Positions 1-64,000 of a stretch of DNA of 64,000 bases are shown one piece after another. Both the position numbers and the translations under genes were made by a program. This stretch comes from Rhodocyclales bacterium. GTDB lineage: Bacteria > Pseudomonadota > Gammaproteobacteria > Burkholderiales > Rhodocyclaceae. The stretch spans positions 62,001 through 126,000 of the forward strand of contig JACPEH010000016.1 in NCBI GenBank assembly GCA_016183655.1, given 5' to 3'. The first letter of the stretch is position 1; each line of letters starts with the position of its first letter. The notes beneath the pieces are model-generated. The model saw only the letters and a program-made list of their open reading frames with translations, was not told the DNA's origin and made no database searches.

Positions 1-616
<616 letters not shown>

Positions 617-749
617 GGAGGAATACCTAAGCCTTTGAAAAAGGCGGTAATTCTAGCACATCCGGCGCCGCTTTTATTGCGCCGCAAAAACTATTCCGCA
701 GCAGGCGCCCCGGCATCGCCGCAAGCGGGCGAGACCGTCAGGCGGGGCC

Positions 750-1136
750 TCAGCCCTCGCGGTTGCGCATGAAGTCGGCGGTATTGAAAAAGGACTGCAG
801 CAGCCGTTGCCGCATCCCGGCCTCGATGCCGACCTCCTCCATCGCCAGCGCCATGCAGGCCACCCACTGGTCGCGCTCGGCGCTGCCGATCGCGAACGGC
901 AGATGCCTTGCCCGCAGGCGCGGATGGCCGAAGCGCTGCACGAACAGGTCCGGCCCGCCGAGCCAGCCGGACAGGAACATGAACAGCTTGTCGCGGGAGT
1001 CCTGCAGATCGCCGGGGTGCATCGCACGGATGCCGGCGAATTGCGGCGCCGAGGCCATCAGTTCGTAAAAACGGTCGGTCAGGCGGGCGACGACGGCTTC
1101 GCCGCCGATCGCCTCGTAGGGAGTCATTTCCTTCAT
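750..1136 (-). CDS. Group II truncated haemoglobin
   Basis: Small haem protein of 128 residues, the length of a 2-on-2 globin. Such proteins bind O2, NO or CO and are usually linked to redox or NO protection. Visible landmarks are a Tyr at B10 (Y24 in RFYEL), an RxRH stretch with the probable proximal His (H78), and Trp G8 (W91), the last typical of group II. Homologues commonly begin at MTPYEAIGG, so the in-frame ATG at 1127 is an alternative start. The stop of the upstream haem-domain diguanylate cyclase is only 9 bp away, so the two genes are probably co-transcribed. This suggests haem-based sensing and gas handling are linked here (inference). Confidence 0.88.
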   Translation of the reverse strand: MKEMTPYEAIGGEAVVARLTDRFYELMASAPQFAGIRAMHPGDLQDSRDKLFMFLSGWLGGPDLFVQRFGHPRLRARHLPFAIGSAERDQWVACMALAMEEVGIEAGMRQRLLQSFFNTADFMRNREG

Positions 1137-1145
1137 CGGGGATAT

Positions 1146-2828
1146 CTACAGTGAGCTACGGAATTGGCCTTGCGCATAGTAGCAGCAGCGCGCCTTGCCG
1201 GCCTGCTTGGCGTGGTACATCGCCTCGTCCGACGCGGCCAGCAGCATGTCGGTGGTCTGCTGGTCCTCGGGGAACAGCGCGATGCCGATCGACGCCGACA
1301 GCTCGGCGCGGATGTCGCCGATCCGATACGGCGCGTTGATCGCATCGAGCACCTTCTGCGCGAGGTATGCGACGTCCTGCTTGCTGGCGACGTCGGCCAC
1401 GCCGAGCACGAACTCGTCGCCGCCGAAGCGCGCGGCAACGTCGGTGCTGCGCACCGCGGAGGACAGTCGCCGGGCGACCTCGATCAGCACGGCATCGCCG
1501 GTGGCGTGGCCGTAGCGGTCGTTGACCGGCTTGAATCCGTCGAGATCGATGAAGAGCACGGCCGCCGTGCGCCCGGCGCGCGCCTGCAACGCCAGTGTCC
1601 GCTCCAGGCGATCGAGGAACAGGCTGCGATTGGCCAGCCCGGTGAGATGGTCGAAGTTCGCCTGACGCCAGATTTCCCGTTGCCGGGCCTGGCGCTCGGT
1701 GGCATCGACCAGCGAGATCACGGCGCCCATCACGTGCCCGGATTCGACGATCGGATCGACGCGCACTTCGACCGAGAGGTTCGTCTCCGTGCCGACCGCC
1801 ACCGATACCGCCTCTTCGGCCCGTGGCACCCCGTCGAGTGCGTTGAGCAGCATCGAGGCCAGCTTCGGGCTGCGGCCGGCGAGGATCGGCGCCAGTTGCG
1901 CGCCGTGCAGCATCTGCGTCTCCGCCAGCCCGAGCAGGCGTGCGGCCATCGGATTGCAGACCAGACAACTGCCTTCGGCGTCGACGCCGATGATGCCGCC
2001 CGAGGTCGAGTCCACCAGATGGCGCAACTGGCTCTCCGCCTGCCGCCGCTCGCCGGCCTCGGCGCGCAGTTCCGCCGTGCGCAGCTCGACCAGCTGCTCC
2101 TGTTCCGCACGCGCCCGCTCCAGCGCCGCGACGTGGGTGCGGATGCGCCGCATCGCGTAGATCGTCAGCAACACCAGTCCCGCCCACGACAGGATATGGC
2201 CGAACAGGACCGTCTTCCGGTGCGGGATGATCGCCGCCTCGATCGGCGCCGCCGCAAAACTGACGCTGATACCGCCGCGGATGTCGCCGACCCGGTAACC
2301 CTGCTTGGCATGACAGGTCAGACAGGCCTGATGCGTTACCAGCGGCGCCATGTAGCGCACCAGCGCATTCTCCCCCGGCAGGACTTCGGCATATTCCTTG
2401 AGCCCCTGTTCGAAGCGCCTGAGCGCACTGGCCTCCCAGGGGTCGGCCTGATTTCCGGGGTTGATCGGCTTCAGGCTGGTGATGCGCACGCGGATGCCGG
2501 TCTGTTCGAGGATGGTGCCGGACATCTGCCGCGTCATGTAGGCCGGATTGACCATCGTCAGCTTCTTGCCCGAGGTCGTCACCGGATCGCGTTCCGGCAC
2601 GTCGAGGTAGGGATTCGGCGGCGTCATCTCCGACTGCACCACGTAGAGCCCGCCGTGCAGCGAATTCCACAGGCGCATCGCCTCGACCATGCGAAAGATG
2701 TCCCGGCCGTGGTTGGCCGCCGTCTCGAACACCTGCTGGTCCAGTTGATGCCAGTTCCAGCGAAACGACGCACCGACGACCACGCCCCAGAAAACGAGCG
2801 GAATGAGCCAGAAATATTTCAACCTCAT
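1146..2828 (-). CDS. Membrane diguanylate cyclase with haem-binding (DUF3365/Tll0287-like) sensor and PAS
   Basis: Predicted synthesis of c-di-GMP in response to a periplasmic haem or redox cue. With the start at 2828 the protein has 560 residues: TM helix at 3-20; periplasmic Tll0287/DUF3365-like domain at about 30-200 with a CLTCH (CxxCH) haem attachment site at 169-173; second TM near 208-226; coiled coil; PAS domain at about 290-395; GGDEF domain to the end with an intact GGDEF motif. An in-frame upstream ATG at 2900 would add 24 polar residues before the first helix; I prefer the internal start because the helix then begins at once. The c-type motif requires export and haem ligation. The truncated globin gene follows after 9 bp. 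Confidence 0.87.
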
Positions 2829-3285
2829 GAAGCCATTCTGGACCGATTCCCTGGCGGATTCCAGCACTGACCCGGCATCCGGCGATTTCTTGCCCGGCAT
2901 GTCCGGCGAATGCTAGATTGCCTGTATTCCAAATGCTGGAGCAGCGCATGAGCCCCACCCACCTCACCGGCTTCGTCGTCGTCCTGATCGGCCTGTTGTC
3001 GGGGCTGATTCTCGTTGCGCAACCGTTTTTCGAGCTGGGCGGCATAGCCCCGGTGGTGCTGCTGACGCTCTTTCTCGGCTGCCTCTCGTTCGGCCTGCCG
3101 CTCTATGCCGGCGGCAGCAATCGCCAGCGGGCGCTGCGCTTCGCCGGCGGCGCCTTGCTGCTGCTCGGCCTGACGGCGCTGATCGGGGTCTTTGTCGATG
3201 CCGCCGGCGTGCGTGCCGCCGAGCGGTCGACGGCCTTGCTCTGGCTGCTCGCGCCGACCGGAATCTTTGGCGGGCTGCTGCTCGG

Positions 3286-5628
<2,343 letters not shown>

Positions 5629-5732
5629 CGGGAGCGGACCGGAAAGAGGGAACTAATGGTGGAAACGAAGGTTATCGGACCGGGAAATCGCCAGAAGATT
5701 CCCCGAGCCGACAAAGATTCTGCGAGCCGGCG

Positions 5733-6431
5733 TCAGGAAGCGCAGCGCTCCAGGCGGTAGCCGTGACCATAGACGGTGGTCAGCAGCCAGCCGTTGGCAG
5801 GTTCGAGGCCGAGCTTGCGGCGCAGGCGGCTGACGTGCGTATCGACCGTGCGCGTGTCGATCTCGGCGTCGACCTCCCAGACCTTCTCCAGCAAGGTCTG
5901 GCGGTTGAACAGCGTCCCCAGGTTGCGCAGCAGCAGCAGCGCCAGGTCGAATTCCTTGCCGGTCAACGCCACCGGCCGGCCGTCGACCAGCGCGCTGCGC
6001 GCGGCGGGATCGAGCGCAACGTTGCCGGCCACCAGCGACGCCGTATCGCGTGCGCCGCTGCCGGACAGCGCCCGCCGGCGGATCAGCGCCTCGATGCGCG
6101 CCGACAGCTCGACGTAGCGGATCGGCTTGCAGACGTAGTCGTCGGCACCGAGGCGCAGCATCGATGCGACGTCGCCCTCGGCGACGCGGGCGGTGACGAA
6201 GATGACCGGGATCGACCAGCCGAAGCGCTCGCGCACCCAGCCCAGCAGCTCGTCGCCGGAACCGTCGGGGAGGATCCAGTCCATCAGCAGCAGGTCGAAC
6301 GGCTGCCCCTCCAGGCCGCGCCTGAACTCCAGCGCCGAGGCGAACACCGTCCCCTCGTGACCGAGTTCTTCGACCATGGTCTTGAGCAGGAGGGCCTGGC
6401 TGCGGGAATCTTCGAGTATCGCGAAACGCAT
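5733..6431 (-). CDS. OmpR/PhoB-family response regulator
   Basis: Two-domain transcription factor of 232 residues. The receiver domain (1-120) has an acidic start (LEDSR), phospho-acceptor Asp at about 51 in LLMDWILP, and the CKP lysine. The winged-helix DNA-binding domain (about 130-230) has the classic LTGKEFDLALLLLRN and RTVDTHVSRLRRKL segments. There is no sensor kinase gene beside it, so it is an orphan in this window. The next gene upstream on the same strand, a receiver-GGDEF protein, is about 90 bp away, so the two may share signalling input (inference). Confidence 0.92.
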   Translation of the reverse strand: MRFAILEDSRSQALLLKTMVEELGHEGTVFASALEFRRGLEGQPFDLLLMDWILPDGSGDELLGWVRERFGWSIPVIFVTARVAEGDVASMLRLGADDYVCKPIRYVELSARIEALIRRRALSGSGARDTASLVAGNVALDPAARSALVDGRPVALTGKEFDLALLLLRNLGTLFNRQTLLEKVWEVDAEIDTRTVDTHVSRLRRKLGLEPANGWLLTTVYGHGYRLERCAS

Positions 6432-6522
6432 GGCTGGATTATTTCACGGCAGGACACGCAAAAAGCTGATTTCAATCAAATCGGCCGGTCGCGCAGTCGC
6501 AGTCAGTGACTCGTCGACACCC

Positions 6523-8133
6523 TCAGCGGCTGCACGCCATGATCACCTGGTTGCGCCCCTTGCGCTTGGCTTCCAGCAGCGAATGGTCGGCCGCTTCGGT
6601 CAGCTCGGCGGCGGTCGGGTAATGCAGGCTGCAGGAAAGCCCGGCGCTGAAGGTGGCGTACAGCGTGCCCTCGTTGTGGGCATGCGGCAGCACCGCGAAG
6701 TCGCGGCGGATGCGTTCGATCACCGCGTGCGCGCGCTCCGGCGGCGCATCGGGCAGCGCCAGGATGAATTCCTCGCCGCCGTAGCGGCCGATCAGGTCGG
6801 TGGCGCGCAGGCGCCCCTTGAGCAGCCAGGCGAGGTTGCGGATCACCTGGTCGCCGACCGGATGACCGTAGGTATCGTTGATCGCCTTGAAGTGGTCGAT
6901 GTCGAGCATCGCCACGCACAGGTTGCCGTGCGCCGGCAGCAACTCGACCATCGTCTTCAGGCGCGCTTTCGACGCGGTGTGGTTGAGCAGGCCGGTGAGG
7001 CCGTCGGTGCGCGTCGAGCGCAGCGCGTCGCGGTAGCGCTCGATCTTGGTCCGCACCACCGCCGCCAGCACCACCGGGTTGAACGGCTTGGTCAGGAACT
7101 GGTCGCCGCCGAGGCGCAACGCCTCGACCTGCATGCCGATGTCGGACTCGCTGGAGAGATAGACGATCGGCAGCGCCTGGTAGCCGGACACCTGGCGCAG
7201 CACGCGCGTCGCCTCGACGCCGTTGAAGCGCGGCATGTACATGTCCATCAGGATCAGGTCGGGCCGGTAGTTGCCCAGCGTGTCGAGCAGCGTTCCGGGG
7301 TCGGCGACGACCAGGCTGTCGATGCTGTGCTCGGCCAGCGTGCGCTGGATGACGACGGCGGCGACGCGCGAATCCTCGACGATCAGCACGCGGTACTTCT
7401 CCTGCTCCCGCGTCTGCACCAGATCGAGAATGCGGGTCAGCACCGAGGTCACCCCCTCCTCGCGCGGCACGGTGACGTCGATGCCGGCGCGCATCAGCAG
7501 CACCACCGACTCCATCGCCCGCTCGGCGCCGAGGTAGAACAGCTGGCTCGCCGGCACCGCCACGCGGACGGCGGCGACGTGTTCGAGCTGCTCGTCGAGC
7601 GTCGGCGCGGCGTCGCCGATGAAGAGGACGGCCAGCGGCTGCTCGCCTTCCGGCAGCGGGTCGCCCCAGGCGCAGAGCTGCGGGCGGAAACCGAAGTGGT
7701 TCAGCTGTTCGGCGAGGCCGGCCGTCATCTCGCTGCCGTTGGTCGCCATCACCCACACGGCGCGCGGGCGGACCCATTCCGGATCGGGCACCGACGACGG
7801 CAACTCCTCGATGCGGCGCTCGCCGACCGGGCGCCGCGAGGAGGAAATCGCCCCCGACAGCGACTCCAGCTGACGCTGCAGCGCGGCGATTTCCTGCGGC
7901 GCCAACGGATGGCTTTCCGGGTCGCCGAAACGCGCCAGCGCGGCGTTTTCCAGACCTTCGGAGATGCGCAGCAGACCCGGCAGACGCAGGCGGCCAAGCT
8001 GTTCGGCAAGGCTGTTCAGTGCCACCGAAAATTCGACGAACTGCTCGAAGCCGCCCTTGGCAACGTAATCCTGCCAGCGGGCATTGAGCGCGCTCAGTCG
8101 TTCATCCAGACGATGTGAAGTGGTTTCGGACAC
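6523..8133 (-). CDS. Multi-receiver diguanylate cyclase (HPt-like, REC-like, REC, GGDEF)
   Basis: PleD-like c-di-GMP synthase of 536 residues. Residues 1-100 are helical and resemble an HPt domain. Residues 125-245 look like a degenerate receiver without clear acidic residues. A canonical receiver follows at about 250-365, starting YRVLIVEDSR and with LILMDMYMP phospho-acceptor and TKPF lysine. The C-terminal GGDEF domain has the active RYGGEEF variant. It probably makes c-di-GMP after phosphorylation by a kinase located elsewhere. It lies 86 bp downstream of the FtsX-type permease. Confidence 0.9.
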   Translation of the reverse strand: MSETTSHRLDERLSALNARWQDYVAKGGFEQFVEFSVALNSLAEQLGRLRLPGLLRISEGLENAALARFGDPESHPLAPQEIAALQRQLESLSGAISSSRRPVGERRIEELPSSVPDPEWVRPRAVWVMATNGSEMTAGLAEQLNHFGFRPQLCAWGDPLPEGEQPLAVLFIGDAAPTLDEQLEHVAAVRVAVPASQLFYLGAERAMESVVLLMRAGIDVTVPREEGVTSVLTRILDLVQTREQEKYRVLIVEDSRVAAVVIQRTLAEHSIDSLVVADPGTLLDTLGNYRPDLILMDMYMPRFNGVEATRVLRQVSGYQALPIVYLSSESDIGMQVEALRLGGDQFLTKPFNPVVLAAVVRTKIERYRDALRSTRTDGLTGLLNHTASKARLKTMVELLPAHGNLCVAMLDIDHFKAINDTYGHPVGDQVIRNLAWLLKGRLRATDLIGRYGGEEFILALPDAPPERAHAVIERIRRDFAVLPHAHNEGTLYATFSAGLSCSLHYPTAAELTEAADHSLLEAKRKGRNQVIMACSR

Positions 8134-8219
8134 GATTCTCGGGCGGAAATCGGAAACGCTGCATTATGCGACAAAGATGCCAGCGAGCAATGCCCAAATA
8201 CACAAAAACGGAGCGATTT

Positions 8220-10715
8220 TCATCCGCCGGCGCGCAACACCTGCAGCGGCGAGCTGCCGAGCAGGCGCCGCGCGGCCAGCCAGCCAGCCGTCGCCACCAG
8301 CACCGCGCCGCCGAGCACGGCCGCCGGGAACGGCCACAGGCTGGTCGCCACCTCGAACTGGAAGGCTTTTGCCGCCAGCACCTGGCCGACCACGGCGGCG
8401 CCGGCGGCGGCGATCGCGCCGGCCAGGCCGCCGACCGTCGCGAACTCGGCGAGCAGCGCCCGCCGCAGTTGCTCGCGGCGGGCGCCGAGCGAGCGCATCA
8501 CCGCCAGCTCGTAGCGCCGCTCCTCGAAGGCCGAGCCGAGCGCCGCGTAGAGCACGACCAGCCCGGCGGCGAGCGCGAACAGGAAGATGAATTGCACCGC
8601 CTGCGCCACCTGGTCGAGCACCGACTGCAACTGGCGGACGATGGCGGCGACGTCGATCACGGTGACGTTGGGGAACTCACGGACCAGCGCGTTGATCAGC
8701 CCGGCACGCTCCGGCGGCAGGTAGAAGCTGGTGATGAAGCTGGCCGGATAGGGTTCGAGCACGCCCGGCGGCGTCAGCACGAAGAAATTGACGCGCATCG
8801 AATCCCAGTCGAGCTTGCGCAGGTTGACCACCTCGACCGCCACCGGCTCGCCGGCGATGGTGAATTGCAGGCGGTCGCCGACGGCGATGCCGAGCGTCTT
8901 CGCCAGCCCCTCCTCGACCGACGCGCCGCGCGCGTCGCCCGCGGCGAACCAGCGCCCGCGCGTCACCGTGTTGCCCGGCGGCAGCTCGGCCCGCCAGGAC
9001 AGGTTGAACTCGCGCTCGACCAGGCGCTTGGCGCGGTCCTCCTCGTAATCGGCGGCGCTCACCGCCTGTTCGTTCTTCAGCGCCAGCCGCCCGCGCACCA
9101 TAGGCGCCAGCGCAGCGTCGATGCCGGCCGCGCGCAGGTGGCGTTCGACCGCCGCCTGCTGTTCGGGCTGGATGTTGATCAGGAAGCGGTTCGGCGCATC
9201 CGGCGGCATCGCGCGCCGCCAGGCGTCGAGCAGGTCGCCGCGGGTCGCCGTCAGCAGCAGCAGCGCCATCAGGCCGATGGCCAGCGCGACGATCTGCACG
9301 ACGCTGCCGAGCGCCCGCCGTTCCAGATTGGCCAGCCCGTAGCGCCAGCCGAAGCCGGCCGCGGCGTGCGCCCCGCCGCGCAGGCCGGCCGCGAGGCGGA
9401 TCGCCAGCCGCGCGACCAGCGCAAAGACCAGCAGCGCGCCGAGAAAACCGCCGACCACCCAGGCGCCGAGCACCGCTTCGCCGGCCACCCAGAACATCGC
9501 GCCGGCCAATGCCGCCAGCCCGAGCAGGTAGCCGCCGACCAGGGCGCCGGCCGGCGGCCCGAACTCGCGGCGCAGCACGCGGATCGTCGGTACCTGGCGC
9601 AGTTGCAGCAGCGGCGGCACGGCGAAGCCGAACAGCAGCAAGAGGCCGACCGCCATCCCCTGCCCGGCCGGCAGCCACGACGGCGGCGGCAGCGGTGTCG
9701 CCAGCAGGCTGGCGAGCCAGGCGTGCAGCGCGAAATGGCCGGCGTAGCCGAGCAGGCAGCCGGCCAGCGAGGCCACGAGACCGAGCAGCGCGAACTGGCT
9801 GAGATAGAGGCGCAGCAGGAAACCCTGCGTCGCGCCGAGGCAGCGCATCACCGCGCAGGGGTCGAGGTGGCGCTGGCTGTAGCGGCGCGCAGCAAGCGCC
9901 ACGGCGACGGCGGCGAGGACCACGGTGAGCAGCGCGGAGAGGCCGAGGAAACGCTGCGCCCGTTCGAGCGCGGTGCGGATTTCCGGACGACCGGTGCGCG
10001 CATCCTCGATCTGCTGGCCGCGGCCGAGGCGATCTTCCGCCCAGCGCTGGAAGTCGTGCACCGCCTTCGGCTCGCCGGCAAGCAGCAAACGGTAGGCAAC
10101 CCGGCTGCCGACCTGGACCAAGCCGGTCGCCTCCAAGTCGGCGAGGTTCATCAACAGGCGCGGCGCGACGCTGAAGAAATTGACGCCGCGGTCCGGCTCC
10201 AGCGTCAGCACGCCGGCCACGACGAGACGGACACGGCCGAGCGCCAGCGGGTCGCCGACCTTGAGGTCGAGCGATGTCGCCAGCCGTTCGTCCACCCACA
10301 CCGTTCCCGCCGGCGGAATGCCGGCCACCGGCGCATCCACCGCATTGACCGCCGGCGCCAGGCGCAGGCTGCCGCGCAGAGGGTAACCCGGGCTGACCGC
10401 CTTCACTTCGCTCAACTGCGCCCGTTCGCCGTGCAGCACCATGCTCGGGAAAGCCCGCGTCTCGGCCACCGCCAGCCCGCGCCGGGCGGCTTCGTCGGGC
10501 ATCGCCGCCGGCCACGGCTGGTCGGCGGTCAGCAGCAGGTCGGCGCCGAGCAACTGGTGCGCCTCGCGCTCCAGCGCCTGGCGCACGCGGTCGGCGAAGA
10601 AACCGACCGCGGACAGCGCGGCAACGGCGATCACCATCGCCGCCGCCAGCAGGCGCAGCTCGCCGGCCCGCGAATCGCGGCGCAGCAGGCGGCAGGAAAC
10701 GAGGAAGGCGTTCAC
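8220..10715 (-). CDS. ybbP: FtsX-like ABC permease (YbbP family)
   Basis: Large ABC-type permease of 831 residues with a GTG start at 10713-10715. It has an N-terminal TM helix (LRLLAAAMVIAVAALSAVGFF) followed by a periplasmic MacB-like domain, several central helices, a second periplasmic domain, and three C-terminal helices in FtsX style. Length and layout match YbbP, the partner of the YbbA ATPase in other proteobacteria. No ATPase gene lies beside it here, so its partner must be elsewhere or it may function differently. It starts 24 bp after the radA stop, suggesting co-transcription with radA. Confidence 0.88.
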   Translation of the reverse strand: MNAFLVSCRLLRRDSRAGELRLLAAAMVIAVAALSAVGFFADRVRQALEREAHQLLGADLLLTADQPWPAAMPDEAARRGLAVAETRAFPSMVLHGERAQLSEVKAVSPGYPLRGSLRLAPAVNAVDAPVAGIPPAGTVWVDERLATSLDLKVGDPLALGRVRLVVAGVLTLEPDRGVNFFSVAPRLLMNLADLEATGLVQVGSRVAYRLLLAGEPKAVHDFQRWAEDRLGRGQQIEDARTGRPEIRTALERAQRFLGLSALLTVVLAAVAVALAARRYSQRHLDPCAVMRCLGATQGFLLRLYLSQFALLGLVASLAGCLLGYAGHFALHAWLASLLATPLPPPSWLPAGQGMAVGLLLLFGFAVPPLLQLRQVPTIRVLRREFGPPAGALVGGYLLGLAALAGAMFWVAGEAVLGAWVVGGFLGALLVFALVARLAIRLAAGLRGGAHAAAGFGWRYGLANLERRALGSVVQIVALAIGLMALLLLTATRGDLLDAWRRAMPPDAPNRFLINIQPEQQAAVERHLRAAGIDAALAPMVRGRLALKNEQAVSAADYEEDRAKRLVEREFNLSWRAELPPGNTVTRGRWFAAGDARGASVEEGLAKTLGIAVGDRLQFTIAGEPVAVEVVNLRKLDWDSMRVNFFVLTPPGVLEPYPASFITSFYLPPERAGLINALVREFPNVTVIDVAAIVRQLQSVLDQVAQAVQFIFLFALAAGLVVLYAALGSAFEERRYELAVMRSLGARREQLRRALLAEFATVGGLAGAIAAAGAAVVGQVLAAKAFQFEVATSLWPFPAAVLGGAVLVATAGWLAARRLLGSSPLQVLRAGG

Positions 10716-10739
10716 GTTGCGGTCACCCCGGCGCCGGTC

Positions 10740-12101
10740 TCACTCCAGCGCGCGGATCTTCTCCACCGCTTCCTCGACGCGCGATACGGCGACCACCTCC
10801 AGCCCGGCGATCGCCTGCCGCGGCTTGTTCGCCTCCGGGATCAGCGCCCGCGTGAAGCCGAGCTTGGCCGCTTCCTTCAGCCGCTCCTGGCCGCGCGGCG
10901 CCGGCCGGATCTCGCCGGCCAGCCCGACCTCGCCGAAAACGATCAGCTTCTCCGGCAGCGGCCGGTTCTTCAGCGACGAGATGATCGCCATCAGCACCGC
11001 CAGATCGGCCGCCGGTTCGCTGATGCGCACCCCGCCGACAGCATTGACGAAGACGTCCTGGTCGAAGCAGACGACGCCGGCGTGGCGGTGCAGCACGGCG
11101 AGCAGCATCGCCAGCCGCTGCGCCTCCAGCCCGACGGTCAGCCGGCGCGGGTTGCCGTGCGCCTGGTCGACCAGCGCCTGGATCTCGACCAGCAGCGGCC
11201 GCGTCCCCTCCTGCGTCACCAGCACGCAGGAACCGGGCACCGCCTGACCGTGCTGCGAGAGGAACAGCGCCGACGGGTTGCTGACGCCCTTCAGCCCGCG
11301 GTCGGTCATGGCGAAGACGCCGAGTTCGTTGACCGCGCCGAAGCGGTTCTTGAAGGCGCGGATCAGGCGGAAGCTGGAATGCGTGTCGCCCTCGAAGTAG
11401 AGCACGGTGTCGACGATGTGTTCGAGCACGCGCGGCCCGGCCAGCGCGCCCTCCTTGGTGACGTGGCCGACCAGGATGACGGTGATGCCGGCGGTCTTCG
11501 CCAGCCGGGTCAGCTGCGCCGCGCATTCGCGCACCTGCGCCACCGAGCCCGGCGCCGACGAAAGCTGATCCGACCACAGCGTCTGGATCGAGTCGATCAC
11601 CGCGACACGCGGCTTCTCCGCCTGCAGCGTGGCCAGGATCTTCTCCAGGTTAATCTCGGCGAGCAGTTGCAGGCGCTGCGTGTCGAGCGCCAGCCGCCGT
11701 GCGCGCAAGGCCACCTGCTCGCCCGACTCCTCGCCGCTGACGTAGAGCACCGGCTGCGTCGCCGACAGCGTGGACAGCGCCTGCAGCAGCAGCGTGCTCT
11801 TGCCGATGCCGGGGTCGCCGCCGATCAGCACGACGCCGCCGAAAACGAGGCCGCCGCCGAGCGCGCGGTCGAATTCGCCGATGCCGGTGGCGATGCGTTC
11901 GGTCTCGCGCGGCTCGATCTCCGAGAGGTTCTGCAGCCGCGCCGCCGGCGCCAGCGACTGGAAGCGCGCCGCCGGCGAAGCCTTCTCCGCGACGCCCTCG
12001 ATCAGCGTATTCCACGCATTGCAGGCCGGGCACTGGCCCTGCCACTTGGGCAGCGAGGCACCGCACTCGCTGCAGGTATAGACGGTTTTTGACTTGCTCA
12101 T
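10740..12101 (-). CDS. radA: DNA repair protein RadA
   Basis: RecA-related ATPase that promotes branch migration in recombinational repair. The 453-residue protein has an N-terminal four-Cys zinc finger (CSECG...CPAC), Walker A in GGDPGIGKST, the RadA-specific KNRFG motif and a C-terminal Lon-protease-like domain. I use the ATG at 12101 (MSKSKTVYTC) because homologues begin just before the zinc finger; an upstream in-frame start at 12137 would add residues with no similarity. It is divergent from the cyclic-nucleotide-binding gene across about 50 bp, and the permease gene follows after 24 bp. Confidence 0.96.
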   Translation of the reverse strand: MSKSKTVYTCSECGASLPKWQGQCPACNAWNTLIEGVAEKASPAARFQSLAPAARLQNLSEIEPRETERIATGIGEFDRALGGGLVFGGVVLIGGDPGIGKSTLLLQALSTLSATQPVLYVSGEESGEQVALRARRLALDTQRLQLLAEINLEKILATLQAEKPRVAVIDSIQTLWSDQLSSAPGSVAQVRECAAQLTRLAKTAGITVILVGHVTKEGALAGPRVLEHIVDTVLYFEGDTHSSFRLIRAFKNRFGAVNELGVFAMTDRGLKGVSNPSALFLSQHGQAVPGSCVLVTQEGTRPLLVEIQALVDQAHGNPRRLTVGLEAQRLAMLLAVLHRHAGVVCFDQDVFVNAVGGVRISEPAADLAVLMAIISSLKNRPLPEKLIVFGEVGLAGEIRPAPRGQERLKEAAKLGFTRALIPEANKPRQAIAGLEVVAVSRVEEAVEKIRALE

Positions 12102-12151
12102 GATGTGCGGAGCATACAATAGACGGCGTCCCCTCACCTCACGCCAACACG

Positions 12152-12631
12152 ATGGCCCACTGGATCAAGGAACACTTCTCCTTTCAGGACCTGCAGCGGA
12201 TCATGTTCCGCCTGATCGACCGCGTCCCGGTTTTCCACGGCATGAGCGGCGAGGAGCTGCTGCAGTTGCTGGAGGCCGCCGAGAAATGCACCTTCGGCGG
12301 CGGCGAGACGATCCTGCGCGAAGGCAGCACCGGCGCCTGGCTGTACGTGATCATCGACGGCACGGTCGCCGTGCAGAAATCGGCTGGCGGCCTGGCGGCC
12401 GAACTGGCCGAGCTGCACGCCGGCGATTCCTTCGGCGAAATGTCGCTGGTCGACCATGAACTGCGCTCGGCCTCGGTCGTCGCACAGACGCCCTGCGTGC
12501 TGCTGCGCCTCTCGGAGAAAGCCTGCGACAAGCACCCGATGGGCAGCGCCAAGATCTATCGCAACATCGCCGGCATCCTCTCCCGCCGGCTGCGCGAGAT
12601 GGACGACGCCTATGTACGGGGGCGCAAGTAG
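12152..12631 (+). CDS. Cyclic-nucleotide-binding domain protein
   Basis: Stand-alone CRP-type effector-binding domain of 159 residues with no DNA-binding or enzymatic domain. The phosphate-binding cassette reads AGDSFGEMSLVDHELRSASV (about 90-109) and keeps the FGE and Arg features expected for cyclic nucleotide binding. Residues 1-25 form a helix. It could be a cNMP sensor acting through protein contacts. It ends 11 bp before the convergent end of the radical SAM-GNAT gene. Confidence 0.88.
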   Translation: MAHWIKEHFSFQDLQRIMFRLIDRVPVFHGMSGEELLQLLEAAEKCTFGGGETILREGSTGAWLYVIIDGTVAVQKSAGGLAAELAELHAGDSFGEMSLVDHELRSASVVAQTPCVLLRLSEKACDKHPMGSAKIYRNIAGILSRRLREMDDAYVRGRK

Positions 12632-12642
12632 AACTCCGGCGT

Positions 12643-15090
12643 TCAGCCGGCGGCCGCGACGCGCTTGACCAGGACTTCGCTGGCGTGGGTCTTCGACAGC
12701 GCAGTGTTCTCGAACCGCTCGCCGCTGGGCGAATAACCGCAGGCGCGCCAGAAGCGGCGGCTGGCCTCGTTGCACTCCTCGACGCCGACGGTGAATTCGC
12801 GCACGCCGAAGCGTTCCCGCGCCCATGCCTCCAGCAAGCCAAGCACCGCACGCCCGACGCCGCGGCGCTGATAGCCTTCGGCCAGCATCAACAACCCGAT
12901 GCAGGCGCGACCAGGTTCGGGATAGGCGGAAAGGATGTCCGCCACGCCGATCAATTCCCCGCCGTCGCGCGCATAGATTCCCATGAAGTGCTTGCAGTGC
13001 TCGTACCCGGGCGGCGCCTCGCCGATGTCGCCGATCACGTAGTCCAGCGGCGGAGCGTCAATGCCGCAGAGCAGACGAAAGAACCGGGGATTGGCCGCAT
13101 AGACCGGCATCGCGTCGGCAGCGGCGTCCACTCCCAGCGGACGCAGGCTCCAGTTCGCATCCGACAATAAGGTGTCGGTATCGTCGGTCGGCACCAGGGC
13201 ACCCTCCGCTATGAGTTCGTCGATGACCGCGTTCAAACGCGCCGCCACGTCGGCGTCGAGGGCTTCGCCGGCAAAGGCTTCGATCGCCTCGGCCGGATGG
13301 AGCGGGTGCCGGAACGATTCCAGCAGCTTCCCCATCGCCGGGTTAATGGCCTGGGTGATGCTACCATCGGCGCGCCGCACGGTCATCAGGATGCAATCGC
13401 CCGGCGGCGCGTCGCCGAGACCGAGCCGCGGGTCCGCCACCAGAGCGCGGATATCGGCCGCCAGCGCGACGATGCGCGCCGCCGGACTGAGGCGGTAGCG
13501 GCGGCCGTCGATCCGCCGCGCGGCATGCGCTCGCGGGCGCGGCAGGCAGGACAGCTCGTCCATGACGCGCAGTTGTTCGAGCAAGGCCAGCGCGGCGGCG
13601 CGCGCCGGTTCGTCCAGATGCCGCGCATGTCCGGCAAGGCGGGCGACGGCATCGCAGCGCAGGCGACCGCGCAACGCGCTCATTTCCGGCGCCAGCGACG
13701 GATCGGTGCCGGCATTCCACCAATGACGCCGCCGGCAGAGTTCGGCGAAGGCCGGCTCGTCCGCCAGGCACTCGGCGTGTGCGGCGATGACGGCCGACGG
13801 CGCCGGCCCGCCGACCGGCGGCAAGCGCCGCAGCAACGGCAGATACGGCCCGAGCAGCATGCGGGCGAAGCCGAAGCGGTTGTAGCGCGCCAGGTCGGCG
13901 AGGCTGAATTCCGGATGGCACAGCACGTCGTGCGGCGCCTCTTCGAGGTGGGCGATGCCTTCGCGCCGCGCCCGCTGCGCAAGCCCGGTTCCGGGCAACA
14001 CGCGGGTATGGAACAGGCAGACCTCGGCGCCGCGCGCCATCGCCCAGTCGTGGGCGGCGAAGGTGCGCTCCAGGCGCTCGCCGGGCAGGCCGCCCATGAC
14101 GTGGACGAAAACGTTGAGGCCGAGATCGACGGCGTCTTTCAGGTTGCGCTCGAACGGACCGAGCCGGTTGCGCCGCCCGGCCTTTTGCATCGTCCCCTCG
14201 TCGAGGGACTGCAAGCCGGTTTCGATGTCCAGGCAGTTCGCCTGCCGGCAGGCCAGCGCAATTTCGCGGTCGAACAACTCCATGCGCACTTCCGCCCCGA
14301 GAACATGCCGCCGCCGGTTGTGGCGGCAGGCATGGTCGAGGATCGCGAGGGTCCGCTCCCGGTATTGATTGAACGTGGTGTCGTAGAACTTGATGCTGCG
14401 GCAGCTTCGGGCGAGCACGAAAGCGAGTTCCTCGCGCACCAGGTCGAGCGGAAACTTGCGCACCGTGGCAAAACCGCGGCCCTCGTGGCAGAAATCGCAG
14501 CGATAGGCACAGCCGCGATAGGTTTCCAGATGCACGGCGCCGAGCCGGTCGGGGTCGAGGACGCCGGCGAGGTAGGGCGAAACCGCCTGCGACAGATCCA
14601 GCGGCGGCGGCGGCGAGTTGCGCCGCGGCACACCGTCCACCCGCAGTGCCAATCCTGCCAAATCGTCCAGCGGCTGCCGCCCGAGCAGGCGCCGCAACAG
14701 CTCGGCATAGGCGATCTCGCCCTCGCCGCAGACGATTGCGTCCACCTCCGGATGCCGCGACAGCACGCGCTCCGGCGCCATCGAGGCGTCGATGCCGCCG
14801 AGCACCAACAAGGCTCCCGGGCATAGCTGCCTGAGTGTCGGCGCGAGGCGCAAGGCATGCGCGAGGCTGCCGTGCATGGTGTTGAAGCCGATCAGGTCGG
14901 GGGTGCCGGCAAGTATTTCGGCGAGGGCAGACTCCGGAGCGACGTAGTAGTCGAAACCGAGCAGGCGCGTCTCGACCCGCTCCGCCAGGTCGGGCTGCGC
15001 CTCGGCGTACGCCTGCAGGCAGGCGAGCCCGAGGGGCGGATTGCCGCCCAGGTTGAAACCGACCAGGGCGACGCGCAGGCGCTCAGGCAT
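12643..15090 (-). CDS. B12-binding radical SAM enzyme fused to RRE-like and GNAT domains
   Basis: Predicted modification enzyme of the peptide-modifying cluster, 815 residues. N-terminal cobalamin-binding-like Rossmann domain at about 5-140 (GGIDAS and CGEGEIAYAELLRRLL stretches; no DxHxxG motif seen). Radical SAM core from about 185 with canonical RGCAYRCDFC (Cys 194, 198, 201). A winged-helix PqqD/RRE-like segment lies at about 560-650 (ITQAINPAMGKLLESF onward). A GNAT acetyltransferase domain occupies roughly the last 145 residues, with motif A in EGYQRRGVGRAV. I chose ATG 15090 because it overlaps the preceding gene's end by 8 bp and starts directly at the B12 domain. The GNAT fusion suggests acetylation of the product (inference); substrate and reaction are unknown. 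Confidence 0.85.
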   Translation of the reverse strand: MPERLRVALVGFNLGGNPPLGLACLQAYAEAQPDLAERVETRLLGFDYYVAPESALAEILAGTPDLIGFNTMHGSLAHALRLAPTLRQLCPGALLVLGGIDASMAPERVLSRHPEVDAIVCGEGEIAYAELLRRLLGRQPLDDLAGLALRVDGVPRRNSPPPPLDLSQAVSPYLAGVLDPDRLGAVHLETYRGCAYRCDFCHEGRGFATVRKFPLDLVREELAFVLARSCRSIKFYDTTFNQYRERTLAILDHACRHNRRRHVLGAEVRMELFDREIALACRQANCLDIETGLQSLDEGTMQKAGRRNRLGPFERNLKDAVDLGLNVFVHVMGGLPGERLERTFAAHDWAMARGAEVCLFHTRVLPGTGLAQRARREGIAHLEEAPHDVLCHPEFSLADLARYNRFGFARMLLGPYLPLLRRLPPVGGPAPSAVIAAHAECLADEPAFAELCRRRHWWNAGTDPSLAPEMSALRGRLRCDAVARLAGHARHLDEPARAAALALLEQLRVMDELSCLPRPRAHAARRIDGRRYRLSPAARIVALAADIRALVADPRLGLGDAPPGDCILMTVRRADGSITQAINPAMGKLLESFRHPLHPAEAIEAFAGEALDADVAARLNAVIDELIAEGALVPTDDTDTLLSDANWSLRPLGVDAAADAMPVYAANPRFFRLLCGIDAPPLDYVIGDIGEAPPGYEHCKHFMGIYARDGGELIGVADILSAYPEPGRACIGLLMLAEGYQRRGVGRAVLGLLEAWARERFGVREFTVGVEECNEASRRFWRACGYSPSGERFENTALSKTHASEVLVKRVAAAG

Positions 15091-17386
15091 GGCCTGCCGT
15101 TGCCGACACGCGCGCCAGCATACCGTGCTGCGCCAAGCGACCGAGAAAGGCGGCGAGGCGCTCGGCAGACATCTCCTCGCCGAGCATCCGCCCCGCCTTG
15201 TCGGCGATTTCGGCAACGGACAGGTTCGCCGGCTGGATCAGCAGCCAGAGCAGAGCGCCGCTCAGATTGAGGCGCATCGCACGTTCGCGCAACGGATCGT
15301 AGAGCACCGCGTCGCTCTCGCCGAGGAACATCAGCTCGGCGGCTTCGTTGGCGACCACAGCCTCGCCCTCCGCCCCGCCTGCGTCTGGCACCAACCAGTC
15401 GAGCGCCAGGGACAACATGGCGCGCTCGGCGGCGGCCAGCGTTTCGCCGCGTTCCGCGCGCTGCGCCGTGGCAGCGAGCTGCGGCGGCAGGCGGACGACG
15501 CGACAGCCGAGCGCGTCAACCAGCACGCTGCTGTCCTCGGCGACGACCAGTTGCGCCCATGGCGGCATCCCTGCGCCGCGATGCGCCAACCAGTCACCGG
15601 GAAAAACGCCGACCGCGTGCTTGCGCAAGCCGAGGGCTTGCGGGTCCCGCGCGGCAACGGCGGCGACGAAGGCTTCTTCCTCGCGCGGCGCGGCCGGCGC
15701 CAGGCTGCGGTTGGGGAAGCCGTCGCGACGACGGCGCGCGATCAGCGCATAGACGTCGGCGCCGACGTAACGGTCGAGCAGTTGCGCCGCGTCCCGGGCA
15801 CCAAGGGCGAGTTCCATCTCCACGTCGTAGGCGCAATCGAAAGCCAGATCCTTGTCGTCGGCGGTGGGCAGCAGGCGGACGCCGTAGCTCGCGGGGTCGG
15901 CATGGACCGCCGAACCGTGCTCCAGACCGAAGGTGCCGACACCCTTGGTGCACCAGGAAATGCCGTACTCGCCGCGCGCCGCGGCCAGCACCTCGTCGCT
16001 GAAGGCCAGGGTGCGCAGCGCTTCCTCGGCGGTTTCCCCGGGAAAGCCGATCATGCAGAAGAGGTGGAAGCCGATGCCGTGCCGCAGGCAGCGCTCAAGC
16101 AGCGGGCGGACCTCCTCCTCGCGCACCCCCTTGCGGATCCGGTCGAGGATGCGCTGGTTGTAGGATTCAAGTCCGAACTGCAGCAGGCGCAGCCCGGCCT
16201 TTGCCGCCTCGGCCACCAGCTCCTCGGTGAAACCCGGCACCAGGCGCGTTTCGCCGTACCAATGCACCGCCAGTCGGCGCGCCTCGATCGACCTGGCGAG
16301 CCGGCGGACGACGCCGGCGGGCAGCGATTCGTCCACCAGGGTGAACATGTCGGTGCCGTAGCGCTCGCGCAAATAGGCCATTTCGTCGGCGATCTCGTCG
16401 GCGGGACGGGTACGGAACTCGCCGCTGGTGCTGGCGATGGTGCAGAAGGTGCAACGGTTCCACGGGCAGCTGCGGCCGGTGTAGGTAGGCAACACTAGGC
16501 TGGGCGACAGGTACAGGTCGAGCGGAAGATCGTCGAAATCCGGCGGCGGCGCCTGCAGGATAGACACCGTTCGCGCCGGCGTATCGATCAGGGCGCCGTC
16601 CGCCACGTACTGCAGGTTGGGGACGCCCGCCAGCGCGCCTTTTCCGGAAAGCGCCTCGACCAGTGCGACGATCGACTCCTCGCCCTCGCCGAGCACGGCA
16701 AAATCGATCAGGTCGTGAAAGGGATGCGGCGCCCGCCAGCGCCGGGCGATCCGTGTCAGATAGTTGCCGCCGAGGACGATCCGCGTCGCCGGCGCCAGGC
16801 GCCGGATACCGGCGGCGATGGTCAGCGCCGGCACGAGCTGCTCGCGGTCGGCCACCGACATGCCGACGAGCCCGTAGTCGCGCGCAAGGATGGGGGCGAT
16901 GCACGCCGCGAAGAACTCGCGCACCGGATTGTCTTCCCAGTCGTGCACCGCTGCGAGCACGTTGCGGCTGCTGTCGGCGGGCAGCGTCGCGTGTGCCAGC
17001 TTGTGCAGCGAGAGCGACAAGCCGGCGTGCGCGGCCTCGACGAGACGCAGCGAGGCGCCGACGATCCTCCGGCACCATTCGTAGCGCTGCGGGTCGGAAA
17101 AGCACTCGTGGGAGCGGAAGCCGCACTTCGCCGCATCGATGGCATCGATCAGATGCGGGGCGAGCAGCATCAACTCGCGATGTTCGCCCTCGCCTTCGCG
17201 CTCGCGCAGGCGTTGCAGCATCCGGCGCAGGTAGTCGGCGGAGAGCAGCCGGTCGATGAAGGCGATGTTGCCGTCGAACTGGTCGACCGGATGCCCGGCG
17301 GCCTTCAGCCGCGCGGTCAGGAGCGGCAGCGCCAGATAGGGGGAATGCGGACTCCACCCGGGCGGAAAGAGAAGAAGCGTCTTCAC
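15083..17386 (-). CDS. B12-binding radical SAM enzyme with C-terminal PqqD/RRE-like domain
   Basis: Second B12-type radical SAM protein of the cluster, 767 residues from a GTG at 17384-17386 that overlaps the preceding gene's stop. Layout: N-terminal region 1-110; B12-binding-like domain at about 110-245 (IVLGGNYLTRIARRW, VLGEGEESIV); radical SAM core from 300 with SCPWNRCTFC (Cys 307, 312, 315), a CX4CX2C spacing instead of CX3CX2C; C-terminal PqqD-like domain at about 675-760 (DAVLYDPLRERAMRLNLSG then LSVAEIADKAG). Related B12 radical SAM enzymes of RiPP pathways carry methylation or epimerisation-type chemistry, but the reaction here cannot be read from sequence. Confidence 0.83.
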   Translation of the reverse strand: MKTLLLFPPGWSPHSPYLALPLLTARLKAAGHPVDQFDGNIAFIDRLLSADYLRRMLQRLREREGEGEHRELMLLAPHLIDAIDAAKCGFRSHECFSDPQRYEWCRRIVGASLRLVEAAHAGLSLSLHKLAHATLPADSSRNVLAAVHDWEDNPVREFFAACIAPILARDYGLVGMSVADREQLVPALTIAAGIRRLAPATRIVLGGNYLTRIARRWRAPHPFHDLIDFAVLGEGEESIVALVEALSGKGALAGVPNLQYVADGALIDTPARTVSILQAPPPDFDDLPLDLYLSPSLVLPTYTGRSCPWNRCTFCTIASTSGEFRTRPADEIADEMAYLRERYGTDMFTLVDESLPAGVVRRLARSIEARRLAVHWYGETRLVPGFTEELVAEAAKAGLRLLQFGLESYNQRILDRIRKGVREEEVRPLLERCLRHGIGFHLFCMIGFPGETAEEALRTLAFSDEVLAAARGEYGISWCTKGVGTFGLEHGSAVHADPASYGVRLLPTADDKDLAFDCAYDVEMELALGARDAAQLLDRYVGADVYALIARRRRDGFPNRSLAPAAPREEEAFVAAVAARDPQALGLRKHAVGVFPGDWLAHRGAGMPPWAQLVVAEDSSVLVDALGCRVVRLPPQLAATAQRAERGETLAAAERAMLSLALDWLVPDAGGAEGEAVVANEAAELMFLGESDAVLYDPLRERAMRLNLSGALLWLLIQPANLSVAEIADKAGRMLGEEMSAERLAAFLGRLAQHGMLARVSATAGHA

Positions 17387-18645
17387 GGCCGGTCGCGCAC
17401 GAGGTCGACGAAACCGCCCCGCTGCAGGCGGCGCACGAAGGCTTGCACGGTCTCCCGGCCGCGGCCGTCGACCAGCGAGGCGAAGCGCGGGCCGGCGGCA
17501 ATCTCCGACCAGATGCCGGCCTCGTCGCCGGATAGCGGTTCCGGCGCCACCTGCGGCGAGCGCGGACTGAGCAGCAGCGCGGCGCCGTCGCGCCGTTCGA
17601 GCGCCAGGCCGACCAGCGGAACGACCTTCCAGTTTCCGTCGATGTCGCCGTCGCCCAGGGTTTCCCGGCAGGTCGGCGGCAGCTCGGGACAGGAATCCAG
17701 TCCGTAGCCAAGGCAGCCGCCCTGGCAATGACCGATCCGGTAGTAGCGGCACTGCGCGCACTCGTCGAGCAGCTGGTGAGCAGCCTTGTAGGCGCTCATG
17801 CGGGTGAAGAAATAGCGCTCCATCGCCGGCACGTCGGCGAACCAGGACAGCGGCACGCGCTCCTCCTCGCGCTGCGAAGGGCATGCCTTGACCGTCAACT
17901 CCGGGCTTATCTCCAGGGTCAGGCCGCAATTGCCCCAGTTGATGACGCTCAAGGACTGGCTGGCGACGAAGCCCATGTCCTCGTCGGAGAACATGCAGTA
18001 CGGCAGCGGGCAATCGACGTAGCTGCGCAAGCCAGCTGCGGACAGCTCGCGCAGCATCGCGGCGATGCGCACCCCGGTCGGGCGCAGTTGCTCGACCGGG
18101 ATATGGGAGGCGCCGCGCACGACCGGAAAGGCCAGCGCCCAGCGCACTGCCTGGATGTCGAATTCGCGCGCGTAGTCGAGCAGGAAGCGATGGTCGAAAT
18201 CGGGACGGTGGATGACGAAGCTGAGATCCGTCTGCAGCCCGGCGTCGCGAAAGCGGCCGAGGTTTCGCCGCAGGTGGAGGAGCGACACCGGCTTTTCCTC
18301 GCACGGATCGAGGACGTTGATCGAGACGATCAGCTTCCGCCCGTGCCCGACGATCTCTTCGACCATGCGATCCGAAAATATGCCGTTGGTAAACAACAGC
18401 GCCTGCTTCAGGGCGGGACGTTCGTCGATGATTTCCAGCAGGCGGCCAAACTGCCGGTGCAAGGTCGGCTCGCCGCCGACCAGCGTGACCTTCTCCTCGC
18501 CGGAAGCCTCGCAGAAATCCAGGATGGCGTTGAAGGCGTCCAGGGAAATCTGCGTCCAGCCCCCCGCCCCGGCCGATTTCATGATCGACGACTGGTAGCA
18601 GAACGCGCATGCGCGCGAACATTGATTGGTGATGGCGATATTCAT
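17383..18645 (-). CDS. SPASM-type radical SAM peptide-modification enzyme
   Basis: Radical SAM protein of 420 residues starting right at the catalytic core: CX3CX2C at Cys 9, 13, 16 (NQCSRACAFC), followed by VTLVGGEPTLH, the usual GGEP motif. The C-terminal half has a SPASM-like Cys cluster (CAQC...GHCQGGC...SCP), expected to hold auxiliary Fe-S clusters as in PqqE, AlbA and MftC. The last ~85 residues (from about VGLALERRDGAALLL) resemble a PqqD/RRE domain. ATG 18643-18645 overlaps the PqqD-gene stop as ATGA. The family usually forms cross-links or alters side chains of ribosomal peptides; the natural substrate here is probably the 109-residue protein encoded upstream (inference). Confidence 0.87.
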   Translation of the reverse strand: MNIAITNQCSRACAFCYQSSIMKSAGAGGWTQISLDAFNAILDFCEASGEEKVTLVGGEPTLHRQFGRLLEIIDERPALKQALLFTNGIFSDRMVEEIVGHGRKLIVSINVLDPCEEKPVSLLHLRRNLGRFRDAGLQTDLSFVIHRPDFDHRFLLDYAREFDIQAVRWALAFPVVRGASHIPVEQLRPTGVRIAAMLRELSAAGLRSYVDCPLPYCMFSDEDMGFVASQSLSVINWGNCGLTLEISPELTVKACPSQREEERVPLSWFADVPAMERYFFTRMSAYKAAHQLLDECAQCRYYRIGHCQGGCLGYGLDSCPELPPTCRETLGDGDIDGNWKVVPLVGLALERRDGAALLLSPRSPQVAPEPLSGDEAGIWSEIAAGPRFASLVDGRGRETVQAFVRRLQRGGFVDLVRDRP

Positions 18646-19793
18646 TGCGCTCGAATCTCCCGATCGATGATGACGATTCCCGCGTCCTGCAGGGTTTCCA
18701 TCAGCCTCTCCACCCCGGGGACGAACTCGCCTCCCCAGTTGCGGCCAACCTCTTCGAGCAGGACGGCGGTGCGGCACGGCTCGCGCAGCAACTGCCAGAT
18801 CGCCAGCGCGGCATCGTTGAGGCGGATCGAATCGAGGCGACGGTCTTCCGGGAAGAACAGCACGCCACCGTCGTCCTTGGGCAGCAAGCGCACCCCGCGG
18901 TTGACCCGCGCCAGCGTTCCTGGGCGACGCAGTTCCTCGCTGCGGCAGACCGCCGGCTGCGGCTCCGACGGATTCGGCAGGCCGTGCGCGACGGGGGCTG
19001 CACAACCGCGAACGCCGCGCCGCGGACAGGCGGCGCACGCCGCCAAATAGCCGTCCCCCGCATCATCCATCGCGCGCGCCAGCAGGTAGCCGACGATCCG
19101 CCGCTCGACGCCGTCGCCGCGCGGCCAATGCAGATTCCGGAAAGGTCCGCGCCAGGGGGAGAGGGTGTCGGATGCAAGGTGCCAGGCGACCTCGGTCGAC
19201 GCGCTGCGATAGTCCCCCAGCGGCAGGCACTCCTTGGCCAGGCGGCCGAGGTCGCCGGCAGAAAACGCGCAAACGGGCGGGCAGCCGTCGATGCGCACGG
19301 ACTGCCAGCGGCGCGCCAGGCATTCGACGGTAGCCCCCAGCTCCGCGGCCAGCACCGCCAATCCGGCGTGCCGTTCGGCGGCGGGCAGGCTATCCGCATC
19401 CGGCCACGACAGCGACAGGGCGTCGCACGACCACTCGAAGGGCGCCAGTGCGACGCCCGGCGCCATCTCGACGACCACGGCCGGTGCGAGTTTCCGCACG
19501 CCGCCGGCCCAGGCGGAAAAGGCCGTGATCGCGGACGCGGGGAGATGCAGGACCAGGCCGCGCGGCGGATCGCTCGCCCACGCCATGGGCAGCGCGGATT
19601 GCCAGTCAATGTGTACCCGGGTTCCGGGCGGCAGGGTGCAGCACAGCTCGGCCACCCATGCCGCCAGCGACGCATCGCCGCCCCGCGCGTCGATTCCGGC
19701 AACGCGGTGAGCGTCATCGCCGACGGCCTCGATCCGGCGGCAAAGCGCCGCCGCTCCGAGGCGCGCCGGGCCAACGGGCACCACGACGATCAC
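18642..19793 (-). CDS. PqqD/RRE-domain protein with CX2CX7C motif, possible degenerate radical SAM
   Basis: Protein of 383 residues, GTG start at 19791-19793. Residues about 295-380 match the PqqD-type RiPP recognition fold: RVNRGVRLLPKDDGGVLFF, LDSIRLNDAALAIWQLL, then a winged helix ending VERLMETLQDAGIVII. Upstream is a CAACPRRGVRGC motif (253-264) resembling a fragment of a SPASM cluster. The first 250 residues alternate hydrophobic strands and helices without the N-terminal CX3CX2C, so this may be a degenerate radical SAM barrel that kept only the auxiliary and recognition parts (inference). It overlaps the next enzyme by 4 bp and follows the candidate substrate gene by 46 bp, a good position for a leader-binding chaperone. 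Confidence 0.75.
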   Translation of the reverse strand: MIVVVPVGPARLGAAALCRRIEAVGDDAHRVAGIDARGGDASLAAWVAELCCTLPPGTRVHIDWQSALPMAWASDPPRGLVLHLPASAITAFSAWAGGVRKLAPAVVVEMAPGVALAPFEWSCDALSLSWPDADSLPAAERHAGLAVLAAELGATVECLARRWQSVRIDGCPPVCAFSAGDLGRLAKECLPLGDYRSASTEVAWHLASDTLSPWRGPFRNLHWPRGDGVERRIVGYLLARAMDDAGDGYLAACAACPRRGVRGCAAPVAHGLPNPSEPQPAVCRSEELRRPGTLARVNRGVRLLPKDDGGVLFFPEDRRLDSIRLNDAALAIWQLLREPCRTAVLLEEVGRNWGGEFVPGVERLMETLQDAGIVIIDREIRAQ

Positions 19794-19811
19794 GATGGCG
19801 CCGCCTACGAC

Positions 19812-19823
19812 CCGGCGCGCCGG
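19812..19823. promoter_or_regulatory. Palindrome between candidate precursor and enzyme genes
   Basis: CCGGCGCGCCGG is a perfect 12-base palindrome in the 46-bp gap between the candidate precursor stop and the PqqD-domain gene start. As RNA the paired region could slow or partly stop transcription, so that more precursor than enzyme is made, an arrangement common in peptide clusters. There is no T-run after it on the minus strand, so it is not a full intrinsic terminator. Confidence 0.35.
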
Positions 19824-19839
19824 TCCGGCATCGGCACGA

Positions 19840-20169
19840 TCAGCCCTTGTACTTCTTACACAGGGCGTCCAGGCTCCCGGCGATGGTTTCGGCGAGCGGC
19901 GCGCGCATGTCGATTTCGCTCGCCGCGGTGTATTTCTTGGCCAGCGCCTCCAGTTTGCCGGCCAGCAGTTCCGCCTCCGGTGCGCCGAAGGTCTTGGCGT
20001 TCTTGACGCTGGCGAGCACCTTGGCGATTTCCTCGTTGACCGAGGCGGCGGTGATCGGCCGCAGCCCGGCTTCGGCGGCCGCCTTGTACTTCACCGCAAG
20101 ATTGTCGAGGGTGCCGGCGATCGCCTGCGCTTCGGGCATGGACAAGGGACGATTGCTGCTATCTGTCAT
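19840..20169 (-). CDS. Candidate ribosomal peptide substrate built of four 26-27 residue repeats
   Basis: Small protein of 109 residues and no recognised family. ATG 20167-20169 is preceded by AAGGAGG at ideal spacing, the strongest ribosome binding site of the cluster; a longer frame from 20247 has no such site. Proline residues at 12, 38, 64 and 91 mark four units of about 26 residues; units 1, 3 and 4 share AG-x-L-(D/E)-x-L-(A/C)-x-K-Y-(K/T), unit 2 is diverged, unit 4 is cut short. The single Cys (104) lies in the last unit, LCKKYKG. The protein looks helical, charged and soluble, with no signal peptide or GG cleavage site. Position and neighbours suggest it is the substrate of the radical SAM enzymes; it could also be a structural partner. 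Confidence 0.7.
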   Translation of the reverse strand: MTDSSNRPLSMPEAQAIAGTLDNLAVKYKAAAEAGLRPITAASVNEEIAKVLASVKNAKTFGAPEAELLAGKLEALAKKYTAASEIDMRAPLAETIAGSLDALCKKYKG

Positions 20170-20287
20170 GATTTCCTCCTTGGATGGGTCGGATGACCGG
20201 AGTGGAGGCTGCGTCACAACCTCCCGGGGGCCAGCGGCGCGGTACATGACGCTCTTCGAACCAATTGTCCTTACTGCCGGCAGGGAA

Positions 20288-20316
20288 AATCTAGCAGCAC
20301 TTCTCTATGACTACAA
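20288..20316 (-). promoter_or_regulatory. Possible promoter of the radical SAM peptide cluster
   Basis: In the A+T-rich gap after alr, the minus strand reads TTGTAG (20316-20311), a 17-base spacer, then TAGATT (20293-20288), a fair sigma-70 match. Transcription from here would give a 5' leader of about 115 bases before the candidate precursor. A second, weaker TTGTCA lies at 20332-20327. The A+T-rich stretch at 20286-20345 stands out in this G+C-rich region. Confidence 0.35.
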
Positions 20317-20346
20317 CATTTTTATATGACAAATTTATTTATGGGC

Positions 20347-21429
20347 CTATGCCACCGTCACCGGCACCCGCTTGGCCAATGCGCAGAACAGCTCGTAGCT
20401 GATGGTGCCGGCGGCGGCCGCCACCTCGTCGGCCGACAGCCCCTCGCCCCATAGCGTCACCGGCGTGCCGACGCCGGCCTCGCGCAGGTCGGTCAGGTCG
20501 ACCATCAGCATGTCCATCGAGACACGGCCGAGGGTGCGCGTGCGCCAGCCGCCGACCAGTATCGGCGTGCCGGTCGGCGCGTGGCGCGGGTAGCCGTCGG
20601 CGTAGCCGCAGGCGACGACGCCGACGCGGGTCTCGCGCTCGGCGGCGAACAGGCCGCCGTAGCCGACGCGCTCGCCGGCGGCGATCTGCTGCACGGCGAT
20701 GACCTCGCTCGTCAGCGTCATCGCCGGGCGCAGCCCGAGCGACTCGGCGCTCTCATCGGCGAACGGGCTGCTGCCGTAGAGCATGATCCCCGGGCGCACC
20801 CAGTCGCGACCGGTCTGCGGGTAGCGCAGGATCGCCGCCGAATTGGCCAGCGACACCGGCCCCCGCCACTCGCCGACCATCGCCCGGAACTGCGCGAGCT
20901 GCCAGTCGATGCCCCGCCCCGCCAACCTGTCGCCGTCGGCCTCGGCGAAGTGGCTCATCAGCGTCACCTCGCTCACCGCCTGGTTGCGCGCCAGTTCGTC
21001 GCGCAAGGCGCCGAGCTGCTCCGGGCGGAAGCCGAGCCGGTTCATGCCGGTGTTGAACTTGACGTAGACCGGCACACGCAGCGGCAGGCCGACCTGGCGC
21101 AAGAGCTGCAGCTGATCAAGGCGATGCACGACCAGGCTCAGCCGGTGCTCGGCGACCAGCTCCAGATCCTCGGCAGCGAAGAAGCCTTCGAGCAGCAGGA
21201 TCGGCTGGCGGATGCCGGCCTCGCGCAGCGCTACGGCCTCGTCGAGGTCGAGCAGTGCGAAGCCGTCGGCGGTTTCGGCGAGCGCATCGGCGGCGTTGAG
21301 CAGGCCGTGGCCGTAGGCATTGGCCTTGACCACCGCCCAGGCGCGGGAGCCGGGGACATGGGACTTGGCCAGCAGGTAGTTGTGCAGCAGGGCCTCGCGG
21401 TCGACGCGGGCACGGATCGGACGAGGCAT
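20347..21429 (-). CDS. alr: Alanine racemase
   Basis: PLP-dependent interconversion of L- and D-alanine for peptidoglycan, in the cytoplasm. The 360-residue length is normal. The PLP lysine is K35 in VVKANAYGHG; the second catalytic base Tyr lies in RVGYGGLF in the C-terminal half. Substrate-site FNTGMNRLGF is also present. Its ATG (21427-21429) overlaps the LysR-family stop by one base (TGATG), so the two are translationally coupled. The radical SAM cluster begins about 180 bp downstream on the same strand. Confidence 0.96.
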   Translation of the reverse strand: MPRPIRARVDREALLHNYLLAKSHVPGSRAWAVVKANAYGHGLLNAADALAETADGFALLDLDEAVALREAGIRQPILLLEGFFAAEDLELVAEHRLSLVVHRLDQLQLLRQVGLPLRVPVYVKFNTGMNRLGFRPEQLGALRDELARNQAVSEVTLMSHFAEADGDRLAGRGIDWQLAQFRAMVGEWRGPVSLANSAAILRYPQTGRDWVRPGIMLYGSSPFADESAESLGLRPAMTLTSEVIAVQQIAAGERVGYGGLFAAERETRVGVVACGYADGYPRHAPTGTPILVGGWRTRTLGRVSMDMLMVDLTDLREAGVGTPVTLWGEGLSADEVAAAAGTISYELFCALAKRVPVTVA

Positions 21430-22331
21430 CAGGCGGCAAGCTCCCGCAGGCGGCGTTTGGCGAATTCCATGAAGGTGGCGACCACCCGCGAGCGGAAGCG
21501 CTCCTTCGGGCAGACCACCGACAGGCGGCGGGTCAGGCGCGGCGACAGCGGAATGGCGACCAGGCTGCCCAGCTGCAGTTCCTTGCCGACGCTGGCGCGG
21601 GAGACGATGGCGAAGCCGAGGCCAGTACCGACCACCCCCTTCAGCGCCTCCAGGCTGCCCAGCTCCATCAGCATCTTCAGGCGTTCCGGCTGCACGCCGG
21701 CCTCGCGGAAATAGGCGTCGGTCACCTCGCGCGTGCCGGAGCCCGGCTCGCGCGAGATGAATTCGTAGTCGAGCAGCACCTTCGGCGTCACCGACGCCAT
21801 GCCGTTCAGCGGGTAATCGGGGGCGCAGATGACCTGCAGCTCGTCGTCGCAGCAGGGTTCGGTGAGCAGGTTGGGCAGTTTCGTCTGCGACTCGATCAGC
21901 CCGACGTCCAGCGAATGCTCGGCGATGCGAGTCTCGATGCTCTCCGAATTGGCCACCGTCAGCCGGGCGCGCACCTGCGGGTAGAGCGAATTGAATTCGC
22001 CCAGGATGCGCGGCAGCATGAACTCAGCGATCGTCGTACTGGCGCCGACCATCAGCAGGCCGCGCATCTGACCGGTCATTTCGGCCAGGCGGGTCTCCAT
22101 CTCGGCGGAGAGATCGAGGATCTTCTCCGCGTATTCGAGCACCAGCTCGCCCGCCGGCGTCAGCGAGATGCGGCCGTGGCCGCGCTCGAACAGACGCGTG
22201 TTGAACTGCTCCTCCAGCTGCTTGATCTGGAAGGTCACCGCCGGCTGCGTCATGAACAACGCCTCGGCCGCCTTGGTGAAACTCAGGTGCCGTGCCACCG
22301 CATGGAAAACCTGCAGACGACGATCCGCCAT
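21429..22331 (-). CDS. LysR-family transcriptional regulator
   Basis: DNA-binding regulator of 300 residues. The N-terminal winged helix-turn-helix (1-60) reads LQVFHAVARHLSFTKAAEAL and TQPAVTFQIKQLEEQF, and residues 90-290 form the periplasmic-binding-protein-like effector domain. It resembles the CysL/CbbR-type branch, but the effector cannot be read. It is divergent from lplT and overlaps alr by one base. Control of lplT or of its own operon is the natural guess. Confidence 0.92.
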   Translation of the reverse strand: MADRRLQVFHAVARHLSFTKAAEALFMTQPAVTFQIKQLEEQFNTRLFERGHGRISLTPAGELVLEYAEKILDLSAEMETRLAEMTGQMRGLLMVGASTTIAEFMLPRILGEFNSLYPQVRARLTVANSESIETRIAEHSLDVGLIESQTKLPNLLTEPCCDDELQVICAPDYPLNGMASVTPKVLLDYEFISREPGSGTREVTDAYFREAGVQPERLKMLMELGSLEALKGVVGTGLGFAIVSRASVGKELQLGSLVAIPLSPRLTRRLSVVCPKERFRSRVVATFMEFAKRRLRELAA

Positions 22332-22430
22332 AAAAAGAAACGTCCTGTGTATTGACTGACTCTATTCAAGCACAATTGGCCCCGCGCCGCATCACCCCGT
22401 GAGCCAGTCGCCCGTCCCCTCCGATGCGGT

Positions 22431-22540
22431 GAAGCTCCCCGACCTGAAGGTCCGGGGCTTCCCACGATACAGAGCGGGCGCGCGGTGCGCGCCCTGGTGG
22501 TGTCTTCGTCTCGCTCACCCCGGCATGAATGCCGGGGCTT
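22431..22540. repeat. Paired stem-loops, possible IS200/IS605-type end remnant
   Basis: Two hairpins in the lysR-lplT gap share the sequence CCGGGGCTT after the stem. The first (22437-22457) pairs CCCCGACC with GGTCCGGGG around TGAA with one bulge. The second (22518-22537) is a perfect 9-bp stem, CCCCGGCAT / ATGCCGGGG with loop GA. Similar G+C-rich hairpins occur at ends of IS200/IS605 (TnpB) elements, but no transposase or tnpB remnant is visible, so the origin is a guess. Confidence 0.4.
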
Positions 22541-22628
22541 GCGCTCGACGCGTGGTCAAAGCGGCGCCTACGACTTTCGTGGTATAAACCCGCGACTCGC
22601 AAAACAAGCACAGGCCAAGACCGACCCG

Positions 22629-23897
22629 ATGCCCTTCGGCTTCTACATCATCATGGCGGCGCAATTCTGCTCCGCGCTCGCCGACAACGCCCTGCTCATC
22701 GCAGCCATCGCCGCCCTGCGCGAAATGCAGGCGCCGGCGGAATACGAGCCGCTGCTGAAAACCTTCTTCACCGTTTCCTACGTCATCCTTGCCGCCTTCG
22801 TCGGCGCCTTCGCCGACTCGATGCCCAAGTGGCGCGTGATGTTCATCAGCAACACGATCAAGATCGTCGGCTGCACGATGATGTTCTTCATGGTCCATCC
22901 GCTCGCCGCCTACGCCGTCGTCGGCCTCGGCGCCGCCGCCTACTCGCCGGCCAAGTACGGCATCCTCACCGAATACCTGCCGCACCGCCTGCTGGTCGTC
23001 GCCAACGGCTGGATCGAGGGCCTCACCGTCGGCGCCATCATCCTCGGCGTCGTCGTCGGCGGCACGCTGATCAAGCCGGAGATTGCGCAGACGCTGCTCG
23101 CCTTCGACTTCCCGCTGATCGACACCGGCATCGACAGCACCGCCGAAATGGTCATCGGCATCGTCGGCATCCTTTACCTGCTCGCCGCGATCTTCAACCT
23201 GTACGTCCCCGATACCGGCGTCGACCACAAGCCGCTGAAAAAGAACCCCTGGTACCTGCTGCACGAATTCAACCACTGCCTGATGCTGCTCTGGCGCGAC
23301 AAGCTGGGCCAGATCTCGCTCGCCGTCACCACGCTGTTCTGGGGCGCCGGCGCCACGCTGCAGTTCATCGTCATCAAATGGGCCGAGGTTGCGCTCAATC
23401 TCGACCTCTCCAAGTCGTCGATGCTGCAGGGCGTCGTCGCCGTCGGCGTCGCCGGCGGCGCGATCGTCGCCGCCAAGCTGATCACGCTCAGGAAGTCGAT
23501 CCGCGTCATCCCGCTCGGCATCGCCATGGGCGTCATCGTGCTGACGATGAATTTCGTGCACACCCTGTGGCTGGCGGTGCCGCTGCTGATCCTGATCGGC
23601 GGCCTCTCCGGCTTCTTCGTCGTGCCGATGAACGCGCTGCTGCAGCATCGCGGGCACATCCTGATGGGTGCCGGCCACTCGATCGCCGTGCAGAACTTCA
23701 ACGAGAACCTGTCGATCCTGGTGATGACCGGCCTCTATTTCGTGATGATCCGCGCCGAGCTGTCGATCTACTGGGTGATCACGATGTTCGGCCTGTTCGT
23801 CGCCGGCGCCATGTACCTGGTCAAGCGCCAGCACGAGATGAACCAGCGCCAGCACGATGACGTGATCCACCTCGACGACGACGGCGCGCACCACTGA
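22629..23897 (+). CDS. lplT: Lysophospholipid transporter LplT
   Basis: MFS-type inner-membrane flippase that returns lysophospholipids to the cytoplasmic face for reacylation. The 422-residue protein has about twelve hydrophobic segments and the family-specific N-terminus FGFYIIMAAQFCSALADNALL; VGAFADSMPKWRVMFISN is the MFS motif-A region. I use ATG 22629; a longer frame from 22485 runs through the hairpin region and is not credible. The acyltransferase partner Aas, often next to or fused with LplT, is not present here. An intrinsic terminator follows 22 bp after the stop. Confidence 0.93.
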   Translation: MPFGFYIIMAAQFCSALADNALLIAAIAALREMQAPAEYEPLLKTFFTVSYVILAAFVGAFADSMPKWRVMFISNTIKIVGCTMMFFMVHPLAAYAVVGLGAAAYSPAKYGILTEYLPHRLLVVANGWIEGLTVGAIILGVVVGGTLIKPEIAQTLLAFDFPLIDTGIDSTAEMVIGIVGILYLLAAIFNLYVPDTGVDHKPLKKNPWYLLHEFNHCLMLLWRDKLGQISLAVTTLFWGAGATLQFIVIKWAEVALNLDLSKSSMLQGVVAVGVAGGAIVAAKLITLRKSIRVIPLGIAMGVIVLTMNFVHTLWLAVPLLILIGGLSGFFVVPMNALLQHRGHILMGAGHSIAVQNFNENLSILVMTGLYFVMIRAELSIYWVITMFGLFVAGAMYLVKRQHEMNQRQHDDVIHLDDDGAHH

Positions 23898-23918
23898 AGC
23901 GAAATCCCGGACGATGGC

Positions 23919-23950
23919 AAAGCCCCGCCGGCCGGTACCCGCGGGGCTTT
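23919..23950 (+). terminator. Intrinsic terminator after lplT
   Basis: Perfect 10-bp stem AAAGCCCCGC / GCGGGGCTTT with a 12-base loop, the 3' arm ending in TTT and followed by GTTGCTTT. It lies 22 bp past the lplT stop. Confidence 0.85.
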
Positions 23951-24094
23951 GTTGCTTTCCGACCGGGGTTCTTGCCTGAAAACTGGTTGTCATTCCCCGG
24001 CCGGGAACCGAAAATCGACGGTGATCGGCTGCCGCCCGGATGAGGTCCGGCGCCGCGCCCCCATCAACCACTGCCAGCGCACGCCCCGCCCAGC

Positions 24095-24826
24095 ATGAAT
24101 CCGAACCCGCCGCCGCAATCCGCCCTGCCGTGCCCCGCCTGCCAGGCAGCGATGGGCACGCACACGCTCAAACGCCAACTGCACGGCGAAGTCGTCCTCG
24201 ACATCTGCTTTCCCTGCCAGGGCATCTGGTTCGACGAGTTCGAGAGCACGCAACTGGCACCTGCCGGCGTGCTCGAACTGTTCCGCCTGCTGCACGAGCA
24301 CCACGACGAATTGCGCCAGCCCTGGCGCGACTCGCTGCACTGCCCGCGTTGCCGCGAACGCCTGATCCACGGCCTCGACCGCACGCGCAACGGCCATTTT
24401 TCCTACCACCGTTGCCCGCAGCAGCACGGCCGCTTCAGTTCCTTCTCCGCCTTCATGATGGAAAAGGGTTTCGTCCGCCAGCTCAATGGCGCCGAGATCG
24501 CCGACCTCGCGAGCAAGGTGCAGACCATCCGCTGCTCCGGCTGCGGCGCGACGGTCGACATCCGCCGCGAAAATGCCTGCGGCCACTGCCGCTCGCCGAT
24601 CGTCATCCTCGACCCGGACGCCGTCGACAAGGCCCTCGCCAACTTCAACGACAAGGCGCAACGGCAGCAGCACATCGACCCGCTGCTGTACGCCGACGCG
24701 CTGCTGGCCAACGAGCGGGCGAAGTCGCAGGCGGCCCGCGAGAAGCAGCTGAAGCGGCTCGACACCGACCTCTCCGACCTCGTCAGGGAAGGCGCCGAAA
24801 CGCTCTGGAACCTGCTGCGGCGCTGA
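24095..24826 (+). CDS. Zinc-ribbon protein (TFIIB-type zinc finger)
   Basis: Protein of 243 residues with three Cys-pair groups: CPACQAAM...CFPCQGIWFD (about 12-50), the hallmark of zf-TFIIB-like proteins; CPRCRERL...HRCPQQHG in the middle; and CSGCGATV...ACGHCRSP near 150-170. The C-terminal 60 residues are a charged helix. Role unknown; such proteins probably bind zinc and partner proteins. It lies upstream of the CBS-DUF294 gene on the same strand with about 100 bp between. Confidence 0.8.
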   Translation: MNPNPPPQSALPCPACQAAMGTHTLKRQLHGEVVLDICFPCQGIWFDEFESTQLAPAGVLELFRLLHEHHDELRQPWRDSLHCPRCRERLIHGLDRTRNGHFSYHRCPQQHGRFSSFSAFMMEKGFVRQLNGAEIADLASKVQTIRCSGCGATVDIRRENACGHCRSPIVILDPDAVDKALANFNDKAQRQQHIDPLLYADALLANERAKSQAAREKQLKRLDTDLSDLVREGAETLWNLLRR

Positions 24827-24923
24827 ACGCCCGCGCGCCACGACGGCCGCCGCGCTTGTGCTTGCCCACGTTGCCGGAAGAAAATGACGGAACACTAACA
24901 GCCGCGGCCCGCGCACCCTGCCC

Positions 24924-26369
24924 ATGAGCGAAGAAAGCCAGTTTTTCCGTCCGGTCCGCGATTTCTGCCAGCGCGCGGTCGTCACCTGCACCGTCGACGA
25001 GCCGCTGGTCGGCGCCGCCGGCCGGATGCGCGCGCGCAACATCTCCAGCCTCGTCGTCGTCGACGGCGACCGGCCGCTCGGCATCTTCACCGACCGCGAC
25101 CTGCGCAACAAGGTCGTCGCCGCCGGCGCCGACCCGGCGACGCTCTGCGTGCGCGACGTGATGAATTCGCCGCTGGCCACGATCGGCGAGGAGGCGCTGC
25201 TCTACCAAGCGCTCGCGCGCATGTCGCAGCGGAACATCCACCGCCTCGGCATCGTCGACGCCGGCGGCCGCCTCGCCGGCATCATCACCGACACCGACAT
25301 CCTCCGCCTGCAGGCGCACTCGCCGCACCAGCTGGTGCTCGACATCGAGAAGGCGCGAAACACCGACGACCTGAAGGCGATGCACGCCCGCATCCAGGCG
25401 CTGGTGCAGCACCTGGCCGGCACCGGCATCGGCATCCGCGACCTCGTCCGCCTGATCGCCCACCTCAACGACCGGATCGCGCTGCGCCTGATCGACTTCC
25501 TGCGCACCCGACACTTCAGCGACCTGCGCGACGACAGCTTCGCCTTCCTCGTCCTCGGCAGCGAAGGCCGCAGCGAACAAACGCTGGCCACCGACCAGGA
25601 CAACGCCATCGTCTACGCCGACGACCTCGGCGCGGACGAAGTGAAGCGCATCGAGGAATTCTCGCAGGCGCTGATCGACGGCCTGATCGCCATCGGCGTC
25701 CCCGCCTGCCCCGGCGGCATCATGGCGAAGAACGCCGCCTGGCGGCGCAGCCTCGGCGACTGGCGGAAGCGCATCAGCGGCTGGGTAGAGACGCCGACGC
25801 CGGACAACATCCTCGCCTGCAGCACCTTCATGGACCTGCGCACCGTCCACGGCAACGCTGGCTTCGAGCAAACGCTGAAGCAGCACATCTACGACCTCTC
25901 CGCCGCCAACAACCTGTTCCTGATGCGCATGGTCGAGAACGGCCTGCGCTTCGCGCCGCCGCTCGGCTGGTTCGGCCAGGTCAAGGGCGAAAGCGGCGGC
26001 GCGCACTCCGGCCAGCTGGAGATCAAGAAGGCCGGCATCTTCGCCGTCACCGACGGCATCAAGGCGCTGGCGATCCAGGCGCGACGGCTCGACGGCAGCA
26101 CCGCGCAGCGACTGGAAGCCCTCCGTGCCGCCGGCGTGATGCCGGAGAAGGAAGCCGAGGACATCGAGGAAGCCTTCGAATTCCTCGTGCACCTGCGCCT
26201 GCGCGGCCAGATCGAGGATCTCCGCGAAGGGCGCGAGCCGGACAACTACATCCAGCTCGACCGCCTCAACGTCATGCAGCAGGGCCGGCTGAAGATCGCG
26301 CTGAGCAGTGTCGAGAAATTCCAGGGATTCATCAGGCACCACTTCGGGCTGCATCTGGTGCGCGGCTAG
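24924..26369 (+). CDS. CBS-domain DUF294 putative nucleotidyltransferase
   Basis: Protein of 481 residues related to GlnD-type nucleotidyltransferases. Two CBS motifs occupy about 10-135 (PLGIFTDRDLRNKVVAAG, RLAGIITDTDILRLQ). The DUF294 nucleotidyltransferase domain follows, with GSEGRSEQTLATDQDNAIVY carrying the GS and DxD-type metal residues, and then the DUF294 C-terminal helical region. Most family members begin with a cyclic-nucleotide-binding domain, absent here. The substrate is unknown; CBS domains probably sense adenine nucleotides. Confidence 0.86.
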   Translation: MSEESQFFRPVRDFCQRAVVTCTVDEPLVGAAGRMRARNISSLVVVDGDRPLGIFTDRDLRNKVVAAGADPATLCVRDVMNSPLATIGEEALLYQALARMSQRNIHRLGIVDAGGRLAGIITDTDILRLQAHSPHQLVLDIEKARNTDDLKAMHARIQALVQHLAGTGIGIRDLVRLIAHLNDRIALRLIDFLRTRHFSDLRDDSFAFLVLGSEGRSEQTLATDQDNAIVYADDLGADEVKRIEEFSQALIDGLIAIGVPACPGGIMAKNAAWRRSLGDWRKRISGWVETPTPDNILACSTFMDLRTVHGNAGFEQTLKQHIYDLSAANNLFLMRMVENGLRFAPPLGWFGQVKGESGGAHSGQLEIKKAGIFAVTDGIKALAIQARRLDGSTAQRLEALRAAGVMPEKEAEDIEEAFEFLVHLRLRGQIEDLREGREPDNYIQLDRLNVMQQGRLKIALSSVEKFQGFIRHHFGLHLVRG

Positions 26370-26400
26370 GCGCCGGCCGCTTCATTCCGCCTTCATCCAA

Positions 26401-26562
26401 TTTTCCGCGGTTGGACGCGGCCAAGCCCTTCGATACGCCCACTGCGTGGGCTACTCAGGGCGAACGGAGCCTCACCCGCTGAGTGCCCCCCCGTTCGTGG
26501 TGAGTAGCCTTGCGGAGCAAGGCGTATCGAACCATGAACGGGCGCCAACTGCGGTTTTTAGG
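26401..26562 (+). repeat. Foldback dispersed repeat, copy 1
   Basis: First of three copies. The unit begins TTTTCCGCGGTTGGACG and ends GGGCGCCAACTGCGGTTTTTAG, imperfect terminal inverted repeats around CCGC-n-GTTGG. Internally TTCGATACGCC pairs with GGCGTATCGAA and GGCGAACGG with CCGTTCG, giving a long stem with side hairpins (CCACTGCGTGG, CTTGCGGAGCAAG). This copy lacks about 20 bp (TTCGACAAGCTCAGGACAGG) present in the other two. Confidence 0.85.
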
Positions 26563-26636
26563 TTCATTTCACCTTCACGCCGGCGTCACAAACGCCTGCG
26601 AGCATTCCGGCACCCCCAACGAAAAGGAGTTGCCCG

Positions 26637-26861
26637 ATGCGCGACGAAAAGAACACCTGCACCGCCTGCTTCCCCGACGGCAGCCGCACCGAATGCCGGG
26701 TCTTCGACCACAGCAGCGGTGCGCTGACGATCTACAGCAGCCTGCACGCGACCGGCCGCTTCGCCGCGATGTGCCTGCAGGCCGACAATCGCTATCGGGT
26801 ATGCCACGCGCCGGGGGCGGACGCCGCCATGCATCCGCTGCTCAGGGCGCGGGCCGCCTGA
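26637..26861 (+). CDS. Small conserved-looking cytosolic protein, unknown function
   Basis: Protein of 74 residues with a good ribosome binding site (AAAAGGAG seven bases before ATG). It has three Cys (CTACF, ECRVF) in the first third and a short basic/aromatic middle, no TM segment or signal peptide. It starts about 75 bp after the foldback repeat. No family recognised; codon use is like its neighbours. Confidence 0.55.
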   Translation: MRDEKNTCTACFPDGSRTECRVFDHSSGALTIYSSLHATGRFAAMCLQADNRYRVCHAPGADAAMHPLLRARAA

Positions 26862-26923
26862 GCAGCGGTACCGGACGCCGCTTCCGCGATCCCCGGCCGG
26901 TGCGGCGGGGCGGGCCGTCGCCG

Positions 26924-28444
26924 TCAGCGCTTCCCGCGCTTCGTCCGGCGCCCCTTGCCCCGCCGCTTTTTGCGCCACGGCGCGGGCGCCTGCGCCAGTG
27001 CGTCCAGGGCCGCCGGCAGGCGTGCGCTGAGCAGCGCCGAACGGCCGCCGAACCAGCCGCCGAGCAGGTCGCCGCCGCTGCGCAGGCGGTAGCCGACGAC
27101 CAGCGTCCCGGCGACGTGGATGTCGTTCAGCGCCCCGAGCAGCGCCTGCAGTTCGGCCGTCGCCGCCTGGTAGCGGCGCAGCCGCCGCCGGCGATAGAGC
27201 GGCGCCAGGCATTCGAGCGCGTAGCGCAGCTGCTTGACCGCGATGCGCAGCCGGTGCTGCGCCGCCGGCTCGCCGGCGGCCACCGAGGCCAGCCGCGCCG
27301 CCCGGCGGGCGAGCCGGCGCAGGCGGCGCTCGCCGAAGTCGGCCAGCGGCGCCGGGACGGCAAGCTCCGGCAAGGCATGCACGGCCGCGGAAAAATCGAG
27401 GGCCAGCCGCCCCGACGGCGGCGCGGCGAACGCCGCGCGGACCGCCCGCGCCGAACGTTCGCGCTGCCGCCCGGCGGCAGCGGCCAGCCGCTTCAGCACG
27501 GGATATCCGGGAAACGAAGCGGCCAGCAGCGGCAGCGTCTCGGTGGCGAAGACGTCCTGGTTGCGCGCCTCGCCGAGCAATTGCGCAAACGCCCGCCAGG
27601 CCGGGCGGAACGCCGCCAGGAAGTCGTCGGGGAGCAGCGGCTGCCACAGGCGCATCGCCGAGCGCAGCCGGCGCACCGCGACGCGCGCCTGATGCACGAA
27701 CTCCGGGTCGTCACCGCCGGCGCGGATGCCGGCCTCGTTGCGCAGCAGCTGTTCCAGGCAGTCGAAGGCCACCGCGCGGAACGCGGCAATCGGCGACATC
27801 CCGGCATCGACCGGCGAACGGCCGGCGCGTACCGGCTGCAAGGCTTCGTCGCGGAACAGCCGATAGCCGCGCTCGGCCTTGCTCGCCGCTTCCGGGCGCA
27901 ACGGCAGCGCCGCCTGCAGCGCCCGCGCCAGGTCGAACAGCGCCGCCACCGGGCCGGCGAGTAGTTCCAGTTCGATCTCGCACAGCGGCTCCGCGCGTTC
28001 GCCGTGGCGGATGCTGCCGCGGTCGAGCGCCAGCTCGACCTGCACGCCCGGCGCCGGTTCGAGCAGCCAGGTGGTGCGCTGGAAGTCGGTGAAGAAGGCC
28101 GGCTGCAACGCCGCCCGCCAGGCTTCCAGCCTGCCGCGCAGCCGCTTGTCGTCGACGTGCGAGAAATCGAAGGCGTCGGGCTGGCTCGGCGCCTCCCACT
28201 CGCTGCGCCGCGCCAGCCCGCCGGCCGCCGGTTCGGCACTCTTCACCGTGAGCAGCCAGCCCCATGCCGTCCGCCGGTGGCGCACGGCGATGCCGGCGTG
28301 CAGCAGGTCCAGGTCGGCCGTGTCGTAATAGCAGTTGATCAGGCGCTGGCGCGCCGGCGTCACCGACGCCAGCAGCGGATGCCGGCGCAGGCGGCCCGCC
28401 GCGGCGGCGGAGAGACTCAGTTTCAGTTCGGTTTCGACGGCCAT
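26924..28444 (-). CDS. CYTH and CHAD domain protein, probable inorganic triphosphatase
   Basis: Protein of 506 residues. The N-terminal CYTH domain starts with the ExExK signature (ETELKL, residues 4-8) and extends to about 200; such domains hydrolyse triphosphates with metal. The C-terminal CHAD domain (about 225-480) is helical with conserved His and basic residues (FVHQARVAVRRLRSAM, QHRLRIAVKQLRYALE) and binds polyphosphate. The tail is strongly basic (KKRRGKGRRTKRGKR). Layout matches E. coli YgiF. Link to polyphosphate metabolism is a reasonable inference. Confidence 0.92.
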   Translation of the reverse strand: MAVETELKLSLSAAAAGRLRRHPLLASVTPARQRLINCYYDTADLDLLHAGIAVRHRRTAWGWLLTVKSAEPAAGGLARRSEWEAPSQPDAFDFSHVDDKRLRGRLEAWRAALQPAFFTDFQRTTWLLEPAPGVQVELALDRGSIRHGERAEPLCEIELELLAGPVAALFDLARALQAALPLRPEAASKAERGYRLFRDEALQPVRAGRSPVDAGMSPIAAFRAVAFDCLEQLLRNEAGIRAGGDDPEFVHQARVAVRRLRSAMRLWQPLLPDDFLAAFRPAWRAFAQLLGEARNQDVFATETLPLLAASFPGYPVLKRLAAAAGRQRERSARAVRAAFAAPPSGRLALDFSAAVHALPELAVPAPLADFGERRLRRLARRAARLASVAAGEPAAQHRLRIAVKQLRYALECLAPLYRRRRLRRYQAATAELQALLGALNDIHVAGTLVVGYRLRSGGDLLGGWFGGRSALLSARLPAALDALAQAPAPWRKKRRGKGRRTKRGKR

Positions 28445-28469
28445 CGGCAGACTATCGTTGCCCGGCCGC

Positions 28470-28892
28470 TCAGGCCTTGTCCTGCTTGGCGCCGAGGCGG
28501 GCGTCGAATTTCGCCTTGTCGATCACGAAGCGTTCGTGCTGGCCGCGCGAGATCAGGTCGACGCCGTCGTGCGCCTCGACCGCGAAGCTCAGCTTCTTGC
28601 CTTCCACCGCGACCAGCTCGACCGTCGCCGTCACCTCCATCCCCGGCGGCGTCGCCGCCTCGTGGCTGACGTCGATATGGGTGCCCACCGTCTGCTCGCG
28701 CGGCCAGTCGAGATGCGGGTTGATCGCCTTGATGCAGGCCCATTCGAGGAAGCCGACGAGGAAGCCGGTGGCGAACACCTCCGGCATCGCAACGAACTCC
28801 TCGGCCTCCGGGTACAGCGCCGGCACGGTCTTCGACGCGGGGATGCGGAAGCGGTGGGTGTAGACGATGCCCGGCTTGAGCGTGTCCTTCAT
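28470..28892 (-). CDS. Hotdog-fold thioesterase, FlK-like
   Basis: Protein of 140 residues of the thioesterase family related to fluoroacetyl-CoA thioesterase FlK. The signature TVGTHIDVSHEAATPPGMEV and the following strands AVEGKKLSFAVEAHDG are typical of the hotdog core. It probably cleaves a small or unusual acyl-CoA; the real substrate is not known and fluoroacetate resistance should not be assumed. It stops 25 bp before the CYTH-CHAD gene start, so co-transcription is likely. Confidence 0.85.
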   Translation of the reverse strand: MKDTLKPGIVYTHRFRIPASKTVPALYPEAEEFVAMPEVFATGFLVGFLEWACIKAINPHLDWPREQTVGTHIDVSHEAATPPGMEVTATVELVAVEGKKLSFAVEAHDGVDLISRGQHERFVIDKAKFDARLGAKQDKA

Positions 28893-28997
28893 GGGCGGAT
28901 TCTCCTGTGCGTGTCACGGTCGCCGTCGCAAGGGAACGGCGGGAACCAGGATGCCATTGTCGCGCAGGAGCGGCGTGCGGCAAATGGAGCCGTTTAT

Positions 28998-29098
28998 TCC
29001 TGGATTCCGGCGCGGGCGTAGCCCGGCCTGTCGTCATTCCGGGCTTGACCCGGAATCCAGTGACTTACGCCTGGATTCCGGCGTTCGCCCGAATGACG
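28998..29098. repeat. REP-like palindromes
   Basis: Contains GTCATTCCGGGCTTGACC followed by its partner CGGAATCCAG, then CTGGATTCCGGCGTTCGCCC with GAATGACG, in alternating orientation. The same ATTCCGG-based palindrome family occurs at 30615-31310 and 39185-39285. It separates the thioesterase upstream region from the end of the aldehyde dehydrogenase. Confidence 0.75.
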
Positions 29099-29100
29099 AT

Positions 29101-30528
29101 TCAGCGCCGCTTCATCACCTTCACCGTCTGCAGCGAGGTGTATTCCGCCAGCCCGTGCCGGCCGAACTCGACGCCGATGCCGGACTGCTTGACGCCGCCG
29201 AAGGGCGCATCCGGCTGCACGGCGCCGTGCTCGTTGACCCACACCGTGCCGCATTCGAGACGCCTCGCCAACTCGCCGGCGCGTACCGGATCGGCCGACC
29301 AGAGCGAGCCGCCGAGGCCGTTGTCGCTGGCGTTGGCGCGGGCAATGGCGTCGTCCACGTCGCCGTAGCGGATCACCGGCACCAGCGGCCCGAACTGCTC
29401 CTCGTCGACCACGCGCATGCCGTCCTCGGCGTCGGCGATCACGGTCGGCGCATAGAAATAACCGCCTCCCGGCAGGCGCCGGCCGCCGCAGAGGACGCGC
29501 GCACCGCGATTGCGGGCGTCGTCGGCGAGCGCCTCGACGACGGCGAGCTGTTCGCGGTTCTGCAGCGGGCCGAGCTGCGTTTCCGGCTGCAGGCCGTCGC
29601 CGACCACCGCCGCTTCCGCCAGCCGCGCCAGCTCGGCGCACAGCGGCTCGTAGATGCTGTCGTGCACATAGAGGCGCTTCAGGCAGGCGCAGGTCTGCCC
29701 GTTGTTGTGCAGCGTCGCGGCGAGCAGTTGCGGCGCCACCGCCTTGACGTCGACGTCGGGCAGCACGATGCCGGCATCGTTGCCGCCGAGCTCCAGCGTC
29801 AGCCGCTTCAGGTTGCCGGCGGCGGACTGCATGATCCTGCGCCCGGTCTCGGTGGAGCCGGTGAACACGATCTTGGCGATGCCCGGATGCGTCGCCATCG
29901 CCGCGCCGACCTCGGCGCCGCCGGTGACGACGTTGAGCACGCCCGGAGGCAGGAGGCCGTTGGCCAGCTCGACGAAGCGCAGCGTCGCCAGCGGCGTGTA
30001 TTCCGAGGGCTTGATCAGCACCGTGTTGCCGGCGCGCAGTGCCGGGATGACGTGCCAGACGGCGATCAGCAGCGGCCAGTTCCACGGCGTGATCGAGCCG
30101 ACCACGCCGAGCGGCTTGCGGTGCACCTCCACCCGCGCCTCGTCGTTGTCCTGGATCACTTCGACCGGCAGGTCGAGGTCGGCGGTGACGTGCGTCCAGG
30201 CGATGGCGCCGCCGACCTCCATGCCGGCGCCGACGCCGTTGAGGCCGTTCAAGGGCTTGCCGCTTTCCCGCGTGACCAGTTCCATCAGTTCCGGCATGTG
30301 CGCCTCAAGCGCGTTGCCGAGTTCGTGCAGCAGGCGTTGACGCTCGCCATCCGGCATCGCGCTCCACGCCGGAAACGCCGCCTGCGCGGCGGCGACGGCC
30401 TGGTCGACGTGAGCGGCGCTGCCCTGCGCCACCTCGGCGAAGACCTCGCCGCTGGCCGGGTTGATGACGCCGAATCGGGCATCGGCGGTGACCGGCTGGC
30501 CGTTGATGATCATTGGGTAGAAGCGCAT
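29101..30528 (-). CDS. NAD(P)-dependent aldehyde dehydrogenase (probable arylacetaldehyde)
   Basis: Oxidises an aldehyde to the acid, 475 residues. Landmarks: NWPLLIAVWHVIPALRAGN (Rossmann entrance), FTGSTETGRRIM (cofactor loop), catalytic Glu in LELGGN and nucleophile Cys in NNGQTCACLKR. ATG 30528 is preceded by GAGGAGGAACC; the upstream start at 30543 lies before that site. The gene follows the arylpyruvate decarboxylase on the same strand, separated by the tandem repeat, so phenylacetaldehyde or indoleacetaldehyde is the likely substrate, giving phenylacetate or indoleacetate (inference). Confidence 0.9.
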   Translation of the reverse strand: MRFYPMIINGQPVTADARFGVINPASGEVFAEVAQGSAAHVDQAVAAAQAAFPAWSAMPDGERQRLLHELGNALEAHMPELMELVTRESGKPLNGLNGVGAGMEVGGAIAWTHVTADLDLPVEVIQDNDEARVEVHRKPLGVVGSITPWNWPLLIAVWHVIPALRAGNTVLIKPSEYTPLATLRFVELANGLLPPGVLNVVTGGAEVGAAMATHPGIAKIVFTGSTETGRRIMQSAAGNLKRLTLELGGNDAGIVLPDVDVKAVAPQLLAATLHNNGQTCACLKRLYVHDSIYEPLCAELARLAEAAVVGDGLQPETQLGPLQNREQLAVVEALADDARNRGARVLCGGRRLPGGGYFYAPTVIADAEDGMRVVDEEQFGPLVPVIRYGDVDDAIARANASDNGLGGSLWSADPVRAGELARRLECGTVWVNEHGAVQPDAPFGGVKQSGIGVEFGRHGLAEYTSLQTVKVMKRR

Positions 30529-30614
30529 GGTTCCTCCTCGCATTAGTCAGCTGCTGCGTTCAAACTGCCCCGCCCTCCCGGCGCACGCAAGCTGTCGGTA
30601 TCGACGGTCATCAC

Positions 30615-31310
30615 GGCCACAGGCGCCGCACTGGATTCCGGCTTTCGCCGGAATGACGGTGGTGGCGTTTCCACGTCGACGCCGGGCCTGCCGCGGGGGT
30701 GGCATGACGGCGGAAGGCTGCTTGCGCTGACACTTCCTCCGCACGGGATGCGGCACCGCCGCCTGTTGCACCCGTCACCCCGGCGAAAGCCGGGGGCCAG
30801 CAACGGCGATCGTGCGGCCACAGGCGCCGCACTGGATTCCGGCTTTCGCCGGAATGACGGTGGTGGCGTTTCCTCACCGGCGCCGGGCCTGCCGCGGGGG
30901 CGGCATGACGGCGGAAGGCTGCGTGCGCTGACACGTCCTCCGGACGAGGTGCGGCACCGCCCCCTGTTACACCCGTCACCCCGGCGAAAGCCGGGGTCCA
31001 GCAATGGCGATTGTGCGGCCATAGGCGCCGCACTGGATTCCGGCTTTCGCCGGAATGACGGGGGCGGCGTTGCCTCACAAGCGCCGGGACTGCCGAGGGA
31101 GTGGCATGACGACGGAAGGCTGCTTGCGCTGACACCTCCTCCGAACGGGATGCCCCCCCACCCGTCACCCCGGCGAAAGCCGGGGTCCAGCAATGGCGAT
31201 TGTGCGGCCACAGGCGCCGCACTGGATTCCGGCTTTCGCCGGAATGACGGGGGTGGCGTTGCCTCGCCGACGCCGGGCCTGCCGCGAGGGTGGCATGGCA
31301 ATGTTCTTTC
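30615..31310. repeat. Tandem repeat of about 200 bp, roughly 3.5 copies
   Basis: Units start at 30615, 30816, 31017 and 31206 (periods 201, 201, 189), the last cut off next to the decarboxylase stop. Each complete unit carries the palindrome ATTCCGGCTTTCGCCGGAAT and, about 145 bp on, CCCCGGCGAAAGCCGGGG. Unit sequences differ by scattered substitutions and small indels. It fills the whole gap between two genes that look like one operon, so the transcript would contain about seven stable hairpins. Confidence 0.9.
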
Positions 31311-32943
31311 ATGGCTTCGACGCATTCAATCGCCGCACGCCGGCGACAAAACGCTCCAGCGTCTGCGACAGCACGCCGCGCGGAATCATGATCTCGACCA
31401 GCTGGAAGCGGCCGCGGGTCGCCACCGCCCGGTCCAGCGCCGCCTTCAGCTGGCGCCGCGTATGCACGCGCACGCCGTCGCCGCCCATGCCTGCCGCCAT
31501 CGACGCGAAACCCCAGTCGTCGAGGTTGTTGAACTTCGACTCCGGCTGGAAGGTGCGCAGCATCTCCCAGCTGGCGTTGTTGAACAGCAGCACGATCGGG
31601 TCCCAGCCGTAGCGCCGGCAGTTTCCCAATTCCCAGCCGGTCATCTGGAAGGCGCCGTCGCCGACCAGGATCAGCGGCCGCTGCCCGGTCGCCGCCTGCA
31701 GGCCGAGGCCGGCGGGAACGCCGTAGCCCATCGTCGCGTAGTAGCCGGGCGCGACCAGCGCGGTGTGCTCGATGTCCATCGCCGTGAACAGGCAGTCGCC
31801 GACGTCGGAGGCGATCGGCAGCTTGCCGTGTTCGGCCATCAGGTCGTTCACCGCGGTGGCGATGTCGTTGGGGGCGATCGCCGCGTCGTCGGCGACGAGG
31901 CCATGCGGGTAATGGGTGTGGCTGACCTCGCGCTGCCGCTGCGGCTCGCCGGTGCGTTCGAGCAGCGCATCGACCAGCGCCGCCAGCGGCATCTCGGGAT
32001 AGACGTGGTAGCCCAGGCGCACCTCGCCGTTGCAGGCGACGATGCTCTTCCGCAAGTCGATCTTCTTCGCGGAGACGGCGAAGTTGGTGTCGGAGAGGAT
32101 CACGCCGAGCAGGAACAGGCCGTCCGAGTTCTCGACCAGTTGCGTCACCTCCGGCAGCCCGGCCACGCCCATGTAGGTGCCGACCAGCGCCGCGTCGGAA
32201 TCGGCGAGCAGGCCGCGCCCCATGAAGCAGGTGGCGACCGGCAAGGCGAGGCGACGCGCCAGTTCGGCGACCTTGTGCTCCAGCCCGTAGCGGCGCACCT
32301 CGACGTCCACCATCAGCACCGGCCGTTCGGCGGCGGCGAGCCGGCGCAGCACCTCGTCGGCGCAGGCGGCGAGCGCCTCGGCATCGACCTCGGCCGCCGC
32401 CGGCGGCGGCACCTCGGCGCACGGCACGGCGACCATGTCGCGCGGCAGCTCGATGTACACCGGCCGCGACTGCCTGAGGCAGTTGCCGAGCACGCGGGCG
32501 ATGTCGGCCGGCGCGCGGCTGGCATCATCCAGCCGCACGCGGTCGCAGGTGATTTCCTCGAAGATGCGGAACTGCGAGTCGAGCGTCTTCGCCTGATGGT
32601 GCAGCAACAGGCCGGAGCGCGACTCGCCCTTGCCCGGCCCGCCGGAGAGCACCACCAGCGGCACCTTCTCGGCGTAGGCGGCGGCCACCGCGTTGATCAT
32701 GTTCAGCGCGCCGGCGCCGTAGGTCACCGCGGCGACGCCCAGCGACGTTCCCCCGCCCTCGATGCGCGCCGCCGCGTCGGCGGCGAAACCGACCGCCGGC
32801 TCATGCGACAGCGTGAACAGCGGCAGGATCTGCGACTCCTCGATGATGCGGAAGAAAGGCAGCGCGAAGTCGCCGGGAATGCCGAAAATCTGGCGGGCGC
32901 CGTTGGCCTTGAAGGCGTGCAGCAGGGATTCGGTGAGGTTCAT
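31309..32943 (-). CDS. ipdC: Phenylpyruvate/indolepyruvate decarboxylase (ThDP-dependent)
   Basis: Decarboxylates an aryl-2-oxo acid to the arylacetaldehyde. The 544-residue length and domain plan match Azospirillum IpdC/PPDC. Catalytic Glu near 48 lies in LSHEPAVGFAADAAARI; the ThDP-Mg motif begins GDGAFQMTGWELGN and closes with NN (VLLFNN). ATG 32943 is preceded by AAGGAAAG; the longer frame from 33021 would reach into the promoter region. It is divergent from an Lrp/AsnC regulator with two palindromes between, as expected for an amino-acid-responsive aromatic pathway. Phenylalanine breakdown to phenylacetate is likelier than auxin synthesis for a non-plant isolate, but substrate preference is not readable. 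Confidence 0.88.
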   Translation of the reverse strand: MNLTESLLHAFKANGARQIFGIPGDFALPFFRIIEESQILPLFTLSHEPAVGFAADAAARIEGGGTSLGVAAVTYGAGALNMINAVAAAYAEKVPLVVLSGGPGKGESRSGLLLHHQAKTLDSQFRIFEEITCDRVRLDDASRAPADIARVLGNCLRQSRPVYIELPRDMVAVPCAEVPPPAAAEVDAEALAACADEVLRRLAAAERPVLMVDVEVRRYGLEHKVAELARRLALPVATCFMGRGLLADSDAALVGTYMGVAGLPEVTQLVENSDGLFLLGVILSDTNFAVSAKKIDLRKSIVACNGEVRLGYHVYPEMPLAALVDALLERTGEPQRQREVSHTHYPHGLVADDAAIAPNDIATAVNDLMAEHGKLPIASDVGDCLFTAMDIEHTALVAPGYYATMGYGVPAGLGLQAATGQRPLILVGDGAFQMTGWELGNCRRYGWDPIVLLFNNASWEMLRTFQPESKFNNLDDWGFASMAAGMGGDGVRVHTRRQLKAALDRAVATRGRFQLVEIMIPRGVLSQTLERFVAGVRRLNASKP

Positions 32944-32993
32944 GGGGTCGCTTTCCTTGCGCTGGGAACTGCCCACATTATTCCGACAAGCGG

Positions 32994-33010
32994 ACGAACA
33001 TTGTGTTCGT
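32994..33010. promoter_or_regulatory. Palindromic operator candidate 1
   Basis: ACGAACA and TGTTCGT, perfect 7-bp arms around TTG, in the 122-bp divergent promoter region. Its centre lies 41 bp from the centre of the second palindrome. Confidence 0.5.
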
Positions 33011-33032
33011 AATTCGATCAATCGCCGCTACG

Positions 33033-33053
33033 ATATGCACGTTTCGTGCATAT
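33033..33053. promoter_or_regulatory. Palindromic operator candidate 2
   Basis: ATATGCACG and CGTGCATAT, perfect 9-bp arms around TTT, ending 12 bp before the Lrp/AsnC start codon. Arm length and spacer fit a dimeric Lrp-family binding site; position suits autoregulation and control of ipdC. Confidence 0.6.
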
Positions 33054-33065
33054 CCCGGGAAAATC

Positions 33066-33584
33066 ATGAGCGAACTCAGCATCGACCGCTACGACCTGCA
33101 GCTACTCGCCGCGCTCCAGCGCGACGGCCACGCCACCAACGCCGAACTCGGCGAGCAGGCCAGCCTCTCCGCCTCGCAGATCAGCCGCCGCATCCAGCGG
33201 CTGGAGGAAGCGAAGGTCATCACCGGCTACGCCGCGCTGCTCGACCCGCACGCGCTCGGCCTCGGCGTCACCGCCTACGCCCAGATCATCCTCGAACGCC
33301 ACGACAAGACGCGGCCGGCCGAATTCGAGCGCGCGGTGCTGGCGATGCCGGAAGTGCTCGAATGCTTCGCCGTCACCGGCGAGGCCGACTACCTGCTGCG
33401 CATCGTCTCCCCCGACCTCGCCGCATTCTCCGACCTGATGATGAAACGCCTGCTCACCCTGCCCGGCGTCGCCCAGGTGAAAACGAATATCGCGCTGTCG
33501 AAAGTGAAGGAAACGCACGAGCTGCCGCTGGACCACGTCGCGCAGCCGCGGCAGCAGCGGCGACGGGTGAAGTACACCGGGTGA
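33066..33584 (+). CDS. Lrp/AsnC-family transcriptional regulator
   Basis: Regulator of 172 residues: N-terminal helix-turn-helix (NAELGEQASLSASQISRRIQ) and C-terminal RAM ligand domain (TAYAQIILER, CFAVTGEADYLLRIVSPDL). ATG 33066 follows GGGAAAATC; an upstream start at 33003 would include the palindrome. It is divergent from ipdC and probably senses an aromatic or branched amino acid to control the decarboxylase-dehydrogenase pair (inference). It has a short basic tail. Confidence 0.92.
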   Translation: MSELSIDRYDLQLLAALQRDGHATNAELGEQASLSASQISRRIQRLEEAKVITGYAALLDPHALGLGVTAYAQIILERHDKTRPAEFERAVLAMPEVLECFAVTGEADYLLRIVSPDLAAFSDLMMKRLLTLPGVAQVKTNIALSKVKETHELPLDHVAQPRQQRRRVKYTG

Positions 33585-33841
33585 GGACGGGGTGGGGAAG
33601 CACGGTTTGGCGGGTAGCTATTGCCGACAGCGGTAGTTTTGCTTGGCCGGCCGAAGCCGCAACTGCTGATACTACGTATCGCTTCTGCGTAAGTGCTTTA
33701 CGGAAAACATGCCAAACACCTACCTTCGAGCAGATCATCCCTCTTTGTTCTTTATGACCTTGGATTGATCGCGGCGTCCACTCCCGGCATGATGCATGGG
33801 ATCATTTTCCTACCCTTCCATCAGCACCAGAGAGAGCGCCA

Positions 33842-34141
33842 GTGGCTTCGGCTTACCCAGTTGCAGTGTTCATCGTATACGCCCTGATGGGGCTTATTGT
33901 GCTGCCGGCGGCATGGTGGCTAATGGCTTATTGGCAAAAGCGAAGGAAGCTCAAGAAGCTTTCGGTGGCATCCCTCTATTGGTCGGCTACTCCCATGCTT
34001 TCATTTGTCGCCCTGTATCTTGGGGCAGAGGACATATTGATCCCGCCGATAGTTGCCGGCATCGTCTTCTTTCTCACCCCGGTGATTAATACGGTTGCGC
34101 TGATCGTGGTTGCAATACTGACGGTGACGCAATCGAATTAA
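33842..34141 (+). CDS. Small membrane protein in A+T-richer island
   Basis: Protein of 99 residues with a GTG start and three hydrophobic segments (VAVFIVYALMGLIVLPAAWW; ATPMLSFVALYLG; IPPIVAGIVFFLTPVINTV), with a basic loop after the first. Function unknown. Its last 4 bp overlap the convergent end of the TPR-membrane gene. Base use is clearly less G+C-rich than the flanking core genes, as in the next four genes. Confidence 0.6.
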   Translation: MASAYPVAVFIVYALMGLIVLPAAWWLMAYWQKRRKLKKLSVASLYWSATPMLSFVALYLGAEDILIPPIVAGIVFFLTPVINTVALIVVAILTVTQSN

Positions 34142-35073
34142 TAACCGGGCCGCAATTGCACCTGTTGCAGTTCGCGCGCAAGCATCTGGGTAAATTTACG
34201 AGGCGCGATCCATGTGTAGATGACGAAACCCAACCACGCAACGTCGAGAAGTCTCGACGCTTGGCCCTGGTTGGCGTCATGAAGTACCAGCGAGACGACT
34301 TGATATGCGAGAAACACACCGACAAGCAACAACGTCGCTCGCAGAGGACCTCCCGAACCCACTAGTGCTTGCCAGCGCCACCACAGGCCGAGTGACCAGC
34401 TCTGCCGCGCCTTAATACTGCATAGCAATCCCAGCGCACCCGGGTCGCTCGGGTCCTGTCGCAGCGCCCATATGGCATGCTCTCGAGCACCTTCAAGGTC
34501 ACCTCGGCGCAACAGAATTCTGCCCATAAGCACTAGGGCCTCTTGGTGTTCAGGCATGACTCCGAGCGCGGCATGTGCATCCTGCCAGGCGTGGTCGACT
34601 TGCCCTTGGGTCAGAGCGAAGTAACCGCAGGCAGTCAGTACGGCCGGATTATTGGGCTCCGCCTCGCGTGCTTTCTTTAGAGAACGCGCCTGCTCCTCAA
34701 CGCGATGGTCGAGTGACGCGATGAACGCTTGGGTGCAGAGTGCGTCCACGTCTTGTGGATCGAATGCCAAGCATTGCTCAACGTGAGATTTTGCCTCCAG
34801 TGGGCGTCGGTGAGCGATCAGTGCCCAAGCCATCGCGTGGTGCGCAAGCGGGCTCTCGGGTGCCAGCAATAGACCGATCTCAGCTTCGCGTTGCGCCGCG
34901 TGGATGCGCTTGGCACCGACAAGTGCGAGCGCCAGAATGCTATGCGCGTCGGCGTTTTCAGGATCTTCACTAAGAATTCGCCGTAGTACCTCAATCGCCG
35001 CATAATGCTGGCCCTGCCGGTTGAGGGCGATCGCACGGTCTAAGTCTCGGCTGCCATGAGAAGGTGAAGTCAT
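34138..35073 (-). CDS. TPR protein with two C-terminal membrane helices
   Basis: Protein of 311 residues. About 1-215 are tetratricopeptide repeats (SRDLDRAIALNRQGQHYAAI, ADAHSILALALVGAKRIHAA, PAVLTACGYFALTQGQVDHA), a protein-binding scaffold on the cytosolic side. Helices follow at about 240-262 (RATLLLVGVFLAYQVVSLVL) and 275-292. It overlaps the upstream four-helix protein by ATGA. With that protein and the AAA+ ATPase it forms a three-gene operon whose function I do not recognise. Confidence 0.75.
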   Translation of the reverse strand: MTSPSHGSRDLDRAIALNRQGQHYAAIEVLRRILSEDPENADAHSILALALVGAKRIHAAQREAEIGLLLAPESPLAHHAMAWALIAHRRPLEAKSHVEQCLAFDPQDVDALCTQAFIASLDHRVEEQARSLKKAREAEPNNPAVLTACGYFALTQGQVDHAWQDAHAALGVMPEHQEALVLMGRILLRRGDLEGAREHAIWALRQDPSDPGALGLLCSIKARQSWSLGLWWRWQALVGSGGPLRATLLLVGVFLAYQVVSLVLHDANQGQASRLLDVAWLGFVIYTWIAPRKFTQMLARELQQVQLRPGY

Positions 35074-35549
35074 GCGAATAAGACTTGGAGCAGTGAGGAA
35101 CCAGCCAGCGCGCTAGCGACGGCAGGACGAAGCAGGAACACCGCAAACAACAATGGAATTACTCCGTTCGCCTTGCTGCCACCATAGTGCTCGTGGAGTT
35201 CCAGCGCTCGCTGTTGCAGGAAACCAGCCATGTAGGCAAAACCGAGCTTACTGACCAGCGCCAGTAGAACCAAGTACTTTGCTGCATGCGCGCTGATCAT
35301 TCCGGCATCCTTTCCGATACCGACGAGAACGAGCACCAGCAATGCACCAAAGACACCGGCCAAACACGTCGACAATTCGCGTACCCGTGTCGGCGAACCG
35401 AGTGCGAAGCCGTTAAACGCCAACCAAGCTAGGCCAGGGATACCACCGACCACCATACACGCCAGTACAGGCCAGAACGGATCGACGACAAAGCGCGATA
35501 GTGTGCTGGGCATTGGCTCGTCGGCAATTTGGTAACGCGCGCGGCTCAT
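35070..35549 (-). CDS. Four-helix membrane protein of the AAA+ operon
   Basis: Protein of 159 residues with about four TM segments (PFWPVLACMVVGGIPGLAWL; ELSTCLAGVFGALLVLVLVG; AKYLVLLALVSKLGFAYMAG; GVIPLLFAVFLLRPAVASAL) and a short cytosolic N-terminus. No family recognised. Start and stop overlap the neighbouring genes by 4 bp on both sides, so the three proteins are probably made in fixed ratio and act together. Confidence 0.7.
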   Translation of the reverse strand: MSRARYQIADEPMPSTLSRFVVDPFWPVLACMVVGGIPGLAWLAFNGFALGSPTRVRELSTCLAGVFGALLVLVLVGIGKDAGMISAHAAKYLVLLALVSKLGFAYMAGFLQQRALELHEHYGGSKANGVIPLLFAVFLLRPAVASALAGSSLLQVLFA

Positions 35550-36889
35550 GGTTTGCCGAACGTCTTAAGAAAATCCAGTACCTCGTCGTACTGACCGCCC
35601 TCATTCGCGTAGCGCGCGTAATTACGCGCTGTGCTTAGCCATTCGAGCGTGGTCGATCGTGCCTGCTTGAGCGCGAACTTGAGCAATGCATCCGTAAGGG
35701 GCACTTCTTCACCACGATCGATTGACGCTTCGATTGCCTCGTCGACTGCGGTTTCGACGACGTCAGCGATGTCAGCCCCAGAAAAACCGCTAGTATTCCG
35801 CGCGATGAAGTCGAGGTCGATCGGACCGGAGGTTGGTCGATTCGACATCAGGCCGGCGAGGATATCCCGGCGCGCTGCCTGATCCGGCGGCGGCACGAAA
35901 AGCACGCGATCGAACCGACCAGGCCGGCGGAAAGCCGGATCGACAGCCCAAGGCACATTGGTCGCGGCGAGGATCAGCACACCGTCGTTGTCCTGGGCGA
36001 AGCCGTCTAATTCGGCAAGGAACTGGCTGACCAACTTGGCCGATGTGGCCTCTCGGTTATATTGCCGCTTTCCGCCAAGTGCCTCAACCTCGTCGAAGAA
36101 CAGCACAGCGGGTTTATTACGGCGGGCTTGGTCGAATAGCGCATGTAGCTTACGTTCCGATTCACCGATGTACATGTCGAGCACATCCGATACCTGAACG
36201 TTGTAGAACGTAGCACCACACTCGCCGGCGGTGGCCCGCGCTAGCAGCGTCTTACCGCATCCGGGCGGCCCATACATCAGCACGCCGCCCCCAGCCTTTT
36301 TTGCGAAGCGTTGAAACAGCGTGGGCTTCTGGAAGGGAGTGAGGATGCGCCGACGAATCTGCTTTTTGATCTCGTCTAGTCCACCGACGTCGGCAAAGAC
36401 GATGCGCCGCTGCTCAGGTTGTATTAGCCGCATTACATCGCTTTCGCGAGTCTCCTCATTGGCAATACTCGTCACACGAGCGGCGTTGCGTGCCGCATCA
36501 ATTCGGACCACACGGCCGTCAAGCTCAGACTTCAGGGCGAAGTCCTCCAGTGTCGGGTTCTCAGCGACAGCGTGATAGTAAGCGTCGGTGGCCTCACTGC
36601 GCTGCCCCATCGCGAGCAGTGCTCGGGCGCGCCATAGCTGCGATTCGGCTCCCTCTTCCGGCAGAAACTCAAGCGCCTCGGCATACAGGCCTTCATCGCA
36701 AAGAGCACGCCCAAGTTTCAGACGAAGAGGGATGCCAAGTTGGTTCAAGTAGGCAGCCAGAAACTGCCCTGCACGCTGCGTCTGGTGGGTGGCGAGCGCG
36801 GTTTCCAGATAAGCGCTTACAAGCGCACCGTTGCCGGGATTCTCGTTCAGAGTGGATTCGATTGGCAGGAGAATGTCGGGAGTCGTCAT
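35546..36889 (-). CDS. Classical AAA+ ATPase with N-terminal TPR-like domain
   Basis: Protein of 447 residues of the Cdc48/Vps4/PAN-like clade, unusual in bacteria outside FtsH. Residues 1-115 are TPR-like helices. The AAA+ domain (about 160-400) has FADVGGLDEIKKQI, Walker A GPPGCGKT (207-214), pore-loop Tyr in DMYIGESE, Walker B VLFFDE, and RRPGRFDR (321-328) with the arginine fingers. No protease or membrane anchor is attached. I use ATG 36889; the 22 extra residues of a frame from 36955 look random. It probably unfolds or remodels a protein at the membrane with its two membrane partners (inference). Confidence 0.85.
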   Translation of the reverse strand: MTTPDILLPIESTLNENPGNGALVSAYLETALATHQTQRAGQFLAAYLNQLGIPLRLKLGRALCDEGLYAEALEFLPEEGAESQLWRARALLAMGQRSEATDAYYHAVAENPTLEDFALKSELDGRVVRIDAARNAARVTSIANEETRESDVMRLIQPEQRRIVFADVGGLDEIKKQIRRRILTPFQKPTLFQRFAKKAGGGVLMYGPPGCGKTLLARATAGECGATFYNVQVSDVLDMYIGESERKLHALFDQARRNKPAVLFFDEVEALGGKRQYNREATSAKLVSQFLAELDGFAQDNDGVLILAATNVPWAVDPAFRRPGRFDRVLFVPPPDQAARRDILAGLMSNRPTSGPIDLDFIARNTSGFSGADIADVVETAVDEAIEASIDRGEEVPLTDALLKFALKQARSTTLEWLSTARNYARYANEGGQYDEVLDFLKTFGKP

Positions 36890-37034
36890 CGAATAAGCTG
36901 CAGGGCAAAGACTTACAAATGGTAATGGAGTTCGTCGGATACACATCGCGTGCACAATGGCCTACTGATCTTCAGTCAAGCGACCTCGTTTCGAGGGAGC
37001 GACTCCATGCATTACGAAATTCTTTTCCCGTCAG

Positions 37035-37301
37035 CTATGGCGACTTGGATTCGAAAGCCATCACTGTCCTCCTGGAGAATGACCACAGGAGAGTGACGCC
37101 CCATCCTAGCAATCCCAACAGAGGGAATGGCTCTATTTGCGGTATGGAACCAGCCCCAGGGATGCCGTATGCAACGACCAATGAAATTGCATTCAGAACA
37201 AAGATCGCCTTTTCCTGCTGATGGCTGCGCATGACCCCAATATAGGTCGGCAAGAAGGATGCGAAGAGCACAATTAGATTGAAAATGAATTCGCCGGTCA
37301 T
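37035..37301 (-). CDS. Superinfection immunity-family membrane protein
   Basis: Protein of 88 residues. LIVLFASFLPTYIGVMRSH, then a helix AIFVLNAISLVVAYGIPG, and FPLLGLLGWGVTLLWSF match the three-part pattern of the Imm_superinfect family (T4 Imm-like small membrane proteins that block DNA injection by related phages). It lies upstream of the AAA+ operon on the same strand with about 145 bp between, in the A+T-richer island. Family membership is a pattern call; activity is not demonstrated. Confidence 0.7.
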   Translation of the reverse strand: MTGEFIFNLIVLFASFLPTYIGVMRSHQQEKAIFVLNAISLVVAYGIPGAGSIPQIEPFPLLGLLGWGVTLLWSFSRRTVMAFESKSP

Positions 37302-37792
37302 AGAAAGTGGGCGGCCTCAATGGCGCATATGGCAAAAAAATAATTTTTGGGCGGCTACTACGCCCCCCGGAAACGGTCTATTAGGCTAGATCAGATATCC
37401 CGATCTTTCGCACCCAGGTGCGAGGTTGGAAGGTTACAGGGTGTCTCAGGCGCCATTTATTCATCATTGGTTGTTGCCTTGTAAAAGGATATCAGCATAG
37501 GTGTACTTCATATCACCGTTGTCAAAATACAACTGTCAAATGGAACCGCTGGGTTGGTGCGCGAATTGATATGCATAGTTTATTATCCCCTTGGAATCGT
37601 TCCCCCAGCAAGAAAATGCCCTGGCTGCGTCCGTAACAACTCCAAAGATACGGACGAAGCGGCGGGCAGCACGTATTCTCCGAAAGCCCGAAAGCTGCCG
37701 TTTATGGGGAACTTAGCCACGGTCGGTCGGCCGCGACCAGCCGCCGCATCGAAGCGATTCAGGCATCTATCGCCCCCGGCACAATCCGCCCC
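37302..37792. other. Gene-free A+T-rich stretch at island edge
   Basis: About 490 bp without a convincing gene. A plus-strand frame at 37554-37796 has a hydrophobic start and a CPGC pair, which could be a remnant of a small membrane/zinc-ribbon protein, but it lacks a good start and its second half looks random. No tRNA end, integrase or clear direct repeat was seen. Confidence 0.5.
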
Positions 37793-38146
37793 CTAGATCA
37801 GCACCTGCCGCGTCTCCGCCAGATACCTGTAGATCGCCTCCTCCGTGCGCGGGTCGGTCATTACCGCGGGGGATTTCCCGTTCGGGCATACGAGCCGGGG
37901 CGTGGTGCCGAACAGGCGGCAGATCAGCGGGCGTTCGAGGTAGGCTTCGCAGCCGTTCTTGCCGAGGTAGGGGCAGGCCCATTCGGCAAGCGCCGCTGCC
38001 CGCTGCTGCGGGCTTCTCGGGGGAAGCTGCGCCGCTTCCTCGCTGGAGGCGGTGACCGGGCCGCAGCAGTCGTGGCAACCCGGCGTGCACTCGAACTGAG
38101 GGATGTGCCGTCGAAAAAAACGAATTTTCTGGCTGTTTTGCGTCAT
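37793..38146 (-). CDS. YkgJ-family cysteine cluster protein
   Basis: Protein of 117 residues with Cys groups CTPGCHDCCG near the N-terminus and ACPYLGKNGCEAY, LICRLFG, LVCPNGK later, the usual pattern of YkgJ/UPF0153 proteins, which probably bind zinc or an Fe-S cluster. I use ATG 38146 (MTQNSQKIRFF); the frame open from 38380 runs antisense through the arfB start. Divergent from arfB over about 130 bp. Base composition returns to the core level here. Confidence 0.85.
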   Translation of the reverse strand: MTQNSQKIRFFRRHIPQFECTPGCHDCCGPVTASSEEAAQLPPRSPQQRAAALAEWACPYLGKNGCEAYLERPLICRLFGTTPRLVCPNGKSPAVMTDPRTEEAIYRYLAETRQVLI

Positions 38147-38275
38147 GCTTCCCTGCCGGCCGACGGCCTCCGATCGCGAGTGCGCAGTCTCACGGCCTGG
38201 CGCCGGGTCGTCAACCGGCTTGTTCAACGCTGCTGCCGCGTGCCGGCGGATTATTTGCAGGACCCGCAACCCTTT

Positions 38276-38689
38276 ATGCCTCGCCGACTTACGATCCCGC
38301 TCGACGATGTCGAGATTTCCGCCATCCGTGCGCAGGGCGCCGGGGGGCAGAACGTCAACAAGGTGTCGAACGCCGTTCACCTGCGTTTCGACATCAAGGC
38401 ATCATCGTTGCCGGAAGCCGTGCGCGAGCGTCTCCTGGCGCTCGGCGACCAGCGGATCAGCAAGGACGGCGTGATCATCATCAAGGCGCAGGAGTTTCGC
38501 AGCCTGGAGGGCAATCGCGAGGAAGCGCTCCGGCGCCTGCAGGAGATGGTCGATCGCGCCGCCGTCGTGCCCAGGAAGCGGCGGGCGACGAAGCCCACCC
38601 GCTCCTCCGTGGCGAAGCGCCTGGAAGGGAAGACCCGGCGCTCCGGCGTGAAGGCCGGGCGGCGGAAAGTAAGCAAGGCAGGCGAATGA
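38276..38689 (+). CDS. arfB: Alternative ribosome-rescue factor ArfB (YaeJ)
   Basis: Peptidyl-tRNA hydrolase that frees ribosomes stalled on mRNAs without a stop codon. The 137-residue protein has the catalytic GAGGQNVNKVSNAV (GGQ motif) and a long basic C-terminal tail (RKRRATKPTRSS, KAGRRKVSKAG) that enters the empty mRNA channel. Start at ATG 38276, since homologues begin close to LTIPLDDVEISAIRAQG. The foldback repeat begins 2 bp after the stop. Confidence 0.93.
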   Translation: MPRRLTIPLDDVEISAIRAQGAGGQNVNKVSNAVHLRFDIKASSLPEAVRERLLALGDQRISKDGVIIIKAQEFRSLEGNREEALRRLQEMVDRAAVVPRKRRATKPTRSSVAKRLEGKTRRSGVKAGRRKVSKAGE

Positions 38690-38690
38690 A

Positions 38691-38874
38691 CCTAAAAACC
38701 GCACAGTTGGCGCCCGTTCATGGTTCGATACGCCTTGCTCCGCAAGGCTACTCACCACGAACGGGGAGTCACCCAGCGGATGAAGCTCCGTTCGCCCTTA
38801 GTAGCCCACGCAGTGGGCGTATCGAAGCCTGTCCTGAGCATGTCGAAGGGGGCTTGGCCACGTCCAACTGCGGT
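38691..38874 (-). repeat. Foldback dispersed repeat, copy 2 (inverted)
   Basis: Begins CCTAAAAACCGCACAGTTGG and ends CGTCCAACTGCGG, so it is in opposite orientation to copies 1 and 3. It contains the extra block matching CTTCGACAAGCTCAGGACAG of copy 3 (here with CATGTCGA) and the same internal stem (GTTCGATACGCC / GGGCGTATCGAA). It starts 2 bp after arfB, where it could serve as a transcript end. Confidence 0.87.
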
Positions 38875-38918
38875 GTCCAGGATCAACCGAACCCCGCCAA
38901 TCCGACGACGACTGACCG

Positions 38919-39152
38919 ATGACCAACATTCAACAAAACAATCCCCTCCACGGCGTGACGCTGGAAAAGCTGCTGAACGAGCTGGTGGCGTTCTATGGCT
39001 GGCAGGCGCTGGGGAAGCAGATCGACATCCGCTGCTTCACGCAGGACCCGAGCATTGCGTCGAGCCTCAAGTTTCTCCGCCGCACGCCGTGGGCGCGGGA
39101 GCGTGTGGAATCGCTCTATCTCGACATGCTGCGGCAGGCCGCCAAGCCTTAG
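38919..39152 (+). CDS. VF530-family (DUF2132) small protein
   Basis: Protein of 77 residues matching the VF530 family almost over its full length: [53 protein letters not shown]. The family is thought to bind DNA; no precise role is known. Its TAG stop (39150-39152) is the first three bases of the terminal inverted repeat of the element that follows. Confidence 0.92.
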
Positions 39153-39323
39153 TAGTCAGTCATGTTGGAACGGATGGATAGGTTCGTCATTCCGGCGAAT
39201 GCCGGAATCCAGGAAAACCCCGCAAACACTTGCCACCAACGTACGAGCCTACCACCTGGATTCCGGGTCAAGCCCGGAATGACGGGGGGTTACATCAACC
39301 GGATTCGAGTTGACTGACTACTA
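39150..39323. repeat. 174-bp element with perfect 13-bp terminal inverted repeats
   Basis: TAGTAGTCAGTCA (39150-39162) and its exact complement TGACTGACTACTA (39311-39323) bound two facing REP-like palindromes: GTCATTCCGGCGAATGCC with GGAATCCAG (39186-39212) and CTGGATTCCGGGTCAAGCCC with GGAATGACGG (39256-39285). The whole element is an imperfect inverted repeat. Both convergent genes end with a TAG lying inside these ends. It could be a non-autonomous mobile element or a symmetrical two-way terminator. Confidence 0.8.
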
Positions 39324-42300
39324 GCGCCGCAACGCGCGCAGGCGCTGCAGCGCTGCGGCGTAGTCGTAGGCTTCGATGGCCTGTTCGAGCGCGACGAACT
39401 CGACACCGAAGGCCTGCTGCAGTACGGCGGCGGACTCGGCAAAGGCGCGGTTGGCCAGGGCGTCGTCGCGGGCCAGCAGCGTTTCCAGCTGGGCGAGCAG
39501 GGCATCGACGTCCGGCGGCGCGCTGCCGGCGGCTGGGGCTGGCACAGCCGCCTCCGGCAGGGCCGCGCGCAGGGCCGTCGTCAATGCCGAGAGGTGGTGG
39601 TCGACGCCATTCAATGCGGCGTCGATCGCCGTTGCCGGCTGCCCGTCGCGCAGCGCGGCTTCCAGCGCCGCGGCCGCCGCTTCGAGGTCGCGCGCGCCGA
39701 GCGTCGCCGCCACGCCCTTGAGCGTGTGCGCGGCCAGCCGGGCGGCTTCGCCCTCGCCTGCAGCCGACAGTTCCCGCAAGCGGCCGGCGTCGTCGCCGTG
39801 CATCCGGACAAAGCGGCGCAGCAGCTCGGCATAGCGGCCGACGCGGCCGAGCACGGTGCGCAGCCCGGCCGCCGTGTCCAGCCCGGCGATGCCGGCCAGA
39901 TCCTGCAGCACGCCGCCGTCGGCGGAGGCACCCTCCCCTTCGCTTGCGGGGAGCGCCTCGACCGGTACCGGCAGCCAGCGCAGCAGCGTGGCGAACAGCG
40001 CGTCGGGGCTGACCGGTTTGGCGATGAAGTCGTTCATGCCGGCCTCCAGGCAGCGCTGCCGATCGTCGCCGAAGACGTTGGCCGTCATCGCCAGGATCGG
40101 CGTGTCGGCGCCTCCCGACAGCCGGCGGATGCGGCGCGTCGCCTCGATGCCGTCCATCACCGGCATCTGCATGTCCATCAGGATCGCGGCGTAGGCCGTC
40201 GCCTCGGCCATCGCCACCGCTTCGGCGCCGTCGCCGGCGAGGTCGACCGTCAGCCCTACCTCGCGCAGCAGGTCGCCCGCAACCTCCTGGTTGATCGGGT
40301 TGTCCTCGACGACGAGGACGCGGGTGCCGCCCTGCCGGCGCGACGCCCGGGCCAATGCCGCCTCGCTGCGCTCCGCCGCGCGCAGCGGCAGCTCGGCCGG
40401 CAGGTCGTGCAGCAGGCGCACCAGCAGGTCGTTGAGCGACGACAGCGTCGCCGGCTTCACCAGCTGATGCGCAAAACCGACCTCCTCCGCCGACAGGCGA
40501 ACGCCGGGGAGATCGGGCACCACCGCCAGCAGGCGCGGCAATTGCGCGTGCAGCGGCAAGGTGCGGATTTCTTCCGGCACGTTGCGTTGCGCCAGGTCGG
40601 GGGTCTGCCAGTCGAACAGGGCGATGTCGATCGGGGCGCCCTCGCCGTCGGCCAGCGCGATCGCCGCCAGCGCACCTTCAAAACTCACCGCCTCGTCGAC
40701 CTGCATCCCCAGCGTCTGCAGCATCTGCCGCAGCACGGCATGGGCCGCCGGCGAGCCATTGACGAGCAGCGCGCGCCGGCCGCGCAGCGCCGCCGTTCCC
40801 CACTGGCGGGCCGCCCGCGCGCTCTTGCCGAGGCGCGCCGTGACCCAGAACAGGCTGCCAACGCCGGGCTTGCTGTCGACCCCGACTTCGCCGCCCATCA
40901 GCCCGGCGAGCAGGCGGTTGATCGACAGGCCGAGGCCGGTGCCGCCGTAGCGGCGCGTGATCGACGCGTCGCCCTGCTCGAAGGACTGGAACAGGCGGGA
41001 GCGGGCTTCCGGCGCGATGCCGATGCCGGTGTCCTCGACCTCGAAACGCACCAGCAGGTCGCTGTCGCTCGACTCGACGATGCGCGCACGCAGCGTGATC
41101 GATCCCCGCTCGGTGAACTTGACGGCGTTGCCGGCGTAGTTGAGCAACGTCTGCCGCAGGCGCGTCGCGTCGCCCAGCAGGTGCGGCGACGCGGCCAGCG
41201 CCGGCTCGATGTCGATCACCAGTTCCAGGCCGTGCGTCTGCGCGCGCTCGGCAACCAGCGCGGCGACGTTCTCGATCACCTGCGTCAGGTCGAACTCGGC
41301 GATCTCCAGCGAGAGCTTGCCGGCCTCGATCTTCGACAAGTCGAGAATGTCGTTTATCAGCGACAACAGGTGGTGGGTGGCGTCGACGATCTTGTCCAGC
41401 CGCTCGCGCTGCTCCGGATCGACGACATGCCGTTGCAGCAGGTGGGTGAGCCCGACGATGGCGTTCATCGGCGTGCGGATCTCGTGACTCATGTTGGCAA
41501 GGAAAACGCTTTTCGCCTGGTTGGCCGCTTCCGCCTGCTGCCGCGCCTCGACCAGCTCGGCCGTGCGCCGCGTCACCAGGTCTTCCAGGTGATGCCGGTA
41601 TTCGTCGAGTTCCTCGCCGATGTGCTTGCGCTCGGTGATGTCTTCCTTGACCGCGACGTAGTGGGTGATCGTTCCGTCCGGCTGGCGCAGCGGCGCGATG
41701 ATCGCGAACTCGACGTACTCGCTGCCGTCCCGGCGCCGGTTGATCAGCTCGCCCTTCCATTCGCGGCCGTGCGTCAGCGCATCCCACAGCGCGGTGAAAT
41801 TCTCCACCGGCGTCCGGCCGGAATTGAGCAGGCGGGGATTGCGGCCGGCGACTTCCTCGCGGCTGTAGCCGGTAACGCGGACGAAGGCCTCGTTCACGTA
41901 TTCGATCTCGGGAACGACGTTGGTAATGACGATGCTGTTCGGGCTCTGCTCGATGGCCAGCGAGAGCTTGCGCAACTGCTCCTCGGCCGCCTTGCGTTCG
42001 GAGATGTCGCGCACCATCGACAGCACGCGCGGCTGCTTGCCGATGTGCGCGAAGCGCAGGCTGACCTCGACCCAGAACAGCCGGCCATCGCGCGTCCGTA
42101 CCCGCCAGTCGAAGGTATGCCGGCCCTTGGTGCGCACCGCATCGATCATGTCGCCGGCGCCGAGCCGCGAATGAGGCGGCAAGCCGGCGCCGAGGTCCGC
42201 GAACTCCAGCTGCACCGCCTCTGCGCGCGAATAGCCGAACATTTCGCACATGCGGCGATTGACGTCGAGGACGTGCCCGTTGTCGGCATCGTGAATCAGG

Positions 42301-43412
42301 ATGGCGTCGCTGACGTTGTCGTAGATTTCCCGGAAACGGCTCTCGCTTTCGCGCAACGAGGCCAGCGACGCCTCCGACTGCCGGCGCGCGGCGAGCGCGT
42401 CCTCCATCAGATTCAGTGCCGCCAGGCGCGCCTCGCGCTGCGCCTCGACGCGCGCTGCCGCCTGCTGTTTCACTTCCTCGGCGGCAGCCTCGGCGGCCTG
42501 GCGGGCGGCCCGCATCTCCTCGTAGAGCTGCAGGTTGTCGAGCCCGACCGCCATCGCCTTGGCCACTGCCTGCTGCAGCTCCAGCTCCTCGTCGCTCGCC
42601 CGGTGCCGGGTCGCCCAGTAGCAGCCGATGGCGCCGGCCGGGTTGTCGCGCCCGATCGGAACCATGCACAGGCTCTTGACGAAGGTCGGGCGGTAGGCCT
42701 CATGGGGAATTCGCGGGTCGGCGTAGATGTCCTCGATCACCACCGATTCGCCATGCAGCATCGCCCAGCCGGAGATGCAGGATTCCAGCGGGAAACGCTG
42801 CCCCTTCCACAGCGGACCGATGGCGTCCTCGTCCACGTAGTGGCAGTCACCGTGGTCACGCATCACCAGCGTGACGCCGTCGGCGCCGGTGAGGTCGCGC
42901 AACGCATGGCGGACGATGGCCATCAGGCCGGCGAGATCGCGCACGCCGGCGACATCCTCGACGATGCCGGTCAGCCGACGCAGGCGCTCGGCGCTGCGGA
43001 CGGCCAGTTCCTGGCTGCGACGCTGCTCATCGAGCGCCGCTTCCAGCTGCTGCCGGCGTTCGCTTTCGTTCCGCCGCGCGCGATGCAGCGCACCACTGAA
43101 CAGGCTCAACAGCGCCCCGTTGGCAACCAGCAGCAGCCATTGGGCGATGTCGTGGCCGGCGGCGAGGGCGAAGCTGCCGACCGGCGGGACCAGGAAAAAC
43201 GCCGTCAGTACGGCCGTCACCAGTGTCGCGACGAGGCCCGGGCCAAGTCCGGCAAGCAGCGCGACACCGATGATCGGCAGCATGAACAGCACCAGCAGCG
43301 GACGGTCGCCGAAGGCAACCGGAAGCTTGTAACGGATGGACAGCGCCAGCAGCGGCAGCACGATGGCCAGAGCATAGGCGCCGAGGCGGTCGCGCAGGTC
43401 GGCGCGGATCAT
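39321..43412 (-). CDS. Hybrid histidine kinase (membrane, GAF, PAS-PAS, HK, REC-REC, HPt)
   Basis: Sensor kinase of 1363 residues. DUF4118-like membrane region (1-115), GAF at about 150-305, coiled coil, two PAS domains (about 355-600), HisKA with His 643 ([14 protein letters not shown]), HATPase_c (about 745-860), a degenerate receiver (875-990), an intact receiver with Asp 1080 ([18 protein letters not shown]), and an HPt domain with His 1229 ([10 protein letters not shown]). All phosphorelay residues are present except in the first receiver. ATG 43412 overlaps the upstream PAS-sensor stop by 4 bp. The phosphate probably ends on a response regulator elsewhere, or on the receivers of the EAL protein in the same operon (inference). 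Confidence 0.9.
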
Positions 43413-45666
43413 TCCGGCCCTCCGCCGGTGGAGCTATCGAGCTGCGCAAGATCATGGGGCGGCTCACGCCCCAGTTCGAACGACAGCTCGTTGATCCGCC
43501 GCTTGAGCGCGATCATGTCCAGCTCGCGCCCGACCATGGCCCGGTTGAAGCGCTCCAGCTCTGCGTTGCGGGCGGCCAGCTCGTCGGCCTGCCGGCGGCG
43601 GGCATCCTCCGCCTGCCGGCGGTCGCTGATGTCCTCGCCGGAGCTGAGGATGCCGACGATCCGCCCCGCGTCGTCGGTGAGCACGGCGTTGTGCCAGGCC
43701 AGCAGGCGTTCGCGACCGTCGCGGCAGCGCACGGTGTTCTCGAAGTACTCGGCGGCCTGGACATCGCCGGCGATGATCCGGAGAAACATCGGCAGCCCCC
43801 GCTCCAGGCCATCGGGTTGCGGCAGTGCGATCTCGAACCAGTTGTGCCCGAGCAGTTCCGACTCGGCATAACCGAGCAAGTCGCAGCCGAAGCGATTGAC
43901 CATCGTCACCCGGCCGCTGTCGTCGAGCGCCACCATCAGCGTCTGCACCGTGTCGAGGTAGCGCTGGTTCAGGTCGCGCTCCTTGCGCAGTGCCGTTTCC
44001 GTCTGCGCCAGCTTGGTGATGTCGCGGGAGACGCCGAAGAGGCCGAACACCTGTCCGTCGGCGTTGCGCAGCGGCCCCTTGGTGGCCAGGAAGACGGCCT
44101 TGCCGTCGGCAGTATCGAGCGTTTCCAGGAAGGTGGCGGTCGCCTCGGCGGACATTGCCGCCCGGTCGTCGGCCGCCAGCCGCGCCGCCTGCTCGGCGGG
44201 AAAAAGCGCGGTGTCGTCCCGCCCGAGCACCTGTTCCGGGGTCTTTCCGGTCAGGCGCGCAGCTTCCTTGTTGAACAGCAGATAACGGCCCGCCGTGTCC
44301 TTGGCGTAAATGGCGTCGGTCGAACCGTTGGCAATCGCTTCGAGCAACTGCAGCGCCTGCAGCTTGTCGGCCTGCTCCCGGCGCTGCGCCTGCGCGTGCA
44401 GCAACTCGCGCCGCTGGAAATACAGCAGGCCGAGCATCATCGCGGCGAACCACGTCAGCAGGCCGGAAAAGCCGATCCACATGCTTTCCTTGCGCGCACC
44501 GCTGAAGCTCTCGTCGCGGTCGACCTTGGCCACCAGCCACCACGAGGTGCCGGCGATCGGCCGCACCACGCCGAGCGCCGGCACGTCGCGATAGTCGACG
44601 CCTTCGAGCAGCGTGCCGGGCCGGAGGCCCGGGGCAAGCGCCTGGACGCCGAGCACCGACTGTGCGCTGAGCGGCCGGCGCTTGTTCAGCGCGGTGTTCT
44701 TTTCATGGCGCAGTTCGTTGAGGAAGAGAATGCTGTCGCCCTCCTGCCGGAACAACATGATCTCGGCACTGGCACTGGGGGTCGGCCAAGACTGCAGGAA
44801 GGGGTAGAGCGACGCTTCGACATCGATGCGCAGGACGATGGCGACCGGCTCGGCCGCGGCCTCCGGTGCCGGCGACAGCGGCACCACGATGTCGAAATGC
44901 ACGTGCTCATGGCCAGGCTGCTCGACCCGGAACAGGTCGGTCATGGCGATCCGGTTCCCGGCCAGGGCTTGCTGCACCGTCGCCTGTAACTCGCGCTCCA
45001 CGTCGTGCATCGGTGCCCCCGCAACCAGCAGGATTTCGCCGCGGGCGTCGGCGATGGCGACGCTGCCGTAGCGCATCGCCGAACGATAGGCCTCCAGCCG
45101 GGCGAGCAGCTTCTGCCGCGCGCGCGCATCGCCGCCCTTGCGCCACGCTCCGCCGGCCTCGCCGAACAACAGCGCGCTGCGCACGGCCTCGGCATCGCGA
45201 CTGCGCTCGGCGAGCCACTCCTCGATCTGGCTGGCCTTCAACTCGGCGACCGAACGCAGGAACGCCCCCTGATGGGCGCGATGCTGCTGCCAGTTCTGCA
45301 CCATGCCGCCGCCGGCGAGCGCCAGGAAGACCAGCGAGAACAGCACGACGCTGCCGGGCAGTCCGCGCCGGGTCGATTGCGCCGGCGCGCCGGCTGCGTC
45401 ACCCGCCGCGCCGCCCCCGTGCTGACGCCAAGCCAGGCGCAGCACCAGGAAGAACAGCAGCACCGAGGTGACGGCGACGAACAGCAGGCCCTTCAGCGTC
45501 CCGGCAGCGCGGAGGCTGTCGATGTCTTCGAACAGCCAGCCGAGCACGCGGTCGGAAAGCAGGATCCAGGCAGCCGCGAAAAACGCATAGAGCGAGACGA
45601 CCCGCAGGATCGAGCGCAGCGTGTCGGGGGGCAGCGCACGCGTTTGGGCGATCGCCTGCGGCAGTT

Positions 45667-45670
<4 letters not shown>
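43409..45670 (-). CDS. Membrane PAS sensor protein without output domain
   Basis: Protein of 753 residues. Hydrophobic helices at about 25-42 and 60-82, a third near 108-125, a large periplasmic domain (about 130-385) of the CHASE/dCache kind, a fourth helix at about 388-410, two PAS domains (about 430-560 and 565-700), then a coiled coil ([19 protein letters not shown]). No kinase, GGDEF or EAL domain follows; the frame stops overlapping the ATG of the hybrid kinase by 4 bp. It probably works as a sensory subunit of that kinase through coiled-coil contact. Confidence 0.82.
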
Positions 45671-48219
<2,549 letters not shown>

Positions 48220-48382
48220 GATGATCTTAGGCGTTGGAAATAGGCCCTGCTCGGCGATGATTCTACACGCCTATAAACCAGGGGGATAATCGGCAGGCGC
48301 CGCGGCATCCCTTGCTTTTCCGGCCGATCGCAGCCGCTTCGCGGGCCGGGTTGACGGGCGGAGCGGATCGTCCCGTTAGCCG

Positions 48383-48886
48383 CTACAAAACCAGCGGCCG
48401 GTCCGGCAGCTCGTTCGGATTTTCCGCCCCGGGCGGGAAGTGCGCGACCAGCGCCGCCGTGATCTCGCCGATCGCGGCGAGGGCGCCGGCCTCGAAGCGG
48501 CCGTCGCGGAAGGCCGCCTGCAGGCGGCCGCAGACCGCATCCCAGAAGGCCTGGCCGACACGGGCATGGACGCCGCGGTCGGCGACGATCTCGACCTGGT
48601 GGTCGAGCAGTTGCACGTAGATCAGCACGCCGCTGTTGGCCTCGGTGTCCCACACGCGGAGCTGCGCGAACAGTTCGACCGCCCGTTCGCGCGCGCTGCG
48701 GCCGGCGAGCAGGTGCGTCGGCGGCAAGCCGCCCTCGACGACGAAGCGCAGTTCGCCGGTATGTTGCTGCTCGGAAGCGGCGATCGCCGCCTCGATCGCC
48801 GCCCGCGTCGCCTTCGGGAACGGGCGCAGCGCCCACCATTGGGGAAGCAGCGTGTGTTTGAGGAAACGCATCAGTGCCGTCATCAC
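48383..48886 (-). CDS. TPM-domain protein, cytosolic/C-terminal type
   Basis: Protein of 167 residues with a TPM-type domain: ASEQQHTGELRFVVEG, RAVELFAQLRVWDTEANSGV, LIYVQLLDHQVEIVADRGVH. No signal peptide. It overlaps the upstream YgcG-type gene by 4 bp and completes a common TPM-TPM-LemA arrangement. Function not established; the family may act in membrane protein or photosystem quality control in other bacteria. Confidence 0.83.
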   Translation of the reverse strand: MMTALMRFLKHTLLPQWWALRPFPKATRAAIEAAIAASEQQHTGELRFVVEGGLPPTHLLAGRSARERAVELFAQLRVWDTEANSGVLIYVQLLDHQVEIVADRGVHARVGQAFWDAVCGRLQAAFRDGRFEAGALAAIGEITAALVAHFPPGAENPNELPDRPLVL

Positions 48887-49740
48887 CAGTCCCCCGAAGC
48901 GCCGCCGCCGCCGAAACCACCGCCGCCGCCGGAGAAGCCGCCAAAACCGCCGCCGCCGGAACCACCGCTCCAGCCGCCCCAGCCGCCCCCTCGGCCGCCG
49001 GAAAACAGCGCGACAACAAAGACGATGATGCCGGCGGCGATGGCGATGAACAGCGAGGAAACGACGACCATGACGATGAAGCCGGCGATGCCGCCGACGA
49101 TGGCGGCGCCGAGGAAACGGCCGAAGATCGCGCGCAGGATGCCGGCGACGACGGTGGCGAGCACCAGGCCGATGATCAGGATGTCCTCGAAGTCGAAGCC
49201 ATCGCCGCCCGCCTTGCCGGCCGAGGCGCCGCCGGCGGCAGCCTTCGGCGGTGGCAGCGGCTCGCCGCCGACCACCGCGATGATCCGTTCGACGCCGGCG
49301 TCGATGCCTTCGTAGTAGCGCCGCTCGCGGAACTGCGGGGTGATCGTCTCGGCGATGATGCGCTTGGCGGTGGCGTCGTTGAGCGCGCCTTCCAGCCCGT
49401 AGCCGACCTCGATGCGCAGCTTGCGGTCCTGCTTGGCGATGAGCAGCAGCGCGCCGTCATCGACGCCCTTGCGGCCGAGCTTCCACTGCTCGGCGACGCG
49501 GATCGCGTATGGCTCGATGGCTTCGGGCTGCGTCGTCGGCACCAGCAGCACGGCGATCTGCACGCCCTTCTCCTGTTCGAAGGCGGCGAGTTTGGCGTCG
49601 AGCCGGCTGCGCTGCTCGGCGGAGAGCGTCCCGGTGAGGTCGGTGACGCGCGCCGTCAGCACCGGCACCAGCTGCAGGTCCTCGGCGCCGGCGACGGCAA
49701 CCCAGCCGGCGAGCAGCAGCGCGGCGACGGCGCGGAGCAT
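48883..49740 (-). CDS. YgcG-family secreted TPM protein with glycine-rich tail
   Basis: Protein of 285 residues: signal peptide at 1-19, TPM domain at about 25-160 (VTDLTGTLSAEQRSRLDAKL, GVQIAVLLVPTTQPEAIEPY, RKLRIEVGYGLEGALND), linker, two TM helices at about 187-240, and a C-terminal tail of Gly, Ser, Trp and Phe (GGWGGWSGGSGGGGFGGF). The gene starts 9 bp after lemA ends, and such proteins usually occur beside LemA. No catalytic role is assigned. Confidence 0.88.
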   Translation of the reverse strand: MLRAVAALLLAGWVAVAGAEDLQLVPVLTARVTDLTGTLSAEQRSRLDAKLAAFEQEKGVQIAVLLVPTTQPEAIEPYAIRVAEQWKLGRKGVDDGALLLIAKQDRKLRIEVGYGLEGALNDATAKRIIAETITPQFRERRYYEGIDAGVERIIAVVGGEPLPPPKAAAGGASAGKAGGDGFDFEDILIIGLVLATVVAGILRAIFGRFLGAAIVGGIAGFIVMVVVSSLFIAIAAGIIVFVVALFSGGRGGGWGGWSGGSGGGGFGGFSGGGGGFGGGGASGDW

Positions 49741-49749
49741 GGGTGGGGC

Positions 49750-50340
49750 TTACTTGCCGAACTCGACCTTGGGCGCGGTCGAGATCGCCTTCTCGTTCTC
49801 GACTGCGAAGTTCGGCTTCACCTCGTAGCCGAAGACCATCGCCGTCAGGTTGTTGGGGAAGGTGCGGACGGCAACGTTGTAGGTCTCGACCGCCTTGATG
49901 TAGCGGTTGCGGGCGACGGTGATGCGGTTCTCGGTGCCTTCGAGCTGCGCCTGCAGGTCGCGGAAGGCGGCGTCGGCCTTCAGGTTCGGGTAGTTCTCGG
50001 CGACCACCAGCAGCCGCGACAGCGCGCTGGTGAGGCCGGCCTGCGCCTGCTGGAACTGGGCGAAGGCCTGCGGGTTGTTGATCAGCTCGGGCGTCGCCTG
50101 GATGCCGCCAACACGGGCGCGCGCCTCGGTGACCTGCGTCAGCACCTCTTTCTCGTGGCTGGCGTAGCCCTTGACGGTATTGACCAGGTTGGGCACCAGG
50201 TCGGCGCGGCGCTGGTACTGGTTGAGCACCTCCGACCAGGCGGCCTTGACCTGTTCGTCGGTGGTCTGGAAGGTGTTGTAGCCGCAGCCGGAGAGCAGCA
50301 CGGCGAACAAGGCGAGGACGGCGAGGAGGCGCAGGCGCAT
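49750..50340 (-). CDS. lemA: LemA family lipoprotein
   Basis: Protein of 196 residues with a lipoprotein signal (LLSGC, Cys 19) and the LemA helical bundle: NTFQTTDEQVKAAWSEVLNQ, RRADLVPNLVNTVKGYASHE, NRYIKAVETYNVAVRTFPNN. It is anchored in a membrane facing the periplasm. First of the lemA-ygcG-TPM operon. Precise role unknown. Confidence 0.94.
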   Translation of the reverse strand: MRLRLLAVLALFAVLLSGCGYNTFQTTDEQVKAAWSEVLNQYQRRADLVPNLVNTVKGYASHEKEVLTQVTEARARVGGIQATPELINNPQAFAQFQQAQAGLTSALSRLLVVAENYPNLKADAAFRDLQAQLEGTENRITVARNRYIKAVETYNVAVRTFPNNLTAMVFGYEVKPNFAVENEKAISTAPKVEFGK

Positions 50341-50415
50341 GGTCTTTACTCCAGGAAAGGATGCCGGACGGATACGGTACCTCAGATGGCGGCCGCCCGG
50401 CGGAATTTCAAGCCG

Positions 50416-51453
50416 CTATCTGGCCGGAGCCGGCAGCGGCGCGGAGGCTGGCGCCGGCGCGGGCGGGTTGCGCCGCGGCAGGCCGTCGGCGTCGAGGTAG
50501 GCGGGGATCGTCCGCCAGTGGCTGACGCCGTTGGCGCCGACGGTCAGCTGCAGCAGCCAGCCCTCGCGCTCGGCCGGCGTGTCGAAGCCGTCGAAGACGA
50601 AGTTGCCGAGGCTGTAGATGATCGGCTTGCCGGCGTAGGTTTCGCTGCCCTGGGTGACGTGCGGGTGGCCGCCGACGACGGCGTCGGCACCGGCGTCGAT
50701 CATCAGCCGGGCCAGTTCGCGCTGGCGCGCCGACGGCGTGCGCTCCCCCTCCCAACCCCAGTGCATGAAGGGGATGACGATGTCGGCGCCGGCCGCGCGG
50801 GCGGCGGCGATGTCGCGCAGCACGTGGCTGTCCTCGCTCCAGGCGACGCCCGGCCAGTCGGGGCCGGCCTCGAAGGCACGCGGCTTGTATTCGTTGTAGG
50901 CGAGGATGGCAATGGAAAGGCCGCTGCGCTCGACCCGGTACGGGGCATGCGCCTCGGCCAGGTTGTGGCCACCGCCGATCGCCTTGATGCCGGCGAATTC
51001 GAGCAGCGACAGGGTTTCCAGGAAAGCCTCCGGGCCGTAGTCGCCGGAGTGGTTGTTGGCCACCGACAGCGCGTCGAAGCGGCCGTGCAGGCGCTCGATG
51101 ACGCTCGGGCGGGCGCGGAAGGCATAGACCTTGTCCGGAACCGCGCTGCCGCTGGTGGCGATCGACGTCTCCAGGTTGCCGATGCGGACGTCGGCCTGGT
51201 TGAACTCGTCGGCGAAATCGGCAAACGGGTCGCGGCCGGCGGCGATCGCCCGGCCGGGGCCGTCGTCGAGCATGACGTCGCCGACGAAGAGCAGGCGCAC
51301 CACCGGCGCCGCGCGCTCGGCGACGCTGACCGCGATCGGGTTCGCCACCTGCTCGCCGCCCGCATCGGCGGCAGCGGCCGCTGCCGGCAGGGCCAGCAGC
51401 ACGCAAACGGCGGCAGTCAGTCGCCGGACCAGCGGTGAAACTCCGACCATCAT
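50416..51453 (-). CDS. CapA-family (PGA_cap) metallophosphatase-like protein
   Basis: Protein of 345 residues with a signal peptide (LTAAVCVLLALPAAAAAADA). The calcineurin-like fold of CapA/PgsA proteins is shown by FVGDVMLDDGPGRAI, RIGNLETSIATSG, SVANNHSGDYG, VIPFMHWGWEGERTPSARQR and VVGGHPHVTQG. The family is named for poly-gamma-glutamate capsule synthesis, but no capsule genes are nearby, so the true role is open. ATG 51453 overlaps the upstream stop by 4 bp; the second ATG at 51450 is possible. Confidence 0.9.
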   Translation of the reverse strand: MMVGVSPLVRRLTAAVCVLLALPAAAAAADAGGEQVANPIAVSVAERAAPVVRLLFVGDVMLDDGPGRAIAAGRDPFADFADEFNQADVRIGNLETSIATSGSAVPDKVYAFRARPSVIERLHGRFDALSVANNHSGDYGPEAFLETLSLLEFAGIKAIGGGHNLAEAHAPYRVERSGLSIAILAYNEYKPRAFEAGPDWPGVAWSEDSHVLRDIAAARAAGADIVIPFMHWGWEGERTPSARQRELARLMIDAGADAVVGGHPHVTQGSETYAGKPIIYSLGNFVFDGFDTPAEREGWLLQLTVGANGVSHWRTIPAYLDADGLPRRNPPAPAPASAPLPAPAR

Positions 51454-51866
51454 TTCGTCCCCTCGCCGGTATCGCGCACCGTGCACCAGTATTCGAACTC
51501 GCTGCCGTAGAGCGGCTCATAGACGCGCTGCAGGCCGCTGAAGCCGTAGCGCTGCCCCGCCGCCTCGCTCGCCGGCCACGGGTAGACGCCCTGGTGCAGC
51601 AGCACCGGCCCGCTGTCGCGGTCTTCATAGACGTAGGTCTTCAGCGCCGCCGGCGCGCCTTCGGCGACGACGCGGAAGCGGAAGAAGCTGCCGACCTTGA
51701 TCGCCGGCACGGCATACGGCGCATCGGTCGGCGCCGCGCGCAGCGTCCGCGTCTCGCCGCCATAGACGTAGTGGCAGGTGGCGGTTCCGGCGGCGGTCTG
51801 GGCCGCGGCGGGCCAGCCCGGGGCGGCCAGCAGCAGCGCCGGAAGGAATCGATACGGCAGGCGCAT
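51450..51866 (-). CDS. Small secreted protein, unknown function
   Basis: Protein of 138 residues with a signal peptide (MRLPYRFLPALLLAAPGWPAA). The mature part has two Cys (TATCHYVYGG, EYWCTVRD), probably a disulfide, and many aromatic residues. No family recognised. Its start abuts the UDG stop and its stop overlaps the CapA start, so it belongs to the tsaB-rimI-UDG-CapA gene run. Confidence 0.72.
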   Translation of the reverse strand: MRLPYRFLPALLLAAPGWPAAAQTAAGTATCHYVYGGETRTLRAAPTDAPYAVPAIKVGSFFRFRVVAEGAPAALKTYVYEDRDSGPVLLHQGVYPWPASEAAGQRYGFSGLQRVYEPLYGSEFEYWCTVRDTGEGTK

Positions 51867-52673
51867 TCAGTCTCCCGGCAGCGGCAGGTCCTGGCCCGCC
51901 CGCTGTTGCTGGCGCATCGTGCGCCGGGCGAAGCACAGATCCTCCCAGGCCTTGGCCTTGTCGGGCAGGTTGCGGAGCAGGTAGGCGGGGTGGTAGGTGA
52001 CGATCACCGGCACCACCCGTTCGCCGTCGCGGTATTCGAACAGCTTGCCGCGGCTGGCGCCGAGCGCGCCCTCCTCGTTGAGAACGGCGTGCATCGCGGC
52101 GCGGCCGAGCAGCACGATCAGCTTCGGCCGCAGCAGCGCGATCTGGCGCTGCAGATACGGCCGGCAGGCGGCCATCTCGTCGGCTTCCGGCGTGCGGTTG
52201 CCGGGCGGGCGGCACTTCACCGCATTGGCGATGTAGACGTTGTCGCCGCGTGTGAGGTCGATCGCTGCCAGCATCGCGTCGAGCAGCTTGCCGGCCTGGC
52301 CGACGAAGGGCTCGCCGCGGGCATCCTCCTCGGCGCCGGGGCCTTCGCCGATGAACAGCCAGTCGGCCTGCTCGTCGCCGACGCCGAGCACGGCCTGCTT
52401 GCGCTCGCGGCACAGGCCGCAGGCGGTGCAGCCGGCGACCGCGGAACGCAGCGCCGGCCAGTCCATGCCGGCGACGGCGCCGGCGTCGACCGGCAGCGCC
52501 GGGCGATTCTCCGTGCCGTGGCGGGCGGCGGCGGGTTCCGCGGCAGCGACGGGGACCGCCGCGGCCTCGTCGGCGGCATCTTCCGCGACCGGCTCGCCGC
52601 CCGGCGCGTCGCGCAGGCGCCACACCGGACCGAGCCCCATTTCCTGCAGCAGGCGCGAACGGGACAGGCTCAT
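51867..52673 (-). CDS. Uracil-DNA glycosylase, Fe-S type (family 4/5)
   Basis: Removes uracil from DNA, 268 residues. Core: [12 protein letters not shown] (two cluster Cys), [18 protein letters not shown] (motif I), [15 protein letters not shown] (third Cys) and [10 protein letters not shown] (motif II with His). The first ~95 residues are Ala/Pro-rich and not conserved, as in many betaproteobacterial members. ATG 52673 follows GGAGGAGGGGAG; frames starting further up would read across rimI. It follows rimI as is common near tsaB in this group. Confidence 0.92.
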
Positions 52674-52771
52674 TGGACTCCCCTCCTCCCAAGCCCCTCC
52701 CCACGGGGGGCGGTGAGCACGCTTCCGGAGAGCGGCTGGCACCGCAGCGGGCGGACGTACGGGGCGCTCAT
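52670..52771 (-). CDS. Possible 33-codon ORF bridging rimI and UDG
   Basis: ATG 52769-52771 overlaps the rimI stop (ATGA) and its TGA overlaps the UDG start (ATGA), and the frame between is open for 33 codons. The product (starting [14 protein letters not shown]) has no recognised features, so it could be only a translational relay that carries ribosomes across the gap. It may equally be chance in G+C-rich DNA. Confidence 0.25.
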
Positions 52772-53244
52772 GCCGACACCTCGGCCAGCGAATGCACCAG
52801 CACCAGCGCGTCCTCGCGCCCGTCGCTCGCCGGGTAGTAGGCCTTGCGCACGCCGATGCGGACGAAGCCGAAATGCTTGTAGAGGTCGAGCGCCGCCGTG
52901 TTCGACGGGCGCACTTCGAGCAGCAGCCGGCCGGCACCGAGGCGCCGCGCCACCTGTAGCGCGTGGCGCAGCAGGCGGGCGCCGAAGCCCATGTGCTGGC
53001 GCTTGCCGGCGACGCTGATGTTGAGCAGATGGGCTTCGTCGACCGCCATCATCACCACCACGTAGCCGACCAGCTCGCCGCCGACGCGGCAGACCCAGGC
53101 GCTGTAGCCGGCCGAGAGCGAATCAGTGAAGTTGCCGCGGGTCCACGGGAAGGGATAGACCGAGGCCTCGATCGCCATGATTTCGTCGAGGTCGCCGGCG
53201 TTCATCGGCAGCATCTCGACCTGCGGTGCGAGCACGGCGCTCAT
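52768..53244 (-). CDS. rimI: Ribosomal protein S18 alanine N-acetyltransferase
   Basis: GNAT enzyme of 158 residues: IEASVYPFPWTRGNFTDSL is the typical RimI N-terminus and QHMGFGARLLRHAL is the acetyl-CoA loop; LEVRPSNTAALDLYKHFGF is the C-terminal signature. ATG 53244 overlaps the tsaB stop by 4 bp. The tsaB-rimI pairing is widespread and supports the name. Confidence 0.95.
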   Translation of the reverse strand: MSAVLAPQVEMLPMNAGDLDEIMAIEASVYPFPWTRGNFTDSLSAGYSAWVCRVGGELVGYVVVMMAVDEAHLLNISVAGKRQHMGFGARLLRHALQVARRLGAGRLLLEVRPSNTAALDLYKHFGFVRIGVRKAYYPASDGREDALVLVHSLAEVSA

Positions 53245-53918
53245 GCCTTGCCTCCGGCCGCAAGCCGCTCGGCCACGGTCAGCGCCACCTTGTCGCGGAC
53301 ATAGACCGGCACCGCATCGGCGGCGTCGATGCCTTCGCCGCGCGCCAGCCGCGGCGCGGCGAGCGCGGCGACGGCGGCGGCGGTGGGCAGGACGTCGGGG
53401 AGCATGCCTTGCACGCACGGCGCCAGGCGGTCGTACAGCGCCGGGTACGCGGTCAGCGCATTGCCCGCCGCCACCCAGCCGCCGCCTTCCGGCAGCGGCA
53501 CCGCCGCCGGCGGGAAGACGCCGGGAGCGCCGACGGCGACGCCATCGACGAACAGGCCGAAATAGACCTCGTTCATCCGCGCGTCGAGACAGACCGCGAC
53601 ACGCGGCACGGCAGCCGCCTGCGCCATCGCGTCGAGCGTGCCGACCGGCAGCACCGGCAGGCCGTGCGCGAAGGCCAGGCCCTGCGCGACGCCGCAGGCC
53701 ACGCGCAGGCCGGTGAAGGAGCCGGGGCCGGCAGCGAAGGCGATCGCATCGAGGTCGACAAGGCGCACGCCGGACTCGGCCAACAGTTCGGAAACCAGCG
53801 GCAGCAGCGTCGCCGACGACGGCTGCCCCGGCGGGCAATGGCGCTCGCTGACGACGCCGTCGCGCCACAGCGCGACGGAACCGGCGTCGGTCGAGGATTC
53901 GAGGGAGAGAAACTGCAT
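53241..53918 (-). CDS. tsaB: tRNA t6A biosynthesis protein TsaB
   Basis: Partner of TsaD in threonylcarbamoyladenosine formation at A37 of tRNAs, 225 residues. LSLESSTDAGSVAL (ASKHA phosphate loop equivalent), AFAAGPGSFTGLRVACGVAQ (family signature) and VCLDARMNEVYFGLF are visible. ATG 53918 fits homologues; upstream in-frame codons look random. First gene of the tsaB-rimI-UDG-secreted-CapA run. Confidence 0.95.
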   Translation of the reverse strand: MQFLSLESSTDAGSVALWRDGVVSERHCPPGQPSSATLLPLVSELLAESGVRLVDLDAIAFAAGPGSFTGLRVACGVAQGLAFAHGLPVLPVGTLDAMAQAAAVPRVAVCLDARMNEVYFGLFVDGVAVGAPGVFPPAAVPLPEGGGWVAAGNALTAYPALYDRLAPCVQGMLPDVLPTAAAVAALAAPRLARGEGIDAADAVPVYVRDKVALTVAERLAAGGKA

Positions 53919-54106
53919 GGCCGGCATTTTAACCGGGTATCGCCGCTCCGGCCCGACTCGTGCGCCGGAAAGGCGCCGGCACACGCGCCGGATGCCTCTG
54001 CAGGGGGTCCGTTCTCACCCCGTAAATTGGCACAGTCCGGTCACAATCGCGGGCGTCCGGCAACGTAGAATGGCAGCCTCTCGAACCCGCTTCCAGACGT
54101 GCCCCG

Positions 54107-55435
54107 ATGGCTCTCGGCAGATTGATGAAGCACCTGCTTGGCGGCGCCGAGCCGGCGACGTTCAACGACGATCCGTTCGGCTCGCGACCGCCGTCCCCGA
54201 CCGCGAAGATGCCGATCGACGCCCCCGCGGTGCGCAGCGCGATCGTCCACCGCGACGAACTGATCGACGGGCGCTCGCGCATCGCCGGCTACCGTTTCGT
54301 GGTCCGCCGCCTGGGCAGCGAACTGCCCCCCGATCCGGCGGAAACCGTCGGCGCGCTGCGCGCCGAAAACCTCGTCGCCTTCGCCGGCCGCCGCCTGGCG
54401 CTGCTCCCGATCACGGCCGGCGACTGGCAGCGTGCCGATTTCCGCCAGCTCGTCGCCGCCAACACCACCTTCCTCGTCGCCACGCCCGCCGCCGGCGAGG
54501 ACGGCGACGGCTGGCTGGCGACCTTGCGCGAGATCAGGGAAGCCGGCGGCCGCGTGGCGCTGAACGACGCCGGCGCGGCCGTGCCGGCGGCCGTCGCGCT
54601 GGCCGACCTGGTCCTTCTCGATTTCCGCGCCTACGCGCTGGAACGCTTCGAGCAGCTGGCACGCAGCCTGCGCCGGCGCCATCCGGACCTCGCGCTCGCC
54701 GCCGACGGCATCGGCAACTGGGCCGAGCATCGCCTCTGCCTGTCGCTCGGCCTGACTTATTCGCTCGGCGGTTTCGCCGTCACGGCGGACGATGCCGACC
54801 AGACCGAGAAGCTCAACCAGAGCCGGCTGGTGCTGATCGAGATGCTCAACCTGCTGCGCGGCGACGCCGAGCTCGACGAGATCTCGGCGGTCGCCAAGCG
54901 CGATCCGGGCATTGCCGTGAAGCTCATCGGCATGGCCAATTCGCCGGTATCCGGCCTGGCCTCGCCGGTGGCGAGCCTGGAGCAGGCGACGATGGTGCTC
55001 GGGCGGGCGACGATCTACCGCTGGCTGTCGATCGCGATGTTCCGCTCCGGCAACGGCGGCGGCCGCGACGAGGCCCTGCTCGAACTCGCGCTGTGGCGCG
55101 CCCGTTTCCTCGAACTGGCGGCGCAGGACCGGCGCCCGAAGCAGGAATGCGACGAGCTGTTCCTGGTCGGGCTGCTGTCGCTGCTCGACAGCCTGCTCGG
55201 GCTGCCGATGGCCCAGCTGGTGCGGCGGATGAACCTGCCGGCGCAGGTGGTCGAGGTGCTGCTGAACAGCGACGGCCCCTACGGCCGCTTCCTGCTGCTG
55301 GCACTGGCGGTGGAAAAAGGGCGCGGCGAGCAGGTGCAGAAGCTCGCCGACAGCCTCGACATCGCGGAAGACCGGATCGACGCCGCGGCACGGGAAGCGC
55401 GGCAGTGGGCGGAAGCGGCGCTGAGCGCCGGCTGA
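54107..55435 (+). CDS. EAL-HDOD signalling protein with degenerate EAL domain
   Basis: Protein of 442 residues of the YuxH/CdgJ type. The N-terminal half (about 40-240) has the EAL fold but the ExLxR motif is replaced (IAGYRFVVRR) and the DDFG loop reads LNDAG, so no phosphodiesterase activity is expected. The C-terminal HDOD domain (about 245-430) reads LLRGDAELDEISAVAKRDPG, VKLIGMANSPVSGLASPVAS. It probably acts through protein contacts in c-di-GMP or motility control. Divergent from tsaB over about 190 bp; the foldback repeat follows it. Confidence 0.85.
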   Translation: MALGRLMKHLLGGAEPATFNDDPFGSRPPSPTAKMPIDAPAVRSAIVHRDELIDGRSRIAGYRFVVRRLGSELPPDPAETVGALRAENLVAFAGRRLALLPITAGDWQRADFRQLVAANTTFLVATPAAGEDGDGWLATLREIREAGGRVALNDAGAAVPAAVALADLVLLDFRAYALERFEQLARSLRRRHPDLALAADGIGNWAEHRLCLSLGLTYSLGGFAVTADDADQTEKLNQSRLVLIEMLNLLRGDAELDEISAVAKRDPGIAVKLIGMANSPVSGLASPVASLEQATMVLGRATIYRWLSIAMFRSGNGGGRDEALLELALWRARFLELAAQDRRPKQECDELFLVGLLSLLDSLLGLPMAQLVRRMNLPAQVVEVLLNSDGPYGRFLLLALAVEKGRGEQVQKLADSLDIAEDRIDAAAREARQWAEAALSAG

Positions 55436-55456
55436 GCGCCGCCAGCGGAATCAGCC

Positions 55457-55642
55457 TATTTTCCGCAGTTGGACGCGGCCAAGCCCCCTTCGACAAGCTC
55501 AGGACAGGCTTCGATACGCCCACTACGTGGGCTACTCAGGGCGAACGGAGCTTCACCCGCCGGATGACTCCCCGTTCGTGGTGAGTAGCCTTGCAGAGCA
55601 AGGCGTATCGAACCATGAACGGGCGCCAACGGCGGTTTTTAG
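55457..55642 (+). repeat. Foldback dispersed repeat, copy 3
   Basis: Longest copy. Starts ATTTTCCGCAGTTGGACGC, contains CTTCGACAAGCTCAGGACAG, and ends GGCGCCAACGGCGGTTTTTAG. The stem GGCTACTCAGGGCGAACGG / CCGTTCGTGGTGAGTAGCC with side hairpins CCACTACGTGG and CTTGCAGAGCAAG lies inside. It fills the space between two convergent genes. Confidence 0.88.
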
Positions 55643-55657
55643 ATCGGAAAAGGAAGA

Positions 55658-55972
55658 TCAGCGACGGAAGTCGCGGCGCCCCGGACGCAGGTCGCGGTTG
55701 GCGTCGTGCAGGTCGCGGCGCAGCTGGCGGCGTTCGTCCGGCGACAGGCGTTGCGGATACTGCGGCGCCTGCCGGCCCTCGTCGCGCTGGAAATCCCGCC
55801 GCCGGTCCTGCCACTCATCCCGCCGCTGCGGCGGTGCGAACTGCCGGTCGCGCTGCAGCCGCTCCTGCACCCGCAGCCAGCCGCCGCGCCCGCCGTCGAA
55901 GGCTTGCGCGGGCAGCGCCGCCGCCAGCAGCAGCACGGCCAGCAAGGGGGCGAAGGCGCGACGCAGGATCAT
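55658..55972 (-). CDS. Small secreted Arg/Gln/Asp-rich protein
   Basis: Protein of 104 residues with a signal peptide (FAPLLAVLLLAAALPAQA). The mature part is dominated by Arg, Asp and Gln and ends LSPDERRQLRRDLHDANRDL, a short motif seen in small periplasmic proteins of related bacteria. Probably largely unstructured or helical in the periplasm. Its ATG overlaps the stop of a 43-codon gene upstream by 4 bp. Confidence 0.7.
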   Translation of the reverse strand: MILRRAFAPLLAVLLLAAALPAQAFDGGRGGWLRVQERLQRDRQFAPPQRRDEWQDRRRDFQRDEGRQAPQYPQRLSPDERRQLRRDLHDANRDLRPGRRDFRR

Positions 55973-56100
55973 TTGTGCACGGCCTCCGCCAGCGCCAGCG
56001 CGGCCGAATGCAGCGACGCACGCAAACCGTCGCGCGAATCGTCGTTCAGGACCAGCATCACGACTACACCGATCAACATGCTCAGGAAAAGTTTGCCCAT
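55969..56100 (-). CDS. Small single-helix membrane protein, 43 residues
   Basis: ATG 56098-56100 opens a 43-codon frame: a hydrophobic helix (KLFLSMLIGVVVMLVLN) then a charged amphipathic tail (DDSRDGLRASLHSAALALAE). The stop overlaps the next gene's start (ATGA). GGTGA lies a few bases before the start as a weak ribosome binding site. The coupling, the clean helix and the polar tail make it a credible small gene. Confidence 0.55.
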   Translation of the reverse strand: MGKLFLSMLIGVVVMLVLNDDSRDGLRASLHSAALALAEAVHK

Positions 56101-56365
56101 GAGATCACCCCGCTGCCATGCCGTGGCCGATTGCCACGCCTTGCATCCTGCGGGGGACTTGTAAGCGAAGTTTGTTTACGCCGGCGCGAATTGTAAAGCT
56201 TTGTAATCGCTCCCGCAGCCGGCATGGCGGACTTTGCTCCGCCCCGGAAATTTCCCGCCGGAATAACGGTCTATAGTGTCGTTATGGCCACCTGCCGCGC
56301 TGCACCGGCGCGGCGGCGAAGGTAGTGCGCATGCGCGGCGGCCATCGCTGGGAGGGAATGTCGGC

Positions 56366-59300
56366 ATGGACAAGGAATGCTTCCTGACGAGTCCCCGGCA
56401 AGCCAGGCGCCGGTGGCGGCTGCGTTGGCTGCATCGGACGCTGGTCGTCACGCTGCCGGCGCTGGCGGTGGCCAGCATTGCCTGGGAAATGCACGATTCG
56501 ACGGTGCAGGCGCGGTTGTTCGCGGCGATGGCCGGGGGGGCCGGCTGGGAAATGGCGGACGGCGCCGACGGCGAGGCCTGGCTGCCGCGCTCCGGCCCCT
56601 ACGACATCCGCCTCGGCTACAGCCGCATGAAGGACATGCTGCCGCAACTGGTCAACGGCGGCTATACGATCACCGAGCAGGCCCGGCAGACGGAAGGCTT
56701 CCGCGAACTGACGGCGCACGGTTTCTATCCGATCTACCGCGAGAAGTCGCAGGCCGGCCTGGCCCTGTTCGACCTGCGCGACGAGCCGCTCCACCAGCGC
56801 CGCTATCCCGAACGCCAGTACGCCTCCTTCGACGAGATCCCGCCGCTGCTGGTCGACGCCCTGCTCTATATCGAAAACCGCGGCCTGCTCGACGAAAATG
56901 CGCCGCGCCACAACCCGGCCGTCGACTGGGGCCGTCTCGGCCAGGCAGCACTCGGCCAGGCCCTGCGCGCAGCCAACGCCGATGCCGCACGCGCCGGCGG
57001 CAGCACGCTGGCGACGCAGATCGAAAAATTCCGCCACTCGCCCGGCGGACGCACGCGCCACGCCGACGACAAGTGGCGGCAGATGGTCTCGGCCTCGCTG
57101 CGGGCTTATCAGGACGGCGAGGATACGCTGGCGGCCCGGCGCCGCATCGTGCTCGACTTCCTCAATTCGGTGCCGCTCGGCGGCCAGCCCGCCTACGGCG
57201 AGGTGAACGGCCTCGGCGACGGCCTCTGGGCCTGGTACGGCCGCGACTTCGCCGAGAGCAACCGACTGCTCAACGACGCCGCCGCCGACCCCGAGCGCCG
57301 GGCCCGCGCCTTCAAGGAAGCGCTGTCGCTGATCATCGCCCAGCGCCGGCCGTCCGACCTGCTCGCGCAGAACCCGGCGCGGCTGATCGAACTCACCGAC
57401 AGCCATATCCGCCTGCTCGCGCGCGACGGCGTGATCGACGAGGATCTGCGCGAATGGGCGCTGGCGGTCCAGGTCGCGCCGCAGAAACGCGGCAGCGACG
57501 GCGAGCGCATCGCCTTCGCGCAAAAGAAGGCGGTCAACGACGCCCGCGTGCATCTGGGAGAACTGCTCGGCGAAAGCGACTTCCACACCCTCGACCGCCT
57601 CGACCTGGAGGCGCGCAGCACGCTCGACGGCGCCACGCAGGCCGCCGTCACCGGCTATCTGGCCCGGCTCGCCGACCCCGACTACCTGCGCTGCGCCGGC
57701 TTCGTCGCGCCGCGCCTGCTGGCCCGCGGCAACCCGGCGGCGGTGCATTACAGCTTCACCCTCTACGAACGGAGCGGGCTCGGCAACCTGCTGCGCGTGC
57801 AGGCCGACAACCTCGACCAGCCGCTCGACATCAATGCCGGCACCCGCCTCGACCTCGGTTCCAGCGCCAAGCTGCGGACGATGGTCTCCTACCTGGCGGC
57901 GATCGCCGAACTGCACCAGCGCTATGCCGGCCGCGACCGGGCGGAACTCGCCAAGGTACGGACGCTGCCGGCCGACCGCCTGACGCGCTGGGCGCTCGAC
58001 TATCTTGCCCAGAGCAAGGAGCGCAACCTGACGGCCATGCTCGACGCCGCGCTGGCCCGCCGCTACTCGGCCAGTCCCCACGAAACCTTCTTCACCGGCG
58101 GCGGCGCGCACCGCTTCGAGAATTTCAAGCGCGAGGACGACAGCAAGAACCCGAGCGTCGCCGAGGCGCTCGAACAGTCAATCAACCTTTCCTTCGTGCG
58201 GGTGATGCGCGACGTCATCCACTACCACGCCTACGAGTCCGCCGACGCCCCGGCGCGCGGCCTGCGCGACGGCGACGATGCGGCGCGCCGCGAATTCCTC
58301 GAACGCTTCGCCGACCGCGAGGGGCAGGCCTACCTGCTGCGCTTCTGGCACAAATACCGCGGCCTGACGCCCGGGGAACGGCTCGACCTGCTAGCCGAAA
58401 GCGCCGGCAAGCAGCCATCGCGGCTGGCCGCCGCCTATTTCGGCAGCGGCGCCCACGGCGCCGGCTTCGCCGACTTTTCCGTCTTCATGCACGCCCGGCT
58501 GGGCGCCGGGGCCGGCGACGAGGCCGCATTGCGCCGCCTCTACGCAAGCTACGCCGGCAAGCCGTTCAGCCTCGCCGACTGGGGCTACCTGGCGCACCTG
58601 CACCCGCTTGAACTGTGGCTCGCCGGCCACCTGCAGCGCCATCCCGAGACGAGCTGGGACGAGGTGCTGGCCGCCAGCAGCAGCGAGCGTACGGCAGCCT
58701 CCAGCTGGCTGTTCAAGAGCCGCTACCGGCACGCCCAGGACGTGCGCCTGGCGATCATCGTCGAGGTCGCCGCCTTCGAACGGCTGGCCGCCGAGTGGCG
58801 CCGCCTCGGCTATCCGTTCGGGCAACTGGCGCCGTCGCTGGCCACGGCCATCGGCAGCTCGGCCGACCGCCCGGCGGCGCTCGCCGAACTGACCGGAATC
58901 CTGCTCGACGACGGCATCCGGCGGCCGGTCGTGCGCATCAGCGAGTTGCGCTTCGCCAGCGCGACGCCGTTCGAGACCCGGCTGCTGCTCACCCCGGCCG
59001 ATGGCGAACGCGTGCTGCCGGCCGAGGTCGCCGCGGTCGCCCGGCAGGCCATGCTGCGCGTCGTCGACAACGGCACCGCCCGCCGCCTGCGCGGCACCTA
59101 CCGCGACGTCGACGGCACGCCGCTGGCGGCCGGCGGCAAGACCGGCACCGGCGACCACCGCTACCACATCGTCGACAGCGCCGGGCAGTCGGTCAGTTCG
59201 CAGGTGATGAACCGCGCCGCGACCTTCACCTTCTTCCTCGGCGAGCGTTTCTACGGCGTCGCCACGGCCTACGTTCCCGGCGCCGGTGCTGCCGCCTACG

Positions 59301-59422
59301 AATTCACGTCGGCGCTGCCGGTGCAGATCGTCAAGGAAGTCGAGCCGCTGCTGCGGCCGTTGCTGACCGGCGAAGCGGCGGCGGCGCCGGCCTGCCTGCA
59401 GGCGACGGCCCGCCCGCGCTGA
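56366..59422 (+). CDS. Class A penicillin-binding protein (transglycosylase-transpeptidase)
   Basis: Peptidoglycan synthase of 1018 residues. TM anchor at about 25-42 (HRTLVVTLPALAVASIAWEM). GT51 domain with catalytic Glu in ALLYIENRGLLDE and GGSTLATQIEKF. Transpeptidase domain with SxxK in LGSSAKLRT, SxN in EQSINLSFVRV and KTG in AGGKTGTGDH. Motifs deviate from PBP1a/1b types, and it is longer, so this is a divergent branch. Start at ATG 56366 rather than the GTG at 56276, which precedes a G+C-rich leader without SD. It lies 65 bp upstream of ompR, possibly co-transcribed, suggesting envelope-stress control (inference). Confidence 0.87.
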   Translation: MDKECFLTSPRQARRRWRLRWLHRTLVVTLPALAVASIAWEMHDSTVQARLFAAMAGGAGWEMADGADGEAWLPRSGPYDIRLGYSRMKDMLPQLVNGGYTITEQARQTEGFRELTAHGFYPIYREKSQAGLALFDLRDEPLHQRRYPERQYASFDEIPPLLVDALLYIENRGLLDENAPRHNPAVDWGRLGQAALGQALRAANADAARAGGSTLATQIEKFRHSPGGRTRHADDKWRQMVSASLRAYQDGEDTLAARRRIVLDFLNSVPLGGQPAYGEVNGLGDGLWAWYGRDFAESNRLLNDAAADPERRARAFKEALSLIIAQRRPSDLLAQNPARLIELTDSHIRLLARDGVIDEDLREWALAVQVAPQKRGSDGERIAFAQKKAVNDARVHLGELLGESDFHTLDRLDLEARSTLDGATQAAVTGYLARLADPDYLRCAGFVAPRLLARGNPAAVHYSFTLYERSGLGNLLRVQADNLDQPLDINAGTRLDLGSSAKLRTMVSYLAAIAELHQRYAGRDRAELAKVRTLPADRLTRWALDYLAQSKERNLTAMLDAALARRYSASPHETFFTGGGAHRFENFKREDDSKNPSVAEALEQSINLSFVRVMRDVIHYHAYESADAPARGLRDGDDAARREFLERFADREGQAYLLRFWHKYRGLTPGERLDLLAESAGKQPSRLAAAYFGSGAHGAGFADFSVFMHARLGAGAGDEAALRRLYASYAGKPFSLADWGYLAHLHPLELWLAGHLQRHPETSWDEVLAASSSERTAASSWLFKSRYRHAQDVRLAIIVEVAAFERLAAEWRRLGYPFGQLAPSLATAIGSSADRPAALAELTGILLDDGIRRPVVRISELRFASATPFETRLLLTPADGERVLPAEVAAVARQAMLRVVDNGTARRLRGTYRDVDGTPLAAGGKTGTGDHRYHIVDSAGQSVSSQVMNRAATFTFFLGERFYGVATAYVPGAGAAAYEFTSALPVQIVKEVEPLLRPLLTGEAAAAPACLQATARPR

Positions 59423-59487
59423 CCCGGCCCCCGGATGGGGTGCGGCGCAGTACCCTGACGACGGCATTTCACGCTAGCATTCCCGCC

Positions 59488-60204
59488 ATGACCCAGAAAA
59501 AGATCCTCGTCGTCGACGACGACCAGCGCTTGCGCGACCTGCTTTCCCGCTACCTCGGCGAACAGGGTTTCGTCGTCCGCACCGCCGAGAGCGGCGCGGC
59601 GATGGACCGCTGGCTGCCGCGTGAGGCTTTCGACCTGATCGTGCTCGACCTGATGCTGCCGGGCGAGGACGGCCTGTCGATCTGCCGCCGCTTGCGCGCC
59701 GCCGAGCCGCAGCAGGCGATCATCATGCTCACCGCCAAGGGCGACGAGATCGACCGCATCGTCGGTCTCGAAATGGGCGCCGACGACTACCTGCCGAAGC
59801 CGTTCAACCCGCGCGAGCTGCTCGCCCGCATCCAGGCCGTGCTGCGCCGCCGCGGCAACGGCGCGCCGGGGGCGCCGGCAACCGAGGAGCAGGTGGTGGC
59901 CTTCGCCAACGTCGAGGTCGACCTCGCCGCGCGCACGCTGAAGAAGGGCGACGAGCACCTGCCGCTGACCACCGGCGAGTTCGCCGTGCTGAAGGTGCTC
60001 TTGCAGCACCCGCGCCAGCCGCTCTCGCGCGACCGGCTGATGTCGCTGGCGCGCGGCCGCGAGCAGGGCCCGTTCGACCGCGCCATCGACGTCCAGGTGT
60101 CGCGCCTCCGGAAGCTGATCGAGCCGGACCCGGCCAACCCGCGCTACCTGCAGACGGTGTGGGGCTTCGGCTACGTCTTCATCCCCGACGGCAAGGAAAA
60201 GTGA
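59488..60204 (+). CDS. ompR: Osmolarity response regulator OmpR
   Basis: Receiver plus winged-helix regulator of 238 residues: VVDDDQRLRD, phospho-acceptor Asp 54 in LIVLDLMLPGEDG, KPFNPREL, then the DNA-binding domain LTTGEFAVLKVLLQHPRQPL and IDVQVSRLRKLIEPDP. The receiver start MTQKKILVVDDD and the RxRGRE segment are OmpR-like. Its stop overlaps the envZ GTG by 4 bp. Confidence 0.92.
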   Translation: MTQKKILVVDDDQRLRDLLSRYLGEQGFVVRTAESGAAMDRWLPREAFDLIVLDLMLPGEDGLSICRRLRAAEPQQAIIMLTAKGDEIDRIVGLEMGADDYLPKPFNPRELLARIQAVLRRRGNGAPGAPATEEQVVAFANVEVDLAARTLKKGDEHLPLTTGEFAVLKVLLQHPRQPLSRDRLMSLARGREQGPFDRAIDVQVSRLRKLIEPDPANPRYLQTVWGFGYVFIPDGKEK

Positions 60205-61526
60205 CCGCCGGCAAGCTGCTGCCGCGGACGCTGCTGGTCCGCACCTTCCTCCTCGTCAGCCTGCTCATCGTCGTCAACGTCGGCATCTGGGCGACGCTGT
60301 TCGGGCTCGCCACGCGCGAGCCGAAGGCCCGCCACCTGGCGCAGCTGACCGCCAGCGCGGTCAACCTGACGCGCGCCGCGCTGGTCGCCGCGGCGCCGGC
60401 GAAACGCCGCGGCCTGCTCTACGAACTGTCCGAGCGCGAAGGCATCCACCTGGTGCCGGCGGAACCCGACGACCGCATCGCGCGCCTGCCCGACGACGCC
60501 TTCCACGCCCTCTTCCGCACCGAAACGCTGCGCCTGCTAGGCACCGGCACGCTGCTCGCCAGCGCGGTGAACGGCGAGGAAGGGATCTGGGCCAGCTTCC
60601 AGCTCGACGACGCCGCCGACGATCTGTACTGGGTGATGCTGCCGCTGGAACGCGCCGAGCGCGCCTTCCCCTGGCACTGGCTGGGCTGGGGCATCGCCTC
60701 GGTGGTGCTGGCGCTGTTCGTCGCCTGGCTGATCGTGTCGCGCGTGACGCAGCCGCTGCGTGCGCTGGCGCATGCCGCGCGCGAGGTCGGCCACGGCCGC
60801 CAGCCGGAACCGGTGACCGTCGCCGGCGCCGACGAGCTGCGCCAGCTCGCCCGCGCCTTCAACCAGATGGCCGACGACCTGGCGCGCATCGAGCACGAGC
60901 GCGCCGAAGTGCTCGCCGGCATCTCGCACGACCTGCGCACGCCGCTGGCGCGGCTGCGCCTGGAGGCCGAACTGTCGGTCGCCGACGAGGCCGCGCGCGA
61001 CGCGATCGCCGCCGACATCGAGCAGATGGACGAGATCATCGCGCAGTTCCTCGACTACGCCCGTGCCGACGCCGAGGAGGCGCCGCAACCGACCTCGCCG
61101 GCGCAGCTGCTGGAGGAGATCGCCGCCCGCTACGAGCGCTCCGGGATGCCGGTCGCCGTCGCCGAGGCGCCGACGGCGCCGGTGCCGCTACGCCCGCTCG
61201 CCGTGCGCCGGGCGCTCGGCAACCTCGTGGACAACGCCCGGAAATACGCCGGTGGCGAGATCACGCTGGCGGCCGCCATCGCCGACGGCATGCTGCGCTT
61301 CGACGTGCTCGACCGCGGCCCGGGCATCCCCGAGGCCGAGATCGACCGCATGAAGCGCCCCTTCACCCGGCTGGAAAATGCGCGTACCGACGCCTCGGGA
61401 ACCGGCCTCGGGCTGGCCATCGTCGAGCGCGTCGCCCGCCTGCACGGCGGCCGCTTCACGCTCGCCGCGCGTGCCGGCGGCGGCCTGGCGGCGTCGCTGC
61501 GGATTCCGTTGGACAAGGCGGGCTGA
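60201..61526 (+). CDS. envZ: Osmosensor histidine kinase EnvZ
   Basis: Partner kinase of 441 residues, GTG start at 60201-60203 inside GTGA. TM helix (LLVRTFLLVSLLIVVNVGIW), periplasmic domain, second helix (WGIASVVLALFVAWLIV), HAMP, HisKA with ISHDLRTPLARLR, and HATPase_c with N box LGNLVDNARKYA and G boxes DRGPGIP and GTGLGLAIV. All catalytic boxes are intact. The periplasmic domain is of ordinary EnvZ size. Confidence 0.92.
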   Translation: MTAGKLLPRTLLVRTFLLVSLLIVVNVGIWATLFGLATREPKARHLAQLTASAVNLTRAALVAAAPAKRRGLLYELSEREGIHLVPAEPDDRIARLPDDAFHALFRTETLRLLGTGTLLASAVNGEEGIWASFQLDDAADDLYWVMLPLERAERAFPWHWLGWGIASVVLALFVAWLIVSRVTQPLRALAHAAREVGHGRQPEPVTVAGADELRQLARAFNQMADDLARIEHERAEVLAGISHDLRTPLARLRLEAELSVADEAARDAIAADIEQMDEIIAQFLDYARADAEEAPQPTSPAQLLEEIAARYERSGMPVAVAEAPTAPVPLRPLAVRRALGNLVDNARKYAGGEITLAAAIADGMLRFDVLDRGPGIPEAEIDRMKRPFTRLENARTDASGTGLGLAIVERVARLHGGRFTLAARAGGGLAASLRIPLDKAG

Positions 61527-61600
61527 ACACAGGAAGGGCCGTCGCAACGCCCCCGCCGGATTCCGGGGCGAGCCCGCAACGACGCCGGAAACCGCCGGCG

Positions 61601-62129
61601 CTACTGCAGCGGCCAGCGCGCCATCGGTTCGTAGGTCGAACCCCGGTCGGTGCGCCAGGTGCGCGCCAGCACCAGCTCGCCGGCCGACCACTCCTGCGCC
61701 GGCAGCGCCGGCAGCTCGCCGGGGTGCGCCGCCTTGCGCAGCAGCGTTACATGCGGCGTCACCGCGCGCTCGGCGTCGAGGAAGCCGGCGGCGACCAGCG
61801 CGCGCTGCAGTTCGCCGGCCAGCGTCGTCAGCTCCGGCGCCGCCTCGCCGCAACCAGCCCAGACGATATGGTTGTGCTTCCAGAAACCAAGTCGGTCGAG
61901 GCGCACCGGCACGCGCGGCAGGCGCAGATCGGCGGCCAGCCGTTGCAGTTCGGGCAGCCGGCGTTCGTCGACTTCGCCGAGGAAGGCCAGCGTCAGGTGC
62001 AGCGATTCCTCGCGCGCCAGCCGCCCGCCGCTACGGCCGACGATGCCGCCGGCGCGGGTGTGCAGCTGGCGGGCGACGGTCTGCGGCAGCCACAGGGCAA
62101 AAAAGAGGCGGGCGGGTGATGCGGCGGTT

Positions 62130-62140
<11 letters not shown>
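61601..62140 (-). CDS. thpR: RNA 2',3'-cyclic phosphodiesterase ThpR
   Basis: 2H phosphoesterase of 179 residues with both HxT motifs, HLTLAFLG and HVTLLRKA, and the family start [10 protein letters not shown]. It hydrolyses 2',3'-cyclic RNA ends in vitro in homologues. Its start overlaps the ispF end by 11 bp, so it is the last gene of the ispD-ispF-thpR operon. A short REP-like degenerate stretch separates it from the convergent envZ end. Confidence 0.93.
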
Positions 62141-62605
<465 letters not shown>

Positions 62606-62609
<4 letters not shown>

Positions 62610-63298
62610 CGTTCCCTCCTTGCGAACAGGATCAGTTCCGCCAGCGCGAGGTCGGCGGGGAAAGTGACCTTGAGATTGGTGGCGTCGCCGCGCACCAGTT
62701 TCGGTCGTTGGCCGGACGCTTCGATGGCGCCGGCCTCGTCGGTGACCGCCGTGGCGGCGCCCAGCGCCGCCTGCAGCTCGGCATAGCGGAACATCTGCGG
62801 CGTCTGCGCCTGCCACAGGCCGTCGCGCGGCTCGGTCGCGGCGACGCGCTGCCCGGCATCCTGCCGCTTCAGCGTGTCGGCCACCGGCACCGCGAGCAGG
62901 CCGCCGACCGGATCGTCGGCGAGTTCGTCGACCAGCGCGTCGATCATCCCCTGCGTCAGGCAGGGACGCGCCGCATCGTGCACCAGCACCCAGTCGTCGT
63001 CGGCGACCGCCGTCTCCAGCGCGCACAGCCCGGCGAGCACGCTTTCCGCGCGCGTCGCGCCGCCGGCATAGACGGTCTCCAGCTTCGGCCCGAGGTCGCG
63101 CCAGTCGTAGCCGGCCCAGTGCTTGTCGTCCGGCGCCAGCACGACGAGGACGCGGGCGATGTGCGACGAACGGCAGAGCGCGGCGAGCGTGTGGTGGATC
63201 AGCGGACGGCCGGCCAGCGACAGGTACTGCTTGGGCAGCCCGGCGCCGAAGCGCGAGCCGCTGCCGGCGGCGGGAACAATTGCGAAGTGGCGGGGCAT
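62606..63298 (-). CDS. ispD: 2-C-methyl-D-erythritol 4-phosphate cytidylyltransferase
   Basis: MEP-pathway enzyme of 230 residues forming CDP-ME. Nucleotide loop [30 protein letters not shown] and [20 protein letters not shown] (substrate loop) are intact. First gene of the ispD-ispF-thpR operon; divergent from the MgtC/DUF4010 gene over about 75 bp. Confidence 0.97.
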
Positions 63299-63373
63299 GG
63301 CGTAAGTTCAGGAGGCATCGGGACCGGGGCCGTTCCCCGGAGTGTTCAACCACGGATTCTACCCCCTGACGCC

Positions 63374-64000
63374 ATGGGCAACGGAGCGATTCTTTCCGAC
63401 ATCGGCCTGGAATTCATCCAGGCCTTCCTGCTTGCGCTCGGCATCGGCATGCTGCTCGGGCTGGAACGCGAGCGCAATCCGGCGTCGCGCGCCGGGCTGC
63501 GCACCTTCGGCCTGGTCACGCTGCTCGGCACCGTCTGCGCGCTGCTCGCCGAGCGCACGGCGTCGCCCTGGCTGCTCGCCGCCGGGCTGCTCGTCGTCGG
63601 CGCGATGATGATTGCCGCCTACCACCGCCAGCCGGACGCCAACGATCCCGGCACCACCTCGGTCGTCGCACTGCTGCTGGCCTTCTGTTACGGCGCGATG
63701 GTCTGGTACGGGCTGCGCACGCTGGCGGTGATGCTGGCGATCCTGACCACCGTGCTGCTCTATTTCAAGGCCGAGCTGCAGACCGTAACGAAAAGCCTGA
63801 CCCGCCGCGACATCACCTCGGTGCTGCAGTTCGCCGTGCTCTCGCTGGTCATCCTGCCGATCCTGCCCGACCGCAACTTCGGCCCCTACGACACGCTCAA
63901 TCCCTACCAGGTATGGTGGATGGTGGTGCTCATCTCCGGCGTCGGGCTGGCCGGCTATGCGGCGCTGCGCATCGTCGGCCAGCGCTACGGCGCGCCGATC
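63374..64000 (+). CDS. MgtC/SapB and DUF4010 membrane protein, N-terminal part
   Basis: 209 codons are present and the frame runs off the window end. N-terminal MgtC/SapB-like part: [40 protein letters not shown]. Then further helices and [40 protein letters not shown], typical of the DUF4010 family. Probably a multi-pass inner-membrane protein; ion transport is suspected for relatives but not shown. ATG 63374. Confidence 0.9.

Follow-up and report, generated by a model that had tools for sequence, protein, structure and literature searches.

The window, by which we mean the whole 64,000-nucleotide stretch of Rhodocyclales DNA analyzed here, contains a compact block of 5 minus-strand open reading frames (ORFs), designated A to E, which occupy positions 12643–20169 (Table 1), as described in an earlier note made from the sequence alone. 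The start/stop overlaps claimed there for every junction are present at B/C, C/D, and D/E (4, 4, and 8 bp, respectively), but A and B are separated by a gap of at least 46 bp, the first ATG, GTG, or TTG in the B frame lying at position 19793. Between alr and a gene for a cyclic-nucleotide-binding (cNMP-binding) protein lies an insertion of 7.7 kb, and the block is its only gene content. In congeners with uninterrupted sites, the aligned ends of these 2 flanking genes are 33 bp (L199) and 36 bp (L201) apart, and none of 6 congeners carries the cassette next to alr. An uninterrupted site in close relatives is the mark of a mobile or horizontally acquired module, and the five-gene block appears to have been transplanted. 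With the boundaries of the insertion in hand, the earlier statement that the cluster lacks a transporter and a protease also stands: no protease or exporter, which is usual in a RiPP cluster but not required, lies within the insertion. Scans for promoters and terminators performed no better than on shuffled sequences.

Table 1. Features of the cassette and its flanks (positions within the window).
Feature	Coordinates	Strand	Basis
Insertion, 7.7 kb, gene content A–E only	12632..20346	.	Congeners with uninterrupted sites
cNMP-binding gene, one flank of insertion	12152-12631	+	
alr, other flank of insertion	20347-21429	-	
Shine–Dalgarno AAGGAGG ahead of A	20175..20181	-	Sequence
Gene A, 109 aa, ATG, candidate substrate	19840..20169	-	ORF, repeat test, AlphaFold
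Gene B, 383 aa, GTG; N-terminal ~290 aa unassigned, PqqD-like C-terminus	18642..19793	-	
PqqD-like domain of B, residues 307-374	18672..18875	-	hmmsearch with local profile, hhalign, Pfam
Gene C, 420 aa, SPASM-type radical SAM enzyme	17383..18645	-	
Radical SAM core of C, residues 5-127, CSRACAFC	18265..18633	-	Pfam PF04055, E 7.7e-13
Auxiliary-cluster (SPASM-like) Cys region of C, residues 212-311	17713..18012	-	Conserved Cys
Possible PqqD-like domain at end of C, residues about 353-416	17398..17589	-	hhalign
Gene D, 767 aa, GTG, TIGR03975-related radical SAM enzyme of B12 type	15083..17386	-	
B12-binding-like stretch of D, residues 163-242	16661..16900	-	Sub-threshold match to Pfam PF02310 (E 6e-5)
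Radical SAM core of D, residues 303-462, CPWNRCTFC	16001..16480	-	Pfam
PqqD domain at end of D, residues 693-757	15116..15310	-	Pfam searches, hhalign
Gene E, 815 aa, B12 radical SAM–GNAT fusion	12643..15090	-	
B12-binding domain of E, residues 18-131	14698..15039	-	Pfam, E 1.6e-14
Radical SAM core of E, residues 189-341	14068..14526	-	Pfam, E 8.6e-13
GNAT domain of E, residues 697-786	12733..13002	-	Pfam, E 2.2e-15

Judged from sequence searches, the combination of 5 genes is without counterpart in the searched genomes; the general class to which it would belong, modified ribosomal peptides, is already known. No close copy of E was recovered among 399 genomes, and close copies of C were likewise absent from sets of 369 and 398 genomes (the source genome being counted in each set) and from genome contigs searched with a single sequence. 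D and E had no close copies in viral contigs, and A and B none in plasmids; plasmid searches returned 9 records for C, none covering 80% of the protein, and 109 records for E, with none of the matches listed covering 80% of it. Such rarity of C and E is what a decaying or chance assembly of genes without a shared pathway might produce, but that explanation is very improbable: all 5 frames are open, GC3 is 0.84–0.86 in every gene, 3 junctions overlap tightly, and the same kinds of enzymes occur together elsewhere (see below).

Gene A alone among the 5 genes is preceded by a near-perfect Shine–Dalgarno sequence and is built of repeats, both of which had been noticed previously: the best self-alignment within A scores 70, compared with 25.6 ± 5.0 for 300 shuffled versions, none of which reaches 70. 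The protein comprises 3 related units, whose starts lie near residues 12, 64, and 91, and Lys-Tyr recurs at residues 27–28, 79–80, and 106–107. In a single-sequence AlphaFold model (pLDDT 72, pTM 0.62), A has 4 helices and is thus predicted to be a folded four-helix protein, unlike usual precursors. No homologues of A were detected, the best match in relatives having an E value of 0.004 and that at the loci of the C family only 2.2, and no NCBIfam family matched at E ≤ 1. Fold searches with the model gave, among the matches listed, none at E ≤ 0.001 out of 300 in the PDB and none out of 268 in a viral library; a resemblance to the small metal-binding protein SMBP in the PDB (E = 0.37) was set aside as a generic four-helix likeness. 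By the standards of a RiPP precursor gene, A adjoins the enzymes, is repetitive, and has a strong ribosome binding site, with neither a homologue nor a visible leader/core border. We infer that it is the likely substrate of the enzymes.

The PqqD domain previously assigned to B was recovered with a sub-threshold Pfam match (E = 0.02) and an hhalign probability of 88% to a locally built PqqD-like profile, compared with at most 1.4% for 4 control stretches; a single-sequence structure model of B was unusable (pLDDT 33). The same comparison yielded 54% for the end of C (E = 1.3e-4; below the inclusion threshold in hmmsearch) and 54% for the end of D, which is borderline in Pfam (26.2 bits in the genome search, with a cut-off of 23.4, and 22.5 bits in hmmscan). 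RRE (PqqD-like) domains of the kind expected in RiPP clusters are indicated on B and D and probably on C by hhalign against the local profile, which was used here in place of the HHpred probability of 80% to PqqD structures given in the available text of PMC7470986. Other PqqD candidates suspected by eye were rejected, namely a domain in E (hhalign 2.4%) and tails on 3 C homologues (L025, 19%; L088, 0.5%; L102, 0.3%).

C combines the CxxxCxxC motif with C-terminal auxiliary-cluster cysteines, as is characteristic of SPASM radical SAM peptide maturases. In an alignment of 31 rows, C217, C240, C255, C296, and C299 are invariant, and C212, C307, and C311 are kept in at least 90% of the rows. The C-family profile matches a solved anaerobic sulfatase-maturating enzyme over nearly its full length (profile positions 9–308 of 321) and aligns over positions 8–314 with structure 5v1q, which we take to be SuiB. 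C is therefore SPASM-type, as proposed, even though the Pfam SPASM model does not match it. A match to anti-phage viperin was limited to the radical SAM part (residues 2–114) rather than the full length, and this identity was rejected.

The description of D and E as B12-type radical SAM enzymes, the latter fused to GNAT, was confirmed: all 3 domains of E exceed the Pfam cut-offs, whereas in D the radical SAM core does and the B12-binding stretch does not. Both proteins fall far under the cut-offs of named RiPP and methyltransferase families and belong to neither of their best named matches, D scoring 138.4 bits against TIGR03975 (curated cut-off 281.85) and E 117.9 bits against the KedN5 methyltransferase family (curated cut-off 700). 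With regard to a role in defense, E matches the PADLOC candidate PDC-M51A with 95 bits over residues 85–382. No other B12 radical SAM–GNAT fusion was seen in the genomes searched for E, the plasmids, the viral contigs, or 2 E-like proteins. The genome contains 6 cobalamin riboswitches, which suggests that cobalamin is in use in the host.

Distant relatives of C are widespread (about 19%–31% identity). Kinship is a weak guide to the function of C, because it forms a long branch in the tree and shares no more than 31% identity with any relative. At 20 of 80 C-family loci, a PqqD-like gene lies directly upstream and ends where the C homologue begins, with an 8-nt overlap in 16 of the 20 (7 of these 20 loci had supplied seeds to the PqqD-like profile). 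A B12 radical SAM gene is located within 4 kb of the C homologue at 11 of the 80 loci. The nearby sequence (571 kb) contains 14 B12 radical SAM ORFs, 6 of which were in the seed of the search profile, versus a single one in the more distant sequence (552 kb). A minority of the loci adjoin Cys-, Tyr-, or Trp-rich repeat proteins, with a repeat-rich candidate beside the C homologue at 15 of 80 loci at one threshold and a protein with a Cys-tail motif at 14 of 80. Near C-family genes, Cys/Trp/Tyr-rich tails are enriched to a degree that depends on the threshold and is smaller at the stricter one (near/far rate ratios of 2.8, 3.6, 3.6, and 1.7 at thresholds of 0.20, 0.22, 0.25, and 0.28); 2 of the 3 far matches at 0.25 (L042 and L107) themselves belong to this Cys-tail type. 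NCBIfam scans of 10 repeat proteins near C relatives left 8 without a match at E ≤ 0.01; another matched nothing but a TAT signal domain, and the last had weak matches to 2 unrelated families and no others. The survey of C relatives points to a broader group of radical SAM systems that have repeat proteins as neighbors.

Individual loci add to this picture. At L025, the C homologue, placed with weak support in the neighborhood of C in the tree, is accompanied by YcaO and TfuA genes, described in the available text of PMC8120280 as the gene pair of thioamidated RiPPs. The acidobacterial locus L049 brings together C-, D-, and E-like enzymes, 2 PqqD proteins (Pfam E = 9e-14 and 5e-12), and a small CxC- and Tyr-rich protein as a Cys-rich candidate precursor. 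In Priestia (L035), an E-like enzyme is found amid unrelated metabolic genes, which speaks against the RiPP-type reading. The RiPP-like reading of the earlier note thus gains on the side of the enzymes, through the PqqD-like and B12 radical SAM genes beside C relatives and through L049. The note had counted homologous enzymes without the small gene against its reading: C relatives do regularly occur without an A homologue, which weighs against it, whereas some have a different repeat-rich candidate, which weighs in its favor.

Considered together, the C-family neighborhoods and L049 favor a RiPP-type system with A as the likely substrate, and we regard it as probable that the cassette is a self-contained modification system of this type, acquired as one unit. 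The enzymes could instead modify a host protein encoded elsewhere, with A as a regulator or accessory subunit. A indeed does not resemble the Cys/Tyr/Trp-rich candidates that neighbor other members of the C family, but only A–E lie in the insertion and the strongest ribosome binding site, that of A, fits a co-inherited substrate, making this explanation quite improbable. Alternatively, A could be a helical carrier or adaptor that holds either the enzymes or a small molecule or cofactor-like compound that they build. The predicted four-helix fold, the missing leader/core border, the cluster without a protease or transporter, and the kinship of E to the KedN5 family, which acts on a small molecule, would suit such a role; we nevertheless judge it unlikely, since B, D, and probably C carry PqqD-like domains, and these, like the repeat proteins adjoining some C relatives, indicate peptide or protein substrates.

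For the RiPP-type system, we infer the following pathway from the observed gene content, domains, insertion, and distant kinship and neighborhoods of the enzymes. The strong ribosome binding site of A would drive abundant synthesis of the protein, and the PqqD-like domains of B, D, and probably C would bind it and deliver it to the enzymes. The SPASM-type enzyme C would introduce an oxidative bond or a side-chain change, D and E would most likely methylate unactivated carbons, and the GNAT end of E would carry out acylation, perhaps of Lys in the repeated Lys-Tyr motif. Because the insertion has no protease or exporter, the product would probably be a modified protein retained within the cell, or else be trimmed by housekeeping proteases. 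The system possibly works on a folded protein. It is conceivable, though less likely than not, that the folded, repeat-built A rather than a short peptide is modified, each Lys-Tyr helical repeat being successively cross-linked, methylated, and acylated to give a modified intracellular protein, and that the cassette is an outlier of a large unnamed set of bacterial, archaeal, and phage SPASM radical SAM systems acting on Cys-, Tyr-, or Trp-repeat proteins. If so, 3 radical SAM enzymes (2 of them B12-type) and a fused acyltransferase would converge on one small helical protein, extending radical RiPP chemistry beyond short peptides to folded proteins. The cassette is compact and self-contained and should therefore be easy to transfer into a laboratory host.

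In PQQ biosynthesis (PqqA–PqqD–PqqE), a PqqD fold and a SPASM radical SAM enzyme act on a ribosomal product; the cassette shares these 2 components but differs in its B12 enzymes, GNAT, and 109-aa repeat protein, and a separate pqq-like locus is present in the same genome (PqqD 57.6 bits, neighbors assigned by eye). The RiPP maturation radical SAM C-methyltransferase systems of TIGR03975 provide the best named match of D, yet D scores far below the cut-off and A has no NCBIfam match. According to the available descriptions, the tvg cluster (TvgA/TvgB), which yields poly-cyclopropylglycine, likewise pairs a radical SAM enzyme with a repeat-built precursor but has a TVGG core and contains an Fe/alpha-ketoglutarate oxidase and a peptidase/transporter, in contrast to the B12 enzymes and GNAT of the cassette (PMC9062424); the biphenomycin-like pbs cluster encodes a RiPP pathway with an RRE protein and a B12 radical SAM enzyme but also has an MNIO, an arginase, and a hydroxylase, with no mention of a SPASM enzyme or GNAT in the accessible text (PMC12257519); and nostolysamides (acylated lanthipeptides) are ribosomal peptides acylated on Lys side chains but belong to a lanthipeptide system, whereas in the cassette GNAT and a B12 radical SAM enzyme form one protein (PMC13060382). 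Finally, the L049-type cluster from an Acidobacteria MAG, found here and without a paper in the literature searched, is unlike the cassette in that its PqqD proteins stand alone, its small protein is Cys/Tyr-rich, additional radical SAM enzymes are present, and its E-like enzyme lacks GNAT, but it has in common with the cassette C-, D-, and E-like enzymes together with PqqD proteins.

The five-gene cassette (A to E) lies beside alr, a gene present in all seven genomes of the genus, its own included; in none of the six congeners does the cassette flank alr within the 1-2 kb compared on that side. Two congeners (L199 and L201) have the order alr, cyclic-nucleotide-binding gene, radA, and only 33 and 36 bp, respectively, separate the alignments of alr and the cyclic-nucleotide-binding gene. 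L198 keeps these three genes with an extra one between the first two, alr adjoins radA in L202 and L203, and L200 has other genes at the alr-flanking site. In the window, the same interval spans 7.7 kb. Because this interval holds only A-E as plausible genes, the cassette looks complete as inherited, with no protease or transporter, the absence of which from the cluster the earlier note had pointed out. In L198 and L200, another gene, TMEM165-like by eye, stands next to alr, so that this site may be prone to acquiring genes. Elsewhere, window positions 34000-38000 show a GC dip (0.56-0.58), with ORFs resembling TPR, AAA+ ATPase, and membrane proteins by eye, and are possibly foreign DNA.

Genes of the cassette beside alr
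Gene	Coordinates	Strand	Basis	Protein
A	20169-19840	minus	ORF list	109-aa candidate substrate
B	19793-18642	minus	ORF list, GTG start	PqqD-like C-terminus
C	18645-17383	minus	ORF list	SPASM-type radical SAM
D	17386-15083	minus	ORF list	B12-type radical SAM
E	15090-12643	minus	ORF list	B12 radical SAM-GNAT

The ORF coordinates place overlaps of 4, 4, and 8 bp at the B/C, C/D, and D/E junctions, so that the pattern described in the earlier note, each start overlapping the previous stop, stands for these three junctions and fails for A/B, which are separated by 46 bp; the GTG of B, at 19793, is the first usual start past an in-frame stop. Two further features ascribed to A, the best ribosome binding site and a repeat-built sequence, were both borne out. 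Among the 25 bases upstream of each gene, AAGGAGG precedes the ATG of A and GGGAG precedes C, with no comparable motif before B, D, or E. Self-alignment of A gave a best score of 70 versus 25.6 ± 5.0 in shuffles (0/300 as high), with repeat units at offsets 52 and 27 and Lys-Tyr in all three. GC3 is 0.84-0.86 in A-E, slightly under that of alr (0.93) and radA (0.92).

Pfam recognizes radical SAM domains in C, D, and E and B12-binding and GNAT domains in E, whereas the B12-binding stretch of D and all matches of A, which are weak, are sub-threshold. None of the cassette proteins passes any NCBIfam cut-off shown: C comes nearest to MoaA-like radical SAM cores, D to the RiPP maturation C-methyltransferase family TIGR03975 (138 vs a cut-off of 281.85 bits), and E to KedN5 (118 vs 700 bits). 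PqqD was detected at the end of D just below the cut-off in the protein scan (E 1.5e-4) and above it in the genome-wide search (26.2 vs 23.4 bits), and at the end of B with E 0.02; a single clearer PqqD elsewhere in the genome (57.6 bits) adjoins ORFs resembling pqqB and pqqC by eye. Against a local profile of 26 PqqD-like proteins from loci encoding distant relatives of C (the C-family), hhalign gave 88% for B, 54% for C, and 54% for D, the end of which was one of nine search seeds behind the profile yet is absent from it; four control stretches gave ≤1.4% and A 0.1%. Read against these controls, the values indicate that B and D carry a PqqD-like end and that C probably does too, with no support from hhalign for such a domain in E (2.4% for its middle).

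Close relatives of the enzymes are rare in the genome sets searched, which are samples of larger groups. Among 398 other genomes of the order, none matched E at E ≤ 1e-30; for C, searches at E ≤ 1e-12 came back empty for 368 other genomes from its class and 397 from its phylum. Matches to D at E ≤ 0.001 occurred in 49 of 60 other genomes, reaching ~30% identity at best and lying mostly in the radical SAM part, so they are matches to the general enzyme family. A 31-row C-family profile matched at E ≤ 1e-25 in 1 of 273 other class genomes, and that match lies in L205 (44-2514), where a different radical SAM gene stands beside a protein ending in Ala-Cys-His-Ser (SACH)n repeats.

A three-row alignment of C and two plasmid homologues, used as query, yielded at least 80 public genome loci and at least 80 viral loci. 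A near-full-length relative occurred in at least 87, of which 80 remained once near-copies were dropped, all with ≤31% identity to C. The C-family profile matches the anaerobic sulfatase-maturating enzyme and 5v1q structures (the latter presumably SuiB) over nearly the whole length, and SkfB and 5wgg, which we take to be CteB, in the core. In the tree, C forms a long branch (1.69) grouping with L055, L025, and L110 (support 98/74) and then with L048 (90/77), none of which is firm; in L025, the C homologue is accompanied by adjacent YcaO and TfuA genes. In 20/80 loci, the C homologue starts where a PqqD-like gene ends (8-nt overlap in 16), and 7 of these 20 loci had supplied seeds to the PqqD-like profile; Pfam PqqD was found at E ≤ 0.05 in 7 of 10 PqqD-like small proteins tested, 3 of them over the cut-off. 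B12 radical SAM genes lie within 4 kb in 11/80 loci, with 14 such ORFs in 571 kb near versus 1 in 552 kb farther out; 6 of the 14 had gone into building that search's profile. Same-strand ORFs with Cys/Trp/Tyr-rich tails occur within 3.5 kb in 15/80 loci (15 in 507.6 kb vs 3 across 430.1 kb lying more than 5 kb away), a contrast that drops to 7 versus 3 under a stricter threshold. A PCG-P-P-G-C-C[N/D] tail motif was found in 15 ORFs from 14/80 loci, and every one of these ORFs shares its strand with the C homologue.

Proteins with repeats or distinctive tails adjoin several C-family genes. Ten loci, mostly Chloroflexota (L024, L054, L058, L067, L071, L076, L079, L080, L087, and L091), encode neighbors with PCGSPIPPGAVCVCNC...HYWYPN-type tails, some WD40-like, and most have a PqqD-like gene before the C-family gene; two of these proteins tested had no NCBIfam model for the tail. 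Three related phage-like viral contigs (L117, L118, and L119; ~9001-10974) carry a C-family gene followed by a Trp-repeat protein (RWDNNWGANW...), possibly a phage-encoded modified repeat protein, and viral contigs L123, L127, L128, and L131 encode Tyr-rich repeat proteins immediately upstream of their C-family genes. Repeat ORFs upstream of C-family genes also occur in L037 (8408-8722), L048 (5069-5338), L066 (8468-8965), and L078 (8430-8951), with Gly-Trp-Asn-Asn-Tyr, Tyr-Asp-Ser, and Asn-Tyr kinds. In the named isolate Afifella marina (L103, 9818-10252), CYVKDT repeats end a stop-to-stop ORF overlapping the end of the C-family gene.

An Acidobacteria MAG locus (L049) gives the best indication that C, D, and E may form one peptide-modifying set. 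Its order is radical SAM-like ORF (by eye), small protein rich in CxC and Tyr, PqqD protein, D-like B12 enzyme, PqqD protein, C homologue, E-like B12 enzyme, and a further radical SAM enzyme. Its D-like enzyme is also similar to E (E-value 6e-12 vs 6e-21 for D), and its E-like enzyme is without GNAT, whereas the E of the window is a GNAT fusion. An E-like B12 radical SAM protein on Tistrella mobilis pTM3 (L036, 6818-9178; 786-codon ORF in an unannotated record) likewise has no GNAT match.

We infer that A is the substrate, as well as the order and chemistry of the steps. A would be strongly synthesized, held by the PqqD-like ends of the enzymes, changed by C through cross-linking or oxidation, and modified by D and E, probably by C-methylation because both are distantly akin to named B12 methyltransferases; the GNAT end of E would acylate A. 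Six cobalamin riboswitches in the genome indicate that cobalamin is probably in use. What fits the substrate model least is A itself, which resembles a folded protein and shows no leader/core border, so that it could instead serve as a carrier or adaptor. Single-sequence AlphaFold predicts four helices (pLDDT 72, pTM 0.62), with no significant fold match for the model. Searches for homologues of A returned only itself at E ≤ 0.001 in 61 genomes including its own (next best 0.004), none in plasmids, and none in C-family loci (best E 2.2).

Among the open-licence papers listed in literature searches, no title or abstract opening describes the A-E gene set. Individual features have precedents: leader peptides in RiPP pathways are bound by PqqD-like RRE domains (PMC7470986), RRE proteins paired with B12 radical SAM enzymes are already known (PMC12257519), as are acyl groups on Lys of RiPPs (PMC13060382), and the known TvgA/TvgB system combines a radical SAM enzyme with a repeat-built precursor (PMC9062424).
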